Assembly: GCF_004123845.1 (NCBI RefSeq)
Contig: NZ_NBDP01000003.1
Coordinates: 558,001 to 622,000 of the forward strand
Direction of reading: 5' to 3'
Origin: Allobosea sp. Tri-44
GTDB lineage: Bacteria; Pseudomonadota; Alphaproteobacteria; Rhizobiales; Beijerinckiaceae
DNA: 64,000 bases
In this document: positions 1 to 64,000 of the stretch, piece by piece
How the letters are laid out: the number at the start of each line of letters is the position of its first letter
How positions within the stretch are numbered: position 1 is the stretch's first letter
Notes under the pieces: generated by a model
Told to the model about the DNA's origin: nothing
The model's database searches: none
What the model saw: only the letters and a program-made list of their open reading frames with translations
Position numbers and translations under genes: made by a program

Positions 1-1074
1 ATCAAGGAAGGCGCCGACAAGACCGGCGTCGGCTTCGACTATCTCCTCAAGACGGCGCAACGGGAATCGGCGCTCGCCCCGGATGCGAAGGCGCGCACCT
101 CGAGCGCGACCGGCCTGTTCCAGTTCATCGAGCAGACCTGGCTGTCGATGATGCGCCAGGAAGGTCCGAAGCAGGGAATGGCCAACTATGCCGGTGCGAT
201 CAGCGAGGATGGCAGCGGCCGCCTGACGGTCGCCGACCCGGCTTTGCGCGAGAAGATCCTGCAATTGCGTACCGATCCGCATGTCGCGACCGTGATGGCC
301 GGCGCGCTGACGCAGAAGAATGCCGAGCAGCTCGGCCAGGCGCTCGGGCGCCAGCCGCAGGCGGGCGAGCTCTACATGGCCCATGTGCTGGGTGCGCGCG
401 GCGCCGCCGACCTGATCCGAACCGTCGGGAGCGATCCGACGCGCGCCGCGTCCCGCGACTTCCCGGACGCAGCGGCGGCGAATCGCTCGATCTTCTTCGA
501 CAAGGGCGGCAGGGCGCGTAGCGCACAAGAAGTCTACGGCCTGCTCGCCGCGAGCCACGCCAATACCCAGGTCGCGGCCACCACCGGCGCGATGCTGGCG
601 CAGGCCCGGCCGACCGGCGCGGCCACGACGGCAACAGCCTATGCTGCGGAGCCCCCGGTCGCGCCGATCGCCGCCGCTCTCGCGCCGGGCCGGGCAAAAG
701 GGCTGATCGGCCTGTTCTCGACCGAGGGGCCGCGCACGCCTGTCTCGAAGGCTGTCGCCAATCTCTGGACCACGCCACGTAGCGGCAACACGTCCCGCAC
801 CACCGATGACGATCCGGCGACCCGCTATTTCCCGCGCGTTAGCTCGGCGGCGAGCGAGGGCAGTCCCTCATCCGCCGGTAAGGTCGCCAAAGTGGAGAGC
901 ACAGTCAGTTCGACCGCTCCGGCCAGCGCCATGTCTCCGTTGCCACCATCGCGACCGCGTGATCTTGCCGTGGCGGATACGCAGACCGCTTCTAGCGAAG
1001 CGCTCACGCCCCGCAAACCACGGCGCGGCCCGCTCGATCTCAGCCAGTTCATGCTCCATGGGAGGCGCGGATGA
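1..1074 (+). CDS. Lytic transglycosylase-like protein (5' end outside window)
   Basis: The frame is open from base 1, so the N-terminus lies upstream. The visible start reads as a lysozyme-like SLT fold: YLLKTAQRESAL contains the expected catalytic Glu, followed by ATGLFQFIEQTWL, the usual Gly-Leu-x-Gln-Phe segment of transglycosylase domains. This family cleaves glycan strands of peptidoglycan in the periplasm. The last 150 or so residues are Ala/Pro/Ser/Thr rich and look disordered. The stop overlaps the next start (ATGA at 1071), so the two are probably translated together. The family is fairly safe; the exact role (envelope remodelling or secretion-apparatus insertion) is not visible. Confidence 0.8.
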   Translation: MKEGADKTGVGFDYLLKTAQRESALAPDAKARTSSATGLFQFIEQTWLSMMRQEGPKQGMANYAGAISEDGSGRLTVADPALREKILQLRTDPHVATVMAGALTQKNAEQLGQALGRQPQAGELYMAHVLGARGAADLIRTVGSDPTRAASRDFPDAAAANRSIFFDKGGRARSAQEVYGLLAASHANTQVAATTGAMLAQARPTGAATTATAYAAEPPVAPIAAALAPGRAKGLIGLFSTEGPRTPVSKAVANLWTTPRSGNTSRTTDDDPATRYFPRVSSAASEGSPSSAGKVAKVESTVSSTAPASAMSPLPPSRPRDLAVADTQTASSEALTPRKPRRGPLDLSQFMLHGRRG

Positions 1075-2282
1075 TCGTCCGCCGCTTCCTGCTCTGGGCC
1101 CGCACCGCTCCGGCCGAGGCGCGAGCGAAAGGCGCTGCCGCTCTGGCCGGTGCCTATCTGCGCTCGGCAATGTCGGCCGAGGACAGGCGCGAGGCCGAGA
1201 CGGCGCTGATTTCGCTTGTCGACGATCCTTCGCCGCTGGTGCGACGCGCACTCGCCGAGGAACTCGCGGCCGCGCCGCAGGCGCCGCGCAATGTGGTGCT
1301 CGGCCTGATCGCCGAGCAGAGCGATATCGCCGCTCTGCTGCTGGCGCAGTCGCCGGTGCTGACCGAGGCCGACCTGGTCGATGCCGCCGCGATCGGCAAC
1401 GGGCTGGCGCAGCGCGCGATCGCGCAGCGGCCGTGGTTGTCGGCCGGCATCTGTGCTGCGCTCGGCGAGGTTGGGGTCGAGGAAGCGCTGGTCGCGCTGC
1501 TCGCCAATCCGACGGCCGAGATCCCGGATTTCTCGCTGGAACGCATCTTCGAGCGCGCAGGCGAGGTTGGCGCCGTGCGCGAGGCCATGCTGGCGCGCGA
1601 CGATCTTCCGGCAGGCCTACGTCAGGCGATCGCGGCCAAGGTCTCCGATGCACTTGCCGCCTTCGTCTCCGGCTGCGGTTGGCTCACCGAGGAACGCAGC
1701 GCGCGCCTCGCCCGCGAATCGACCGAGCGTGTTGCCGTCGCACTCGCTGCCGGCGGCGAGGCGAGCGACGCCCCGGCTATCGTCGATTGCCTGCGCGAGA
1801 ATGGCCGGCTGACTGCCGGCGTGATCCTGCGCTCGCTTCTGAGCAATGAACCGGCTTTGGCAGAAGCTGCCTTCGCCGCGCTCTCCGGCCTGCCGCTCAA
1901 CCGCGTCCGCGCGCTGCTCTGGGACCGGCGCGGGGCCGGCCTCAAGGCGCTCTATCGCAAGGCGGCAATGCCGGAGGCCCTGCTGCCGGCCTTTGCCGCC
2001 ACCGTGGATGCACTCAAGCAGGCTGGTCCAGGCCAGCGGGGCGCGGGCGGTATCGATCGCGATCTGCTGGTGCACGTCCTGATCGCCTGCGAGGGCCTGG
2101 AAGGCCCGCAGGCCAATGCGCTGATGGCGCTGCTGCGCCGGCTCGATGCGGAAGCCGCGCGCGACGAAGCGCGGATGCTGGCCGATTCGCTCGCCGACGA
2201 CGCGGCGCTGGCGCTGCTGATCGAGGCTGATCCGGACTTTCTGGTCGAACTCGACCTGGACGACTTGCGCGACGCGGCCTGA
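1071..2282 (+). CDS. DUF2336 domain-containing protein
   Basis: A 403-residue soluble, Ala/Leu-rich, probably all-helical protein. The N-terminal part (SLVDDPSPLVRRALAEELA, then LLAQSPVLTEADLVD) matches the HEAT-like pattern of alphaproteobacterial DUF2336 proteins, whose function is unknown. It overlaps the upstream transglycosylase-like gene by 4 bases, which suggests a shared transcript. No catalytic motif, signal peptide or membrane segment is visible. Confidence 0.8.
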   Translation: MIVRRFLLWARTAPAEARAKGAAALAGAYLRSAMSAEDRREAETALISLVDDPSPLVRRALAEELAAAPQAPRNVVLGLIAEQSDIAALLLAQSPVLTEADLVDAAAIGNGLAQRAIAQRPWLSAGICAALGEVGVEEALVALLANPTAEIPDFSLERIFERAGEVGAVREAMLARDDLPAGLRQAIAAKVSDALAAFVSGCGWLTEERSARLARESTERVAVALAAGGEASDAPAIVDCLRENGRLTAGVILRSLLSNEPALAEAAFAALSGLPLNRVRALLWDRRGAGLKALYRKAAMPEALLPAFAATVDALKQAGPGQRGAGGIDRDLLVHVLIACEGLEGPQANALMALLRRLDAEAARDEARMLADSLADDAALALLIEADPDFLVELDLDDLRDAA

Positions 2283-2404
2283 ACGAGCCGCAGGTTCGTG
2301 CGCGGCCGGCTTGACCGGCCGCTGGCATGCTGATTGCCTGAGCGCTGCCGTATCGCCAGGGCTTCACCATCCCGGATCGACGCCCTGTTGCCAGAGCCGG
2401 ATCC

Positions 2405-2427
2405 GATCAGGTTGTTCCAACCTGATC
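2405..2427. repeat. Perfect palindrome, 10-base arms
   Basis: GATCAGGTTG (2405-2414) and CAACCTGATC (2418-2427) are exact reverse complements around a 3-base spacer. It lies about 90 bases before the solute-binding protein start. No T-run follows, so it does not look like an ordinary terminator. It could be an operator or a copy of a dispersed palindrome. Confidence 0.7.
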
Positions 2428-2467
2428 GGTGAATCCGTCTCTTCCTTTTGGTTTGGAGACCGTTTTG

Positions 2468-2496
2468 CCGATCGGCTTGCGGTGCAAGCTGATCGG
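2468..2496. repeat. Second palindrome in the same leader, 13-base arms
   Basis: CCGATCGGCTTGC (2468-2480) pairs with GCAAGCTGATCGG (2484-2496) with a single G/T mismatch, which would be a G-U pair in RNA. It ends 22 bases before the start codon of the binding protein gene, so it would lie in the mRNA leader or the promoter. Confidence 0.65.
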
Positions 2497-2518
2497 AACG
2501 GGCTCCAGGGAGCCTGAA

Positions 2519-4105
2519 ATGCCGACACGTCGCGCTTTCATCGCAGGCACGGCTGCCGCCTTTGCGGTCAGCAAACCCAATATCGGCCGTGGCGCCGACA
2601 AGAACGTGATCAAGTTCGTGCCGCAGGGCGATCTTGCCGTGGTTGACCCGATCTGGACGACGGCGACCGTCACCCGCAACCACGCCTTCCTCGCCTATGA
2701 CACGCTGTTCGGCCAGGACGAGAGCTACAAGGCCCAGCCGCAAATGGCGGAGGGTGCGCTTGCCGAGGCCGACGGCAAGACGTGGACGATCAAGCTGCGC
2801 GAGGGCCTGACATTTCATGACGGCACGCCGGTTCTGGCGAAGGATTGCGTCGCCAGCCTGAGCCGCTGGGGCAAGCGCGATTCCTTCGGCCAGACGCTGA
2901 TGGCGCAGACCGACGAGCTCGTCGCTGTCGACGACAAGACCCTGCGCTTCCGGCTGAAGAAGTCGTTCCCGCTGCTGCCGGATGCGCTCGCCAAGATGAC
3001 AGCCTCGGTGCCGGTGATCATGCCGGAGCGCCTGGCCAGGACCGAGGCGACGACGCAGGTCACCGAGGTGATCGGCAGCGGGCCGTTCCGCTTCATCGCG
3101 AGCGAGCGGCAGTCGGGCAGCCGGGCGGTCTACGAGAAATTCGCCGGTTACGTGCCGCGGAGCGACGGCAGACCCGGCCGCACCGCCGGGCCGAAGATCG
3201 TCCATGTCGAGCGGATCGAGTGGCACACGCTGCCGGACCCGGCGACAGCGGCGGCGGCGCTGCAGAGCGGCGAGATCGATTGGGTCGAACAGCCCTTGCC
3301 CGACATCCTGCCGCTGCTGGCGAAGGATCCCAGGCTGGAGGTCGCGATCAAGGAGACGACCGGTTCGATCGCGATCATGCGGATGAACCATCTGCATCCG
3401 CCCTTCGACAATCCGGCGATCCGCCGCGCCGTGCTGATGGCGATCGACCAGGCCGAGTTCATGGAGGCGGTCGGTGGCCCCGACAAGGAGCTCTGGCGCA
3501 CCGGCGTCGGCCTGTTCCCGCCCGGCACTCCGATGGCGAACGATGCCGGCATGGAGGTGCTGAACGGCCCGCGCGACATCGGCAAGGTCAAGCAGGCGCT
3601 GGCGGCGGCCGGCTACAAGGGCGAGAAGGTCGTGCTGCTCGGCGTCACCGATCTCGCCAATCTCAAGGCCGAATGCGAAGTCGGCGCCGAGATGCTGAAG
3701 CGCATCGGCATGAACGTCGACTACCAGGTGATGGACTGGGGCGCGGTGGTGACGCGTCGGGCCAACAAGGAGCCGCCGGGCAATGGCGGCTGGAATTGCT
3801 TCTTCACCGGCTGGAACGGCATCGACATCCTTGATCCGGTCGGCCACATCTCGCTGCGTGGCAATGGCGCCGCGGCCTGGCCGGGCTGGCCGGTGGCGCC
3901 TAAGATCGAGGCGCTGCGCGAGGCCTGGATGGAGGCTGCCGACCTTCCGGCCAAGCAAAAGATTGCCGCCGAGCTGCAGAAGCAGGCCTTCGAGGACGTG
4001 CCTTACGCCCCGCTCGGCCAGTATTTCCAGCCGACGGCCTTCAGCCGCAAGCTCACGGGCGTGCTGCCGAGCTTCCCGACCTTCTGGAACGTCAAACGCG
4101 TCTAG
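2519..4105 (+). CDS. ABC transporter substrate-binding protein, dipeptide/oligopeptide type (SBP_bac_5)
   Basis: The product of 528 residues has an N-terminus with a Tat-like signal (TRRAFIAGTAAAFAV). Family features include TIKLREGLTFHDGTPV, IGSGPFRF and PPFDNPAIRRAVLMAIDQ, typical of periplasmic peptide/nickel/opine-type binding proteins. I chose the ATG at 2519 because it starts exactly at the signal peptide; an in-frame ATG at 2429 would add 30 unrelated residues. No permease or ATPase gene lies next to it, so the partner transporter must be elsewhere or the gene is an orphan. Its 3' end overlaps the converging small gene by 14 bases. Confidence 0.88.
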   Translation: MPTRRAFIAGTAAAFAVSKPNIGRGADKNVIKFVPQGDLAVVDPIWTTATVTRNHAFLAYDTLFGQDESYKAQPQMAEGALAEADGKTWTIKLREGLTFHDGTPVLAKDCVASLSRWGKRDSFGQTLMAQTDELVAVDDKTLRFRLKKSFPLLPDALAKMTASVPVIMPERLARTEATTQVTEVIGSGPFRFIASERQSGSRAVYEKFAGYVPRSDGRPGRTAGPKIVHVERIEWHTLPDPATAAAALQSGEIDWVEQPLPDILPLLAKDPRLEVAIKETTGSIAIMRMNHLHPPFDNPAIRRAVLMAIDQAEFMEAVGGPDKELWRTGVGLFPPGTPMANDAGMEVLNGPRDIGKVKQALAAAGYKGEKVVLLGVTDLANLKAECEVGAEMLKRIGMNVDYQVMDWGAVVTRRANKEPPGNGGWNCFFTGWNGIDILDPVGHISLRGNGAAAWPGWPVAPKIEALREAWMEAADLPAKQKIAAELQKQAFEDVPYAPLGQYFQPTAFSRKLTGVLPSFPTFWNVKRV

Positions 4106-4355
4106 CGACGGCGGCCCTCGCGAGGAGGGCGCCGAGCAGCAGGCAGCCCGCCCGCAGCCAGGCCGCCAGGGCCTGGCGGCCGAGTTCCGGCATGGGCTGG
4201 GCCGCCGGAGGCGGCAGGCCGAGCGAACGCAGGAGCTGGTCGGCGAGGAGCGCGAGCACGAGGACCGCGGCGAAGCCGGCGAACGCCGCCACGAGGCTGC
4301 GCAGCCAATACAGGGCCGGCAGTATGGCAATGGCGGGGGCGGCGGGCGGGCGCAT
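4092..4355 (-). CDS. Small membrane protein, unknown
   Basis: An 87-residue protein with two likely membrane segments (about residues 8-45, interrupted, and 65-85). A good ribosome site (GAGGA) precedes the ATG. It converges on the upstream binding protein and overlaps its end. I do not recognise a family; moderate confidence that it is a real gene, mainly from the start signal and hydrophobic pattern. Confidence 0.5.
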   Translation of the reverse strand: MRPPAAPAIAILPALYWLRSLVAAFAGFAAVLVLALLADQLLRSLGLPPPAAQPMPELGRQALAAWLRAGCLLLGALLARAAVARRV

Positions 4356-4537
4356 CGTCTGGTCCTCGGCGGGTTCGCTTCGAGGACGGACGAGGATCGG
4401 CGCTGCCGACAGCAGGCTGAAACTTTTTTAAGGCGCCGGGCCTGCAGGGCAGCTAGGCGCCTTTCGACATGGACAAAGCCGGCGAATTGACCAATGTCCT
4501 GTTATCGCCACGCTTTCCTGCGAAAACCCTCCCCATC

Positions 4538-5653
4538 ATGACCATTCACGATCCTGCCGTCCCCGCGCTCTCCGTCTGGGTTGCGCTGGAGAGCCCCACC
4601 CATCACGTGCCCGGCGTCAACGGCATGATGGACCTCGTCGCCCGGGAGGTCGAAGGCCTGCCGATTGCTGTCGAGCGCGTTCCCGGCCGCGATGGGCTCG
4701 GCGACAATCTGATCCTGCGCGCCGGCGTCCGGAACGGCGAGAAGGCACTGGCACTGATGTCGCATCTCGACACGGTCCACCCGGTCGGCACCAGCGCCAG
4801 GGATTTGCCGGTGCGGGTCGAGGGCGACCGGCTCTATGGTCCCGGCGTCTACGACATGAAGGGCGGTGCCTGGCTGGCACTGCAGGCCTTCAAGGATGCC
4901 GCCAAGTCCGGCACAGTGCAGCGGCCGCTGGTCTTCCTGTTCACGCCGGACGAGGAGATCGGCTCGCCGACCTCGCGCGCCCTGATCGAGGATATCGGCC
5001 GCGAAGCGATGGCGGTGCTGGTGACCGAGCCGGCGCGCGAGGGTGGCAAGATCGTCACCGCGCGCAAGGGCGTCGGCCGCTTCGAGGTCAAGCTCGAGGG
5101 GCGGCCGGCACATTCCGGCTCGCGCCATGCCGATGGGCGCAACGCCATCCGCGAGGCGGCGCACCAGATCCTCGCCATCGAGGGCATGACCGACTATTCG
5201 CGCGGCATCACCACCACGGTCGCGCTGGTCGGCGGCGGCACGGCCGCCAATGTCATCCCGCAGCACGCCTGGTTCAGCGTCGACTGCCGCGTCACCTCGG
5301 TGGCCGACGGCGTCGCCATGCAAGAGCGCATCCTCGGTCTGAAGGCCCATGATCCGGATGTGAAGCTCAGCATCACCGGCGGGATGAACCGGCCGCCCTA
5401 CGAGAAATCGCCGGAGGTCGCGGCACTCTATGAGCAGGCGCGGGCTGTGGCGGCCGGGCTCGGCTTCGATCTGCAGGACTGTCCGATGACCGGCGGCGGC
5501 TCGGACGGCAACTTCACCGCGGCGCTCGGCATTCCGACGCTGGACGGGCTCGGCATCGACGGCGACGGCGCCCACACCTTGCAGGAATATGCGCTGATCT
5601 CCTCGATCGCGCCGCGCCGGGCGCTGATCAAGGGGTTGTTGGAGACGCTGTGA
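4538..5653 (+). CDS. M20 family metallopeptidase (glutamate carboxypeptidase/ArgE type)
   Basis: The 371-residue protein carries the M20 zinc motifs: SHLDTVHP (metal His and Asp), GPGVYDMKGG (bridging Asp), TPDEEIGSP (catalytic and metal Glu) and a late His in GDGAHTLQEY. The dimerisation domain shows GRPAHSGS. Proteins of this shape remove acyl groups or C-terminal residues from peptides and N-acyl amino acids, usually in the cytoplasm. An ATG at 4469 would add 23 residues that do not look like the family, so I prefer 4538, although neither start has a strong ribosome site. The substrate cannot be told from sequence. Confidence 0.85.
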   Translation: MTIHDPAVPALSVWVALESPTHHVPGVNGMMDLVAREVEGLPIAVERVPGRDGLGDNLILRAGVRNGEKALALMSHLDTVHPVGTSARDLPVRVEGDRLYGPGVYDMKGGAWLALQAFKDAAKSGTVQRPLVFLFTPDEEIGSPTSRALIEDIGREAMAVLVTEPAREGGKIVTARKGVGRFEVKLEGRPAHSGSRHADGRNAIREAAHQILAIEGMTDYSRGITTTVALVGGGTAANVIPQHAWFSVDCRVTSVADGVAMQERILGLKAHDPDVKLSITGGMNRPPYEKSPEVAALYEQARAVAAGLGFDLQDCPMTGGGSDGNFTAALGIPTLDGLGIDGDGAHTLQEYALISSIAPRRALIKGLLETL

Positions 5654-5664
5654 GAAAAACTTGG

Positions 5665-5773
5665 CGTCATGCTCGGGCTTGACCCACGCATCTCAGGCCG
5701 GGTGAGGCTCCAACCGGTGCTTCCTCGTCATGAGGTTCTCGGGTCTGCGCTCCGCTCCGCCCGAGAATGACGG
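5665..5773. repeat. Dispersed intergenic repeat, family 1, copy A
   Basis: It runs from CGTCATGCTCGGGCTTGACC to GCCCGAGAATGACGG, with a variable middle containing GATGAGG-like and GAGGTTCTCGGG segments. Near-copies occur at 15895-16003 (inverted) and 36019-36128. It sits in the gap between an M20 peptidase gene and a MetX-like gene. Confidence 0.8.
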
Positions 5774-5856
5774 CAAGCTGCCTCTTCCGTTAGCCGGACA
5801 AATCCGCTCTGATCCGTTCCCAAGGCCGTGCGACGGCCGGAGCGGAGGAGTGCGGC

Positions 5857-7035
5857 ATGAAGGCTTGGATCGCGGGAGTGCTCGGTGTCGTTGGCGTGAT
5901 GGTGACGGGAATGGCGCAGGCGCAGGATCTGATCGTCGAGAAGAAGGTCTTCGACCTGCCGAGTTACACCACGCAAAGCGGGCGGACGCTGAAGAACGTC
6001 AAGGTCGGCTGGGAGAGCTACGGCACGCTCAATGCCGACAAATCCAATGCGATCCTGATCTGTCATTTCTTCTCGGGCAATTCGCACGCCGCCGGCAAAT
6101 ACGCGGTTGCCGATGCCGCGCCGGGCTATTGGGATGCGATCATCGGCCCCGGCAAGGCGATCGACACCAACAAGTATTTCGTCATCGCCTCCGACACGCT
6201 GGTCAATCTCAACACCGGCGACCCGAAGACCACCACGACCGGCCCGGCCTCAATCGATCCCGATACCAGCAAGCCGTATGCCCTCGATTTCCCGGTCGTA
6301 ACAATCGGCGATTTCGTCAATGTCCAGAAGGCCTTGGTCGAGAGTCTTGGAATCAAGAAGCTGGTCATGGTCGCCGGCCCCTCGATGGGGGCGCTGCAGA
6401 CCTATGAATGGGCAGCGAGCCATCCCGAGATGGTCGGCAAGGCGATGGCGGTGATCGGCGCGGCGGAAGCGGACGCGCAGCTCATCGCCTGGCTCGACGT
6501 CTGGGCAGCGCCGATCCTGGTCGATCCGAACTGGAACAAGGGCGATTATTACGGCAAGACGCCGCCCAATGCCGGTCTCGCCAAGGCGCTGACGGTGGTG
6601 ACGCTGCAGGCCAACCATGGCGACTGGACCAACGGCACCTTCGGTCGCCGCCCGGCCAAGGAGGGTGAGGAGCCGGCCAAGGCGCTCGGCAACAAGTTCC
6701 AGGTCCAGAGCATTTTGGACAATGCCGGCGAGGCGCGCGCCAAGGTCTCGGATGCCAATCACTTCCTCTATCTGGTCAAGGCGAACCAGCTCTACGCCGC
6801 CGGCGGCAAGTCGCTCGCCGATGCGATGAGCCGGATCAAGGCGCCGCTGTTGATCGTCAATCAGCCCAAGGACCTGGTCTTCCCGGACGAGATGATCCAG
6901 CGCACCGTCGCCGAGGCGAAGAAGGCGGGCCGCGATGTGACCCATGTCACGATCCAGGGCACGCGCGGCCATCTCGACGGGGTGATCTCGATGAAGCAGG
7001 CCGAAGGGGCGGTGAAGGCGTTCGTGGAGAAGTGA
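5857..7035 (+). CDS. Exported alpha/beta hydrolase of the homoserine acetyltransferase (MetX)-like family
   Basis: A 392-residue protein with a clear Sec signal (cleavage near AQAQ, residues 20-23) after a strong GGAGGAG ribosome site. The body resembles MetX: WESYGTLN near residue 52, nucleophile Ser176 in GPSMGALQ, an Asp in QPKDLVFPDE and a His in TRGHLDG. MetX enzymes are cytoplasmic and make O-acetylhomoserine, so the signal peptide argues against a methionine role and for a periplasmic esterase or acyltransferase. The product class is certain, the substrate unknown. It is followed closely by a GNAT gene. Confidence 0.85.
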   Translation: MKAWIAGVLGVVGVMVTGMAQAQDLIVEKKVFDLPSYTTQSGRTLKNVKVGWESYGTLNADKSNAILICHFFSGNSHAAGKYAVADAAPGYWDAIIGPGKAIDTNKYFVIASDTLVNLNTGDPKTTTTGPASIDPDTSKPYALDFPVVTIGDFVNVQKALVESLGIKKLVMVAGPSMGALQTYEWAASHPEMVGKAMAVIGAAEADAQLIAWLDVWAAPILVDPNWNKGDYYGKTPPNAGLAKALTVVTLQANHGDWTNGTFGRRPAKEGEEPAKALGNKFQVQSILDNAGEARAKVSDANHFLYLVKANQLYAAGGKSLADAMSRIKAPLLIVNQPKDLVFPDEMIQRTVAEAKKAGRDVTHVTIQGTRGHLDGVISMKQAEGAVKAFVEK

Positions 7036-7045
7036 GGAGCATCGC

Positions 7046-7492
7046 TTGAGCGTGCCGGTCGTCTCGCTGCGGGAGATCACAGCCGAGACCGTGCGCGCGA
7101 TTTGCGAGCTCGAGCCGCATCGGGCGCAAGACGGCTTCGTCGCGCCCAATGCGGTCTCGATCGCGCAGGCTCATTTCAACTCGGCAGCTGTGTTTCGGGC
7201 GGTTTATGCCGACGAGGCGCCGGTCGGCTTCATCATGTGGCGGCCCGGGGACGACGGCGCGAGCTGCTTCCTCTGGCGCTTCATGATCGACAAGCATCAC
7301 CAGGGCAAAGGCTATGGGCGAGAGACAATCGCGCTCTGGTTGAAAAGCCTTCCGTCGCAAGGGTACGAGCTCGCGCGGCTAAGTTATCTGCCCGGTGATG
7401 GCGGGCCGCACGGCTTCTATCTGGCGCAGGGTTTCCGCGATACGGGCGAGACCCGCGCCAATGGCGAAAGGCTGATGGAACTGGCGCTGTAG
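7046..7492 (+). CDS. GNAT family N-acetyltransferase
   Basis: The 148-residue protein has the acetyl-CoA loop HHQGKGYGRETI (about residues 86-97) and a C-terminal HGFYLAQGFRDTGE beta bulge. The overall layout resembles spermine/spermidine acetyltransferases of the PaiA/BltD type, but the acceptor is not certain. The start is a TTG with GAGGAG seven bases before it. It lies 10 bases after the MetX-like gene and may share its transcript. Confidence 0.8.
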   Translation: MSVPVVSLREITAETVRAICELEPHRAQDGFVAPNAVSIAQAHFNSAAVFRAVYADEAPVGFIMWRPGDDGASCFLWRFMIDKHHQGKGYGRETIALWLKSLPSQGYELARLSYLPGDGGPHGFYLAQGFRDTGETRANGERLMELAL

Positions 7493-7506
7493 AAGGTGGA
7501 CCGCCG

Positions 7507-8469
7507 CTACCCCGCAAAGCGTTCTCGATAGGCTTGCGGGTTGGCTCCGAGCCGACGCAGGAAGGCGCGGCGCAGTGTCTCCTCGGAACCGAAGCCGCAG
7601 CGGCGGCCGGCCTGGGCGACCGAGAGACCCTGTTCGAGCAGGCGCCGCGCCGTCTCGATCCGGATTTCCTCTACGGCGCGGGCGGGCGTGCGGCCCGTCG
7701 CCTGGCGATAATGCCGGGCAAAGCTGCGCAGACTCATATTGGCCTGCCCGGCGAGGGTTTCCAGCGAGAGATTGCCGCGCAGGTTCTCGACGATCCAGCC
7801 ATGCAGGCGGTCGAAGCGCTCGTCCTTTTCCTGCAGCGTCAGTGCGGCGCTGAACTGGGCCTGCCCGCCGGGACGCTTCAGGAACACGACGAGCTGGCGG
7901 GCGATGGCGAGCGCCGGCTCGCGGCCGAGATCGACCTCGACCAGCGCCAGAGCTAGGTCGATCCCGGCGGTGACGCCGGCCGAGGTCCAGACATCACCGT
8001 CGCGGATATAGATCGGGTCGGGATCGAGCCGAACTGACGGGAACATCGCCGCAAATTCGGCGCAGCGGCCCCAATGCGTCACGGCGCGGCGGCCGTCGAG
8101 CAATCCGGCTGCGGCCAGCAGGAAGGCGCCGCTGCAGACCGAGGCGACGCGCTGCGCCGCCGCGGCACGCTGCCGGACCCAGGCGACCAGAGATGCATCG
8201 CGGCAGGCGGCGTTGACGCCATAGCCGCCGGCGACGACCAGCGTGTGCAGCGGTGCAGTTGGCTCAGGCAGCGGGGCTGCGCCGAGTTCGAGTTTCGAGC
8301 TGGTGACGACGCGGCCCTCAGCCGCGACGACCGCGGTTTCATAGGGCAGGGGCCGGCCGGCGAGGTGTGCCAGATCGTTGGCGGTGGCGAAGACCTGCAG
8401 AGGTCCGGCGACGTCGAGCAATTGCCCGCCGGGGAAAGTCAGGATTTCGATGCGGCACTGGTTTGGCAT
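7507..8469 (-). CDS. GlxA family transcriptional regulator (DJ-1/PfpI domain plus AraC helix-turn-helix)
   Basis: The 320-residue protein has an N-terminal DJ-1/PfpI-like domain (residues 1-190; Cys in SVCSGAFLLA) and a C-terminal AraC domain with two helix-turn-helix units (LSLETLAGQANMSLRSFARH and LSVAQAGRRCGFGSEETLRR). Such proteins sense small ligands and usually activate an adjacent gene. It is transcribed away from the isonitrile hydratase-like gene across a 74-base gap, so control of that gene and of itself is likely. Confidence 0.88.
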   Translation of the reverse strand: MPNQCRIEILTFPGGQLLDVAGPLQVFATANDLAHLAGRPLPYETAVVAAEGRVVTSSKLELGAAPLPEPTAPLHTLVVAGGYGVNAACRDASLVAWVRQRAAAAQRVASVCSGAFLLAAAGLLDGRRAVTHWGRCAEFAAMFPSVRLDPDPIYIRDGDVWTSAGVTAGIDLALALVEVDLGREPALAIARQLVVFLKRPGGQAQFSAALTLQEKDERFDRLHGWIVENLRGNLSLETLAGQANMSLRSFARHYRQATGRTPARAVEEIRIETARRLLEQGLSVAQAGRRCGFGSEETLRRAFLRRLGANPQAYRERFAG

Positions 8470-8543
8470 GAAGCGAGGGATGCTTGGCAGTTCGGCCAGA
8501 GCTTCGCCCGCTAGACTGCGTCAGTCAACCAGGAGCTCGCACC

Positions 8544-9209
8544 ATGCCTCTCAGCTTCGGCATCCTCGCCTTCCCGCAAGTCCAGCAGCTCGACCTGACC
8601 GGCCCTTATGAGGTTTTCGCCTCGGCACGGGGTGCAGAGGTGCACCTGATCTGGAAGGATACGGCGCCGCTCAAGGCCGCGACCGGGCTCGTGCTGACGC
8701 CGACCACGACCTTCGCCGACTGCCCGCCGCTCGACGTGCTCTGCGTGCCGGGCGGGAGCGGGGTCAATGCCTTGCTGCAGGACGAGACCGTTCTCGCCTT
8801 CCTGCGCGAGCGGGCCGGGCAGGTGCGCTATCTCACCTCGGTCTGCACGGGATCGCTGGTGCTGGGGATGGCCGGTTTGCTGAAGGGCAAGCGCGCGACC
8901 AGCCACTGGAACGCCCATGACCTGCTGGCGCGGTTCGGCGCGACCCCCACAGAGGGGCGCGTGGTGCGCGACGGCAATCTGATCACCGCCGGCGGCGTCA
9001 CCTCCGGCATCGATTTCGGGCTGACGGTGATCGCCGAACTGCTCGGCGAGGAGGAAGCGCAATTGATCCAGCTCTCGCTCGAATATGCGCCGCAGCCGCC
9101 CTTCCGAGCGGGTACGCCGCAGGAGGCGCCGGCCGCGATCCTGGCTGCGGCAAGGCAGCGCCTTGCCGGCTCGCGCGCGGCGCGCGAAAAGCTGCTGGCG
9201 GCGCTCTAG
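8544..9209 (+). CDS. inhA: DJ-1/PfpI family protein, probable isonitrile hydratase
   Basis: In this 221-residue DJ-1 fold protein the nucleophile elbow TSVCTGSLVLG places Cys at residue 101 and LDLTGPYEVF places Asp at residue 17. Cys101 and Asp17 are the residues I recall for Pseudomonas putida isonitrile hydratase, which converts isonitriles to N-formamides. The ATG at 8544 gives this exact register. The gene is divergent from a GlxA regulator that contains a similar domain, a common pairing. The symbol is by similarity; activity on isonitriles is not proven by sequence. Confidence 0.75.
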   Translation: MPLSFGILAFPQVQQLDLTGPYEVFASARGAEVHLIWKDTAPLKAATGLVLTPTTTFADCPPLDVLCVPGGSGVNALLQDETVLAFLRERAGQVRYLTSVCTGSLVLGMAGLLKGKRATSHWNAHDLLARFGATPTEGRVVRDGNLITAGGVTSGIDFGLTVIAELLGEEEAQLIQLSLEYAPQPPFRAGTPQEAPAAILAAARQRLAGSRAAREKLLAAL

Positions 9210-9232
9210 CCGTATGAGGCAGGAGCCGCAGC

Positions 9233-9580
9233 ATGGCCGACGAGCGCAGCATCCTTCTGTTCTCCTATGGCACGCTGCAGCAGGAGAATGTCCAGCTTGC
9301 CTCCTTCGGCCGCCGGCTCGACGGCCATGACGACGCCATGCCGGGCTTTGCCCAGACCATGCTGGAGATCACCGATCCCGAGGTGATCCGCACCAGTGGC
9401 AAGCGCTTCCATCCGGTGGTCGCACCGAGCGCCGACCCGACCGACAGCGTGCTGGGCAAGGTCTTCAGCATCAGCGCGGAGGAACTCGCGGCGGCCGATC
9501 GCTACGAGGTCGCCGACTACAAGCGCGTCAGCGTCCGGCTGACCTCGGGCAAGGAGGCGTTCGTCTACATCAAGGCGTAG
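9233..9580 (+). CDS. Gamma-glutamylcyclotransferase (AIG2-like) family protein
   Basis: A small 115-residue protein with the FSYGTLQ substrate-binding motif near the N-terminus and an acidic residue in AADRYEVADYKR at the expected catalytic position. The family includes gamma-glutamylcyclotransferases and gamma-glutamylamine cyclotransferases. An AGGAG ribosome site precedes the ATG. It lies 23 bases after the isonitrile hydratase-like gene and may be cotranscribed. Substrate unknown. Confidence 0.78.
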   Translation: MADERSILLFSYGTLQQENVQLASFGRRLDGHDDAMPGFAQTMLEITDPEVIRTSGKRFHPVVAPSADPTDSVLGKVFSISAEELAAADRYEVADYKRVSVRLTSGKEAFVYIKA

Positions 9581-9731
9581 CTGTGCCGGACCGATCCCAG
9601 CAGCGCCGCTCTCGCAGGCGCTGCACATCGGTTTGCTCCGCCAAGCCGGCTGAACGGAAAAATTCTTCACGCGGGATCAGTAACTTGAGCATGTTCTCGC
9701 GCTGCGAAAATGATACCTGTTTCTGCAGGGC

Positions 9732-10142
9732 ATGCTCAAAGGGGCCGCGGTCTTGATCGCAAGCAGGAACAGCCGGGCGAGACACTGGGTCGCGATCATC
9801 GCGGCCTATGTGCTCGTGCTGCAGGGGCTGTTCGGCGCCGCGGTTTCAGGGCAGAGCCTCGCGCGGGCGCTGCTCGACCGAACCATCCACCTCACCTTGT
9901 GCGCACCGGGCGCCGAAAGCGTTCCGTTGCCGGGCGAGGAGCCGGCGCCGCATCTGCCGGCGTGTTGCCTGCTCGGTTGCGCCTGGCTCGGCGCGGCCTA
10001 TGCGCCGCCAGACCGGACGGCTTCCTTCGAGGAATCGGCGCTTCGCACCACGCTCGTCCGCTTCGACGATCTGACGACGCTGCCATTGCCGGGACGAGAG
10101 CGGCTGGCAGCCCGTCCCAGAGGACCACCTTTCCAGACCTGA
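9732..10142 (+). CDS. DUF2946 family membrane protein
   Basis: The 136-residue protein has an N-terminal membrane segment (HWVAIIAAYVLVLQGLFGAA), a cysteine-rich middle (LPACCLLGCAW) and a C-terminal end of the ARPRGPPFQT type seen in DUF2946 proteins. DUF2946 genes are often found with metal-uptake or metal-resistance genes. Here it lies 100 bases before a PepSY gene, which supports a metal-related role. The Cys cluster could bind a metal; this is inference. Confidence 0.65.
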   Translation: MLKGAAVLIASRNSRARHWVAIIAAYVLVLQGLFGAAVSGQSLARALLDRTIHLTLCAPGAESVPLPGEEPAPHLPACCLLGCAWLGAAYAPPDRTASFEESALRTTLVRFDDLTTLPLPGRERLAARPRGPPFQT

Positions 10143-10242
10143 CGCCGCAGCGGCCTTCGGGCCGCTTTCCATTGCAGCGACCGAATGCCCGCCGGCCCCG
10201 AGCGGCGGCGGCATCCCGGCAGGTCTATCGAGGAACCCAACC

Positions 10243-11628
10243 ATGACCGCTCACGCGGATGCCCAGACGCGCGCCGATGCCGGCCGCGGCTTCGCAATAT
10301 CGTCCGAATTCAAGGCCTTTATCGCGAGGCTCCATTTCTATGCCGGGCTGTTCGTCGGCCCGTTCATCCTGATCGCGGCGCTGACCGGCACGCTCTATGT
10401 GCTGACGCCGCAGGTCGAGAATTTTCTCTATCGCGAGCAGCTGACCGCGACGACGGCGGGCGAGCCCGCTTCGCTCGCCGCGCAGACCGAGGCCGCGCGC
10501 AAGCATATCGGCGAGGGGCCGCGCTTCTTCGCCATCCGCCCCGCGCCCAGACCGGGGGAGACGACGCGCGTGATGTTCGCGCACCCCGGCCTCGGCGATT
10601 CCGAAAGCCGGGCGATCTTCGTCGATCCGGTCTCGCTGGCGATCAAGGGTGATCTCACCGTCTACGGCACCAGCGGCATCCTGCCGTTCCGGACCCAGCT
10701 CGACTATCTCCATCGCAATCTGCTGCTCGGCGAGTTCGGGCGTCATTACAGCGAGCTGGCGGCGTCCTGGCTCTGGGCCGTGGTGCTGGGCGGCGTCGCG
10801 ATGTGGTTCTGGCGGCGCCATCCCAAGGCGGCGGAGCGCGCGAGGGCGAATCCGGCGCTGCGCGACCGGCGCTGGCATGGGCTGATCGGGCTGACGCTCT
10901 CGCTCGGCCTCGTCTTCCTGTCGGTGACCGGACTGACCTGGTCGAAATACGCCGGCGACCGGATCGACGCGCTGCGGGCCAATCTCGGCTGGGTGACACC
11001 CTCGGTCTCGCTCAAGCTCGGCGCCACGCCCACTGTCGACGCGCATGCCCATCATGGCGACCATGGCCCGGCTGTTGGTGGAGCCGCACCCGGCAGCATC
11101 GCGCAGCTCGACGCCGTATTCACCGCGGCGAAGGCGGCCGGCATCGATTCCCCGCATGTCGAGATGCGGCCGCCGCGCGGCGAGGGCCAGGCCTGGCTGG
11201 TGCGGGAGTATGACCGGAGCTGGCCGACGCAGGTCGACACGATGGCGCTCGATCCGCGCGATCTCTCGGTGGTCAGCCGGGCCGACTTCGAGACCTTCCC
11301 GCTGATCGCCAAGCTGATCCGCTGGGGGATCGACGCCCATATGGGCATCCTGTTCGGCTTGCCGAACCAGCTCTTGATGGCGGGGCTCGGCATCGCGCTG
11401 ATGCTGACGACGCTGCTCGGCTACCGGATCTGGTGGCGCCAGCGGCCGGCGCCAGGCTCGCTGCCGCGCACGCTGGTGCAGGCCTGGCTGCGGCTCGGCC
11501 GGCCGGGTAGGGCGCTGGCGGTTCTCGTCGCCGCGGGATTGGGCTGGGCGCTGCCGCTGGTCGGCGTCAGCCTCGCGCTGGTCGTGCTGGTCGACATCGC
11601 CCGCTGGCAGCTTGCCAGAGCCGCCTGA
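10243..11628 (+). CDS. PepSY-associated transmembrane protein (PiuB-like)
   Basis: The 461-residue protein has several membrane segments: one near residues 30-50, one near 165-185, one near 210-230, and a cluster after residue 370. PepSY-type segments fill the periplasmic parts. Conserved His residues in ARLHFYAGLFVGP, YLHRNLLLG, WHGLIGL and IDAHMGILFG match the heme-binding pattern of PiuB/FsrB-like proteins, which reduce or move metals at the inner membrane. An extra His-rich stretch (DAHAHHGDHG, about residues 264-273) lies in a periplasmic loop. GAGGA ribosome site. No TonB receptor gene is adjacent. Confidence 0.85.
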   Translation: MTAHADAQTRADAGRGFAISSEFKAFIARLHFYAGLFVGPFILIAALTGTLYVLTPQVENFLYREQLTATTAGEPASLAAQTEAARKHIGEGPRFFAIRPAPRPGETTRVMFAHPGLGDSESRAIFVDPVSLAIKGDLTVYGTSGILPFRTQLDYLHRNLLLGEFGRHYSELAASWLWAVVLGGVAMWFWRRHPKAAERARANPALRDRRWHGLIGLTLSLGLVFLSVTGLTWSKYAGDRIDALRANLGWVTPSVSLKLGATPTVDAHAHHGDHGPAVGGAAPGSIAQLDAVFTAAKAAGIDSPHVEMRPPRGEGQAWLVREYDRSWPTQVDTMALDPRDLSVVSRADFETFPLIAKLIRWGIDAHMGILFGLPNQLLMAGLGIALMLTTLLGYRIWWRQRPAPGSLPRTLVQAWLRLGRPGRALAVLVAAGLGWALPLVGVSLALVVLVDIARWQLARAA

Positions 11629-11651
11629 GCCGGCGCTCGATCCGGGGCGGC

Positions 11652-12284
11652 TCAGCCGCTCCGGATCACGGCGCGCACGCCGTCGATAACGAACTGCACC
11701 GCCAGCGCGGCGAGGATCACGCCGAGCAGGCGGGTCAGCACGACATTCCCGGTGACGCCGAGCAGGCGCGCGATGGGCACCGCCAGGAAGAAGACGACGA
11801 GGCAGGACAGGATCACCAGCCCGCAGATCACGGCGAGTGAGGACAGCATGGCGATGTCGCCATTGGCGCGGCCGGCGAGCAGCATCATCGCGGTCAGGGC
11901 GCCGGGGCCCGCCATCAGCGGGATCGCCAGCGGGAAGGCTGCGACGTTGCGAATATGGTCCTGGGTGATCGCGGTCTCGGCCGTCTGCTGCTTGCGCTCG
12001 TTGCGACGCTCGAACACCATCTCGAACGAAATCCAGAACAGCAGGAAGCCGCCGGCGATGCGGAAGGCCGGCAGCGAGACGCCGAGCGCCTTAAGCACGA
12101 CGTCGCCGGCCAGGCCGAAGAAGGCCATGATGCAGAAGGCGATGATGCAGGCGCGGACCGCGACCTGCCGCCGCTCGCTTTCCGACATGCCACGCGTCAG
12201 CGACAGGAAGATCGGCGCCAGCCCGGGCGGATCGAGCGTGACCAGCAGGGTGACGAGCGCGGAGGAGAGATATTCGGCGAACAT
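11652..12284 (-). CDS. MarC family integral membrane protein
   Basis: A 210-residue protein with about six membrane helices. It starts at MFAEYLSSALVTLLVTLDPPGLAPIF, where the Asp-Pro-Pro-Gly-Leu-x-Pro-Ile motif is typical of MarC, and contains IPLMAGPGALTAMM and a final LLGVILAALAVQFVIDGV. The function of MarC proteins is unknown; the old link to multiple antibiotic resistance was not upheld. An in-frame start farther upstream would add 57 basic residues that do not fit the family. It is nearly head-to-head with the next gene. Confidence 0.9.
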   Translation of the reverse strand: MFAEYLSSALVTLLVTLDPPGLAPIFLSLTRGMSESERRQVAVRACIIAFCIMAFFGLAGDVVLKALGVSLPAFRIAGGFLLFWISFEMVFERRNERKQQTAETAITQDHIRNVAAFPLAIPLMAGPGALTAMMLLAGRANGDIAMLSSLAVICGLVILSCLVVFFLAVPIARLLGVTGNVVLTRLLGVILAALAVQFVIDGVRAVIRSG

Positions 12285-12295
12285 TCCGCGACGAT

Positions 12296-12838
12296 ATGCT
12301 AGCTTGCCGCAGCGAACCAGACGACGTGAGCGTCTTCGACGTGCAGGCCGAGACCAATGCGCCGAACCGCATCGAGTTTCACGGCAATGAGAGCCGCTGG
12401 GAAGCGCTTTTCTATCTTGGCTTCGGCGGATTTCTGGTGGCCCTTCTCGTGTCAAAAGGGGGATGGACCGCCATCATAGGTGGAACGATTTTCGGCTCCC
12501 TGTTCCTGCTTCTCGCCTTTGGAAAGGCATTCGGCGATCTCGATCACTCGGTCCATTTGGCTTTCGACGAGGAAGGGCTGACGGCACCCTACGCCTTCGC
12601 GAAAAAGGTGCCGTGGGACGCAGTGCAAAGTTATTCCTTCGATACTGCTGGGGATGCCCCGGCTGTCCTGATTCATCTGGTCGAGCCTGCGCGGTTCGAG
12701 CCTAAGGTCTCCAATCCTCTGAAGACGTGGCTTGTCACCTGGTACGGCTGCAACCTCCCGCTCCAGGGGGTTGCCTGCAGCTACGAGGCGATCGAAGACG
12801 CCTTTCGGCGCTTCGCCCCGCAGGTTCGGAAGGTCTAG
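12296..12838 (+). CDS. Small membrane protein, unknown
   Basis: The 180-residue protein has two membrane segments (about residues 37-75) followed by a soluble domain with KKVPWDAVQSYSFDT and a C-terminal segment ending FRRFAPQVRKV. The arrangement resembles PH-like or YcxB-like sensor/envelope proteins, but I cannot assign a family. The ATG at 12296 is only 11 bases from the divergent marC start; a GTG at 12326 (giving 170 residues) is a reasonable alternative start. Confidence 0.6.
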   Translation: MLACRSEPDDVSVFDVQAETNAPNRIEFHGNESRWEALFYLGFGGFLVALLVSKGGWTAIIGGTIFGSLFLLLAFGKAFGDLDHSVHLAFDEEGLTAPYAFAKKVPWDAVQSYSFDTAGDAPAVLIHLVEPARFEPKVSNPLKTWLVTWYGCNLPLQGVACSYEAIEDAFRRFAPQVRKV

Positions 12839-13061
12839 CTCGCACCTTCGCGGATGGCGGATCTCGCAATTTCCATATGCGACCATGGCCAAACATGGCG
12901 AGATTGCGGAAGGCACGCGAAAGCGAATCAAGAATCACCCGCAACTTGCTGCGATCAAACGGTTTTATTTTCTCTGAATAGATTCGCGTTTTGCTGGCTT
13001 CGTGCGCCGGAATCGGCTAGCCAGAGCATTGAAAAAACAGCGGTAAACGGGACTTTTTCCC

Positions 13062-15866
13062 TTGAGCGAAGACAACGACGACAAGCGCGACGACGGCCCG
13101 CAGTTCGGCGGCGACATCAAGCCGATCGCGATCACCGACGAGATGAAGAAGAGCTATCTCGATTACGCCATGAGCGTGATCGTGAGCCGCGCTCTTCCCG
13201 ACGTCCGCGACGGCCTGAAGCCCGTGCACCGGCGCATCCTGTTCTCGATGCACGAGAACAAGAACCTGCCCGACCGGCCCTATACCAAGTGCGCCCGCAT
13301 CGTCGGCGACACGATGGGTAAGTACCATCCGCACGGTAATCTCGCGGTCTATGACGCGCTGGTGCGCATGGCGCAGGACTTCTCGCTGCGCCTGCCTTTG
13401 ATCGACGGCCAGGGCAATTTCGGCTCGATGGACGGCGACAGCCCGGCGGCCGATCGCTACACCGAGGCTCGCCTCGACAAGGCGGCGATGCCGCTGCTGG
13501 AAGACCTCGACCTCGACACGGTCGAGTTCCAGCCCAACTATGACGGCAAGGAGCACGAGCCGAAGGTCCTGCCGGCGCGCTACCCGAACCTGCTCGTCAA
13601 CGGCGCCGGCGGCATCGCGGTCGGCATGGCGACCAATATCCCGCCGCATAATCTCGGCGAGGTCATCGACGCCTGCATCGCGCTGATCGAGAATCCGGAG
13701 ATCACGATCGACGAGCTGATCGAGATCGTTCCCGGCCCCGACTTCCCGACCGGCGCCCAGATCATGGGCCGCAGCGGCATCCATTCGGCCTATCACACCG
13801 GGCGCGGCTCGATCGTGATGCGCTCGAAGACGCATATCGAGGAACTGCGCAAGGAACGCGAGGCGATCATCGTCACCGAGGTGCCCTACCAGGTGAACAA
13901 GGCGACGATGGTCGAGAAGATCGCCGACCTCGTCCGCGAGAAGCGGATCGAGGGCATCTCCGACCTGCGCGATGAATCGAACCGCGAGGGCGTGCGCGTC
14001 GTCATCGAGATCAAGCGCGACGCCGTCGCCGATGTGGTGCTGAACCAGCTCTACCGCTTCACGCCGCTGCAGACCTCCTTCGGCGCCAACATGGTGGCGC
14101 TGACCGGCGGCCGGCCCGAGATCCTGAATCTCAAGGACTTCATCTCCGCCTTCGTCGAGTTCCGTGAGGAAGTCGTTTCGCGGCGCACCCGCTATCTGCT
14201 CAACAAGGCGCGCGAGCGGGCCCATGTGCTGTGTGGCCTGGCCACCGCCGTCGCGAATATCGACGAGGTCATCCGCCTGATCCGCACGGCGCCGACACCG
14301 GCCGCAGCGCATGAATCCTTGATGGCGCGAGATTGGCCGGCCGAGGATATCGCGCCGCTGATCGCGCTGGTCGACGATCCGCGCCACCCGATGAATGCCG
14401 ACGGCACTTACCGGCTCTCGGACGCGCAGGCCAAGGCGATCCTCGAATTGCGCCTGGCACGCCTGACCGCTCTCGGCCGCGACGAGATCGGCGACGAGCT
14501 GGAGAAGCTCGCCAAGGAGATCGCCAATTATCTCGATATCCTGCGTTCGCGGGTGCGCATCCAGGAGATCATCAAGACCGAGCTTGCCGAGGTGAAGGCC
14601 GCCTTCGCCACGCCGCGCCGCACCGTGATCCAGGATTGGGGTTCCGATCTCGACGACGAAGACCTGATCGCCCGCGAGGACATGGTCGTCACCGTCTCCC
14701 ATGCCGGCTACATCAAGCGCGTGCCGCTCTCGACCTATCGGGCGCAGAAGCGCGGCGGCAAGGGTCGCTCCGGCATGTCGACGCGCGAGGAGGATTTCGT
14801 CACCCGCCTCTTCGTCGCCGACACGCACACGCCGATCATCTTCTTCTCCTCGCTGGGCCAGGCCTACAAGGAGAAGGTCTGGCGGCTGCCGCTTTCGGCG
14901 CCCAATGCGCGCGGCAAATTCCTCAACAACATGCTGCCGCTGGACAAGGACGAGCGCATCACCACGGTGATGCCGCTGCCGGAGGATGAGGAGAGCTGGG
15001 AGCGGCTCGACGTGATGTTCGCGACGAGGACGGGCAATGTCCGGCGCAACAAGCTGTCCGACTTCGTCCAGGTCAACCGCAACGGCAAGATCGCGATGAA
15101 GCTCGACGAGGGCGATGCCATCGTCGACGTGCAGATCTGCTCCGAGCATGACGACGTGCTGTTGACGACTGCCGAGGGCCAGAGCATTCGCTTTGCCGTG
15201 CCGGAGGTGCGCGTCTTCAAGGGCCGCGACTCGACCGGCGTGCGCGGCATCAACCTCGCCAAGGGCGACGAGGTGATCTCGCTCGCGATCCTGCACCATC
15301 TCGATGCGACGCCGGACGAGCGCGCTGCTTACCTGAAGCTCGCCTCGGCGGCGCGGCGCGCCGTGACCGGCGACGGCGACGAGGCGGCCGCGCCGGTCGC
15401 CGACGCGGAAGAGGCCGCTGGTGACATCGAACTCGGCCAGGACAAATACGCCGAGATGGGCGCGTCCGAGCAGTTCATCCTGACGGTGTCGGAAAAGGGC
15501 TATGGCAAGCGCACCTCGTCGTTCGAGTACCGGGTCACCGGGCGGGGTGGCAAGGGCATCACCGCCATGGTCGTCAACGAGCGCAACGGCAAGCTGATCG
15601 CCTCGTTCCCGGTGACCGATACCGACCAGATCATGCTGGTCACCGATGGCGGCCAGGTCATCCGTATCCCGGTGGAGGGCCCCAAGCCGATCCGCATCGC
15701 CGGACGTTCGACGCAAGGCGTCACCATCTTCGACACGGCCGAGGGCGAGAAGGTCGTCTCGGTCGAGCGGATCGGCGAGGAAGCCGACGAAGAGGGTGAG
15801 ACCGGCGAGGCCGAGAACGGCGGCGGCGAGAACGGTGGGGGCGAGGAGCCGGCCGGGGAGGCGTGA
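13062..15866 (+). CDS. gyrA: DNA gyrase subunit A
   Basis: A 934-residue GyrA, the breakage-reunion subunit of the type II topoisomerase that supercoils DNA. Catalytic Tyr133 lies in [10 protein letters not shown]. The gyrase-defining GyrA box is QKRGGKG at residues 562-568 and C-terminal blades follow. The start is TTG. The quinolone-determining region reads [10 protein letters not shown]: Asn93 and Leu94 occupy the places of E. coli Asp82 and Ser83, while Asp98 matches Asp87. The protein ends in an acidic Gly/Glu tail (from about residue 905), longer than in E. coli (875 residues). gyrB is not in the window. Confidence 0.97.
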
Positions 15867-15894
15867 GCCTCCTTCCCGGGGACAACCGGATTGG

Positions 15895-16003
15895 CGTCAT
15901 TCTCGGGCGGAGCGAAGCGTAGACCCGAGAATTTCAGGATGAGAAGACGCCGACCGGAACCTCATCCGGCCTGAGATGCTCGGGTCAAGCCCGAGCATGA
16001 CGG
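15895..16003. repeat. Dispersed intergenic repeat, family 1, copy B (inverted)
   Basis: It reads CGTCATTCTCGGGCGGAGCG at the left and GCCCGAGCATGACGG at the right, the reverse complement layout of copies A and C. It lies between the converging ends of gyrA and the AsmA-like gene, where a hairpin could act as a bidirectional terminator or mRNA end. Confidence 0.8.
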
Positions 16004-16008
16004 AGTTG

Positions 16009-17778
16009 TCAGCGCAGCAGCGGGATCGCCGGTCCCAGCGTCCGTAAGGCCGCATCGATCTCGGGGGTGAAGGCGGCGCCGAAGAAGGGGCCGCGGACCT
16101 CGAACGGCACGCGCGTCGAGGTCGTGGTCGAGCTCAGGGCACCATTGAGATCGAGCCAGCGCCGACTGAGATCGGCAGTGCCGTTGAGGACGACGCCATA
16201 GCCCGAGCCGGATAGCTGGGTGTCGGTGAGGTAGACCACGCCGAGATTGGCGAGCGCGGAAAGCTGCAGGGTTTCGAAGGCGCTCTTGCCCTGGCGCCAG
16301 TCGCGCGCGGAGGCCGGAGGCTTCTCGGCCTTGCGCAGCAAATCGGGGAAGGCGATGCCGCGGAACTCGCCCTGCCGGATCGTCAGATTGGCCCGGCCGG
16401 TCAGCGAACTCACCACCTGGTCCAGGCTGCTTCCGACGCCGTCGAAGGCGAGCTGGCCGGTGGCCGTGCCGCTGAGGCGGGCGAGTTCCGGCAGGTCGTC
16501 GGCCACCAGCGCCAGGTTCACCTTGTCCAGCCCGAGCTGCAGCTTGACGTCCGAGCCGGCTGCAACCGGTGTGGCGAGGATGCGGGCGCGGGCCGAGCCG
16601 CCATAGGCCGCGGCGCGCAGGAGCGAGGCTTCGAACCGGCCTCTGCGGATCAGCAGCTGCGCCGCGAGGTCGCGGACATGGGCGCTGCCGATCCGGGCGG
16701 AATCGAGCGACAGGCGCAGGTCGATATCATTGGTGGTCCAGCCGTCGAATTCGAGCGGTACGCTACCGGCATCATTACCTCCGGGAGGTGCCGGCAGCCC
16801 GGCCTGCTGGAGCAGCCGGCCGAGATCGAACTCGGCTCCGGCGAGCGTCCCGGAGAGCGCCCAGTTCGGCATCGAGCCGTCGAGCTTGAGCGCGCCTTCG
16901 AGCTGGTCGCCATCGACCATGGCGACGACGGAGTCGAGCGAGGCGCTGTCCTGATTGAGCTGGGCCTGCGCGGTCAGCTCGACCTGCCGAACCAGAGAGG
17001 CGATGCGCGGGCGCGGGCCGACCCAGGCCAGGGCGTCCGAGAGCGATTTCGTGCTGAACTCGATCTGGCCGTTGGTGACGCCCTGCGCTGCCGAACGCGT
17101 GCCGTTGAACCGCAGGCTCATCAGCCGCGAGCCGAGGGAGAAGGCTGTGCGCGCCCGCTCCCCCGCCACCGGCCAGAGCAGATCGACCTTGGTGGCTTCG
17201 CCGCGCCAGGTGAACGAGCCGGCGAGGGTGACCGGCGCCTGGGCAGTCCGCTCGTCGATCATCACATTGACGTCGCGCAGCGTGGTCAGGACCGTCTCAC
17301 CAGCACGGACCATGACGCTACCGGAGGTCAGGACGAGCCGGGTCTGGCTCTCGAGACGGGTAAGATATCCAAGGGCTCGGTTCTGCCACTCGGCATAGCT
17401 GCCGCCGGTGTCCGCGACAGCAAGATCGAGCTCGGGGGCGACGAGGTCGATGCGGTCGAAATCGAGCTGGCCGCCGATCAGCGAGAGCAGCCGGGCGCGG
17501 GCTCGCAGGCGCGCCGCCTTGCCGGACAGCACGCCCTGCGGATCGACGAAACTCACATCCGACAGGCTGATCCGGGGCAGGGGCAGGAAGGCGATCTCGG
17601 CGCGGCGCAGCGCCGTCACCTTGAGGCCGGTCCGGGCCTCGATGCCGGCGACGACGGAACGCTCGACATGCGACAACGCCAGATTCCACGGCCGCAGCCC
17701 GAGGACGAGCAGCAGCGCAGCGGCGGCGAGGCCGAGGAAGAGTGTGCGTCGTGACATGGCCTGGCGTTTGGCCTTCAT
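16009..17778 (-). CDS. AsmA family protein
   Basis: The product is about 589 residues: a single N-terminal membrane anchor (LFLGLAAAALLLVLGL) followed by a long beta-rich periplasmic region with the AsmA pattern (early VTALRRAEIAFLPLPRISLSDV, late GTATGQLAFDGVGSSLDQV and IRQGEFRGIAFPDLL). AsmA-like proteins are thought to help move or arrange lipids between membranes. Start choice is uncertain: a TTG at 17811 and an ATG at 17757 are in frame, and none has a clear ribosome site. It converges on gyrA. Confidence 0.85.
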   Translation of the reverse strand: MKAKRQAMSRRTLFLGLAAAALLLVLGLRPWNLALSHVERSVVAGIEARTGLKVTALRRAEIAFLPLPRISLSDVSFVDPQGVLSGKAARLRARARLLSLIGGQLDFDRIDLVAPELDLAVADTGGSYAEWQNRALGYLTRLESQTRLVLTSGSVMVRAGETVLTTLRDVNVMIDERTAQAPVTLAGSFTWRGEATKVDLLWPVAGERARTAFSLGSRLMSLRFNGTRSAAQGVTNGQIEFSTKSLSDALAWVGPRPRIASLVRQVELTAQAQLNQDSASLDSVVAMVDGDQLEGALKLDGSMPNWALSGTLAGAEFDLGRLLQQAGLPAPPGGNDAGSVPLEFDGWTTNDIDLRLSLDSARIGSAHVRDLAAQLLIRRGRFEASLLRAAAYGGSARARILATPVAAGSDVKLQLGLDKVNLALVADDLPELARLSGTATGQLAFDGVGSSLDQVVSSLTGRANLTIRQGEFRGIAFPDLLRKAEKPPASARDWRQGKSAFETLQLSALANLGVVYLTDTQLSGSGYGVVLNGTADLSRRWLDLNGALSSTTTSTRVPFEVRGPFFGAAFTPEIDAALRTLGPAIPLLR

Positions 17779-17936
17779 CGGCCCGACGGCGGAGGTGTCG
17801 TCGTCAGGCAACCTGATATCGCGGCCGAATCGGCTTGAGGCGGCCGATATATGTCGCGCGGCAAGGGTTTAGCCCCCCGGTTTACGAATGTCGAGTTCAG
17901 CGCCCCGGGAGAAGGTCGCAAAGCCGGGGAAACAGT

Positions 17937-19634
17937 TCAATTTTCCCGCGAGACTGGCAGCTGTTCGCCGGCGCGGGCGAGCCTGAGCGCCGGATAGATG
18001 CCGATCGCGACGATCAGCAGGGCTGCCAGTGCACCATCCTCGAACACGCCGCGAGCGGCATGTCCGTAAACCAGCGTGGCGAGCGTATCGAAGTTGAGCG
18101 GCCGCAGCAGCAGTGTCGCCGGCAGCTCCTTCATGCAGTCGACGAAGACGAGCAGGGCGGCAGCTGCGATGGCGGGGCGCATGAGTGGCCAATGCAGCCG
18201 GTGCAGGAGCTCGTGCCTGTTCGCGCCGAGCGAGCGCGCCGCGTCGTCGATGCGCGGCGAGATGCGGGCATAGCCGCTTTCGACGCCGTTCACCGCGATG
18301 GTCAGGAAGCGCACCAGATAGGCGATGACCAGCGCCGCGCCGGAACCGAGCAGCAGCAGGCCAGGGCTCGCGCCAAAAAGTGCGCGGCTCGCATCGGCGA
18401 CGAGGTTGTCGAAGGCTGCGAGCGGCACCAGCAGTCCGAGGGCCAGCACTGTCCCCGGCAATGCGTAGCCGAGCGAGGCGATGCGGGCGAGGGCCGGCAG
18501 GGCGCGCTCGCGCCCGAGCCGCAGCGCTGCGGCGATGCCGAGCCCGATGGCGACGATCAGCACGGCCGAGAGCGCCGAGATCGAGACGGTGTTGGCGAGC
18601 GCGCGCCAGAGCGCCGCATCGGCCTGGGCGAAGAGGTCGCGGCGCCACAATTCGCCGAGCAGATAGGTGAGCGGCAGCACCGCGCCGAACAGTGCGGGCA
18701 GGAAGCAGGCGACTGCCGCCGCCCAGGCAGGGGCGCCCGAAAGCCGGATGCGCCCGACCGGCCGCGGCCGCTTCACCGGCAAAGTGAAGCGCCGCGCCCC
18801 GCGCGTGCGCGCCTCGGTGACCATCAGCCCGACCACGACGAGCAGCATCACGCAGGCGATCTGGGTTGCGCCCGCCAGCGAGCCGCGGTTGATCCAGGTT
18901 GTGTAGACCGAGATGGTCAGCGAGCGGACGCCGAGATACTCGCTGGCGCCGATGTCGTTCAGCGTCTCGAGCAAGGCCAGCGTCAGCCCGGCGGCGAGGG
19001 CGGGGCGGGCCATCGGCAGGCCGATGCGCCAGAACAGCGGCCAGCGCCTGGTTCCGAGCGTGCGGGCGGATTCGATCAGCGCGGCGCTCTGCATCGCAAA
19101 GAGCGCGCGCACGCTGAGATAGACGTAAGGGTAGAGCACGAGCCCGAGGATCAGGATCGCGCCCGGCAGGTTGCGCGGATCGGGGAACCAGTAGTCGCGT
19201 AGCGAGCGCCAGCCGGTGAGTGCCCTGAGCGCGCTCTGGAACGGCCCCTGGAAGCCGAGGATTTCGACGTAGACGTAAGCCGTGATGTAGGTCGGCAGCG
19301 CCAGCGGCAGCACGAGCAGCCATTCCAGGCTGCGGCGGCCGGGGAATTCGTACTGCGTCACCAGCCAGGCAGCGCCGGTTCCGACGGCGCCGCAGAACAG
19401 GGCGATGCCGGCGAGCAGCAGGGCCGTGTTCCAGAGCGCGATCGGCAAGACGTTGGCGGTCAGATGCGGCCAGACCGTCAGCGCCTCGCGCGACAAAGCG
19501 GTGAAGGCCAGCGCCAGCACCGGCAGCGCGACCAGGCCCGCGGCTGCCACCGCGACGTAGAGCAGACGCGTCGACGGCCGCCAGCGGGTTGCCGGCGGCC
19601 GTTCTGCAGGTGTCGCGGATGCGTTCAGGCTCAA
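17937..19634 (-). CDS. Ferric iron ABC transporter permease (fused double permease)
   Basis: A 565-residue protein with about 12 membrane helices in two homologous halves. Each half carries a permease EAA-type loop (ESARTLGTRRWPLFWRIGLP in the first, DAARSLGANRHELLHRLHWP in the second) for docking an ATPase. This is the FbpB/SfuB layout. Its start overlaps the stop of the upstream binding protein by 4 bases, so the two form an operon. No FbpC-type ATPase gene follows; the next gene downstream is the unrelated AsmA-like one. Confidence 0.9.
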   Translation of the reverse strand: MSLNASATPAERPPATRWRPSTRLLYVAVAAAGLVALPVLALAFTALSREALTVWPHLTANVLPIALWNTALLLAGIALFCGAVGTGAAWLVTQYEFPGRRSLEWLLVLPLALPTYITAYVYVEILGFQGPFQSALRALTGWRSLRDYWFPDPRNLPGAILILGLVLYPYVYLSVRALFAMQSAALIESARTLGTRRWPLFWRIGLPMARPALAAGLTLALLETLNDIGASEYLGVRSLTISVYTTWINRGSLAGATQIACVMLLVVVGLMVTEARTRGARRFTLPVKRPRPVGRIRLSGAPAWAAAVACFLPALFGAVLPLTYLLGELWRRDLFAQADAALWRALANTVSISALSAVLIVAIGLGIAAALRLGRERALPALARIASLGYALPGTVLALGLLVPLAAFDNLVADASRALFGASPGLLLLGSGAALVIAYLVRFLTIAVNGVESGYARISPRIDDAARSLGANRHELLHRLHWPLMRPAIAAAALLVFVDCMKELPATLLLRPLNFDTLATLVYGHAARGVFEDGALAALLIVAIGIYPALRLARAGEQLPVSREN

Positions 19635-20644
19635 TTGTCGAAGCCGACCTTGTCGACGAGCTCGGAAGCGGCCTTGCGGTTCTTGGCGACGTCGCCGAGC
19701 GGGGTCGTGTCGGGCGTCAGCGCGCCGAGTAGCTTGACCGCCTCGGCTTCCTTGACGTCGGCATTGACCGGGTACTCGAAATTGCCGTCGGCGTAGAGGT
19801 GCTGCGCCTTCTCACCGAGCATGTACTCGATCAGCTTGACGGCGTTGTCCTTGTTCGGCGCGTTCTTGGCGATCGCCGCGGCCGAGATGTTCACATGGGT
19901 GCCGCCGCCGGTGAAGGTGGTCTTCAGCGGCTTGATCGCGTCGTACCAGCCCTTCTGCTCGTTGGTCGCCTTGCTCATCAGCCCGATATAGTAGGTGTTG
20001 ATGATGGCGATGTCGCATTGGCCCGAGAGGATGTCGCGGGCGACGTCGCGGTCGCCGCCGCCGGGCTTGCGGGCAGTGTTGGCCTTGATCGCCTTCAGGA
20101 AGGTCTCGGTCTTCTCAGCGCCGTTGCGGGCGAGATAGGCGGCGAAGAAGGCATTGTTGTAGGGGTGCTGGCCGGCGCGGATGCAGAACTTGCCCTTCCA
20201 CTTCGGGTCGGCGAGCTCGTCATAGCTGATCGCGTCCTGCTTCACCCGGTCCTTGGAGACGACAACGATCCGGGCGCGCTGGGTCAGCGAAACCCAGTTG
20301 TTGCCGGCGCCACGCAAAGCGGCGGGAACCGTCTTGTCGACGAGCGCCGACTGCACGGGCTGCGTAATCCCCGCGTCGGCGACAGCCTGGATCTCGCCGA
20401 CGTCGACCACCAGCATCACGTCCGCCGGGCTGTTGGCGCCCTCGGCCTGGACGCGCTGCTGCAGGCCGTCCTTCAGGAAGACCGCATTGACCTTGATGCC
20501 GGTGTCCTTGGTGAAGGCTTCGATGACCGGATTGAGCAAAGCCGGCTCGCGCGTCGTGTAGAGGTTGACGCTCTGCGCAAGGGCAGGGGCGGCCAGCAGA
20601 CAGGAGGCCAGGGCTGTCGCGGCAAGCGCGGTCTTGATGGTCAT
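19631..20644 (-). CDS. Ferric iron ABC transporter substrate-binding protein (FbpA/FutA type)
   Basis: The 337-residue periplasmic protein has a Sec signal ending APALAQ and starts SVNLYTTREPALL. The hinge and Tyr-Tyr iron site is visible in DIAIINTYYIGLM, with further family segments at WKGKFCIR and TGGGTHVNISAAAIA. I chose the ATG at 20644 because an AGGAG site sits just before it; a longer in-frame reading has no signal peptide. It is first in a two-gene operon with the permease and lies behind two tandem Irr-like boxes, which supports an iron role. Confidence 0.92.
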   Translation of the reverse strand: MTIKTALAATALASCLLAAPALAQSVNLYTTREPALLNPVIEAFTKDTGIKVNAVFLKDGLQQRVQAEGANSPADVMLVVDVGEIQAVADAGITQPVQSALVDKTVPAALRGAGNNWVSLTQRARIVVVSKDRVKQDAISYDELADPKWKGKFCIRAGQHPYNNAFFAAYLARNGAEKTETFLKAIKANTARKPGGGDRDVARDILSGQCDIAIINTYYIGLMSKATNEQKGWYDAIKPLKTTFTGGGTHVNISAAAIAKNAPNKDNAVKLIEYMLGEKAQHLYADGNFEYPVNADVKEAEAVKLLGALTPDTTPLGDVAKNRKAASELVDKVGFDN

Positions 20645-20747
20645 GTTTCGCTCCTTCGTGCGGGGGCTATGAAATCGGCCATGTCGGACGGAGCGGTAGA
20701 GCGGCATGTAAGGACGGTCAAGAAATTTTCCCTTTTGTTTCAATGAG

Positions 20748-20792
20748 TTATAGGAATTCTAAACTATATCTTGATTATACAAATTCTAAACT
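20748..20792 (-). promoter_or_regulatory. Two tandem Irr (ICE)-like boxes
   Basis: TTATAGGAATTCTAAACT (20748-20765) and TTATACAAATTCTAAACT (20775-20792) match at 16 of 18 bases, spaced 27 bases apart. Read toward the iron genes, each contains TTTAGAA, the half-site of the ICE motif bound by the heme-responsive regulator Irr in Hyphomicrobiales. They lie 104-148 bases upstream of the binding protein start in an AT-rich island. Irr binding is inferred from motif likeness. Confidence 0.6.
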
Positions 20793-21314
20793 AATGAATA
20801 CCGAGCGCGTCGCGCGACTGCTGGGAGCCACCAGCCGGGCGCTTCAAAAGTCGTAAGACTCCAAAGAGTTGGAAGAGACCGTGCGCTGCCCGCGGTGAGC
20901 TGAGACGAGCGCTCAGCCTGGGCGAGACAAACCTGTCCATTCCGAATGCTCCGTCGGGTATCTCTATGGTGCCGGGATCGTGAACCAAAGGCGCCCTGCC
21001 CAATGCGCGCCGGGGTTGCGGCAAGCGGTGGCACATCTCGCGCTGCGATCCCTAAAATTCGTGACATTTCTACAACATCGGCAGCTATTGCAGTGCTGGC
21101 CCGGCGAGCCGCCACGATTGCCGCGAAGCCGCCACAAAGCGGCCCCAGCTGCAAACTTCAGTAACTATCTGAGATACGGAAGAATTAAGCCCCGTCGGGC
21201 AGGGTGCGGAGCAGAAAAATGCTTCGCATACCGCCTCGGGGCAGATGATTGCACCGGCGGGCAACGGCGTGCACATCTGGCGCCCGCCAGGTGGGGTGGC
21301 GGGACAGAGTTTGA
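20793..21314. other. 522-base intergenic stretch without a convincing gene
   Basis: It lies between the divergent iron operon and ilvD. A leftward open frame (20786-21154) has no family likeness, no good start and an odd Arg/Ala/Ser-rich composition, so I do not call it. The ilvD promoter and leader must lie in the right-hand part; no attenuator or T-box-like structure is obvious. Confidence 0.5.
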
Positions 21315-23045
21315 ATGGACGCGCGCGTTTTCGATAAGTCGAAGTTGCCCAGCCGGCATGTCAGCGTCGGGCCGGCTCGCGCGCCGCATCGGTCCTACTA
21401 TTATGCGATGGGCATGACCGCGAAGCAGATCGCGCAGCCCTTTGTCGGCGTCGCTTCCTGCTGGAACGAAGCCGCCCCCTGCAACATCTCGTTGATGCGC
21501 CAGGCCCAGGCCGTGAAAAAGGGCGTCGCCTCGGCCGCCGGCACGCCGCGCGAGTTCTGCACGATCACTGTCACCGACGGCATCGCCATGGGCCACCAGG
21601 GCATGAAGTCGTCGCTGGCTTCGCGCGAGGTCATCGCCGACTCGGTCGAGCTCACCATGCGCGGCCATTGCTATGATGCGCTGGTCGGCCTCGCCGGCTG
21701 CGATAAGTCGCTGCCCGGCATGATGATGGCGATGGTGCGCCTCAACGTGCCGTCGATCTTCATCTATGGCGGCTCGATCCTGCCCGGCACCTTCAAGGGC
21801 AAGCCGGTCACGGTCCAGGACGTGTTCGAGGCGGTCGGCAAGCATTCGGTCGGCGCGATGTCGGACGAGGACCTGAAGGAGCTCGAGGAGGCGGCCTGCC
21901 CGTCCGCGGGCTCCTGCGGCGCCCAGTTCACCGCCAACACCATGGCGACGGTCGCCGAGGCGATCGGCCTGGCCTTGCCCTATAGCTGCGGCGCGCCGGC
22001 GCCCTACGATGTCCGCGACGCCTTCTGCTACACCGCCGGCGAGATGGTGATGGAGCTGATCGCCCGGAACATCCGGCCGCGCGACATCGTCACCCGCAAG
22101 GCGCTGGAGAATGCCGCCATGGTCGTCGCCGCTTCCGGCGGCTCGACCAATGGCGCGCTGCACCTGCCGGCGATCGCGCATGAATGCGGCATCGACTTCG
22201 ACCTCTTCGCCGTCGCCGAGATCTTCAAGAAGACGCCCTATATCGCCGATCTGAAGCCAGGCGGGAAATACGTCGCCAAGGACATGTTCGAGGTCGGCGG
22301 CATTCCGCTGCTGATGAAGACCCTGCTCGACCACGGCTTCCTGCACGGCGACTGCATGACGGTCACCGGCCGCACCATCGCCGAGAACCTCGCCTCGGTG
22401 AAATGGAACGACGAGCAGGACGTGATCCGTCCGGCGAACAAGCCGCTCTCCGACAATGGCGGCGTCGTCGGCCTCGTCGGCAATCTGGCGCCCGAGGGCG
22501 CGATTGTGAAGATCGCCGGGATGACGCCCGAGCAACTGGTCTTCACCGGGCCGGCGCGCTGCTTCGATTGCGAGGAAGACGCCTTCGCCTGCGTCAGCAA
22601 ACGCGAATACGAGGTCGGCGACGTCCTGGTCATCCGCTATGAGGGACCGAAGGGCGGCCCCGGCATGCGCGAGATGCTGTCGACCACGGCGGCGCTCTAT
22701 GGCCAGGGCATGGGCGACAAGGTGGCGCTCATCACCGATGGCCGCTTCTCGGGCGCGACGCGCGGCTTCTGCGTCGGCCATGTCGGTCCCGAGGCCGCCG
22801 TTGGAGGGCCGATCGGCCTGATCCGCGACGGCGACATCATCGAGCTCGACGCGATCACAGGAAAGCTCGCAGTCCGCCTTTCTGATGCCGAACTTCAGGA
22901 GCGTCTTAAGGCCTGGACGCCGCGCAAGACGGATTACACGTCGGGCGCACTCTGGAAATACGCGCAGACGGTCGGTTCCGCCAAGGGCGGCGCCGTCACC
23001 CATCCGGGAGGCGCAGCCGAGATACAGTGCTATGCGGATATCTGA
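21315..23045 (+). CDS. ilvD: Dihydroxy-acid dehydratase
   Basis: The 576-residue enzyme of valine, leucine and isoleucine synthesis dehydrates 2,3-dihydroxy-3-methyl acids to 2-keto acids in the cytoplasm. Iron-sulfur cysteines appear at the expected sites: Cys49 (GVASCWNEA), Cys129 ([10 protein letters not shown]) and Cys201 ([16 protein letters not shown]). The C-terminal [19 protein letters not shown] signature is present. IlvD and phosphogluconate dehydratase (Edd) are homologous, but the length and SYYYAMGM start fit IlvD. Its end overlaps the next gene by 14 bases. Confidence 0.93.
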
Positions 23046-23985
23046 CGCCATCATTGCAGGAGCGTTGCTCGCTCTGGGCTGCCAGCAGGCAGTCTGGGCG
23101 CAGGACGCATCCGCTGGGCGCATGCCGGTGCCGCCGCGCCCGATTCCGGGTATCGCCCTGCCGGAGCCGGAGTCGCAGGATCTCGCTGCGCCGATACCGC
23201 TCGCTCCCGGTCGTGGCGCGATCGCACCCGCTCCGAGCGGTCCTGCTGCACATACTGCACTGCCGATCGCCCCGTTCAGCAGCGCCCGCGACGCGCTGAA
23301 GGCCTGGATGCGCGATTCGACGGCCGGCGATCAGGCCGGCGCGGTCAAGGCGCTCGAATATGCTGCCGCCCAGGGCCATCTGGCGGCGCAGTTCAAGCTC
23401 GGCCGGGTCTATGCCAGCGGCGATGGCGTACCCACCAATGATCTCAAGGCTTTCGAGTATTTCTCGAAGATCGCGGACGAGAATGCCGACGAGGTGCCCG
23501 GCACCTCTGACGGGCGCATCGTCGCGGCCGCCTTCGTCGCGCTCGGCGGCTATTTCCTCGACGGGATCAAGGGCACCTATGTGAAGCCCAATCCCGATCG
23601 CGCCTTCGACATGTTCCACTACGCCGCCTCCTATTTCGGCGACCCCGACGGCCAGTACAATCTCGCCCGGCTCTATCTCAACGGCACCGGCGTCTCGCGC
23701 GATCCGCGCCAGGCGGCGCGCTGGATGAAGCTCGCGGCCGAGAAGGGCCATGCTCCGGCGCGTGCCGTCTTCGGCGACATGTTGCTGCGCGGGGGAGACG
23801 GGGTGCCGCGGCACCCGATCATCGGGCTGATGTGGCTGGCGCTCGCTCGCGAGGGCGCCGACGCCACGCGTGAGACCTGGATCGTCGAGCGCTACGATGC
23901 CGCCTTCGCCAGCGCGAGCGCAAACGACAGGACGGCTGCACTGGCACTGGTCGAGCGCCAGCAAGGCCGCGCCGAGCGGCGCTAG
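23032..23985 (+). CDS. Exported Sel1-repeat protein, ExoR-like
   Basis: The 317-residue protein has a signal peptide (cleavage near VWAQ, residue 24), a Pro-rich linker, then Sel1/TPR-like repeats ([63 protein letters not shown] and others). In rhizobia ExoR has this build and inhibits the ExoS/ChvI two-component system from the periplasm. That role here is inference; generic Sel1 scaffolds are the alternative. The ATG at 23032 lies inside the end of ilvD, giving a 14-base overlap. Confidence 0.78.
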
Positions 23986-24037
23986 ATCATCGCGCGCCCG
24001 AATGGGCGCGATCACGATGATCTATCACATCGTTTTA

Positions 24038-24083
24038 GCATCGGATTCTTCCGAAAAGTGGATTCCACTTTTCGGTCCGATGC
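24038..24083. repeat. Interrupted intergenic palindrome
   Basis: The inner arms CCGAAAAGTGG and CCACTTTTCGG (24051-24075) flank a 3-base loop; the outer arms GCATCGGA (24038-24045) and TCCGATGC (24076-24083) also pair exactly. It lies between the Sel1 gene and a small secreted-protein gene. Palindromes with this AAAAGTGG core are, as far as I recall, dispersed in genomes of this order; no second copy was noticed here. Confidence 0.7.
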
Positions 24084-24148
24084 GTGCGCGACTGCATCCA
24101 AGTTCTGCAGGGCGACGTAGCCGAGGTATCGGACCTCGGAGCTTTGCC

Positions 24149-24514
24149 ATGCGCGACGCCGCATTCTTCAGCTTCATCGCAGCCTGCGCTGCGCTCGCCA
24201 TCCATGGCGCGGCCGCGCAGGAGCGCTTTGACGACTGGCCCCCGCTGACGAATCCGTTCCCGAGCACAGGTGGCGGCGGCATCATGATCCACGACTACGA
24301 CCCGGTGGTCGCCGACGGCAAATGCACGACGAAGTTCCGCGCCGTCGAGCCGAACGGCACGACCTATCACAACCTGATCGCATTCGAGGCGACGCAGACT
24401 CAGGGCGGCGTGCTCTGCAGCAATGGCCAGTGGCGCTCGGCCGATGGCAGTGCCAGCGGCACGACGCCATTCCGCGTGTTCATCAAGGACGGAATCAAGC
24501 GCGGCTCGCCGTAA
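24149..24514 (+). CDS. Small secreted protein, unknown
   Basis: A 121-residue protein with a signal peptide (AFFSFIAACAALAIHGAAAQ) and a mature part with two cysteines (GKCTTKFRAVEP and GVLCSNGQW) that could form a disulfide. No known domain recognised. It starts 66 bases after a palindrome that may carry its promoter or end the upstream transcript. The export signal and regular codon use support it as a real gene. Confidence 0.65.
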   Translation: MRDAAFFSFIAACAALAIHGAAAQERFDDWPPLTNPFPSTGGGGIMIHDYDPVVADGKCTTKFRAVEPNGTTYHNLIAFEATQTQGGVLCSNGQWRSADGSASGTTPFRVFIKDGIKRGSP

Positions 24515-24542
24515 TAGCGCGGCGCCCGAAGCCAGCCTTTGC

Positions 24543-24833
24543 CTAGCCCTTGAATACATCCATCAGCGTGACGATGCAGTCCTGCCTCTGGTGCTGGTTG
24601 ATCAGCGGTACCAGCCGCCTGAAGTGCTCGCTCCTGCAATGGGCATCCAGTGCCGCCTGGTCCGGCCATTGCTCGACGAAGACGAAGTGGCCGGGATCCT
24701 TCTGGTCGATGAAGAGATCATAGGCGAGGCAGAGCGGCTCAGCCCGCGTCTTCTCGACCAGTTCCCGGTAGAGTGGCTTCACCAGCTCGACGCTCTCGAG
24801 CTCGATGAAGTCCTGGGCGATGACCTTCAGCAT
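24543..24833 (-). CDS. Antibiotic biosynthesis monooxygenase (ABM) family protein, putative quinol monooxygenase
   Basis: The 96-residue single-domain ABM fold protein resembles YgiN: LVKPLYRELVEKTRAEPLCLAYDLF, FVFVEQWPDQAALDAHCRSEHFRRL. The family contains cofactor-free oxygenases and heme-degrading enzymes; the substrate here is unknown. It lies 2 bases after the stop of xth on the same strand, so the two are cotranscribed. Confidence 0.82.
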   Translation of the reverse strand: MLKVIAQDFIELESVELVKPLYRELVEKTRAEPLCLAYDLFIDQKDPGHFVFVEQWPDQAALDAHCRSEHFRRLVPLINQHQRQDCIVTLMDVFKG

Positions 24834-24835
24834 GC

Positions 24836-25615
24836 TCAGTTCAGCTCGATCAGCACCGGTACATGGTCCGACGCCTTGTCCCAGCCGCGGACATGCTTGG
24901 CGATCGAGACGGCGCCGAGCTTGTCGGCGGCCTGCGGCGAGAGCAGGAGATGGTCGATGCGGATGCCGTTGTTCCGCTGCCAGGCGCCGGCCTGATAGTC
25001 CCAGAAGGTGTAAAGCCCGGGCGCGTCGGTGGTGGCGCGCAGCGCCTCGGTGAAACCGAGGCTCTGCAGCTTGCGGAAGGCGGTGCGGGTCGGCGGCAGG
25101 AACAGCGCATCGCCGGCCCAGGCTGCAGGATCGCGGGCGTCGCGCGGCTCGGGAATGACGTTGTAGTCGCCAGCGAGCACCAGCGGCTCCTCATGCGCCA
25201 GCAGGCCCTTGGCGTGCACCGCGAGCCGCTCCATCCAGGCGAGCTTGTAAGGGTATTTCTCGGTGTTCGGCGGATTGCCGTTCGGCAGATAGATCGAGGC
25301 CAGCCGCACCACGCCGCCGCCATGCGGCAGCACGCCTTCGAGATAGCGCGCCTGCTCGTCGCCGTCGTCACCGGGGAGGCCGCGGCGGACATCCTCGAGC
25401 TTGCTGCGCGAGATGATGGCGACGCCGTTGAAGCCCTTCTGGCCGTGGATTGCGACCTGCCAGCCGGCTTCCTCGATTTCCGCACGCGGGAAATCGGCAT
25501 CGACGCATTTTAGCTCCTGCAGGCAGAGCGCGTCGGGCTCGGCTTCCTTGAGAAAAGCGAGGACATGGGTCAGCCGCTGGCGGATCGAATTGACGTTCCA
25601 GGTGGCGATGCGCAC
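24836..25615 (-). CDS. xth: Exodeoxyribonuclease III (AP endonuclease)
   Basis: The 259-residue member of the exonuclease/endonuclease/phosphatase family cuts DNA at abasic sites in base excision repair. Motifs: MRIATWNVNSIR start, CLQELKC (metal Glu), LAGDYNVIP (Asp-Asn pair) and final SDHVPVLIEL (catalytic Asp-His). Full length for XthA. It is followed directly by the ABM gene. Confidence 0.94.
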   Translation of the reverse strand: MRIATWNVNSIRQRLTHVLAFLKEAEPDALCLQELKCVDADFPRAEIEEAGWQVAIHGQKGFNGVAIISRSKLEDVRRGLPGDDGDEQARYLEGVLPHGGGVVRLASIYLPNGNPPNTEKYPYKLAWMERLAVHAKGLLAHEEPLVLAGDYNVIPEPRDARDPAAWAGDALFLPPTRTAFRKLQSLGFTEALRATTDAPGLYTFWDYQAGAWQRNNGIRIDHLLLSPQAADKLGAVSIAKHVRGWDKASDHVPVLIELN

Positions 25616-25687
25616 GGGCCGGCTCCGATTCAGACGAGCGGAGACTAAGAGACGGCGGGGCCGTCAATGCAAGTCAGCAGCGGCCAC

Positions 25688-25718
25688 AAAAAAACCTCCC
25701 GGCCAGGGCCGGGAGGTT
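25688..25718 (-). terminator. Intrinsic terminator of the BA14K gene
   Basis: AACCTCCCGGCC (25693-25704) and GGCCGGGAGGTT (25707-25718) pair fully; read leftward the hairpin is followed by a run of T bases (A-run at 25688-25694). It lies 32 bases beyond the stop of the BA14K gene. Confidence 0.85.
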
Positions 25719-25749
25719 CGAAGAATTCAGCCTGCGACAGTGCCCGGGA

Positions 25750-26220
25750 TTACGGGCAGGCGCGGACCACGCCGCCCGAGCCGATATAGGTGCCGGTCTC
25801 GGGGTCGTAGGTGCGGAAGCGGCGCGAGCAATAGGCGATGGCGTCTCCATCCGGTGCGGCATAGACCGGGGCCGGCGCTGCGTAGACGGGCGGCGGCGCG
25901 GCATAGACCGGGCCGGGCGCCAGCAGGGCGCCGGCGGCGAGAGCGCCGAGCGCACCGGCCGCGATGCCGGCGCCGACGGCCGCGCCGCGGTTATAGCGAT
26001 AGCCGCCGCGGTAGCCGTAGCCGCCGCGATAGGCATAGCCGCCGCGGTAACCGTAGCCGCCACGATAGCCGTAGCGGCGGTACTGCACCTGCTCGACGAG
26101 ATTGGTCGTGCCGGCGGTGGCAACTGCGGCCGCAGCGGGCGCAAGCGGCGCGGCGGCCGCCGGCGTGGCGAGGGCGAAACCACCCGCAAGCGCGGCGGCG
26201 ATCATCGTCGTCCTGATCAT
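25750..26220 (-). CDS. BA14K family protein with Gly-Tyr-Arg repeats
   Basis: A 156-residue exported protein. It has a signal peptide (ALAGGFALATPAAAA), a repeat block of about five GYRGGY-type units (residues 50-75), a hydrophobic Gly/Ala segment, a PVYAAP repeat, and the C-terminal BA14K motif IAYCSRRFRTYDPETGTY. BA14K proteins are small lectin-like antigens first described in Brucella. The ATG at 26220 has a good AGGAG site; a longer frame has no signal. A strong terminator follows. Confidence 0.85.
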   Translation of the reverse strand: MIRTTMIAAALAGGFALATPAAAAPLAPAAAAVATAGTTNLVEQVQYRRYGYRGGYGYRGGYAYRGGYGYRGGYRYNRGAAVGAGIAAGALGALAAGALLAPGPVYAAPPPVYAAPAPVYAAPDGDAIAYCSRRFRTYDPETGTYIGSGGVVRACP

Positions 26221-26433
26221 CTCGAACTCCTTTTCCCTCCCGGATGGGAGGATTTGCCGGGCGCGCTCACCAATAACGCCCGAAGCTGTGACCTCAGCGT
26301 CGGAAGTAGACGCAAAACACGGCGAAATTTCAACAAATTCCTCGGGCAGGAGGCGCGAACCTAGTTGCATGGCGCCGGTTTCGGTCCCATCTGGCTAACC
26401 CTCGACGCACGTACCAACCCGACTGGGAGCCCT

Positions 26434-27003
26434 ATGGCCGCCGCTGATCCATCCGACCTTCCCGCCAACGCGCCGCTGCGACCGCTGCCGATGGTGATCT
26501 TCGCCTCGCGCTGGCTGCAGGTGCCGCTCTATCTCGGCCTGATCGTGGCGCAGTGCGTCTACGTCTTCCTGTTCCTCAAGGAGCTCTGGCACCTCGTCAC
26601 CCACGCCTTCAATTTCAGCGAGCAGCAGATCATGCTGGTCGTGCTCGGCCTGATCGACGTGGTGATGATCTCGAACCTGCTGATCATGGTGATCGTCGGC
26701 GGCTACGAGACCTTCGTCTCGCGCCTTCGGCTGCAGAACCATCCCGACCAGCCGGAATGGCTCAGCCACGTCAACGCCTCGGTGCTCAAGATCAAGCTCG
26801 CCATGGCGATCATCGGCATCTCGTCGATTCACCTGCTGCGGACCTTCATCGAGGCCGGCAATATCGGCGGGCCGACGGCGACGAACTACACAACCACGGG
26901 CGTGCTGCTGCAGACGCTGATCCACACCATCTTCATCGTCTCGGCGCTCGGCATCGCCTGGGTCGACAAGATGACCCTCAGCGGCACCAGCAAGGGGCAT
27001 TGA
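26434..27003 (+). CDS. YqhA/UPF0114 family membrane protein
   Basis: A 189-residue protein with four likely membrane helices: residues about 20-45, 65-90, 125-145 and 160-180. The pattern ([63 protein letters not shown]) is that of the UPF0114 family, whose function is unknown. The ATG at 26434 with GGGAG before it removes an unrelated 23-residue extension. Confidence 0.87.
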
Positions 27004-27009
27004 GTCTTG

Positions 27010-27154
27010 CCGTCATTCCGGGGCGCCGCGTAAGCGGCGAGCCCGGAACCCATGAACACTGAGCCTCAAGAAGACGCTCTGGACTGTACCCCTCTGTCGC
27101 GACCTGCGGATATGGGTTCCGGGCTCGGCCTTTCAGGCCGCCCCGGAAAGACGG
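27010..27154. repeat. Dispersed intergenic repeat, family 2, copy D
   Basis: It begins CCGTCATTCCGGGGCG and ends CCCCGGAAAGACGG, with inner arms around GAACCCATG and CATATCCGCAGG-like segments (the right side reads ATGGGTTCCGGGCTCGG). It lies between converging genes. A shorter relative is at 32306-32415. Confidence 0.75.
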
Positions 27155-27161
27155 CTGAGTT

Positions 27162-28667
27162 TCACCCCCGCGCGCGCCGAGGCGGCAGGCCCTTGACCAA
27201 TGGCGAGGCAAGGCCGGGAGCGGTCTCGACGCCGAGTGTGGGCAAAGCCAGCGTGCGCTGGCCGCGGAAATCGACATGGCAGACGAGGAGGCCGCGCTCC
27301 TCGATATAGCCGATCAGGCGGCGCGCCCGGCTCGGCGAATGGCTGCCATAGGCCTCGGCCAGCTCGGCGTCGGACGGGCAGGGCGCCCCCTCGATCGCGC
27401 TGCGGGCGATGAACAGGAAGAGCCCGTGCAGGTCTTCCGGCAAGGTCTCGGCCGCCGTCAGCGCCTTTTCCCAGGCCTCAGACGACAACACCGCTTCGCT
27501 CGCTCCGGCGCGGGCGACGGCGAGGCGCTTGCGGAAAGCGTCCAGCCCGGTCTCCGGACCGCTGACGCGGCGCATCCGGCAGCGCACGGTGAAGTCCTGG
27601 TAGAGCACGGCGACCGGCCGGTCGCGCGCCTCGGGATCGTCGAGCAGTTCGTTCAGGATCTCGACCAGCGCCGCCGCGCGCTCGGCCGGGTCCATCTCGA
27701 TCTCGGGCTCGGGCGGCAGCACCGGCTGGTGCGTCTCGATACGGCGGATGATCTCGGGCGCCACCGCCGGACGCGGGCGCGGCTGACGCGGCCAGGGCGC
27801 GGGCGCGACCTCGTCTTCGCCGGCGGTGAAGATCAGCTTGCTGGCATCTTCCGGCGCCTGGTCGGGCAGTGGCAGCAGGCTCGGCGCGCCGCCGCGATCG
27901 ACCGAGGCGACCGGGCCGATGCGCACCGGCAGCGGCTTCTTCGACAGGGCAGGGCCGAGCGCGACGAACTGGCCCCGTTCGAGATCGCGGAACATCTCGG
28001 CCTGACGCCGGTCCATGCCGAGCAGATCGGCGGCGCGCTGCATGTCGATGTCGAGGAAGGTGCGGCCCATCAGGAAGTTCGAGGCTTCGGCCGCGACGTT
28101 CTTGGCGAGCTTGGCGAGGCGCTGCGTCGCGATCACGCCAGCGAGCCCGCGCTTGCGGCCACGGCACATCAGATTGGTCATCGCCCCGAGCGATTGGCGC
28201 CGCGCTTCGTCCGAGGCCTCGCCCGCCATCACCGGCGCGAAGAGCTGGGCTTCGTCGACCACGACCAGCATCGGGTACCAGTGGGCGCGGTCGATATCGA
28301 AGAGCCCGCCGAGGAAGGCGGCAGTGGCGCGCAATTGCTCGTCGGCGTCGAGCTCCTCGAGGTTGAGCACCACCGAGACGCGGTGCTGGCGCACGCGCAG
28401 GGCGATCTTCTGCAATTCGACCGGGCTCGCGGTACCGTCGACCACGACATGGCCGAACTGGTCTGCGAGCGAGACGAAGTCGCCTTCGGGGTCGATGATG
28501 GCCTGCTGGACCAGCGGCGCGCTCTGCTCCAGCAGGCGGCGCAGCAGATGCGACTTGCCCGAGCCGGAATTGCCCTGCACCAGCAGCCGCGTCGCCAGCA
28601 GTTCGGCGAGGTCGAGCTCGGCGGGCTCGCCGCCACGCGTCGACCCCATATCGATGCCAGTCTTCAT
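27162..28667 (-). CDS. HerA-like/DUF87 ATPase
   Basis: In this 501-residue P-loop protein the Walker A motif is GNSGSGKS (residues 32-39), the Walker B LVVVDEAQLF (near 140) and a sensor-like VIATQRLAKL follows. The N-terminal 270 residues fit the HerA/FtsK-superfamily DUF87 fold; a Pro-rich linker leads to a C-terminal part with a winged-helix-like segment (DAELAEAYGSHSPSRARRLIGYI). HerA proteins usually pair with a NurA nuclease, which is absent here. Likely a DNA-handling motor, but the role is not shown. Confidence 0.8.
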   Translation of the reverse strand: MKTGIDMGSTRGGEPAELDLAELLATRLLVQGNSGSGKSHLLRRLLEQSAPLVQQAIIDPEGDFVSLADQFGHVVVDGTASPVELQKIALRVRQHRVSVVLNLEELDADEQLRATAAFLGGLFDIDRAHWYPMLVVVDEAQLFAPVMAGEASDEARRQSLGAMTNLMCRGRKRGLAGVIATQRLAKLAKNVAAEASNFLMGRTFLDIDMQRAADLLGMDRRQAEMFRDLERGQFVALGPALSKKPLPVRIGPVASVDRGGAPSLLPLPDQAPEDASKLIFTAGEDEVAPAPWPRQPRPRPAVAPEIIRRIETHQPVLPPEPEIEMDPAERAAALVEILNELLDDPEARDRPVAVLYQDFTVRCRMRRVSGPETGLDAFRKRLAVARAGASEAVLSSEAWEKALTAAETLPEDLHGLFLFIARSAIEGAPCPSDAELAEAYGSHSPSRARRLIGYIEERGLLVCHVDFRGQRTLALPTLGVETAPGLASPLVKGLPPRRARG

Positions 28668-28812
28668 GCCTGCCAGCGTGTCGCCTTCGTCCGCGCTCGC
28701 TCGACCCGGAGCAGGGCGAGCGAGCGGGGTGGTCTAGCATGCGGGCGCGAGAGCGCAGGTGCTGCCGGTTGCCGCATCCACAGCAAATGCGCGATGGCTC
28801 TGACACCTCGCG

Positions 28813-29190
28813 TCAGGGGCGGCGGCGCAGGATCATGCCGCCATGATGCAGCGTATCGGCATCGACGAAGGTGCCATCGGCAGTGAAGCCGGTGTCGTCC
28901 CAGTACTCGATATAATTGCCGGTGACCTCGTAGCGGCCGCGATAGGCGCTCTCGCGATTGCCGCGTGCCTCATCATAGCGGTCGTTCGGCAGGAGGTTGT
29001 GCCGGACATGGTTGTCGGCTGTGACCCACATGCCGACATAGGGGTGGCTCTCGGCAGCGGCTGCCTTGGCAATCATCATGCGGGTCGGTCCTTCAGGTTC
29101 GTTCGGGATGGTCGTGGTGGCAAGGCCGACGCCGGCGGCCAGCACCAGCAGGGCGTTCACGAGCAAGGGGGTCATGATCGTTACCTTCAC
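28813..29190 (-). CDS. Atu4866 family protein, exported
   Basis: The 125-residue protein has an N-terminal hydrophobic segment (LLVNALLVLAAGVGLATT) and a domain reading HPYVGMWVTADNHVRHNLLP, RYDEARGNRESAYRGRYEVTG and DDTGFTADGTF, which matches the Atu4866 family of small beta-barrel proteins of unknown function. It overlaps the CMD gene stop by 4 bases and is last in the three-gene operon. Confidence 0.85.
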   Translation of the reverse strand: MKVTIMTPLLVNALLVLAAGVGLATTTIPNEPEGPTRMMIAKAAAAESHPYVGMWVTADNHVRHNLLPNDRYDEARGNRESAYRGRYEVTGNYIEYWDDTGFTADGTFVDADTLHHGGMILRRRP

Positions 29191-29648
29191 TGCCTGCGCC
29201 GCTCGGCGAAGAGTTCCGACAGCGCCTGCGAGGCCGCGATCGCCCGCGAGATCCCGGCCGGTACGGTGATCAGGTAGACGATCTCCTTCAGCTCTCCCTC
29301 GGACACGCCGATATTGAGGGCGTAGCCGGCATGGAGTTTCATGAAGGCGGTCTGGCCGGTGGCCGCGAAGGCCGCCACCGCAGCGAGCTGGCGCGTCCGG
29401 CTGTCGAGGCCGGGCCGCGACCAGACATCGCCGAGCGCGTAGGCCTCGGTCGCCTCGGCGAGGAAGGGGAACTCCTGCCGCATGCGTTCCAGCGCCTGCT
29501 GCGGCGCGCCGTTGTTCAGGCTCCGGACGACGGCCTCGCCGCGCTTGCGGCGCTCCTCGCTCGACTCGGCGATGGCAGGCGCGGGCATCACCGCGATGGC
29601 GAAGGCTGCGGCGGCGGCGCGCAGCGGGGATTGCATCGACATGGTCAT
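29187..29648 (-). CDS. Exported carboxymuconolactone decarboxylase (CMD)-family protein
   Basis: A 153-residue protein with a signal peptide (AAAAFAIAVMPAPAIAE). The mature CMD domain has SRPGLDSRTRQLAAVAAFAATG, HAGYALNIGVSEGELKEIVY and PAGISRAIAA. It lacks the Cys-x-x-Cys of AhpD-type members, so it is unlikely to be a peroxidase and more like the decarboxylase branch. Export of a CMD protein is unusual. GAGGAG site before the ATG. Middle gene of the SDR/CMD/Atu4866 operon. Confidence 0.82.
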   Translation of the reverse strand: MTMSMQSPLRAAAAAFAIAVMPAPAIAESSEERRKRGEAVVRSLNNGAPQQALERMRQEFPFLAEATEAYALGDVWSRPGLDSRTRQLAAVAAFAATGQTAFMKLHAGYALNIGVSEGELKEIVYLITVPAGISRAIAASQALSELFAERRRQ

Positions 29649-29658
29649 GGCTTTCTCC

Positions 29659-30384
29659 TCAGCGGGTGGCGGTGGGGCGGATGACGATCTCGTTGACGTC
29701 GACATCACCCGGCTGCTCGATCGCGAAACGCACCGCGCGGCCGATCGCATCGGGCTTGAGCGCGATGGCGCGATAGCTGCGCATCAGCTCGGCCGCAGCC
29801 GGATCGGTGATGGTGCCGGCGAGCTCGCTCTCGACCACGCCGGGATGGATGCAGGTGACGCGCAGGTCGCTGTGCTCCTGCCGCAACCCATCAGAGATCG
29901 CGCGCACGGCATACTTAGTTGCGCAGTAGACGGCCGCTGTCGGCGAAACGCTGAGCGCGCCGATAGAGGCGATGTTGATGACATGGCCGGAGCCGCGCGC
30001 CAGCATCTGCGGCAGCACGGCGGCGATGCCGTAGAGCACGCCCTTGATGTTGACGTCGATCATCCGGTCCCATTCGTCGACCTTGAGGGAGGCCATCGGC
30101 GAGAGCGGCATGACGCCGGCATTGTTGACGATGACATCGACGCGGCCGAAGGCGTCGCGCGCTGCGTCGGCGAAGCCCGCGACATCGGCGCGATCGGTGA
30201 CGTCGAGCCGGCGGATGCGGACCTCGCCGCCTGTCGCCGCGATCTCTTTGGCGAGCGCATCCAGCCGATCGGTGCGCCGTGCGCCGAGCATCAGCTTGGC
30301 TCCGGCGGCCGCGAGCTCGCGGGCGATGCCGGCGCCGATCCCGCTGGAGGCGCCGGTGATGAGGACGACCTTGTCGAGGGGCAT
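29659..30384 (-). CDS. SDR family NAD(P)-dependent oxidoreductase
   Basis: The 241-residue classical short-chain dehydrogenase has the TGASSGIGAG cofactor loop, NNAGV, a Ser in NIASIGALS and the catalytic YCATK. A likely preference for NADP comes from the Arg pair after beta2 (GARRTDRLD). First gene of the leftward operon, with the LysR gene divergent across a 120-base gap. Substrate unknown. Confidence 0.9.
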   Translation of the reverse strand: MPLDKVVLITGASSGIGAGIARELAAAGAKLMLGARRTDRLDALAKEIAATGGEVRIRRLDVTDRADVAGFADAARDAFGRVDVIVNNAGVMPLSPMASLKVDEWDRMIDVNIKGVLYGIAAVLPQMLARGSGHVINIASIGALSVSPTAAVYCATKYAVRAISDGLRQEHSDLRVTCIHPGVVESELAGTITDPAAAELMRSYRAIALKPDAIGRAVRFAIEQPGDVDVNEIVIRPTATR

Positions 30385-30504
30385 GTCGATCTCCGTCTGG
30401 ATGTTCCGTGGAACCGCGTCGTTGCGGTTGCCCGAAAGCTAGGAGCAGGCCATTGTCGCGATAAGCCGCCCATTCCTTTCCAGTCTGGAGAGTTCTGCTA
30501 ACCA

Positions 30505-31440
30505 ATGGAGATGGACCTCAACGCGCTCGCCGTGTTCGCGCTCGTGGCCGAGGAGCGGAGCTTTCGCGGCGCGGCCGATCGTGCCGGCGTCACGCGCTCG
30601 GCCGTGAGCCAGACGATCAGAAAGCTGGAGGAGCGGCTCGGCATCGCGCTCGTGCAGCGCACGACGCGTAGCGTCAGCCTGACCGAGGCGGGCGAGCGTC
30701 TTCTTGCCGATCTTGGTCCGGCGCTGTCCGACGTACGCGCTGCCGTCGAGGCGACGCGGGACCTGCGCATCGGTGCGCGCGGGCGCTTGCGCCTCGCGGT
30801 ATCGTCGATCGCGGAGCGCTTTCTATCAGGACCATTCCTCGCAGGCTTCGCTGCGGCCAATCCGGAGGTCGAGCTCGACATCACCGTGACCGACGAGGAG
30901 TTCGACATCGTCGCCGCGGGTTACGATGCCGGGGTCAGGCTCGGCGAGGTCATCGAGCAGGACATGATCGCCGTCGTGATCGGCGGCGAGGAGCGCCAGC
31001 TAGCCGTCTGCTCCCCCAGCTATCGCCGGCGCTTCGGTGTGCCCGCCCATCCGCGCGAGCTGGCGGCGCATCGCTGCGTCGGCTGGCGGCCGGGGCCGAA
31101 GCTGCCGCCCTATCGCTGGGAGTTCGCCGAGGATGGCAAGGAGTTCAGCGTCGCCGTCGCGCCAGAGATCACCACCAGCGACATGGCGTTGATGATCAGG
31201 CTCGCGGTCGCGGGTGCCGGGATCACCTTCGGCATGGAAGAGAGCTTCCGCCCGGCGATCGCGCGCGGCGAGCTCGTGCCGTTGCTGCAGGAGTTCTGCC
31301 CGTATTTCGCGGGCTTCTACCTCTATTATCCGAGCCGGCGCGCCGCCGCGCCGAAGCTGCGCGCCCTGGTCGACCATCTGCGCAGATTCAATTGGGATCG
31401 GCACGAGGCGACGGCGCGGGCAGCATCGGTTATGATCTGA
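30505..31440 (+). CDS. LysR family transcriptional regulator
   Basis: The 311-residue regulator has an N-terminal winged helix-turn-helix (MDLNALAVFALVAEERSFRGAADRAGVTRSAVSQTIRKLEERLG) and a C-terminal effector domain. It is divergent from the SDR/CMD/Atu4866 operon and is the likely regulator of it. The start may be this ATG or the in-frame one at 30511 (MDLNAL), which matches family starts better. Confidence 0.9.
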   Translation: MEMDLNALAVFALVAEERSFRGAADRAGVTRSAVSQTIRKLEERLGIALVQRTTRSVSLTEAGERLLADLGPALSDVRAAVEATRDLRIGARGRLRLAVSSIAERFLSGPFLAGFAAANPEVELDITVTDEEFDIVAAGYDAGVRLGEVIEQDMIAVVIGGEERQLAVCSPSYRRRFGVPAHPRELAAHRCVGWRPGPKLPPYRWEFAEDGKEFSVAVAPEITTSDMALMIRLAVAGAGITFGMEESFRPAIARGELVPLLQEFCPYFAGFYLYYPSRRAAAPKLRALVDHLRRFNWDRHEATARAASVMI

Positions 31441-31578
31441 TTCTAGGCGCTGCCCGCGCCTCCTCCCTCCAACCGGGAAGCACGCTGCCGTGCAGGGCCT
31501 ATCCGATCGTCGAACCGACTGTTCGAGCGCTGCGCATAAGGAGGGGTTGCGGAAACGGCTCGCATCAGGAGGTCATCG

Positions 31579-32292
31579 ATGAAGCTCACCGCACCTGTCT
31601 ATCGACTGAAGCGCCAGGCCAGGGTTCTGGCGCGCAAGGAAAGCATCCCGCTCCATCTCGCGCTCGACCGCGTCGCCATCGGCGAAGGTTTTGGAGCCTG
31701 GAGCCTGCTCGCGGCCAGATCGGCCGATTTTCTTTCGGCCGAAGAGCTGTTCGCTCGTCTGGTGCCCGGAGACCTGCTGCTCATCGGCGCGCGGCCGGGG
31801 CACGGCAAGACGCTGCTCAGTCTCCAGCTCGCCATGGAAGCGATGAAGTCCGGCCGCCGGGCGGTGTTCTTCACATTGGAGTACACGACCAGGGACGTGC
31901 TGGATCGCTTCCGGGCTCTCGGTGCCGACCCGGCGCAGTTCGAGGCGTTGTTCGGCTTCGACGATTCGGATGCGATCAGCGCCGATCACATCATGCGTTC
32001 GCTGGCCGAGGCACCGCGGGGCACGCTGGCGATCGTCGACTACCTGCAACTGCTCGACCAGAAGCGCGGCAATCCCGAGCTGATGGTCCAGATCCGTGAT
32101 CTGAAGGTGTTCGCGCAGGAGAGGGGCGTGATCCTGGCCTTCATCTCGCAGATCGACCGGTCCTATGATCCGGCGATCAAGCCCTGCCCGGACCTCCGCG
32201 ACATCCGCCTGCCGAATCCGCTGGATCTGTCGCTGTTCAGCAAGACCTGCTTCCTGAACGAGGGCGAGGTGCGGTTTCAGGCGGCGGGGTAG
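31579..32292 (+). CDS. Free-standing DnaB-helicase-like (RecA-fold) ATPase
   Basis: The 237-residue protein has a Walker A motif ARPGHGKTLL at residues 71-80, a DnaB-like FFTLEYTTRDVLDRF, Walker B AIVDYLQLLDQ and AFISQIDRSYD. This is the motor core of replicative DnaB helicase without its N-terminal primase-binding domain and at about half the normal length. A strong AGGAGG site precedes the ATG. Role unknown; a DNA repair, phage-derived or regulatory ATPase are options. Confidence 0.75.
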   Translation: MKLTAPVYRLKRQARVLARKESIPLHLALDRVAIGEGFGAWSLLAARSADFLSAEELFARLVPGDLLLIGARPGHGKTLLSLQLAMEAMKSGRRAVFFTLEYTTRDVLDRFRALGADPAQFEALFGFDDSDAISADHIMRSLAEAPRGTLAIVDYLQLLDQKRGNPELMVQIRDLKVFAQERGVILAFISQIDRSYDPAIKPCPDLRDIRLPNPLDLSLFSKTCFLNEGEVRFQAAG

Positions 32293-32305
32293 CGGCCTCG
32301 AAACA

Positions 32306-32415
32306 CTCCGTCATTCCGGACAAGCCGCGACAGCGGCGCAGATCCGGAATCCATCGTAAGGCTCTGAGCTCTACGATGGATTCCGGCACTCCGCTTCGCT
32401 ACGGCCGGAATGACG
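32306..32415. repeat. Dispersed intergenic repeat, family 2, copy E
   Basis: It starts CCGTCATTCCGGACAAGCCG and ends ACGGCCGGAATGACG; inner arms GGAATCCATCGTA and TACGATGGATTCC are exact reverse complements. It lies between the converging DnaB-like and YARHG genes. Confidence 0.8.
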
Positions 32416-32429
32416 AGGGGGGATGACGA

Positions 32430-32711
32430 TCAGCGCGGGCAGCGGCTCGTGCGTTCCGCGCGCTGGATGTCGGCGACGACGCGGCGCTGGGTCGCCGAGA
32501 GCGGGACGTCCTCGACATTGTCGTACTGGCAGCCGGCATTGCCGAAGGCGCTGATGCCGCGCTGGGTGCGGAAGCAGTAACCCTGCGCCTTGTAGATCTC
32601 GTTGCGCTGATACCAGAGGTCCTCGCAGCTCTGGGCCGCCGCGGGGGTCGCGGTCGCAAAGAGCGGCAGGGCTAGCCCGAGGGCGAGGACAGGGATCAGC
32701 AGCTTCGACAT
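32430..32711 (-). CDS. Small exported YARHG-type protein
   Basis: A 93-residue protein: signal peptide (LALGLALPLFATATPAAAQ) and a mature domain SCEDLWYQRNEIYKAQGYCF followed by TQRGISAFGNAGC, which matches the YARHG domain with its conserved Trp, Tyr and Cys residues. The domain is extracellular and of unknown function. The ATG at 32711 has an AGAGG site; an 18-residue upstream extension is not needed. Confidence 0.8.
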   Translation of the reverse strand: MSKLLIPVLALGLALPLFATATPAAAQSCEDLWYQRNEIYKAQGYCFRTQRGISAFGNAGCQYDNVEDVPLSATQRRVVADIQRAERTSRCPR

Positions 32712-33078
32712 GGCAGCCTCTTGCAGTTGCGCGTTATCTGTTGCCCTGCCTTGCGGGCGCGACAAGCCTTTTCGCGCTTTGCCATGGCAGGATCACGATC
32801 CTGTTGCAGGAACGCCGGGTCATTGCTGGCAAAGCTGTGAATTGACGCTGCTGCGCCCGCGGAGGAGAAGCGCTAGGTCATGCAAGCCCTTTCGTCTTCA
32901 ACACCTACGCTTTGCCAAGGACTACTGGATCATCGCCATACGCAAGCGAGCCGAGCCTTTGCCAAATTGCCGCAGGGGTTACCTGGGGCACTGCGCGCTC
33001 GCGGCATCGTCGCGTATGTTCCATCCGACAAACAACAACGATAGTGCGCTCGAATCGCGCCCTGAAAGGACTGTCGCC
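32712..33078. other. 367-base intergenic stretch
   Basis: It lies between divergent genes for the YARHG protein and the DsbA-family protein and must carry both promoters. I see no gene, RNA or clear repeat in it. Confidence 0.5.
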
Positions 33079-33861
33079 ATGATCTTCTCTTCGCTGCGCC
33101 GCCTGGCTCTCGCCGGCATCGCCGCCTGTGCGCTCGGTGCCGCCGCCGTGCCGGCGCAGGCCCAGGCGCTGTCGCCCGACCAGCGCAAGGCGGTGGTCGA
33201 GCTGATCCGCGAGACCCTGCTGAAGAATCCCGAGCTGATCCAGGAAGCGATGGTCGAGCTCGAGAAGCGCAATCAGGTCGCGCAGGTCGAGGCGCAGCGC
33301 AATGCGCTCGCGGCCGAGAAGGCCAGCCTGACCGATCCCGCCACCTCGGTGATCGCCGGCAATCCGCAGGGCGACGTCACCCTCGTCGAGTTCATGGATT
33401 ACAATTGCGGCTTCTGCAAAAGGGCGATGGAAGACGTCCGCGTGCTCGCCAAGGACGATCCCAAGCTCAAGGTCGTGGTCAAGGACTTCCCGATCCTCGG
33501 ACCGGACTCGGTCGAGGCGAGCCGGGTCGCTATCGCGGTCAAGAACCAGCTCCAGGGCCAGAAGTACTGGGACTTCCATCTCAAGCTGATGGCGACGAAG
33601 GGCCGGATCAACGGCGCCAAGGCGCTGGAGATCGCCAAGGACGCCGGTGCCGACATCGAGCGCGTCAAGAAGGAGATGGACGCTCCGGCGACGCGCGCCG
33701 TGATCGAGCAGACGGTCGCTCTCGGCGACCGGCTCGGCCTGACCGGCACCCCGGCCTTCATCATCGGCGACGAGGTGGTGTTCGGCGCTGTCGGCGCCCC
33801 GGCGCTGAAGCAGAAGATCGACGCCGTCCGCAAATGCGGCAAGACGAACTGCAGTGGCTGA
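33079..33861 (+). CDS. DsbA family thiol-disulfide protein, exported
   Basis: The 260-residue protein has a signal peptide (LALAGIAACALGAAAVPAQAQ), a helical N-terminal region with a coiled-coil-like stretch (residues 30-85), then a thioredoxin-fold domain with active site Cys110-Gly-Phe-Cys113 and cis-Pro in GTPAFIIG. Two more Cys (253, 258) lie in the C-terminal tail. Probably a periplasmic disulfide oxidase or isomerase of the BdbD/ScsC kind. AAAGGA site before the ATG. A terminator-like hairpin follows at 33980. Confidence 0.9.
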   Translation: MIFSSLRRLALAGIAACALGAAAVPAQAQALSPDQRKAVVELIRETLLKNPELIQEAMVELEKRNQVAQVEAQRNALAAEKASLTDPATSVIAGNPQGDVTLVEFMDYNCGFCKRAMEDVRVLAKDDPKLKVVVKDFPILGPDSVEASRVAIAVKNQLQGQKYWDFHLKLMATKGRINGAKALEIAKDAGADIERVKKEMDAPATRAVIEQTVALGDRLGLTGTPAFIIGDEVVFGAVGAPALKQKIDAVRKCGKTNCSG

Positions 33862-33979
33862 GTGGATCGGAGCGGGTCCATCTCGACGATGGCGCTGCGG
33901 CCGCTAGAGCCTCTGGAGACATGCTTCGCCACGTCGTTCCTGTGGATCAGCTTCTGGAATGGCGGCGATTTGCATAGGC

Positions 33980-34000
33980 AAGGCGCCCGCCCGGCGCCTT
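33980..34000 (+). terminator. Likely intrinsic terminator after the dsbA-like gene
   Basis: AAGGCGCC (33980-33987) and GGCGCCTT (33993-34000) pair around a 5-base loop and are followed by CGCCCTTTTC. It lies 119 bases beyond the stop codon; the T-run is short and 5 bases away, so strength is uncertain. Confidence 0.55.
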
Positions 34001-34149
34001 CGCCCTTTTCCTGACCCACCAATCCGGGTAAAGACGCGCGACATCGCGAGGCCGTCGGCTTGATCCGGCGCCGTTCCTTCGCATATGCGCATTTCCTTTG
34101 GGACCCTGCCGTCCCGCCCATCGAGCTCACGAAGACGGTGAAATCCGCC

Positions 34150-34614
34150 ATGGCGACCAAGAGCCCCATCGATCCCGAACTCGTGCGCGAGATGGCGCAA
34201 CTGATCAACGAGACCGATCTGACCGAGATCGAGGTGCAGAAGGGCGATCTGCGCATCCGCGTGGCCCGTACCATCACCGCGACGGTGATGGCGCCGGTCG
34301 CGGCCGCACCGGCCTTCGCCGCGGCGCCGGTGGCGGCTCCGGTCGCCGCCCCGCTCGAAGCCAAGGCCGCTGCCGCCCATCCCGGCACGGTCAACTCGCC
34401 GATGGTCGGTACCGCCTATCGCCGGCCGTCGCCCGAGGCCAAGCCCTTCATCGAGATCGGCCAGGAGGTGAAGGCGGGCGAGCGCGTGCTTCTCGTCGAG
34501 GCGATGAAAACCTTCAACGACATCGTCGCGCCACGCGCCGGCAAGGTCGTCGCGATCTTCGTCGAGGACGGCCAGCCGGTCGAATACGGCGAGCCCCTGC
34601 TGGTGATCGAGTGA
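34150..34614 (+). CDS. accB: Acetyl-CoA carboxylase biotin carboxyl carrier protein
   Basis: The 154-residue carrier has an N-terminal helical part ([21 protein letters not shown]), an Ala/Pro hinge (residues 45-78) and a C-terminal biotinyl domain with the biotin Lys120 in LVEAMKT. It carries carboxybiotin between AccC and the AccAD transferase in the first step of fatty acid synthesis. The ATG at 34150 gives the usual MATK start. accC follows after 29 bases. Confidence 0.96.
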
Positions 34615-34643
34615 GGATCCATCCGGGCGGGAGCGGGCTGAAG

Positions 34644-36008
34644 ATGTTCGACAAGATCCTGATCGCCAATCGCGGCGAGATCGCCTTGCGGGTTTTGCGC
34701 GCCGCCAAGGAGCTCGGTATCGCGACCGTCGCGGTCCACTCCACCGCCGACGCCAACGCCATGCATGTGCGCCTCGCCGACGAGAGCGTCTGCATCGGCC
34801 CGCCGCCGGCGCGCGAGAGCTATCTCAACATCCCGGCCCTGATCGCGGCCTGCGAGATTACCGGGGCCGATGCGGTCCATCCCGGCTACGGCTTCCTCTC
34901 CGAGAATGCCCGCTTCGCCGAGATCCTCGAGCGGCACAACATCGCCTTCATCGGCCCCAAGGCCGAGCATATCCGCAGCATGGGCGACAAGATCGAGGCC
35001 AAGCGCACCGCCAAGCGCCTTGGCATCCCGTGCGTGCCGGGCTCCGAAGGCGGCGTTGCCGATGACGAGGAGGCGCTGCGTATCATTCGCGAGATCGGCC
35101 TGCCCGTCATCATCAAGGCGGCCTCCGGCGGCGGCGGCAAGGGCATGAAGGTGGTCCGCAGCGAGGACGAGGTCTCCGTCGCGCTCTCCACGGCCCGCAC
35201 CGAGGCCAAGGCCAATTTCGGCGACGACGCCGTCTACATCGAGAAGTACCTGGAGAAGCCGCGCCATATCGAGATCCAGGTGCTCGGCGACGGCAAGGGC
35301 CGGGCGATTCATCTCGGCGAGCGCGACTGCTCGCTGCAGCGCCGCCACCAGAAGGTTTGGGAGGAGGGGCCATCCCCGGCTCTCAATGCCGGCGAGCGCG
35401 ACCGGATCGGCAATGTCTGCGCCAAGGCGATGGCCGATATGGGCTATCTCGGCGCTGGCACGATCGAGTTCCTCTACGAGGATGGCGAGTTCTATTTCAT
35501 CGAGATGAACACCCGCATCCAGGTCGAGCATCCGGTCACCGAGATGATCACCGGGATCGACCTGGTCAACGAGCAGATCAGGATCGCTGCCGGCGCGCCG
35601 CTCTCGATCAGCCAGAAGGACGTCGTCATCGAGGGCCATGCCATCGAATGCCGCGTCAATGCCGAGCATCACGCGACCTTCCGGCCCTCGCCTGGCAAGA
35701 TCGCCTCGTTCCATACGCCGGGCGGGCTCGGGGTGCGCGTCGATTCGGCCGCCTATCAGGGCTATGTCATCCCGCCGCACTACGACTCGCTGGTCGGCAA
35801 GCTGATCGTCCATGGCCGCAACCGGGACGAATGCCTGATGCGTCTGCGTCGTTCGCTCGACGAATTCGTCGTCGACGGCGTCGACACCACGCTGCCGCTG
35901 TTCCGCACGCTGGTACGCAACCAGGACATCCTGAACGGCGACTACAACATCCATTGGCTGGAGAAATTCCTCGCCAATGGCGGCATGGAAGAGCCGGGCG
36001 AGGGGTGA
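34644..36008 (+). CDS. accC: Acetyl-CoA carboxylase biotin carboxylase subunit
   Basis: The 454-residue ATP-grasp enzyme carboxylates biotin on AccB with ATP and bicarbonate. It begins [17 protein letters not shown] and carries the ATP loop [15 protein letters not shown], the catalytic [18 protein letters not shown] and [10 protein letters not shown] in the C-terminal domain. Cotranscribed with accB. The C-terminal EEPGEG tail is slightly extended. Confidence 0.97.
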
Positions 36009-36018
36009 GGGTCGCACG

Positions 36019-36128
36019 CCGTCATGCTCGGGCTTGACCCGAGCATCTCCGGCAGGATGAGGCTCTGATCGACATCTTCTCGTAACGAGATTCTCGGGTC
36101 TGCGCTTTGCTTCGCCCGAGAATGACGG
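36019..36128. repeat. Dispersed intergenic repeat, family 1, copy C
   Basis: It runs from CCGTCATGCTCGGGCTTGAC to CGCCCGAGAATGACGG and is in the same orientation as copy A at 5665. It lies between accC and aat. Confidence 0.82.
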
Positions 36129-36170
36129 AAGCTGTTTGACACGCCCGCCGACCCGCGCTCCCATAATCTC

Positions 36171-36848
36171 ATGAAGGCCCGCTCCACACCTGCGCGCGCG
36201 CCGGCGATCACGCCGGAAATCCTGCTGCGCGCCTATGCGGCCGGCGTCTTCCCGATGGCGGAGAGCGCCGACGATCCCGCCCTGTTCTGGGTCGAGCCTG
36301 AAATTCGCGGCATCATTCCGCTCGACGGCTTTCATCTACCGGGCCGGCTGGCGCGCACCGTCTGCTCCGATCGGTTCGAAATCCGGGTCGATCATGATTT
36401 TGCGGGGGTTATCGCAGCCTGCGCCGAAAGCCGGCCGGATCGGGCCGAGACCTGGATCAACGGCCGCATCCGGGGGCTCTACGGCGAACTCTTCCATCTC
36501 GGCTATGTTCACACCGTCGAATGCTGGCGTGACGGCAGGCTCGCCGGAGGGCTCTACGGCTTGTCGCTCGGCGGCGCCTTCTTCGGCGAGAGCATGTTCC
36601 ACCGCGAGACCGACGCCTCGAAGGTGGCGCTGGTGCATCTCGTCGCCCGGCTGCGGCGCGGCCGCTATCGCCTGCTCGACACCCAGTTCCAGACGGCGCA
36701 TCTCGCCCAGTTCGGCACGCGCGAAATCCCGCGCGAGGCCTATCGCAACCTGCTCGACGCGGCGGTGGCGGCCGAGGGAGACTGGTGGAGCTGGCCCCGG
36801 GAGCGGTCTGTCGGCGGCCGGGAGGCACTGGCAGAGCTGACGGGCTAG
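36171..36848 (+). CDS. aat: Leucyl/phenylalanyl-tRNA--protein transferase
   Basis: A 225-residue enzyme of the N-end rule pathway: moves Leu or Phe from tRNA to proteins with N-terminal Arg or Lys, marking them for ClpS/ClpAP. Family segments: [46 protein letters not shown] and [15 protein letters not shown]. Found after accC in many alphaproteobacteria. Confidence 0.95.
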
Positions 36849-36876
36849 CCTTCCATCGCATTCCGCTTGACCCGCG

Positions 36877-36901
36877 ACCTTCATGTAACATATGAAGTTT
36901 C
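36877..36901 (+). promoter_or_regulatory. Palindromic operator abutting the Rrf2-family start codon
   Basis: CTTCAT (36879-36884) and ATGAAG (36892-36897) are exact inverted arms around a 7-base spacer; extending each arm outward gives ACCTTCAT against ATGAAGTT, 7 of 8 paired. The site ends 4 bases before the ATG, so it is a likely autoregulatory site for the encoded repressor. Confidence 0.6.
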
Positions 36902-37396
36902 ATGAATAGAGATAGCCGATTGTCCGGCGTGCTGCACGTCCTGCTGCACATGGCGGAGCAGGATCGTCCGGTCACCTCCGAGGTTCTCGCCAGAGCTATG
37001 GCGACCAATCCGGTGGTGATCCGGCGGACGATGGCCGGCCTGCGGAAGCAGGGCTATCTCCGCTCGGAGAAGGGGCATGGCGGCGGCTGGACCCTGGCCT
37101 GCGACCTGTCCCGGGTGACGCTGCGCGACATCTACGACGCGCTCGGCAGCCCTGCGCTTCTCGCCATCGGCAACCGCACGGAAGCGCCCGGATGCCTCGT
37201 GGAGCAGGCGGTGAATGCCGCGCTCAACCAGGCGTTCCGGGATGCCGAGACGCTGTTGCTGGAGCGTTTCGGCAAGGTGACACTCGCCATGCTGAGCGCC
37301 GATTTCAACCAGCGCCTCGCCATCCGCGGCGGCCTTTACGACCTGGAGTCGGCGCATGCCTCACAAGAGGACCATTCAGTCTCGCGGCGGAGCTGA
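36902..37396 (+). CDS. Rrf2 family transcriptional regulator
   Basis: The 164-residue protein has the Rrf2 winged helix: SGVLHVLLHMAEQ, VTSEVLARAMATNPVVIRRTMAGLRKQGYLRSEKGHGGGWTLA. It has only one Cys (in EAPGCLVEQ), not the three-Cys cluster of iron-sulfur IscR/NsrR, so it is more like YwnA/YwgB-type members that sense other signals. No ribosome site is visible because a palindrome lies right before the ATG. Its 3' end overlaps the start region of a methyltransferase gene, its probable target. Confidence 0.85.
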   Translation: MNRDSRLSGVLHVLLHMAEQDRPVTSEVLARAMATNPVVIRRTMAGLRKQGYLRSEKGHGGGWTLACDLSRVTLRDIYDALGSPALLAIGNRTEAPGCLVEQAVNAALNQAFRDAETLLLERFGKVTLAMLSADFNQRLAIRGGLYDLESAHASQEDHSVSRRS

Positions 37397-37471
37397 GCAG
37401 ACCGGGCCCAGCGCCGTGAGCGCGCTCTTGGTGCCCTTCTCCGATCCCGCTGCCGTGGCCCGCCGCGCTTC
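37356..37471 (+). other. 5' part of the methyltransferase gene in a different frame
   Basis: An ATG at 37356 with GGAG before it opens a frame reading MPHKRTIQSRGG and then AVSALLVPFSDPAAVAR. This is the usual N-terminus of the methyltransferase type found just downstream, but it runs out of register near 37460, where the match continues in another frame as PPRFVPGFADLHRM. It overlaps the end of the Rrf2 gene by 41 bases. I read it as the severed 5' end of the next gene. Confidence 0.55.
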
Positions 37472-38083
37472 GTGCCCGGCTTCGCCGATCTGCACCGCAT
37501 GGCCGCAATCCTGCATGGGGAGCATGCGCCGGCCAAGGCCCGGCTGCTTGTTCTCGGCGCCGGCGGAGGGCTGGAACTGAAGGCCTTCGCCGAAGCAAAT
37601 CCGGGCTGGATCTTCGACGGCGTCGACCCTGCGCCCGAAATGCTGAAGCTCGCGGAGCGTACGCTCGGACGGCACGTCGCGCGCGTGCGGCTGCATGAAG
37701 GCTATATCGACGATGCGCCGGACGGGCCGTTCGACGGGGCCGCATGCCTGTTGACCCTGCACTTTCTGGCGCCCGACGAGCGGGCGCGCACCGTGGCTGC
37801 GATCCAGCGCCGGCTCAAACCCGGCGCGCCCTTCGTGGTCGCCCATTCCAGCTTTCCGCAGGGCGAGGCGGAGCGTCCGCTCCGGCTGTGGCGCTACTCG
37901 GCCTTCGCGGTGGCATCGGGAGCCGATCCCGCCAAGGCCGAGGCCGGCCGCGTGGCGGTTCAGACCCATCTCAGCCTGCTCAGCCCGGAGGAGGACGAAG
38001 CTGTCCTGCGTGATGCCGGGTTCTCGGATGTCAGCCGGTTCTATACCGACTTCACTTTTCGCGGCTGGGTCGCCTATGCCTGA
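37472..38083 (+). CDS. Class I SAM-dependent methyltransferase (probably frame-broken at its 5' end)
   Basis: The 203-residue frame from a GTG contains the SAM-binding motif LLVLGAGGGLELKAF (about residues 25-39), the acidic GVDPAPEM after beta2, and FDGAACLLTLHFL in motif IV. The expected N-terminal 35-40 residues lie upstream in another frame (37356-37471), so a small deletion or insertion near 37460 has split the gene. The core could still be made from the GTG or from the ATG at 37499. Partner of the Rrf2 regulator. Substrate unknown. Confidence 0.65.
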   Translation: MPGFADLHRMAAILHGEHAPAKARLLVLGAGGGLELKAFAEANPGWIFDGVDPAPEMLKLAERTLGRHVARVRLHEGYIDDAPDGPFDGAACLLTLHFLAPDERARTVAAIQRRLKPGAPFVVAHSSFPQGEAERPLRLWRYSAFAVASGADPAKAEAGRVAVQTHLSLLSPEEDEAVLRDAGFSDVSRFYTDFTFRGWVAYA

Positions 38084-38101
38084 GCGCTTTTCCGTCGCCA
38101 C

Positions 38102-38477
38102 TCAGGCTGCAGGAAAAGCCTGCGGTGAGGGCTGCCGGAGCTCGATCGGGTTACCTTCCGGATCGTGGATGCGGCGGAAGTGGCCGACTCCCTAATCCCA
38201 TTCGGGTCGGGTCTCGACGGCGATGCCAGCGGCCTTGAGCGCCGCCATCCTCGCGTCGAGGTGATCGACGCGGAAATTGACCATCCACTGCTGCTCAGGA
38301 CGGCCGAAATAGTCGGTCGTCGCGGCGAAGGGGCCAAAAAAAATCGTCGGCTCGGCGTCCTGGCCCAGACGACCTTGGCGACGCCGCCGATGCCGAGATG
38401 GCGCTCATACCAGGCGGCCAGGGCTTGCGGATCGCGGCCGCGGAAGACAATCCGCCGATGCCGGTGACCCGCGCCAT
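38102..38477 (-). pseudogene. Broken VOC/glyoxalase family gene
   Basis: Read leftward from the ATG at 38477 the protein begins MARVTGIGG, then continues one frame over as FRGRDPQALAAWYERHLGIG, then in a third frame as AEPTIFFGPFAATTDYFG and QQWMVNFRVDHLDARMAALK, then meets an in-frame TAG after ETRPEWD, and would end RIHDPEGNPIELRQPSPQAF. So two frameshifts (near 38453 and 38366) and one stop destroy a VOC (bleomycin-resistance/glyoxalase fold) gene of about 125 residues. It directly follows the DUF2155 gene. Confidence 0.8.
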
Positions 38478-38479
38478 GC

Positions 38480-39091
38480 TCAGTTGCCGCCGGTGGGATC
38501 GCGGCCCGGGGCGGGGTTGGTCGGGAAGAAGCGCTGTGTGGGCGCACGTGGCTGCACCGGAACACCCTGCGGTGGGGCGACGTCGACGCGCTGGCCGCCG
38601 GGGAGCGGCGGCGGCGTCTGCTGTGCCGGCCGGGCAGGACGTTCGGGGCGCTGGCCTGCATTCGGAGGCGGCGCCTCCGGCTCCTTCGGATCGACCACCA
38701 GCTCGGTACCGCCTTTGCAGTCGGTCAGCCAGACATCGTAGATCGCGTGCTCGACGCCGTGCAGGCCGGGGCTGGAAGCATACATCCAGCCGGTGAAGAT
38801 GCGGCGGTACTCGTTGTTGAAGGTGACCTCGTCGACCTCGGTGAAGGAGGTCGTCTGCGGCGCCTCGGTCGGCGGGCGCGTCCAGCAGATGCGCGGCGTG
38901 ATCTGCAGCGCGCCGAACTGCACCGTCTCGTCGATCGCCACCTCGAAGGAGATGATCCGGCCGGTGATCTTGTCGAGGCCGGCAAAGACCGCGGTGGGAT
39001 TGCGGATGCGATCGGCCTGGGCGGGGGCGGCCAGCGCGAGCACTGCGCCGGAGACGGCGGCGAGGGCGAGGATCCTGCGGAGCGAAGGCAT
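38480..39091 (-). CDS. DUF2155 domain-containing exported protein
   Basis: The 203-residue protein has a signal peptide (ILALAAVSGAVLALAAPAQA), then the DUF2155 core: TAVFAGLDKITGRIISFEVAIDE, FGALQITPRICWTRPP, EVTFNNEYRRIFTGWMYASSPGLHGVEHAIYDVWLTDC. The C-terminal third is Pro-rich. Function unknown. I start at the ATG at 39091 because it precedes the signal peptide; a longer frame runs into unrelated sequence. DUF2155 genes commonly sit near the NDUFA12-type gene and aat, as here. Confidence 0.88.
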   Translation of the reverse strand: MPSLRRILALAAVSGAVLALAAPAQADRIRNPTAVFAGLDKITGRIISFEVAIDETVQFGALQITPRICWTRPPTEAPQTTSFTEVDEVTFNNEYRRIFTGWMYASSPGLHGVEHAIYDVWLTDCKGGTELVVDPKEPEAPPPNAGQRPERPARPAQQTPPPLPGGQRVDVAPPQGVPVQPRAPTQRFFPTNPAPGRDPTGGN

Positions 39092-39266
39092 GCTGGCTTG
39101 TGATTCTCTTCGAGCGGAGCCGAGGCGCGACGGGGCGCAGTAGCACGGCAATCGCAGCGGAAAAAGGGCGGGTGGTGAGGTTCGACGCGCGCAGGCTGTG
39201 ACCGAAGTGCCAGCTGCGCCCCGCCTGTGTGCATACCAGGCATGCCCGCGCCAGTGGATCATGCAG

Positions 39267-39309
39267 TTGCAATCCATTTGCAAATCCATACCCTGCCAAT
39301 GCCTTGCAA
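39267..39309 (+). promoter_or_regulatory. Mur/Fur-type operator candidate before mntH
   Basis: TTGCAATCCATTTGCAA (39267-39283) has two self-complementary TTGCAA units, and a third TTGCAA lies at 39304-39309, 21 bases before the start codon. Mur, the manganese-responsive Fur relative of alphaproteobacteria, binds TGCAA-rich palindromes upstream of mntH. Binding is inferred from this likeness and the gene context. Confidence 0.6.
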
Positions 39310-39329
39310 GTGCAAAATCGAGGGTTCGC

Positions 39330-40676
39330 ATGGAAGCGCGCGTCGACGGGACGCCATCCGGCTGGCGGAATGATCGCGGCGAGGCTTCGCTGGCCGATGT
39401 CCATCGCTCGATCGCGGTGCGCAATTCCGGGCCCGGCTGGCGCCGCGCCGCCGCCTTCGCCGGCCCGGGCTATCTCGTTGCCGTCGGCTACATGGATCCC
39501 GGCAACTGGGCGACCTCGATCGCCGGCGGCTCGAAATTCGGCTACACGCTGCTCGTCGTCGCGCTCGTCTCCAACATCATGGCGATCGTGCTGCAGTCGC
39601 TGTGCGCGCGCCTTGCCATCGCCTCGGGGCGCGACCTTGCCCAGGCCTGTCGCGACGCCTTTCCACTGCCGGTTGCCTATGGTCTCTGGCTGCTGGCCGA
39701 GATCGCGATCATCGCCACCGATATTGCCGAGGTGATCGGCACCGCGATCGGCCTCAACCTGATCTTCGGCATCCCGCTCGAACTCGGCGTCGTCATCACC
39801 GCTCTCGACGTGTTCCTGATCCTCTATTTGCAGCGGCTCGGCTTCCGCTGGGTCGAGGCGCTGATCATCACCCTGCTCGGCGTGATCGCGATCTGCTTTG
39901 CCATCCAGATCGCGCTCGCCGATCCGGACTGGGGGCAGGTCATCCGCGGCTTTGCGCCGACGACGCAGATCATCACCAATCCCGAGATGCTCTATCTCGC
40001 GCTCGGCATCCTCGGCGCGACAGTGATGCCGCATAACCTCTATCTGCACTCCGGCATCGTGCAGACGCGCGCCTATGGCGAGACCCTGCCGGAGAAGCGC
40101 CAGGCGCTGACCTACGCCACGATCGATTCGACGGTGGCGCTGATGTTCGCGCTGCTGATCAACGCTTCGATCCTGATCCTGGCGGCCGCGACCTTCCACA
40201 AGACCGGCCAGACGGGAATCGCGGAGCTCGGCGAGGCACACAAGCTGCTCGGCCCGCTGCTCGGGCTTGCGATCGCGCCGACGCTGTTCGGCATCGCGCT
40301 GCTCTGCTGCGGCATCAATTCGACGGTGACGGCGACGCTGGCCGGCCAGATCGTGATGGAGGGCTTCCTCAAGATCAAACTGCCGCCCTGGCTGCGCCGG
40401 CTGATCACCCGCGGCATCGCCATCATCCCGGCGGCGGCGGTGACGATCTGGTATGGCGATGCCGGCACGGCGAAACTGCTGATCCTGACCCAGGTCGTGC
40501 TCTCGCTGCAGCTCTCCTTCGCCGTCTTCCCGCTGGTGATGTTCACTGCCGACAAGACGAAGATGGGCGAACTCGTCGCGCCGCGCTGGCTCGTCGCCTT
40601 CGCCTGTCTGATCGCGGTGGTGATCGCGGCGCTCAACGTCAAGCTGCTGGTCGACTTTGTCGGCGGAGCGAGCTGA
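39330..40676 (+). CDS. mntH: Nramp family divalent metal transporter
   Basis: A 448-residue inner-membrane protein with about 11 helices. The metal site is made by DPGN at residues 56-59 (helix 1) and the MPH motif at 233-235 (helix 6: [13 protein letters not shown]), the Nramp signature. It imports Mn(II) and other divalent metals with protons. GAGGG site before the ATG; an upstream TTG-started extension is not credible. A terminator follows at 40708. Confidence 0.93.
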
Positions 40677-40700
40677 TTTTTCGAGCCGGCTCCGAGATCA

Positions 40701-40730
40701 AAAAAAACGCGGCCCTTTCGGCCGCGTTTT
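40701..40730. terminator. Bidirectional terminator between mntH and the NDUFA12-type gene
   Basis: CGCGGCC (40708-40714) and GGCCGCG (40720-40726) pair around CTTTC. An A-run on the left (8 bases ending at 40707) and T-run on the right (40727-40730) make it usable from both converging genes. Confidence 0.85.
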
Positions 40731-40762
40731 CGTCATAGCTCAACTTGGCCGATCGGATTGGT

Positions 40763-41173
40763 TCAGCGCCCCGGCGTCCAGGCCTGGTAATCGCCGGTTG
40801 CGGCCGGAGTCTCATTGTCGCCAAGCGTCGAGCCCTTCGGGCGGTAGGCCAGCGCCGTGCCGGTATGGTTCGGCTGGTGCGGCTTCTGCCATTCGCGGGC
40901 GACGTATTTTTCCTCGGACGGGGCGATGTCGACGGTGTGATGCAGCCAGCCGTTCCAGCCGGGCGGGATCATCGAGGCTTCGGCGGGGCCGTTATAGACG
41001 ACCCAGCGGCGCTGGATGCCGAGCGCCTTGTCCTTCTTGCCGCCCTTGGTGCGGTAGTAGACGTTGCCGAACTCGTCCTCGCCGACCTTCTCGCCGAAGC
41101 GCCAGGTGTGGAAGCGCGTGCCCATGGTCTGGCCGTTCCACCAGGTGAAGATCTGGAGCAGGGTCTGGTTCAT
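40763..41173 (-). CDS. NDUFA12-type subunit of NADH:ubiquinone oxidoreductase
   Basis: The 136-residue protein carries the NDUFA12 pattern: WWNGQTMGTRFHTWRFGEKVGEDEFGNVYYR, RRWVVYNGPAEASMIPPGWNGWLHHTVD and WQKPHQPNHTGT. This is an accessory subunit of respiratory complex I shared by alphaproteobacteria and mitochondria. It is usually encoded away from the nuo operon, near DUF2155, as here. Confidence 0.95.
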   Translation of the reverse strand: MNQTLLQIFTWWNGQTMGTRFHTWRFGEKVGEDEFGNVYYRTKGGKKDKALGIQRRWVVYNGPAEASMIPPGWNGWLHHTVDIAPSEEKYVAREWQKPHQPNHTGTALAYRPKGSTLGDNETPAATGDYQAWTPGR

Positions 41174-41246
41174 CGCTTCGCGTCCGCGCAGGCCTCAGGC
41201 CGTCGCGCGACTTATGAAGATGCGGGCCGGCGATGTCCAGTGTGGC

Positions 41247-41942
41247 TCAGCGCAGCAGCGAGCGTGCGGTCGGGACGAGGCGGGCGATATCGGGAGCGCG
41301 GTCGGCTCCGATCTGTACTGCGCGCAAGACCGCCTCGAGCGCCGGTATCGCCTGCGCTACCGCAGGCCGGACGAGCGTGACGGCGACGCGCTCGCCCTCG
41401 CGCACGGGCAGGCGCACGAAGCCGTTCTCGCTGCGATCGCTGATCAGGCTGGCGATCACAGCGCCGCCAGTCGAGCGTACCGCATCGATGATCGCCTTGG
41501 CCGCAAGCGCGGCCTCCTCGTCGGCCGCCTCCGGCGAGAGATGATGGATGGCGACGATATGATTGCGCCCGTCTTCGAGATCGCTCGTTCCCGGCGGCAG
41601 TCGCTCGAGACCCTGCGTATCGAAGCCCGAGTTGGGCGCCGCCGGCTTCAGCATCAGCACGTCGTGCCAGGCGAGCATGGTCTCGTTCGCGGCCGGACCA
41701 TGCTCTGCCCAGACCGGGCCGCCATAGAAGGCGGGGAGGGCGCGGGTCCGCGCCTCCTGGTCGGCGAAGCCGCGGAACCAGACGAACTGGTCGGGCGCTG
41801 CAGGATCGCGGAACTGGCAGACCACGTTCATGCCCACCGCCTCCTGCGTCTCGACGAGATGGGTGTCGAAGACGCGGATCAGGGCTTCGCGCGTACCAGG
41901 CTTCAAGGTGTAGCGGCGCAGTTCGAAGACGGTGTCGGTCAT
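41247..41942 (-). CDS. NIPSNAP family protein
   Basis: The 231-residue protein has a ferredoxin-like NIPSNAP domain at its N-terminus: VFELRRYTLKPGTREALIRVFDTHLVE, FVWFRGFADQEARTRALPAFYGGPVW. The C-terminal half is less conserved. NIPSNAP proteins are of unknown biochemical function. It lies 73 bases upstream of the NDUFA12-type gene on the same strand. Confidence 0.85.
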   Translation of the reverse strand: MTDTVFELRRYTLKPGTREALIRVFDTHLVETQEAVGMNVVCQFRDPAAPDQFVWFRGFADQEARTRALPAFYGGPVWAEHGPAANETMLAWHDVLMLKPAAPNSGFDTQGLERLPPGTSDLEDGRNHIVAIHHLSPEAADEEAALAAKAIIDAVRSTGGAVIASLISDRSENGFVRLPVREGERVAVTLVRPAVAQAIPALEAVLRAVQIGADRAPDIARLVPTARSLLR

Positions 41943-42646
41943 GGCGGCTCTCCAACTGGCTTTGCAGCTAGGGGGCGGGAGCGCCCAAACCCGTCAGCAG
42001 CGTCATGTGGAGCCTCGCCACGATTCGGTCATGATTCGAGATGCGCCGCGACCCGTCCCGAGATCGCGTCAGCCTGCCAAGCATCGCGCGGATTCAAGCA
42101 CTTGTGGCTACTGGCGCAGAGAGCGCTTTCGCTGGTAGGTCGCGACAGTCCTGTTGACGCCCGGTTAACCATGGTCCAGCGGATTTTAGTGGTTTCACAA
42201 GGGCAAGGATCGTTGCAAGCTGGCAACGCCGCTGCGATTCCCCATGCGATTCCTTGGGCTTAGCCGGTGCCTTGAAACTTATCCCCATGATCCACATCTT
42301 CCTACAAGATGTCGTATCCACACCTATCGATGCGCACTAATCCTTGACGTCGCGGCCCATTCGGGACTAAATTTTGACGGTCGCGTGACGGTTGGCGGAG
42401 ACGCCTTTTTCGACCCGCGAAACGAGTTCCCAGATGGGTCGGGCGATCACCGCGGCGCGCCAGCAATGGCGACGGCGAACGGCGACGTATGCTCCGCCTG
42501 GTCGCAACCGGACGCTCGACGGCGGGATCACACCGCCGCGGGATCCAGGGGCATCAAACCGAGTTGGATTGACATCAGGAGCCGGTGAGCAACCGGCCGC
42601 GCGGGGCGCCAGGATGCGTCCGCGGCAAGCATTGGGGACGAAGCTT
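41943..42646. other. 704-base intergenic region before nrdJ
   Basis: It lies between divergent NIPSNAP and nrdJ genes. I see no protein gene, tRNA or cobalamin riboswitch in it. It does contain a CtrA-like half site TTAACCAT (42165-42172), three DnaA-box-like sequences with an inverted repeat (42279-42322), and a GC-rich leader. Frames open in it read as a Pro/Arg-rich extension of NrdJ that I do not believe. Confidence 0.6.
42279..42322 (+). promoter_or_regulatory. Cluster of DnaA-box-like sites with an inverted repeat
   Basis: TTATCCCCA (42279-42287), TGATCCACA (42288-42296) and GTATCCACA (42314-42322) each differ by one base from the DnaA box TTWTNCACA and point the same way. Between and over them ACATCTT and AAGATGT (42294-42312) form an exact inverted repeat with a 5-base spacer. 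They lie 325-368 bases upstream of nrdJ. DnaA control of ribonucleotide reductase genes is known in other bacteria; here it is inference. Confidence 0.5.
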
Positions 42647-46378
<3,732 letters not shown>

Positions 46379-46405
46379 ACTCAGTTTAAGCTGAAAGATA
46401 CAGTG

Positions 46406-46437
46406 ACGGCCGGAGCTTGCTCCGGCCGTTCTTGTTT
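46406..46437 (+). terminator. Intrinsic terminator of nrdJ
   Basis: ACGGCCGGAG (46406-46415) and CTCCGGCCGT (46420-46429) pair exactly around CTTG and are followed by TCTTGTTT. It lies 28 bases after the nrdJ stop. Confidence 0.88.
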
Positions 46438-46460
46438 GGATGATCGGCTCGTTCGCCGGA

Positions 46461-46772
46461 TCAAATCCCGGCCAGCATCAGATCGAGCGCCGCGGTGATG
46501 GCGAAGTGCTCCTTCGCCAATGATGCGATCGGCGGCCCCAGCAGGCTGCGGCGGATCGCAACGATCTCCGTCGGCACCAACACGACGCCGATGCCATTGA
46601 TGGTGAAGCCGGGGTTCAGTCGCCTGATCGTCGGTACCAGCTCCGCCCGGCGCAGCGGCGCGATCACGCGGGTGTCGAGCGAGGAGAGCAGGTCAGCCTG
46701 AAGGTCGATGACGAACGGGTATTCGGCGCGAAGGCGCTCGCCGGGGTGTTCATAGACGTCGTATTGCGCCAC
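46461..46772 (-). CDS. ccdB: CcdB family toxin homologue
   Basis: The 103-residue protein starts at a GTG four bases after the ccdA stop. It matches CcdB along its length: QYDVYEHPGERLRAEYPFVIDLQADLL, TRVIAPLRRAELVP, EHFAITAALDLMLAGI. CcdB poisons DNA gyrase through GyrA. In F-plasmid CcdB the last three residues Trp-Gly-Ile are needed for killing; here they are Ala-Gly-Ile, so toxicity is doubtful. Second gene of the ccdAB pair. Confidence 0.88.
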   Translation of the reverse strand: MAQYDVYEHPGERLRAEYPFVIDLQADLLSSLDTRVIAPLRRAELVPTIRRLNPGFTINGIGVVLVPTEIVAIRRSLLGPPIASLAKEHFAITAALDLMLAGI

Positions 46773-46776
46773 GCTT

Positions 46777-47013
46777 TCACCAGCCTCGGAACTCGTCCGA
46801 GAACAGGCCGTGCTCGGCCGTCCAAGCATTCTGGGCGGCGATGGCGGTGGCGTTCTCCTCGAGCCAGCGCCGGGCATTCTCCTGCGCGATCCGCACTCGC
46901 AGAGCATCTTCGGTGATCGCCGAGAGATTGAGGCCGTGAGCGCGAGCGGCCTCGACCAGGCTGGCGTCGAGCGAGAGGTTGATCGGTCTCTTGGCAGTAC
47001 GATTCATGCGCAT
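46777..47013 (-). CDS. ccdA: CcdA family antitoxin
   Basis: A 78-residue antitoxin: N-terminal ribbon-helix-helix (RPINLSLDASLVEAARAHGLNLSAITEDALR) for DNA binding and a C-terminal toxin-binding tail with WLEENATAIAAQNAWTAEHGLFSDEFRGW, ending in the usual CcdA style. The second Met (47007) is an equally good start. Directly upstream of ccdB, as in other ccd operons. Confidence 0.9.
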   Translation of the reverse strand: MRMNRTAKRPINLSLDASLVEAARAHGLNLSAITEDALRVRIAQENARRWLEENATAIAAQNAWTAEHGLFSDEFRGW

Positions 47014-47489
47014 GATTTATGCACATTAGAAGGGTGCTGTCACGCGGGGCGGTCTTGCGCAACGAGACTCGCGGCCTTCTGCTTGTCGTCAGCTTTCTAG
47101 AGACGCCCATGCCCAAACGCGCCGTCACCCCGTCCGAGTTCCGCGCTGCCGCTGAGCAACTCAGGATGTCGCCGGCGATCCTGTCCGGCGGGTTCGCCTT
47201 CCTGACCGGCGTCACCGGCGGCGATGCGCAGGGACAGATCCCGGAGGAGGCATGCCCGACCAGGGCGCGGCCTTCCGGGCGATGATGAACAACTTCGCCA
47301 TCGCGGTCTGCCTCGGCCAGCAATACGGCGTGCCGCTCGAGGAGTATGTCGAGGCCTTCACCTTTTGCGCTCGGAACGCTTTCCCCAGCGCACCGAGCGA
47401 CAATTCAAAGCGAACGGTCGGGCAAAGCAGACCCATCGTGGGAAGGAGGTCGCAGCTACTCGACAGCCTGGGAGATCCTGAGGCAGCCG
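47014..47489. other. Degenerate region with a copied nrdJ fragment
   Basis: An ATG at 47109 opens a short frame ([20 protein letters not shown], then [18 protein letters not shown]) that I do not recognise and that has no clear ribosome site. From 47262 the DNA becomes a copy of nrdJ (see next entry), then turns into unrelated sequence up to the end of the RND gene. It looks like rearranged, non-functional DNA. Confidence 0.6.
47262..47364 (+). pseudogene. 103-base duplicate of an internal nrdJ segment
   Basis: It matches 45705-45807 of nrdJ with 4 mismatches in 103 bases. Translated it reads [20 protein letters not shown] then [14 protein letters not shown], the same as NrdJ except for two residues. 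It keeps no start or end of the gene. Confidence 0.9.
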
Positions 47490-50400
47490 CTACTCGGCAG
47501 CCCTTGCTGGTCGCAGATCTGACGCCGTCGGAATCTCAGGAATTTGATCAGCAGTCGGCTTGATCCGGAACCATGCCGTATAGAGCGCGGGAAGGAACAG
47601 CAGGATCAATACGGTTCCGACTGCCGTGCCTCCGATCAGCGTGTACGCCATCGATCCCCAGAAAACAGAGTGCGTCAGGGGAATGAAGGCGAGCACCGCG
47701 GCGAATGCCGTCAGCATCACGGGCCTCGTGCGCTGCACCGTCGCTTCGATGACGGCGTGATAGTCGTCGAGGCCAGCAGCGCGGTTTTCCTCGATCTGCT
47801 CGGTGAGGATCAAAGTGTTGCGCATCAGGATGCCGGCGAGCCCGATCAGGCCGAGAATGGCGTTGAAGCCAAACGGCTGGTTGAAGATGAGCAATGTCGG
47901 GACGACGCCGATCACGCCCAGCGGCGCGGTGAGCAGCACCATCGCCATCATCGAGAACGACCGCACCTGGAGCATGATGACGATGAGTGTGGCAGCAATC
48001 ATCACCGGGAAGACCTTGCCCAAGGCGGCGTTGGCCTTCGTAGCTTCCTCGATCGATCCCCCCATCTCGATGCGATAGCCGGCCGGAAGGGATGCGATCA
48101 GCGGCTGCAGTGCCGTCATGATCTGCTTGGATACCTCCGGGGGCTGGGTGGCCTCGTTGATATCTGCGCGGATCGTGATGACGGGCGTGCGGTCGCGGCG
48201 CTTCAGGATCGGCTCCTCCAGGCGGATCTCGGAATGGCCGATCTGGTCGAGTGGAATCTGGCGGCCGTCGCGGCTCATCAGCGAGAAATCCGCAAGACGG
48301 GCCGGATCCAGCCTTTCGCCGCCGGCGCTGCGCGCCACCACGGGCACATTACGGATATCCTCGCGAACCTGCGTGACGGCGACGCCGGTCAGCAGGAATT
48401 GAAGCTGCTGACCAACTGCAGCCGGCGACAGCCCGATGAGGTTCAATCGGTCCTGGTCTGGGACGAAGCGGAGCACAGGCGTGCGATTGCCCCAGTCCCG
48501 ATTGGCCTGCCGGACGTCTGCGACGCCCCGCATCACCTCCAGAGCTTGTCCGGAGATCGCATATAATTGCGCCGGATCTGGACCCATCACCCGAAACTCG
48601 ACGGGAAACGGTGTGTACGGCCCGAACACGAGCTGCGTGACGCGCACGAACGCTTCGGGCGCAAGGCCCTCTGCAATGGCGTCTCGAAGCCGATGCTTCA
48701 GAACTTCGCGCTTCTCCGCGTCGGGCGTCAGCACGACGATCTTGGCGAAGGCGGGATCGGGCAGTTCCGGCGCCATAGCGAAGAAGAAGCGGGGCGCGCC
48801 CTGGCCGACATAGCTCGTGACGATCTTGGCCTCGGGCTGGCCGTCCAGCCAGCGTTCGAGCTTATCGACCGCGGCGGTCGTCGTTTCGATGCTGGTGCCC
48901 TCCGGCAGGCGCACCTCGACCAGCACTTCGGGCCGGTCCGATGTCGGAAAGAACTGCTGTTTAACGCCGGCCATGCCGATGCCCGACAGCGCGAACGCGA
49001 TGACGACGATGCCGCATGTCATGAATTTGTGGCGCACGGCGAAGGTGATGATCCCGCGCAGGCGCCGATAATTCGGCGTGTCGTAGATTGCGTGCGTACC
49101 GCCGGGGATCGGCTTGATGTCGGGCAGCATCTTGACGCCGAGATAGGGTGTGAAGACGACCGCGACGATCCAGGAGACGATCAGCGCGAAGCCGACGACC
49201 CAGAAGATGTTCCCGGCATATTCGCCGGCTGTAGAACGAGCAAAGCCGACAGGCAGGAACCCGGCGATCGTCACGAGCGTGCCCGACAACATCGGCGCCG
49301 CGGTGTGGCTCCACGCATACGCGGCCGCCTTGATGCGGTCCATGCCCTCTTCCATCTTCACCACCATCACCTCGATGGCGATGATGGCGTCGTCCACCAG
49401 AAGGCCGAGCGCCAGGATGAGGGCGCCGAGCGTGATGCGGTCGAAGAACCGACCGGTTTCCAACATGATGAGGAAGACGACGGCGAGCGTCAGGGGGACA
49501 GCCGCCGCCACCACGATGCCGACGCGCCAGCCCAGGCTGAGCAGGCTCACCAGCAGCACGACGCCGAGCGCCATTGCGAACTTCATCATGAATTCGTCGA
49601 CAGCCGAAGCGATGTTGACGGCCTGGTCGGTCACCTTGTCGAGCGTCATGCCGAGCGGCAGCGTCTGCGCGATGCCCGCCGTCCTCTGCTCCAGCGCCTT
49701 GCCGAGCGCGAGGCCATCCCAGCCCTCCTGCATGACGGCCGCAACCAGAATCGTGGCCTCTCCCTGACGCCGGATCAGGTATGTCGGAGGATCCTGATAG
49801 CCGCGGCGGACATCGGCGATGTCGGAGAGCTTGAGCGTGCGCCCCGCGGCAACGATCGGCGTGTCGGCGATCGTCTTCGAGCCCGCATAGGCGCCGTCGA
49901 TTCGGATGAACATCTGCGGCCCGCTCGTGTCGATCGAGCCGGCCGGGGTGACGGTGTTTTGGCGCTGAAGGGCCGTGATGATGTCCTGTGGCGATACGCC
50001 CAAGGTCGCGAGCCTGGCATAGGAGAACTCGACGAAGATCTGCTCGGGCCGCTCGCCGAGGATGTTGATCTTCTTGACGCCGGGGACGTGCAGGAGATCC
50101 TGACGGATGACCTCGGCCTGCCTGGCCAGTTCACGCATCGGCATGCCCTTGGCCTTCAGCGCATAGAGGGCAAAACTCACATCCGAATATTCGTCGTTGA
50201 CGAAGGGGCCGAGAACGCCGGGCGGCAGGTTGCGGGCCTCATCCCCGAGCTTCTTGCGGGCCTGGTAGAACTCTTCCTGCACGGCAGCGGGCGGCGTGCT
50301 GTCCTTGAGCGTCACCGTCAGATAGGCGTAGCCCGGTCGGGTCGTCGTCTCGACGCGGTCGTACCAGGTCAGTTCCTGGATCCGCTTCTCCAGAGGTTCG

Positions 50401-50597
50401 GCGACGAGATCCTGCATCTCGCGCGCGGTCGCGCCCGGCCATACGGTCGTGACCGTCAGCGTCTTGATGGTGAAGCTCGGGTCCTCCGCACGTCCCAGCA
50501 TGAAGAAGGCATAGGCGCCGGCGGCGACGAGCAGGATGATCGAGAACAGGGTGACGGCCCGTTCGCGAACGGCGATGGCCGAGAGATTGAGGCTCAT
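47490..50597 (-). CDS. RND efflux transporter permease subunit
   Basis: The 1035-residue AcrB/MexB-like inner-membrane pump has 12 helices and two large periplasmic loops. The proton-relay pair is in [18 protein letters not shown], with typical [27 protein letters not shown] and [16 protein letters not shown] segments. The second half repeats with [21 protein letters not shown]. Substrates are unknown. Its start overlaps the adaptor gene stop by 4 bases. No outer-membrane TolC-type gene is adjacent. Confidence 0.95.
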
Positions 50598-51715
50598 TTG
50601 CTACCCCTGCTTTGGGGATCAATCCGGACGCGAACGCCGTCTTGCAGAAGATGCGCTCCGAGCGCGACAACCGGCTGGCCGACGCTCAGTCCGGAGATCA
50701 CGGCCGTCTCGCTCGTGACCCGCACAAGCTTGATAGGGCGAAATTGAACCGTCGAGGTCGCTCCATTCAGGAGCCAGACACCCGTTTTTTGACCATCGTC
50801 CAGCACTGCACCGAGCGGCACCTCCATTTCCGGCTGGCTTGCCTGGTTCGCCAACCTGATGGTGACGGTCGCTCCGAGCGGGGCTGTCGCGGCCTCTCCT
50901 GCGAGAACGTAGCGCGCTTCATAGGTGCGGGTCTGGGAATCCGCAGAATCGGAGAGCTGCCGGAGGGTGGCTCCATAGCGGCGCAGGTCTGTGCCGTAGA
51001 GGCTCGCTTCGGCGTTCGAGCCGATCGTCGGCCTGATTGTCTCGGGGAGCGAAACGACCGCTTCACGGGGGCCGGCCTGGGCTAGCCGAATAACCGTCTG
51101 GCCGGCGGAGACAACCTGTCCCGGCTCGCCCAGCGTTTCGACGACAATGCCATCGGCGTCGGCGACCAGAAGGGAATAGCCTGACCCGTTTTCAGCGACC
51201 TTCTCGTCCGCTTCTGCGGCGGCGAGCTGGGCCACGGCGGTATCCAGCGCAGCCTTTGCCTGCTCGTAGCGCTGCGGGCTCGCAGCAAAACCGTCCTTGA
51301 CCAGAACGGCATAGCGCTTCTCGTCAGCTCGCGCCTGAACCAGAACGGCGCGAGCCGCCGCTGTAGCGTTGCGCTTTGCGGTGAGCGCGAGCTGGAGATC
51401 AGTCTCGTCGATCCGCATGAGCGCCTGACCGGCTGAAACGGCCTGCCCGACATTCACACGCCGTTCGACGATCTTGCCGGCAACGCGGAAGCCCAGATTG
51501 CTTTGGACACGGGCTGCGATGACACCCGTGAAGCGGCGTTCGGCGTCGACGACCGGCGCGGGAGTCGCCAACCTGACGATCGGAGCATTCTGCCTCGGGT
51601 CGCTCACGGCAGAAGCCTTCTGCGAGCGCGCCGAGAGCATGACGAACGCCGCGACCGCGGACGCTGCGAACACAACGCTCCCTGCGACGATTACCGATCT
51701 CATTTTCTTGCCCAT
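50594..51715 (-). CDS. RND efflux periplasmic adaptor subunit (membrane fusion protein)
   Basis: The 373-residue MFP has an N-terminal anchor (VIVAGSVVFAASAVAAFVML), lipoyl half-motifs (GFRVAGKIVERRVNVGQAVSAGQALMRID and SLLVADADGIVVETLGEPGQVVSAGQTV), an alpha-hairpin between them (residues about 105-165) and a beta-barrel domain. It links the RND pump to an outer-membrane channel. First gene of the operon, divergent from tetR across the palindrome at 51727. Confidence 0.93.
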   Translation of the reverse strand: MGKKMRSVIVAGSVVFAASAVAAFVMLSARSQKASAVSDPRQNAPIVRLATPAPVVDAERRFTGVIAARVQSNLGFRVAGKIVERRVNVGQAVSAGQALMRIDETDLQLALTAKRNATAAARAVLVQARADEKRYAVLVKDGFAASPQRYEQAKAALDTAVAQLAAAEADEKVAENGSGYSLLVADADGIVVETLGEPGQVVSAGQTVIRLAQAGPREAVVSLPETIRPTIGSNAEASLYGTDLRRYGATLRQLSDSADSQTRTYEARYVLAGEAATAPLGATVTIRLANQASQPEMEVPLGAVLDDGQKTGVWLLNGATSTVQFRPIKLVRVTSETAVISGLSVGQPVVALGAHLLQDGVRVRIDPQSRGSK

Positions 51716-51726
51716 CGCCTCGAACC

Positions 51727-51781
51727 AATTAGATTGCGTATGACATCTATAAGTTATATAGATTACAAACGCAATCTAATT
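51727..51781. promoter_or_regulatory. Nested palindromic operator between tetR and the RND operon
   Basis: AATTAGATTGCGT (51727-51739) and ACGCAATCTAATT (51769-51781) are exact reverse complements, 29 bases apart. Inside them ATCTATAAGTTATATAGAT (51745-51763) has exact 6-base arms. The site fills the whole 77-base AT-rich gap between the divergent starts, so it is the likely TetR operator controlling both directions. Confidence 0.8.
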
Positions 51782-51792
51782 TGGAGATCCCC

Positions 51793-52398
51793 ATGCGTGT
51801 GACGCGGCAGCAGGCCGAGGAAAATCGGCAAACGGTCATTGACGTGGCCAGCCGTCTGTTCCGGCAGCACGGCTTCGACGGCATTGGCCTGAAGGATCTG
51901 ATGGCCGGTGCCGGGTTGACGCAGGGCGCCTTCTACAAGCAGTTCGAATCCAAGGATGACCTGGCCGCGCAGGCCTCAAGGCGCGCCCTGGAGAGCGCCT
52001 CGGGCCGGTGGTCGGCTGCGGCCCGGTCCAATCCCGAAGACCCGCTGTCGGCCGTGGTCGATTTCTATCTCAGCATGGGTCACTGCGCCGAGAAATCGGA
52101 TGGCTGCCCCATCGTTGCGCTGGGTTCGGATGCCGCCAGGCAAGGTCCGGACGTGAAGGCGGCGTTCCAGGCCGGGATCGAAGACCATCTCGAGATGCTG
52201 GGTGGCTGGGTCGGCAACGCCGAAGACGCCGCGGCTGATGGCCGGGCTATGGCCGTCCTCTCGACGATGGTTGGCGCAGTGCTCCTTTCACGCGCCGTCA
52301 ACGACGAGCATATGTCGAAACGGCTCCTGCAGGCGGCCGCCGAGAGCGTGCTGGCACAGTTGCCTGCGGGCGAGGCACGGTCGGGACCGCGCCAATGA
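51793..52398 (+). CDS. TetR/AcrR family transcriptional regulator
   Basis: The 201-residue repressor has the TetR helix-turn-helix at its N-terminus (VIDVASRLFRQHGFDGIGLKDLMAGAGLTQGAFYKQFESKDDL, residues about 15-57) and a ligand domain with a Cys pair (GHCAEKSDGCPI) seen in some TetR_C members. The ATG at 51793 with GGAG before it is preferred to a TTG at 51781. Divergent from the RND efflux genes and the probable repressor of them. Its stop overlaps an ORF of relic origin (ATGA at 52395). Confidence 0.92.
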   Translation: MRVTRQQAEENRQTVIDVASRLFRQHGFDGIGLKDLMAGAGLTQGAFYKQFESKDDLAAQASRRALESASGRWSAAARSNPEDPLSAVVDFYLSMGHCAEKSDGCPIVALGSDAARQGPDVKAAFQAGIEDHLEMLGGWVGNAEDAAADGRAMAVLSTMVGAVLLSRAVNDEHMSKRLLQAAAESVLAQLPAGEARSGPRQ

Positions 52399-52560
52399 CG
52401 AAGTTCGGGGCTGCACCTCTTCCCGCCGACATGGCCTCGCGCCCGTTCGACACGGCCCGCGACGGCTTCGTCATGGGCGAGATCGCCGCGGTCAAGACGC
52501 TGTTCGGCTCTGAGGGCGGGATGAGCCCCACCACGGCTCAGCGATCAACGGGGACCATGC
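52395..52560 (+). pseudogene. Relic of a beta-ketoacyl-ACP synthase (FabF-like) gene
   Basis: The frame from the ATG that overlaps the tetR stop reads MASRPFDTARDGFVMGE, a clear FabF segment, then jumps to IAAVKTLFGSEGG, which resembles a segment normally over 100 residues later (around TKTLFG). After that the frame has no likeness to the family. So an internal deletion joined two pieces of a FabF-type gene. Not functional. Confidence 0.6.
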
Positions 52561-52561
52561 A

Positions 52562-52756
52562 ATGCTGGACAAGCTTTACGCGCGCATCGCCGCGAAGGTG
52601 GGGTCGATCTCCAAGAGCATCGTTCGAAATATTGCTTTCTTCGAGAACGACACCGGAGACGCGATCGAAGCGCGGCTGCAAAAGATCGAACGCGAGATCA
52701 TCGGGATCAATGCGCAAATTGACGCTCAACCAACGGACAGAAAGTCCCGGCCGTAA
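52562..52756 (+). CDS. Possible small protein, unknown
   Basis: A 64-residue frame: MLDKLYARIAAKVGSISKSI then a charged helical part with an EARLQKIEREIIGINAQID heptad-like stretch. GGGGA lies about 10 bases before the ATG. No family recognised, and it lies in relic DNA, so it may be a chance frame. Confidence 0.3.
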   Translation: MLDKLYARIAAKVGSISKSIVRNIAFFENDTGDAIEARLQKIEREIIGINAQIDAQPTDRKSRP

Positions 52757-52810
52757 GCTGGACGGGATACATAAAGAAGGAGGGCCGTGGGCTGTGCGGG
52801 AGCGTAAGCT

Positions 52811-53947
52811 TCAATGGACAGTGGTTGAGAGCAGTTTCCGAGGCAGCGAGCTCAAGCGCCTGCAGCCTTCGGTTTCGAGCACGATCGTTTCGCTGAACCC
52901 CAAGCCACCTGCTGTCGTATACATGTGAAATACCATGCTCTCTTCAAGTCTCCAGCGGGCGTTCGGCAGGAACACGCGAGAGAAGTCGCTCGGGCGCGGC
53001 GTGCGGCCATAGAGGCCGAGCGTGTATCCGGTGACGTTGTCATATACTGGGCGCAAGCCCTCGCGAAGTACGGCTTCGCGCAGCACAGCATCGACGTCGC
53101 ATGCTAAGGCGCCAGGCCGCATCGCTGCGAACTGGCGATCCTGGAGCGCGACGAGACGCTCGGCGAGTGGCAAAAGCTCCCGCTGGTCCCCGCCAATCAA
53201 GACCGGACGCATCAGTCGTGCGCCGTAATTGCGCACTTTCGGGATCAGTTCGACATGCAGCACACCGCCTTCAGCCAGAGGCTGATCGGTCATGACGCCA
53301 TGCAGGAATTCATGGCCGCCGATACCCGGCACGATCGGCCCGGTTTCACCTGTATCAGCGCCGTTCTCCAGGAAGCAGGCGGCGGCGATCGCGGCAGCGG
53401 CGCGCGGCGAAATCCCGGGCCGCGCCAGCGCGGCGATGGCCATCATCGCCTTGTCGGCGATGCCGGCGGCGCGGGCGATCAGATCCACCTCGGCCGGCGA
53501 CTTTACCGCACGCAGCAGGTCGCTCGCTTGCGGCAGGTCGACGAAGCGCGTGCCCGGCAGCAACGCTGCGAGCCGGTCGCGCGTTGCGGCGGTGAAGCCG
53601 TAAGAGGCGTGATCGGAGCCGATCGTGCAGCTGGCGAAGCCGCGGCGCCGAAGTTCCTCCGCCATCACCACATGCGGCTCATCGGTATCGGCGAAGCCTA
53701 CGATGTCGGTAAACCAGCAGGCGTCGCGGCACGGCGCGGCGTCGAGTTCGCGCAACACGAACCAGGGCTCGCCCTCGCGCGGCAGGAAGGCGGCGCGGTA
53801 CATCGTCTCCGAGACCGTGTAGCCGGTCAGCCAGGCGAGGAACTCCGCGTGGTCGACCAGCAAAAGGTCGGCGCCGGCCTCGGCCATCGCCGAGCGGGTT
53901 CTTGCGACCCGCGCCGCGAACTCCTCGCGCGGAAAAGGAGCGCTCAC
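52811..53947 (-). CDS. M24 family protein of the creatinase/ectoine hydrolase (DoeA)-like type
   Basis: The 378-residue protein has an N-terminal creatinase-like domain (EEFAARVARTRSAMAEAGADLLLVDHAEFLAWLTGY) and a pita-bread domain. The usual five metal ligands are mostly replaced: HVELIPKVRNYGARLMRP lacks both Asp, VFHMYTT replaces a Glu site, and only SETIVLETEG keeps its Glu. This pattern fits the metal-free creatinase/ectoine hydrolase branch, which opens cyclic or amide C-N bonds, rather than aminopeptidase P. Its start overlaps the M20 gene stop by 4 bases. Last in the operon. Confidence 0.8.
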   Translation of the reverse strand: MSAPFPREEFAARVARTRSAMAEAGADLLLVDHAEFLAWLTGYTVSETMYRAAFLPREGEPWFVLRELDAAPCRDACWFTDIVGFADTDEPHVVMAEELRRRGFASCTIGSDHASYGFTAATRDRLAALLPGTRFVDLPQASDLLRAVKSPAEVDLIARAAGIADKAMMAIAALARPGISPRAAAAIAAACFLENGADTGETGPIVPGIGGHEFLHGVMTDQPLAEGGVLHVELIPKVRNYGARLMRPVLIGGDQRELLPLAERLVALQDRQFAAMRPGALACDVDAVLREAVLREGLRPVYDNVTGYTLGLYGRTPRPSDFSRVFLPNARWRLEESMVFHMYTTAGGLGFSETIVLETEGCRRLSSLPRKLLSTTVH

Positions 53948-55164
53948 GCCACCTCGCAGATGTCCAGGATCGTCAGCATGTAAATGCGGACCATGTCGAG
54001 GAAGTCGCGGATCTCGACGCGCTCGTCGGGCATGGTGTTGTAGCGCCCCCCCGGACCGCAGACGACGCCCTCCATGCCGGGCTGGGCGTAGAGATGGCCG
54101 GCATCGGTGCCGAAAAAGCCCGGCGGCCTGATCGCGCCTGTCGGCTGTTTCTCGCCGCGCACGACCTCATAGGCGGCGTTGATCGCCTTGACGATGCGGG
54201 CGTCCTTGGCGACCTCGAAGGCCGGCATGGAACGGTGCCCTTCCTTCTTCTCAATCCGGATCGAGGTTTTCAGGCCGGGAAAGCGCTGCTCGAGCGCTGT
54301 CAGCTCGCGCTGCATATCTGCAAGCGCGCCGTCCTGCGTCTGTCCCGGCGCGAAACGACCCGAGCCCTTCAGCTTGCAGTAGTCGGCGACCTGTGGCGCC
54401 CGCCATTCGTGCAGCTCCTTGCCGAGCGCGCCATGCATCACACCGACATGGACGCGGTTGATCGATTCGTGCTCGGGGGAGGGGGCGCCGGAAAAGGTCA
54501 TGGCGTTGAGGCGCGGGACGAGATCGCAGGCTGCCATGATGGCGTCGACGGCATGCTCGCGCTTGGAGAGATGGCGCGTATTGCCGACGAGCTCGATGAC
54601 GAAGGAAAAGGCGCAGGCGTGCATGGTCACGGCCTGCACGTCGGTCGGCTCGCTGTTGACGAAGTAGTCGGCGCGGATGCCGCTCTCGATCGCCGCGACC
54701 GTGCCGACACCGCCCTGCAACTCGCCGACGACATAGGTCAGGATCACGTCGCCCTTCAGCTTCACATCGGCGCCGAGCAGCGTCTTCACGGCGCAATAGG
54801 AGGCTGCATCGCCCGCCTTCATGTTCGAGACGCCGATGCCGTAGATGAACTCCTCGTCCACGACGCCGCCCCAAGGATCGACCGTCCAGCCTTCGGTGGC
54901 GGGATTGGTGTCGAGATGGCCGTTGAAGAGAAGGCTCTTGCCGCCGCCCGTACCCTTCCACAGGCCGATGGCGTTGGCGCGGCGGCCCTCGTCGAAGCTT
55001 TGCATGTGCGCCTCGATGCCCATCGCCTGCATCTGACCGACGACATGATGGACGAGCGCCTTCTCGCCCTCGGTTTCCGAGTAGCTCTTGTGCTTCACCC
55101 AATCGGAGAGCAGCGCGAGGCAGGCGTTCTCGTCGAGCGAATGGATCAGGTCACGATAGGTCAT
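53944..55164 (-). CDS. M20 family metallopeptidase/deacylase (ArgE/DapE-like)
   Basis: The 406-residue protein has M20 segments: LFNGHLDTNPATEGW (metal His-x-Asp), YGIGVSNMKAGDAA (here Asn in place of the usual bridging Asp), VVGELQGGVGT (catalytic/metal Glu region altered, EL in place of EE) and FFGTDAGHLYAQPG near the end. The changed ligands may alter metal use or reduce activity. The ATG at 55164 has an AGGA site. Encoded between the transporter ATPase and the M24 gene, so probably acts on the imported compound. Confidence 0.83.
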   Translation of the reverse strand: MTYRDLIHSLDENACLALLSDWVKHKSYSETEGEKALVHHVVGQMQAMGIEAHMQSFDEGRRANAIGLWKGTGGGKSLLFNGHLDTNPATEGWTVDPWGGVVDEEFIYGIGVSNMKAGDAASYCAVKTLLGADVKLKGDVILTYVVGELQGGVGTVAAIESGIRADYFVNSEPTDVQAVTMHACAFSFVIELVGNTRHLSKREHAVDAIMAACDLVPRLNAMTFSGAPSPEHESINRVHVGVMHGALGKELHEWRAPQVADYCKLKGSGRFAPGQTQDGALADMQRELTALEQRFPGLKTSIRIEKKEGHRSMPAFEVAKDARIVKAINAAYEVVRGEKQPTGAIRPPGFFGTDAGHLYAQPGMEGVVCGPGGRYNTMPDERVEIRDFLDMVRIYMLTILDICEVA

Positions 55165-55183
55165 GGTCGGCTGTCCTGAAGCT

Positions 55184-56812
55184 TCAAGCGGCAGCTGAGG
55201 CCGGCGCGGGCACGGCTTCGAGCAGGGAGCGGGTATAGGGATGCAAGGTGCCGCCCGAGAGGGCGGCGACATCGACCAGATCGACGAGGTCGCCGCGATG
55301 CATCACGGCGATACGGTGGGCGATCTGACGCACGAGGTTGAGGTCGTGCGTGATGAAGAGGTAGGCCGTGCCAAAGCGCTTCTGCAGGTCGACAAGGAGC
55401 TCGACCACGGAAGCCTGCACCGAGACGTCAAGCGCCGAGGTGATCTCGTCGCAGATCACGAGCTTTGGCTTGGAGGCGAAGGCGCGGGCAATGGCGACGC
55501 GCTGCTTCTCGCCGCCGGACAACTGGTGCGGATAGCGCTCGGCATAGGATGCAGGCAGTCGCACCTGCTCCAGCAGTTCGCCGATCAGCCTGGCGTCCCG
55601 GCGCACGCCCGGCTCGCCATAGAGCGCGAGCGGTCGCGACAAGATCTCACGGATGCGATGGCGCGGATTAAGCGAAGAATCCGGGTGCTGGAAGATGATC
55701 TGGACATCGCGACGATAGGCGCGGTTCATGTCGGAAAGGCCTCCGATCCGGCGGCCGTCGAAGCGGATTTCGCCCTCGAACGGGTTCAGGCCGGTCATCG
55801 CCTTGGCGAGCGTCGATTTGCCCGAGCCGGATTCGCCGACGATGCCGAGGATCTCCCCGGGCATGATCGAGAGGCTGACTTCGCGATTACCCGTGAACTG
55901 CGTGTTGGTGCGTCCAAGCAGTCCGGCGAGGAAGGGCTTGCGACCGTAGTGGACACTGACTTTCTCGACCTCGACCAGCGGCTTCGCTCCGGACTCGGGC
56001 TCCGTGCGGGGTTCGACCAGCCGGTTATCCGGCCGCGGCACGGCCGCGAGAAGCTTCTGCGTATAGGCGTCGCGCGGGTGGGCGAAGACGTCGCGGACCG
56101 GGCCCTGCTCGACGATCTTCCCGCGATGGATCACCGCGACTTTCGTGGCGATCTGCGAGACCAGCGCGAGATCGTGCGAAATGTAGAGCGAGGCGACGCC
56201 GGTATCTTCCTGCAGCGATTTGAACAGGTCGAGGATCTGTCGGGCGGTGATCACATCGAGTGCCGTGGTCGGCTCGTCGAAGATGATGCATTCCGGCTGG
56301 CAGGCGAAGGCGGTCGCGATGACGACGCGTTGTTTCTCGCCGCCGGACGCCTCGTGCGGATAGCGCCGCATCATCTCCTTGGGCAGCTTGAGGCCGACAT
56401 GGGCGAGACGTTGCTCGCCTTCCGCCCAGGCCTGTTTGGGCGTCAGACTGCGATGGCGCACCAGTACCTCTGCGAGCTGCTCGCCAAGCGGCAGCGTCGG
56501 GTTGAGCGAGGTGCTGGGATCCTGGAAGACCATGCCGATGCGTCGGCCGCGGATGGCGCCGATCTCGGCCTCCGTCGCCTTCAGCAGGTCCTGCCCGGCA
56601 AAGCCGATGCGCCCGGTCTCGCGCGCCGTCTCCGGCAGATAGCGCATGATCGCCCAGGCGAGCGAGGTCTTGCCGGAGCCGGATTCGCCGACAAGGCCAA
56701 GCACCTCGCCTTTCGCGACAGACAGCGTGACGTCGTCCAGGGCGCGCATAAAGCCGCCGGGCGTAGCGTAGTCGAGGCCGTAGCCGGCGATCTCGAGGAT
56801 CGGTGCGCTCAT
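55184..56812 (-). CDS. Peptide-type ABC transporter double ATP-binding protein (DppD-DppF fusion)
   Basis: The 542-residue protein has two ATPase domains in one chain. First: Walker A GESGSGKTSLAW, signature ASGGEKQRV (Ala for Leu at the first position), Walker B IIFDEPTTALD. Second: GESGSGKSTLAK, LSGGEKQRVAIARA, Walker B LVICDEITSALD. Each ends with the oligopeptide-type C-terminal segment (RDAYTQKLLAAVP and LHPYTRSLLEAVP). The layout is that of GsiA/YejF-like proteins that power both permeases. ATG at 56812. Confidence 0.94.
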   Translation of the reverse strand: MSAPILEIAGYGLDYATPGGFMRALDDVTLSVAKGEVLGLVGESGSGKTSLAWAIMRYLPETARETGRIGFAGQDLLKATEAEIGAIRGRRIGMVFQDPSTSLNPTLPLGEQLAEVLVRHRSLTPKQAWAEGEQRLAHVGLKLPKEMMRRYPHEASGGEKQRVVIATAFACQPECIIFDEPTTALDVITARQILDLFKSLQEDTGVASLYISHDLALVSQIATKVAVIHRGKIVEQGPVRDVFAHPRDAYTQKLLAAVPRPDNRLVEPRTEPESGAKPLVEVEKVSVHYGRKPFLAGLLGRTNTQFTGNREVSLSIMPGEILGIVGESGSGKSTLAKAMTGLNPFEGEIRFDGRRIGGLSDMNRAYRRDVQIIFQHPDSSLNPRHRIREILSRPLALYGEPGVRRDARLIGELLEQVRLPASYAERYPHQLSGGEKQRVAIARAFASKPKLVICDEITSALDVSVQASVVELLVDLQKRFGTAYLFITHDLNLVRQIAHRIAVMHRGDLVDLVDVAALSGGTLHPYTRSLLEAVPAPASAAA

Positions 56813-56817
56813 CTCCC

Positions 56818-57642
56818 TCAGGTCCTCGGGTTCAGCGCATCGCGCAGCCCGTCGCCGAGCAGGTTGAAGCCAATCGCTACCAGCGCGATGGCGAGGCTCG
56901 GCCACAAGATCATCCAGGGACTCAGATGCATGAAGCGGCGTGCCTCCGAGACCATGAGCCCCCATTCGGATGCCGGCGGCTGCGCGCCGAGGCCCAGGAA
57001 GGAGAGAGTGGCGAACAGCATCACCGCGAAGGCGACGCGGATCGTCATCTCGACGACGATGGGCGCGATCACGTTGGGCAGCATCTCCCGCCCGACGATG
57101 AAGGCGGCGCTCTCGCCGCGTGCGACGGCGGCGTTGACATAGTCCTGCTTGCGGACGGCGAGCGCGACCGAGCGCGTGATCCGCGCCATGCCGGGTGTGA
57201 AGGCGAGGCCGATCGCGAGCAGCGCGTTGACGCTGCTCTTGCCAAGCAGGTTCACGATCAGCAGCGCCAGCAGCAGGCTGGGGATCGACATGATGGCATC
57301 TACGGTGCGCATGATCGCCTCGTCGCTGCGCCCACCGAGGAAGGCGGAGACGGTGCCGACCACCGCGCCGACCAGCGTGCCGAGCGCCGTGGCGAGCAGG
57401 GCCATGACCACGGTCGCGCGGGCGCCATGCAGGAGGCGGCTGAGGATGTCACGTCCGTACTGATCGGTACCGAGCCAGAACTGCGCGCTCGGCGGCTTGT
57501 AGCGCTGCAGCGGCGCCATCGTCTCGGGATTGTAGGGCGCGAACCAGGGCCCAACGACGACGACCAGCAGGATCAGCCCGACGATCAGCAGGCCGAGCAG
57601 CCCCTGTGGCGAGCGCAGCATGCGCTTGAGGATCTCAATCAT
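56818..57642 (-). CDS. Peptide-type ABC transporter permease (DppC-like)
   Basis: The 274-residue inner-membrane permease begins MIEILKRMLRSPQGLLGLLIVG, has the N-terminal OppC segment LGTDQYGRDILSRLLHGAR and the EAA loop VNAAVARGESAAFIVGREMLPN, and ends LGDGLRDALNPR as DppC proteins do. About six helices. Overlaps the DppB-like gene by 8 bases. Start at the ATG at 57642 instead of a 14-residue longer form. Confidence 0.93.
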   Translation of the reverse strand: MIEILKRMLRSPQGLLGLLIVGLILLVVVVGPWFAPYNPETMAPLQRYKPPSAQFWLGTDQYGRDILSRLLHGARATVVMALLATALGTLVGAVVGTVSAFLGGRSDEAIMRTVDAIMSIPSLLLALLIVNLLGKSSVNALLAIGLAFTPGMARITRSVALAVRKQDYVNAAVARGESAAFIVGREMLPNVIAPIVVEMTIRVAFAVMLFATLSFLGLGAQPPASEWGLMVSEARRFMHLSPWMILWPSLAIALVAIGFNLLGDGLRDALNPRT

Positions 57643-58582
57643 ACTGGATCCTCCGGTCGAGCCAGGCGTAACAGACGTCAGCAAGGAAGTTCACGACGGC
57701 ATAGGTCGTCGCCATGATCAGCGCGCCCGCCTGGATCGACGGGAGGTCACGGGCCTGGATCGCGACGATGAGCTGGCGGCCGATGCCGGGCAGGGCGAAG
57801 ATTTCCTCGACGACGATAACGCCACCGAGCAGGTATCCGACATCGAGCGCGACGATGGTGATCGTCGGCAGCAGCGCGTTGCGTAAGCCATGCTTGAACA
57901 GCACCTGCCACTTTGACAGGCCCTTGAGCCGCGCGGCACGGATATAGTCAGAATGCATGACGTCGATCAGCTCGGAGCGCACCATGCGGGAGACATGCGC
58001 GATCAGGATCAGCGACACGGTCAGCACAGGCAGGACGAGATGCCTGATGCCGCGCAGCGGATCTTCCGTGAGCGGCACATATCCGGTCGCCGGCAGCCAT
58101 TGCAGCCAGTCGGCGAACACGAGGACGACGAGCGTGGCAGTGACGAATTCCGGCAGCGAGACGCCAACATAGGAAACGACGCTGACGCCGAGATCGGCTG
58201 CGCGTCCCCGCCGCACCGCCGCCAGGATGCCGAGCGGGATCGCCAGCACCAGCATCAGGACGATCGAGAACAAGGCGAGCAGCAGCGAGCGGCCGAGCGC
58301 TTCGATCATCGCCGGCGCGACCGGCTGGCCGGTGCGCATCGAGACGCCAAAATCGCCCCGCACGACGCCGCCGAGCCAGTGCAGATACTGCATCCAGATC
58401 GGGTCGTTCAGCCCCATCTTGACGCGCAGTGCCGCCAGCGCATCAGGCGTCGCGTTCTCGCCCAGCACCATGACGGCGGCGTCCGCCGGCAGGATCTGGG
58501 TGATCGCGAAGACGATCAGTGACACGACGAGGAGCGTGTAGCCGATCAGCAGGATGCGTTTGAGGATGTAGGCCGGCGACAC
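57635..58582 (-). CDS. Peptide-type ABC transporter permease (DppB-like)
   Basis: The 315-residue permease has six helices. It starts at a GTG (MSPAYILKRILLIGYTLLVVSLIVFAI) with GAGGG before it. DppB features: ITQILPADAAVMVLGENATPDALAALRVKMGLNDPIWMQYLHWL, GDFGVSMRTGQPV and the EAA loop IRAARLKGLSKWQVLFKHGLRN, ending FLADVCYAWLDRRIQYD. Pairs with the DppC-like permease. Confidence 0.93.
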   Translation of the reverse strand: MSPAYILKRILLIGYTLLVVSLIVFAITQILPADAAVMVLGENATPDALAALRVKMGLNDPIWMQYLHWLGGVVRGDFGVSMRTGQPVAPAMIEALGRSLLLALFSIVLMLVLAIPLGILAAVRRGRAADLGVSVVSYVGVSLPEFVTATLVVLVFADWLQWLPATGYVPLTEDPLRGIRHLVLPVLTVSLILIAHVSRMVRSELIDVMHSDYIRAARLKGLSKWQVLFKHGLRNALLPTITIVALDVGYLLGGVIVVEEIFALPGIGRQLIVAIQARDLPSIQAGALIMATTYAVVNFLADVCYAWLDRRIQYD

Positions 58583-58607
58583 TGCGCTTCTGCCCTCGCT
58601 AGTCCGC

Positions 58608-60161
58608 TCAGCCGCGCTTCGGCGCGTTGGCGCCGAGCGAGACCTGGTCGAGCCGGAAGACGGCGCCGCGCGGATGCAGCTCGTAGCCCTGCACCCATTC
58701 GCGCTGCGCGCCGAGCAGGTCGAAGAAGGCCGGGATGATCGAGGGCACCTCGGCATTCATCAGCTTCTGCGCATCGGCATAGAGCGCGCGGCGCTTGGCC
58801 TCCTCGACGGTGGCGCGGGCCTCGAAGATGAGCTTGTCGAAGGCCGTGTTGTTCCAGCGCGTCTCGTTCCATGCGGCGTTCGAGGTGTAGAGCAGCGAGA
58901 AGATGGCGTCGGCGGTCGCCTGCATGTTGTAGAAGCCGACATAGAACGAGCCCTTCTTCCAGACCTGATCGAGATAGGTCGCGTGCGGCATCGTCTCGAC
59001 CTTGATGTCGAAGCCCGCGGGCTTGGCCATCTCGCGCAGGGCAACGGCGAGTTGCGTGCGCAGACCCGGCCGGTCGGAGGCGATCAGCGTCGCTTCCAGG
59101 CCCTTGGGATAGCCGGCTTCCGCCAGCAGGGACTTGGCCTTGGCGATGTCGGCCTGCTTCAGCGGCTGCTCGGCATAGAAGCGATAGGCCGGGTTGAGGG
59201 GCGCGTCGTTGCCGACCGAGCCGAAGCCCTCGGTGACGAAATCGACCATCGTCTTGCGGTCGACCGTCAGCGCTAGCGCCTGGCGCACGCGGATATCGTT
59301 GAAGGGCTTCTGGTCGCAGCCGAAATTGACGTTGCAGAACTGGCCCGAGGGCACGCGCAGTGCCTTGACGCCCGAGGCCTTCTGGAGCCGGGCGAACTCG
59401 GTCGGCGGGGTAGTGGTGATGAGATCGGTGTCGCCGGAGATCAGGGCGGAGGCCTCCGCACTGACGTCGGGATAGACCACGACCTCGATGCGATCGAGAT
59501 AGGGGCGCGCCTTGTCGTAGAATGCATCGTTGCGGGCGACGACGATCAAGCGCTCCGGCTCGAAGGAGACGAGCTTGAACGGGCCGGTCCCGATCGCCTG
59601 GCGGTCGAGCTTCTCCAGACCGCCCTTGGTGACGGCGGCGGGGACGATCTTGGCGTTGGTGTAGGCGAGCGTGACGGGCAGGTCGGCGAAGGGCGCCGAA
59701 AGCGTGAAGACGACGGTGGTGTCGTCCTTCGCCGCGACCTTGGAGACGGGGCCGACATTCTGACGCGCGGGCGAGGCGGTCTTGGCATCGAGGATCGCCT
59801 CGAAGGTCGCGACCACGTCGGCGGCGGTGCAGGGCGAACCGTCATGGAAGCTCAGGCCCTTGCGCAGGCTGAAAGTCCATTCGGTCAGGTCGACGGAGTT
59901 GGTCCAGGATTCGGCGAGGTCGGGCTCGGCGCTCATATCGGGCTTGAGGCGCGTCAGGCCGGAATAGAGCAGTTCGGCGACCAGATATTCCGGGTTCACG
60001 CGGGTGACGAGCGGGTTCAGCTTGGCGACGGCCTGGTCAACGCTGACCCGCAGCGTGCCGCCCCGCCGCGGCGTCTGCGCGAAGGCCGGCAGGCCGGACA
60101 TGGCGAGGCCGCTCAGAGCGGCGGAAGCGGCGAGGAAATCGCGACGATGGATGCTCGGCAT
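58608..60161 (-). CDS. Peptide-type ABC transporter substrate-binding protein, Tat-exported
   Basis: The 517-residue SBP_bac_5 protein has a twin-arginine signal (IHRRDFLAASAALSGLAMSG, cleavage near AFAQ). Mature segments: YSGLTRLKPDMSAEPDLAESW, WTFSLRKGLSFHDGSP, GTGPFKL and FNDIRVRQALALTVDR. It presents the substrate to the DppB/C-like permeases encoded just downstream. ATG at 60161. The Tat export may mean it folds in the cytoplasm before transport. Confidence 0.93.
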   Translation of the reverse strand: MPSIHRRDFLAASAALSGLAMSGLPAFAQTPRRGGTLRVSVDQAVAKLNPLVTRVNPEYLVAELLYSGLTRLKPDMSAEPDLAESWTNSVDLTEWTFSLRKGLSFHDGSPCTAADVVATFEAILDAKTASPARQNVGPVSKVAAKDDTTVVFTLSAPFADLPVTLAYTNAKIVPAAVTKGGLEKLDRQAIGTGPFKLVSFEPERLIVVARNDAFYDKARPYLDRIEVVVYPDVSAEASALISGDTDLITTTPPTEFARLQKASGVKALRVPSGQFCNVNFGCDQKPFNDIRVRQALALTVDRKTMVDFVTEGFGSVGNDAPLNPAYRFYAEQPLKQADIAKAKSLLAEAGYPKGLEATLIASDRPGLRTQLAVALREMAKPAGFDIKVETMPHATYLDQVWKKGSFYVGFYNMQATADAIFSLLYTSNAAWNETRWNNTAFDKLIFEARATVEEAKRRALYADAQKLMNAEVPSIIPAFFDLLGAQREWVQGYELHPRGAVFRLDQVSLGANAPKRG

Positions 60162-60172
60162 GGGACGCTCCT

Positions 60173-61501
60173 TCAGCTCTGGGATATCGTGATGTCGGGG
60201 TTGAGATCGGGCCGGAAATCGGCAGCGAGATAGGAAAGTACCGCCCGCGCCAGCGAGACGATGTCGGAGACGGTGGTGTATTCGCCCGGCGCGTGGATGT
60301 TGCGGTCGGGCCTGCCCAGTCCGCCGAGCAGCACCTCCCGGACGCCGGTGGCGCGCTGGACCCATCCGAAATCGGAGCAACTCGCGGCTCCCCAGCGGCG
60401 GAACTCTTCCGGCGCATAGCCGAAGCCCGCGCCGACGGCAGCCTGCCAGCGCGGCCAGTGCGGGCCGGCCGGATCACTGGTCGGAGCAAGATGACCGGTC
60501 AGCACCGTCTCGACGGTCAGGCCGGGTACGGAGGCGACAGCGCGGCGGATCGTATCCTCGATCTCCGCGAGCGCTCCGTCGAAAGCCTCCTCTGGCATGT
60601 ACCGACGGTTCAACGTGAGCTCGAGCAGGGCCGGCACCTGTCCGCCAGCGGTACCGCCGTCGATCGTCGCAATGTTGAGCTGCGCGGCAAGCGCAGGCTT
60701 GCCGGGCGGTGGCGGCAGCGCAGATATCCGGCTTGCAATGCGCGCTTTCAGCGCTGCAAGTGCATTGAGCAATGGCAATGCCCCTTCGATTGCGTTGAGG
60801 CCGCTTCCCTGTCGGTTGCCCTCGCCGGCATGGACTGCCTGTCCGTGCACGCGCACGAGCAGGTTGAACAAGCCGAAGCAGCCGGCCCAGATCCGCGCCT
60901 CGGCGCTGCCGTTGAAATTGACGATATGGCCGCGGAGCCGACCCTGCTCGGCTAGATAGCGGATGCCAGGATAGAGGCCGCCCTCCTCATCGGTGCAGAA
61001 CAGCAGCATCGGATCGTAGGCGAGTTCGATGCTGCAGGCTTCGGCGGCCTGCAGCGCCAGCAGTACGGCGGCGATGCAGCCTTTCATGTCGGCTGCGCCA
61101 AGCCCGATGAGGCGCTCGCCGTCGCGGGCCATGGCCTGCGGATCGGTTCTCCAACCCGGCGCGGCAGGAACGGTGTCGACATGAAAGTACAACCCGCAGA
61201 CCGGCTTGCCGCTCCCGCGGGTTGCAACGAGGTTTGTCCTGGCGCCGATGGCCGGTCCGCTTGGCATCCGCCAGAGTTCCTCCGGCACGTCGATGTGCTC
61301 GGATTCGAAGCCGAGCGGGCGCGTCATCGTCTCCATCAGCATCGCGAAGTCGCCATAGCCTCGGCCCGGCGGGAATGAGGTATCGATCGCGATCATCCGG
61401 CCGAGATCAACCACCGCATCCTCGACCGCGCCGGCGACCCAGCTATGTCCGCGCGCCAGGGCCGGGGTCTCTCGATCAGCCCTGCCGGCAGCCATCGTCA
61501 T
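60173..61501 (-). CDS. M20 family metallopeptidase/deacylase (ArgE-like)
   Basis: The 442-residue protein has intact M20 motifs: GLYFHVDTVPAAPGW (metal His, Asp), GLGAADMKGCIAA (bridging Asp), LFCTDEEGGLYPG (catalytic Glu-Glu) and a late His in PDRNIHAPGEYT. It differs from the other M20 gene of this operon, whose ligands are altered. First gene of the leftward operon, 128 bases from the divergent GntR gene. The start may be the ATG here or two codons later (MAAG). Confidence 0.87.
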   Translation of the reverse strand: MTMAAGRADRETPALARGHSWVAGAVEDAVVDLGRMIAIDTSFPPGRGYGDFAMLMETMTRPLGFESEHIDVPEELWRMPSGPAIGARTNLVATRGSGKPVCGLYFHVDTVPAAPGWRTDPQAMARDGERLIGLGAADMKGCIAAVLLALQAAEACSIELAYDPMLLFCTDEEGGLYPGIRYLAEQGRLRGHIVNFNGSAEARIWAGCFGLFNLLVRVHGQAVHAGEGNRQGSGLNAIEGALPLLNALAALKARIASRISALPPPPGKPALAAQLNIATIDGGTAGGQVPALLELTLNRRYMPEEAFDGALAEIEDTIRRAVASVPGLTVETVLTGHLAPTSDPAGPHWPRWQAAVGAGFGYAPEEFRRWGAASCSDFGWVQRATGVREVLLGGLGRPDRNIHAPGEYTTVSDIVSLARAVLSYLAADFRPDLNPDITISQS

Positions 61502-61597
61502 CGCATCGCCTCGCCCGGCTGGGCTGTCGGGACGCGATCTGCCATGGAGATGGCGAAGGTGGCGGCTTGCTTGTCCATTGGCCGGCTGAGTGCTTTC

Positions 61598-61610
61598 ATA
61601 TAAACTATAT
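61598..61610. promoter_or_regulatory. Small palindrome in the GntR/M20 divergent promoter
   Basis: ATATA and TATAT flank AAC in ATATAAACTATAT, in an AT-rich patch 20-32 bases before the GntR start. It could be a promoter -10 element or an operator for the GntR protein; the evidence is weak. Confidence 0.35.
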
Positions 61611-61629
61611 AGAAATAGGACTCATTCGT

Positions 61630-62439
61630 ATGCCGCCTGTCAACGTCAAAAAAACGACCGCGCCTGCCGCGGGATTGATCAATGGCGGCGATGTAGCTTC
61701 GACGTTGCCGAACCTCGTCTCACTCGATTCCGCGCCGCTCTACGAACGGGTGAAGCGGCACATGTCGGAAGCGATCCTTGTTGGCGAATGGCAGCCTGGC
61801 ATGGTGTTGCCCAGCGAAACGGCGTTGGCGCAGGGGTTTGGGATCGCCGTCGGCACCGTACGCCGGGCGATGAGCGATCTGGTCGCCGAGGGTTTACTGT
61901 CACGCCGGCGCAAGACGGGTACCGTCGTCACCGGCCGCGCGCCGCATCATTCGCTGCGCTTCTTCTTCCAATATTTCCGCCTTCACCGCGCAGATGGCAG
62001 CCTGGTGAAGTCGACCAGCCGATTTTTAAGCATCGAGGGGCGAGCCGCTACGGGCGAAGAGGCAGAGCGTCTTCAGATTTCGTCCGGCGGCGTCATCGCC
62101 ATCCACCGCATCAGGCATGCTGATGGTCGCCCTGTCATGCACGACAAGCTGCTATTCGCCGAGGAGCGCGTTCCCGGTCTTCCGCGAGAGATCGAGGCGC
62201 TACCCTCCCTTCTCTATCTGCATCTTCTGGAGCGGTACGGGATTCGCGTCTCCGCCGTCCGCGAGCAGATCACGGCCGATCTGGCGAGCGACGAGGACAT
62301 GGCCCTGCTCGGCCTCGATCAGCGCGAAGCCGTCCTCACCATCGATGAGGTCGCTTATGATCAGGCAGGTTTGCCCACGATTCTCGGCGTTCACCGTGCC
62401 TGCACGCGCAATCACGTTTACATAAACGAGGTTCGGTAG
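61630..62439 (+). CDS. GntR family transcriptional regulator (HutC subfamily, UTRA domain)
   Basis: The 269-residue regulator has an N-terminal winged helix-turn-helix (PLYERVKRHMSEAILVGEWQPGMVLPSETALAQGFGIAVGTVRRAMSDLVAEGLLSRRRKTGTVV, about residues 37-102) and a C-terminal UTRA ligand domain (RLQISSGGVIAIHRIRHADGRPVMHDKLLF, then YGIRVSAVREQITADLAS). Divergent from the peptidase/transport operon and its likely regulator, with the imported compound or a product as effector. ATG at 61630 follows a divergent AT-rich promoter. Confidence 0.9.
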   Translation: MPPVNVKKTTAPAAGLINGGDVASTLPNLVSLDSAPLYERVKRHMSEAILVGEWQPGMVLPSETALAQGFGIAVGTVRRAMSDLVAEGLLSRRRKTGTVVTGRAPHHSLRFFFQYFRLHRADGSLVKSTSRFLSIEGRAATGEEAERLQISSGGVIAIHRIRHADGRPVMHDKLLFAEERVPGLPREIEALPSLLYLHLLERYGIRVSAVREQITADLASDEDMALLGLDQREAVLTIDEVAYDQAGLPTILGVHRACTRNHVYINEVR

Positions 62440-62828
62440 GTGCCATTGTGAGTGATTACGAGATTGCCCAAAATCTGGACCTGGCCGATCAGCCGGTCCA
62501 TCTCTCGTCCGACTTGGGCAGAGCGTCGATTTGATGCCTGTTTGTTGGGTGGATCGCTCCCGGGAAGAATTACACCGCTGGAATCGGCCTCAGTTAACTG
62601 ATGGCCGGCGGCGGCGCTGGCGAGGTGATGGCGTCGCGCCATCCGCGCTGAGCAGGGGCGGTATCGCCTTGACCGGCTGCTGATGGGCAACGAGAGCAAG
62701 CCGGGCGGAGAACGCCTGACGCTGATCCGCATCTTCGAGGAACTGCGGAGCCGCGGTGACCAGGGCAGCTATGATGCCGTTCGCGGATAGGCGCGGAGTC
62801 GGCACCGCGGACAGTCCGCGGTCACTCG
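62440..62828 (+). pseudogene. Relic of a transposase gene (IS21 IstA-like)
   Basis: The only gene-like part is about 62640-62790, reading RLDRLLMGNESKPGGERLTL then IRIFEELRSRGDQGSYDAVRG before a TAG. The FEELR-x-RG-x-x-GSYDAVR pattern resembles the part of IS21-family IstA just before its catalytic core. Both ends are missing and no terminal repeats are seen. The rest of this 389-base gap shows no gene. Family assignment is by memory of the motif. Confidence 0.45.
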
Positions 62829-64000
62829 TCACCTCGCGCAAGTGAAGCTTGTAGCTTGGTCGGGGTCGCCACCTTGATATCTGGGGTAGCTCGGGTATTC
62901 GCAGAGCGGGCGGGCACGGCCTGGCTTGAAGTGCGTATCAGTAATGACTGGAGCCGTCGGCGCGGCGCCGCCGGCGACCCACGCATCCAGTGCACCGAGA
63001 ACGTCCCAGCTCGGATTGAAGGAGACTCCGAAGCCGCTGTGGGCAGTGCCGGGGAGCTCGTAGAACCTCAGAAACCGGGAGACCGCCTCACGGCCCATGG
63101 TGGCGACGAGGCGGTCGTAATAATCGACCGACGCTTGAGGCGGAATGATCTGGTCGGCGAGACCATGCATCAGCAGGATCTTGCCACCGCGTTTTTGGAA
63201 GCTGGAGAGATTTGTGCCGCTCATGTCGAGCAATCCGGCGAGCATGCTTAAGCGGTCCTGCCACTCGCCTGGCTTCTCGGGGTCGATATTCTGCCAGCTT
63301 CCCTGCGGATTTCTCGTCACGAAAAAACGCGCGTATTGGTCGGCAAAAACATGAAGGAAGGGCATGCCGGGAGCAGCGGGGTAGGCTGAGGCAACCTTGC
63401 CGAGCCCCTGCGTCAGCACGCCCTTGGAAAGGTCGTCCGTCTCGCGCGACCCCAGGTCCACGCCCCAGACGTAGAACCCCGGATAGCCCTTTTCCCCGCT
63501 CGCAAGCGGCGCATCGAGTTTGAGGGGGGAACCCATGACTTTGAGGGCACTGATCTGGACATCCGACAGGCAACTGTCGCGGTCGACGGCACCGTCCAGA
63601 CAGCGCAACGGTCGGCCGTTGACGGTGGCCTTGTCGGGGTCGAAGGTCTGCTGGCATGCGCGGGCATTCGAGATCACACCATCGCGGATGCCATCAAGTC
63701 CGTCGCAAGCCTCCAACGCAGCGTCCAGGACGACCTTGCGCTGGGACATCGACAGATAGGCGCCGGGTGCAGCGAAGGCGCGCGCGATGCGGGCAAACTG
63801 GAGATGGGCCGTGCCAGCATGCGTCGCGGGCCAGAACACCATGGCGCCGTCGAGGTCGTCAGGATACCGCTGGATGAGACCCAGCGCCTCCTTGCCTCCG
63901 GTTGAGCTGCCGTGGAAGTAGAGCTTCTCGTGCGTTCGCCCGTAACGGAGCTTGATCACGTGCGCGGCAACATCTCGCGTCTTCTTGAGGGCGTCGAAAG
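62829..64000 (-). CDS. Tannase/feruloyl esterase family protein (N-terminus outside window)
   Basis: The frame is open across the right edge (TRDVAAHVIKLRYGR at 63960-64000), so only about the last 390 residues are present. The serine-hydrolase elbow is LYFHGSSTGGKEALG; late segments ILLMHGLADQIIPPQASVDYY (Asp) and LPGTAHSGFG (His) complete the triad. Four or more Cys (LEACDGLDGIRDGVI, NARACQ, LRCLDG, DSCLSD) match the disulfide-rich lid and calcium region of tannases. These exported enzymes cleave gallate or ferulate esters of plant phenolics. Signal peptide not visible. Confidence 0.88.
   Translation of the reverse strand, partial: FDALKKTRDVAAHVIKLRYGRTHEKLYFHGSSTGGKEALGLIQRYPDDLDGAMVFWPATHAGTAHLQFARIARAFAAPGAYLSMSQRKVVLDAALEACDGLDGIRDGVISNARACQQTFDPDKATVNGRPLRCLDGAVDRDSCLSDVQISALKVMGSPLKLDAPLASGEKGYPGFYVWGVDLGSRETDDLSKGVLTQGLGKVASAYPAAPGMPFLHVFADQYARFFVTRNPQGSWQNIDPEKPGEWQDRLSMLAGLLDMSGTNLSSFQKRGGKILLMHGLADQIIPPQASVDYYDRLVATMGREAVSRFLRFYELPGTAHSGFGVSFNPSWDVLGALDAWVAGGAAPTAPVITDTHFKPGRARPLCEYPSYPRYQGGDPDQATSFTCAR

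Follow-up and report, generated by a model that had tools for sequence, protein, structure and literature searches.

The question raised by this locus is whether a compact set of importer and hydrolase genes forms a single catabolic system, and for which type of compound. In the window, i.e. the whole 64,000-nt stretch of DNA analysed, to which all coordinates refer, seven genes lie on the minus strand, with adjacent genes overlapping or at most ~30 bases apart; the start codons of the ORFs were chosen by us from the conserved parts. These genes encode M20A, an ArgE/DapE-like hydrolase (60173..61501; Pfam Peptidase_M20); a family 5 solute-binding protein with a twin-arginine signal (58608..60164; SBP_bac_5); DppB-like (57635..58582) and DppC-like (56818..57642) permeases, both recognized by BPD_transp_1 and profile matches; a fused double ATPase of the Dpp/Gsi/Yej peptide importer type with two ABC_tran stretches (55184..56812); M20B, an M20-fold protein (53944..55164; Peptidase_M20); and, as the last gene, a creatinase/DoeA-like M24 protein (52811..53947; Peptidase_M24 and Creatinase_N), the GTG start of which overlaps the M20B stop by 4 bases. 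A regulator with GntR and UTRA domains (HutC subfamily) is encoded divergently on the plus strand (61630..62439). The original prediction had described a seven-gene leftward array with a divergent GntR gene; the ORFs were found in these places and on these strands, and the Pfam assignments agree.

The same arrangement is found in many other replicons, and this soil bacterium shares it with numerous bacteria living in association with plants. The locus set comprised the best 80 of 273 loci, a choice that favours close relatives and intact context, and nine of 61 plasmid records were fetched for host diversity; one of the nine (L099), unannotated and in the same place as L056, was left out. The four transporter genes lie upstream of M20B in a single order in 77 of the 78 loci with enough upstream sequence, and M20A and the GntR gene are present in 70 and 67 of them, respectively, leaving eight without M20A. 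(Counts per 78, 70, 67, and 47 include the window and no doubles; the 93 M20B rows, one of which is the window, contain two doubles, L089 = L031 and L090 = L055, which leaves 91 distinct sequences.) The conserved unit spans alpha- and gammaproteobacteria and extends to one plasmid of Variovorax, where the gene order is the same except that M20A is missing; with M20A, the order recurs on plasmids of Pantoea, Duffyella, Sodalis, Paracoccus, and Terrarubrum. This co-linearity across distant genera is far beyond chance. The original prediction was to be given up if the genes were not conserved together elsewhere, a test that it passed by the order kept in nearly all loci. With even sampling the system proves sparse: of 289 genomes from the class, 5 have it, as do 2 of 398 from the phylum (the own genome counted in both), and a genome of the same genus in one of these samples gave no match. 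Mirror-tree correlations among 44 loci were high (r 0.84-0.97), although they carry no correction for species phylogeny and are weak evidence by themselves. Among the seven proteins compared in these 44 loci, DppC not included, M20B has the lowest mean divergence (0.189). M24 follows M20B in 54 of 86 distinct loci and is missing from this place in the other 32. It is M20B that constantly accompanies the transporter, and M24 is accessory.

Between the divergent genes lies a predicted operator palindrome, TTTCTATATAGTTTATATGAAA on the minus strand (61594..61615), which the original prediction did not mention. A TATA-n-TATA palindrome was found in 66 of 67 regulator-operon spacers, whereas base-shuffling of the spacers, repeated 200 times, gave a mean of 0.6 and never more than 3, and its exact core, CTATATAGTTTATAT, is present in 45 of the 67 loci. 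When up to 3 mismatches were allowed, the own 6 Mb genome contained one site, and the palindrome search found no regulon beyond the operon in this genome. In 40 further genomes or records, chosen for carrying the locus, the site is single in 34 and joined by a second, with 3 mismatches, in six; when the pattern was reversed as a control, eight sites appeared, spread over five of these 40. Because the palindrome is single in the genome and retained at almost every locus, the GntR switch appears to be dedicated to the operon. The regulator contains both domains expected of the predicted HutC-type GntR protein, but it does not reach the model of the HutC histidine utilization repressor (TIGR02018, 90.6 bits; cut-off, 220). 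The conserved gene set and the apparently dedicated operator support the view that this is a self-contained uptake-and-hydrolysis operon.

M20B is the core of the system. Co-catalytic M20 enzymes bind their metals through a His, a bridging Asp, the Glu after the catalytic Glu, the Glu of GEP[ST], and the His of H-x-x-[DN]-E. In M20B, the residues H83, D85, N114, E148, L149, E172, H198, N376, and T377 are common to all 91 distinct sequences, the window included. Among them, H83, E148, E172, and the lid residue H198 are retained canonical residues, whereas N114, L149, and T377 replace the bridging Asp, Glu, and His ligands, so that two of the five metal ligands (H83 and E172) are kept. The altered ligands predicted for this protein are therefore real, and they are fixed across the family. 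The site would offer ligands for at most one metal, a view of its chemistry drawn from the residues. The canonical residues are retained in the six M20 paralogues examined in the same genome, out of eight besides M20A. M20A itself keeps H107, D138, E172, E173, and H403, and Gly198 replaces the Glu of GEPT (70/70 at each position), i.e. four of the five metal ligands are conserved in all 70 sequences; this loss had not been pointed out earlier. Measured against ArgE, DapE, CPG2, and 5-nitroanthranilate aminohydrolase, M20A is short of one Glu and M20B of three ligands, one of them the bridging Asp. M20B would represent a strictly fixed rebuilding of a large two-metal amidase family into something else.

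The importer has the parts of a Dpp/Ddp system, namely two BPD permeases, an oligopeptide-type ATPase, and a family 5 binding protein, the twin-arginine signal of which (HRRDFLAAS) was read by eye. Its binding protein, however, has Met413-Gln414 at the position of the amine-binding Asp of DppA and DdpA (Asp408 in the mature numbering of DppA). Met413 is present in all 78 members, whereas Asp is present in E. coli DppA and in all three DdpA proteins examined. The Asp was also absent from the control, i.e. the other family 5 binding proteins in the same loci (0/13), and from GsiB, which has Ser; the Met thus speaks against a DppA-like ligand mode and is no proof of a blocked amine. Given this replacement, ordinary dipeptides are an unlikely cargo, and the second ground for abandoning the original prediction, a protein that binds only such dipeptides, looks unlikely to apply. 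In a passage of an earlier paper, a change of this Asp in a different clade likewise serves as an argument against dipeptides as the likely cargo (PMC3295651).

The fused double ATPase is a feature shared with the GsiABCD (glutathione) and YejABEF (microcin C) importers. YejF and GsiA are its best models, but both scores are below the cut-offs (449.8 vs. 834 and 441.4 vs. 1077 bits, respectively); it passes single-ATPase models such as PRK11308 (424.2 vs. 408 bits) and NikD/NikE with its two halves summed. The binding protein resembles GsiB in lacking the Asp, and its top structural match is yliB, which we take to be GsiB, but it does not reach the GsiB model (155.4 bits; cut-off, 594).

Our preferred reading, which we hold tentatively, is that the operon is catabolic, induced by its substrate, and dedicated to an amino-acid conjugate of the N-blocked amide or lactam-like kind. 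The GntR-UTRA protein would sit on the palindrome between its own gene and M20A and come off once it has bound the compound or a product. The Tat-exported binding protein would catch an amine-blocked, amino-acid- or peptide-like compound in the periplasm, possibly an N-acyl, lactam (pyroglutamyl-like), or otherwise N-substituted amide; the blocked amine is suggested by the missing Asp together with the deacylase-type enzymes. Import would be carried out by the permeases and the fused ATPase, as is usual for Dpp-type proteins. In the cytoplasm, M20A may open one amide bond, M20B may use its rebuilt site either on this compound or on the product formed from it, and the DoeA-like M24 protein could, where present, hydrolyse another C-N bond. 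In other lineages, different C-N enzymes are exchanged for it or added, a pattern suggesting that a group of related compounds is processed by the core. The roles of the single enzymes may differ by lineage, since M20A is not universal and two loci, L056 and L114, have M20B but not this transporter.

The accessory genes bear on the alternatives. They encode DdpX, 5-oxoprolinase, a HyuC-like carbamoylase, an amidotransferase, and a CN hydrolase; in addition, allophanate hydrolase and AllG are encoded near a distant M20B, and in six variant clusters M24 replaces M20A. Naming the substrate from these genes was rejected, as they point in different directions. DdpX, an enzyme specific for dipeptides with a free amine, is encoded with the transporter in ten Pantoea/Sodalis plasmid records (8/8 P. 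dispersa plasmids, Pantoea sp. SOD02, and Sodalis), where ddpX shares the strand of M20B and lies 1.15 kb behind it, in two cases with an M24 gene in between; the two proteins tested scored 282.9 and 271.0 bits with model NF007557 (cut-off, 176). This counts against our preferred reading. It favours a relative of the Ddp system that imports and hydrolyses D-amino-acid dipeptides or peptidoglycan-derived peptides, with M20 and M24 proteins replacing or helping DdpX, as do the amino acid racemase and D-cysteine desulfhydrase genes adjoining the Paracoccus locus. Like E. coli ddpXABCDF, the operon combines a Dpp-type importer and a hydrolase, but the E. coli system has two separate ATPases, ddpX as its first gene, and no M20 or M24 protein, and its DdpA keeps the Asp. 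Moreover, ddpX occurs in only two (L093 and L095) of the 92 fetched loci and is missing from the locus in Pantoea SO10, P. soli, and Duffyella; elsewhere, ddpX and a transporter form operons of their own with RpiR-type regulators; and the own genome has only a 34-bit partial DdpX match, located elsewhere. We therefore consider a D-peptide system rather unlikely. An opine or lactam importer for a pyroglutamyl compound such as agropinic acid, with 5-oxoprolinase acting last, would be a sub-case of our preferred reading and is distinctly less probable. It draws on the PDB entry that matches the binding protein best in sequence, AgaA with agropinic acid, an N-substituted lactam (6hlx, 184.5 bits), on pxpA, which lies 9-12 kb from M20B in five of the six variant-cluster genomes (kinship not corrected), and on the 5-oxoprolinase genes at the Paracoccus locus. 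In our reading of the alignment, AgaA has Glu at the position of the Met, the operon's Pfam matches include no opine-specific enzymes, and in the sixth variant-cluster genome no pxpA was found on the contig of M20B.

An ordinary dipeptide or oligopeptide scavenging operon with general peptidases would account for the Dpp/Opp/Nik-like importer, but the binding protein without its Asp, the single dedicated operator, and the M20B ligands fixed in an unusual state make this explanation very unlikely. Ectoine-like breakdown, in which M24 opens a ring and M20 deacylates the product, was the logic invoked by the original prediction, and it fares worst, being highly improbable. M24 shares its fold with the ectoine hydrolase DoeA/EutD and can be aligned with DoeA along almost its entire length, and the residues that we take to be the canonical M24 metal ligands are absent from both, which is consistent with the predicted metal-free M24 enzyme; His216 is invariant in all 47 M24 sequences with at least 45% identity. 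On the other hand, M24 scores far below the cut-offs of the DoeA models (TIGR02993, 126.6 vs. 613 bits; NF038259, 104.5 vs. 575 bits), more than a third of the distinct loci lack it behind M20B, and identity between the window's M24 and those of the variant clusters is only 24-30%. The operon's Pfam matches include neither DoeB nor aminotransferase or dehydrogenase genes; to our knowledge, the ectoine deacetylase DoeB does not belong to the M20 family, and ectoine is taken up by other transporters. Membership in ectoine catabolism was rejected on the model scores, and a weak analogy is all that is kept.

In a wider sense, it is possible, though somewhat doubtful, that an undescribed catabolic system for a class of N-blocked amino-acid conjugates of plant or microbial origin is carried on plasmids and chromosomes by proteobacteria associated with plants and soil, and that in this system a new M20 clade (M20B), its two-metal centre exchanged for a one-metal or metal-free site, is inherited with its own importer and a single-site GntR switch. 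The claim of an undescribed system fits our search of the open-access literature, in which narrow term combinations found no paper on this locus. With one operator, one operon, and one binding protein conserved from alpha- to gammaproteobacteria, the operon is a clean orphan-substrate case, the ligand of which is open to a simple reporter or binding screen. In public records, M20B is labelled 'M20/M25/M40 family metallo-hydrolase' or argE, labels that may mislead.

The operon (window positions 52811-62439) comprises seven leftward genes and one divergent GntR regulator gene, an arrangement proposed in the original prediction and borne out by the open reading frames, profile matches and Pfam domains. 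Adjoining genes overlap or are separated by no more than about 30 bases, and the M24 gene starts with a GTG codon within the end of the M20B gene. A tannase/feruloyl esterase family gene (62829-63959, minus strand; PF07519, 249.5 bits) lies just beyond the regulator gene, and the 3' end of the operon is flanked by an RND-type membrane fusion protein gene divergent from a TetR-family regulator gene (50594-52398; translation reading, with Pfam for TetR).

Relatives of M20B (53944-55164, minus strand) were scanned in named genomes, and the best 80 of 273 loci were kept. Once the window, eight loci on plasmids and loci of further genomes had been added, the set comprised 93 rows, 91 of them distinct. 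Within the kept loci, the nearest relatives (85-92% identity) are mostly from Bosea species, the others being labelled Methylobacterium (one) and Rhizobiales (one). The former, L009, is a metagenome-assembled genome whose M20B is 92% identical to that of the window; it lies on a 20-kb contig, and its organism label may be wrong. Among the 78 loci with at least 8 kb of upstream sequence, including the window, the order binding protein-DppB-DppC-ATPase-M20B is present in 77, M20A in 70 and GntR in 67. For M24 the comparison covered 86 distinct loci, 54 of which have such a gene directly after M20B (at least 45% identity in 47). Plasmids of Pantoea, Duffyella, Sodalis, Paracoccus and Terrarubrum show the same gene order, as does Variovorax without M20A and M24. 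The sole exception to the transporter order is L056, a Microvirga sp. VF16 plasmid, in which M20B (10013-11227) has an intact frame and is possibly an orphan; the transporter is missing, and the neighbours, read from translations, resemble transposase and fragmentary genes. The system is real and conserved, and it is sparse among evenly sampled genomes (5 of 289 and 2 of 398, the genome holding the window counted in both).

A TATA-n-TATA palindrome occurs in the GntR-M20A spacer of 66 of the 67 loci carrying both genes, compared with an average of 0.6 and a maximum of 3 in 200 rounds of base-shuffled spacers; the exact core CTATATAGTTTATAT is common to 45 of the 67. With up to three mismatches allowed, the 6.05-Mb genome holding the window contains one site (window 61594-61615). 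In 40 further genomes or records, picked as carriers of the locus, the palindrome was present in all and single in 34, the second sites in the other six having three mismatches each; a reversed control pattern gave eight sites in five of the 40. Because the palindrome is mostly single per genome, GntR seems to serve this operon alone. It is predicted to bind at this putative operator.

In Escherichia coli DppA, the dipeptide amine is bound by Asp408 (mature; 436 in the precursor). The binding protein (58608-60164, minus strand) has Met at this position in 78 of 78 sequences, followed by an invariant Gln, whereas Asp is kept in three DdpA proteins and GsiB has Ser; in the control comparison, Asp was absent from all 13 further family 5 proteins of the same loci. 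The loop bearing DppA Arg383 (precursor) is missing here, as in DdpA and GsiB. The title of PDB entry 8z1z (DppA R383D+D436R) suggests that others regard this pair as key, and a passage of PMC3295651 argues that dipeptides are an unlikely cargo of another clade with an altered Asp408. On these grounds, a DppA-like dipeptide is unlikely, and a cargo lacking a free alpha-amine is the preferred reading, although not a proven one.

M20A (60173-61501, minus strand) retains H107, D138, E172, E173 and H403 in 70 of 70 sequences, all with Gly198 in place of the GEPT Glu. M24 resembles DoeA and shares its lack of the canonical ligands but scores far under the DoeA cut-offs; its His216 is invariant (47/47). 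Peptide-type import and hydrolysis is a known kind of system; the M20B site, the binding site and the operator are new details. No description of this apparently dedicated system was found in the literature searched (open-access papers, narrow term combinations).

Ten gamma plasmids carry ddpX on the strand of M20B, 1.15 kb behind that gene (from coordinates; region viewed in two). Six variant clusters (L034, L036, L066, L077, L084 and L087) carry an M24 at the place of M20A and a second behind M20B, these M24s sharing 24-30% identity with that of the window; a divergent GntR-type gene was read from translations. A HyuC-like M20 is nearby in all six (on the far side in L077), and a hydroxyacid dehydrogenase in five; five of the six genomes have pxpA at 9-12 kb from M20B. 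L077, L087 and the locus of Variovorax each contain an amidotransferase-like gene. The M20B of L114, the most distant one (61%), lacks this transporter and has a remoter Dpp-like set (31-39%) divergent beside it. Its neighbours (8101-18852) include two LeuD-like genes, a xanthine/uracil-type permease, allophanate hydrolase, AllG, an FCD-type GntR and an amino-acid-kinase family protein, possibly a ureide pathway employing an M20B. The accessory genes across loci are suggestive of a group of related C-N compounds but do not name any one of them.

Behind the variant cluster of L084 (12545-19816), translations read as DapA-like, amino-acid ABC transporter, hydantoinase-like and hydantoin-racemase-like genes. 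In L110, a conjugative Burkholderia ubonensis plasmid, a ddpX-type operon is followed by porin and D-amino acid dehydrogenase genes (10001-18765).
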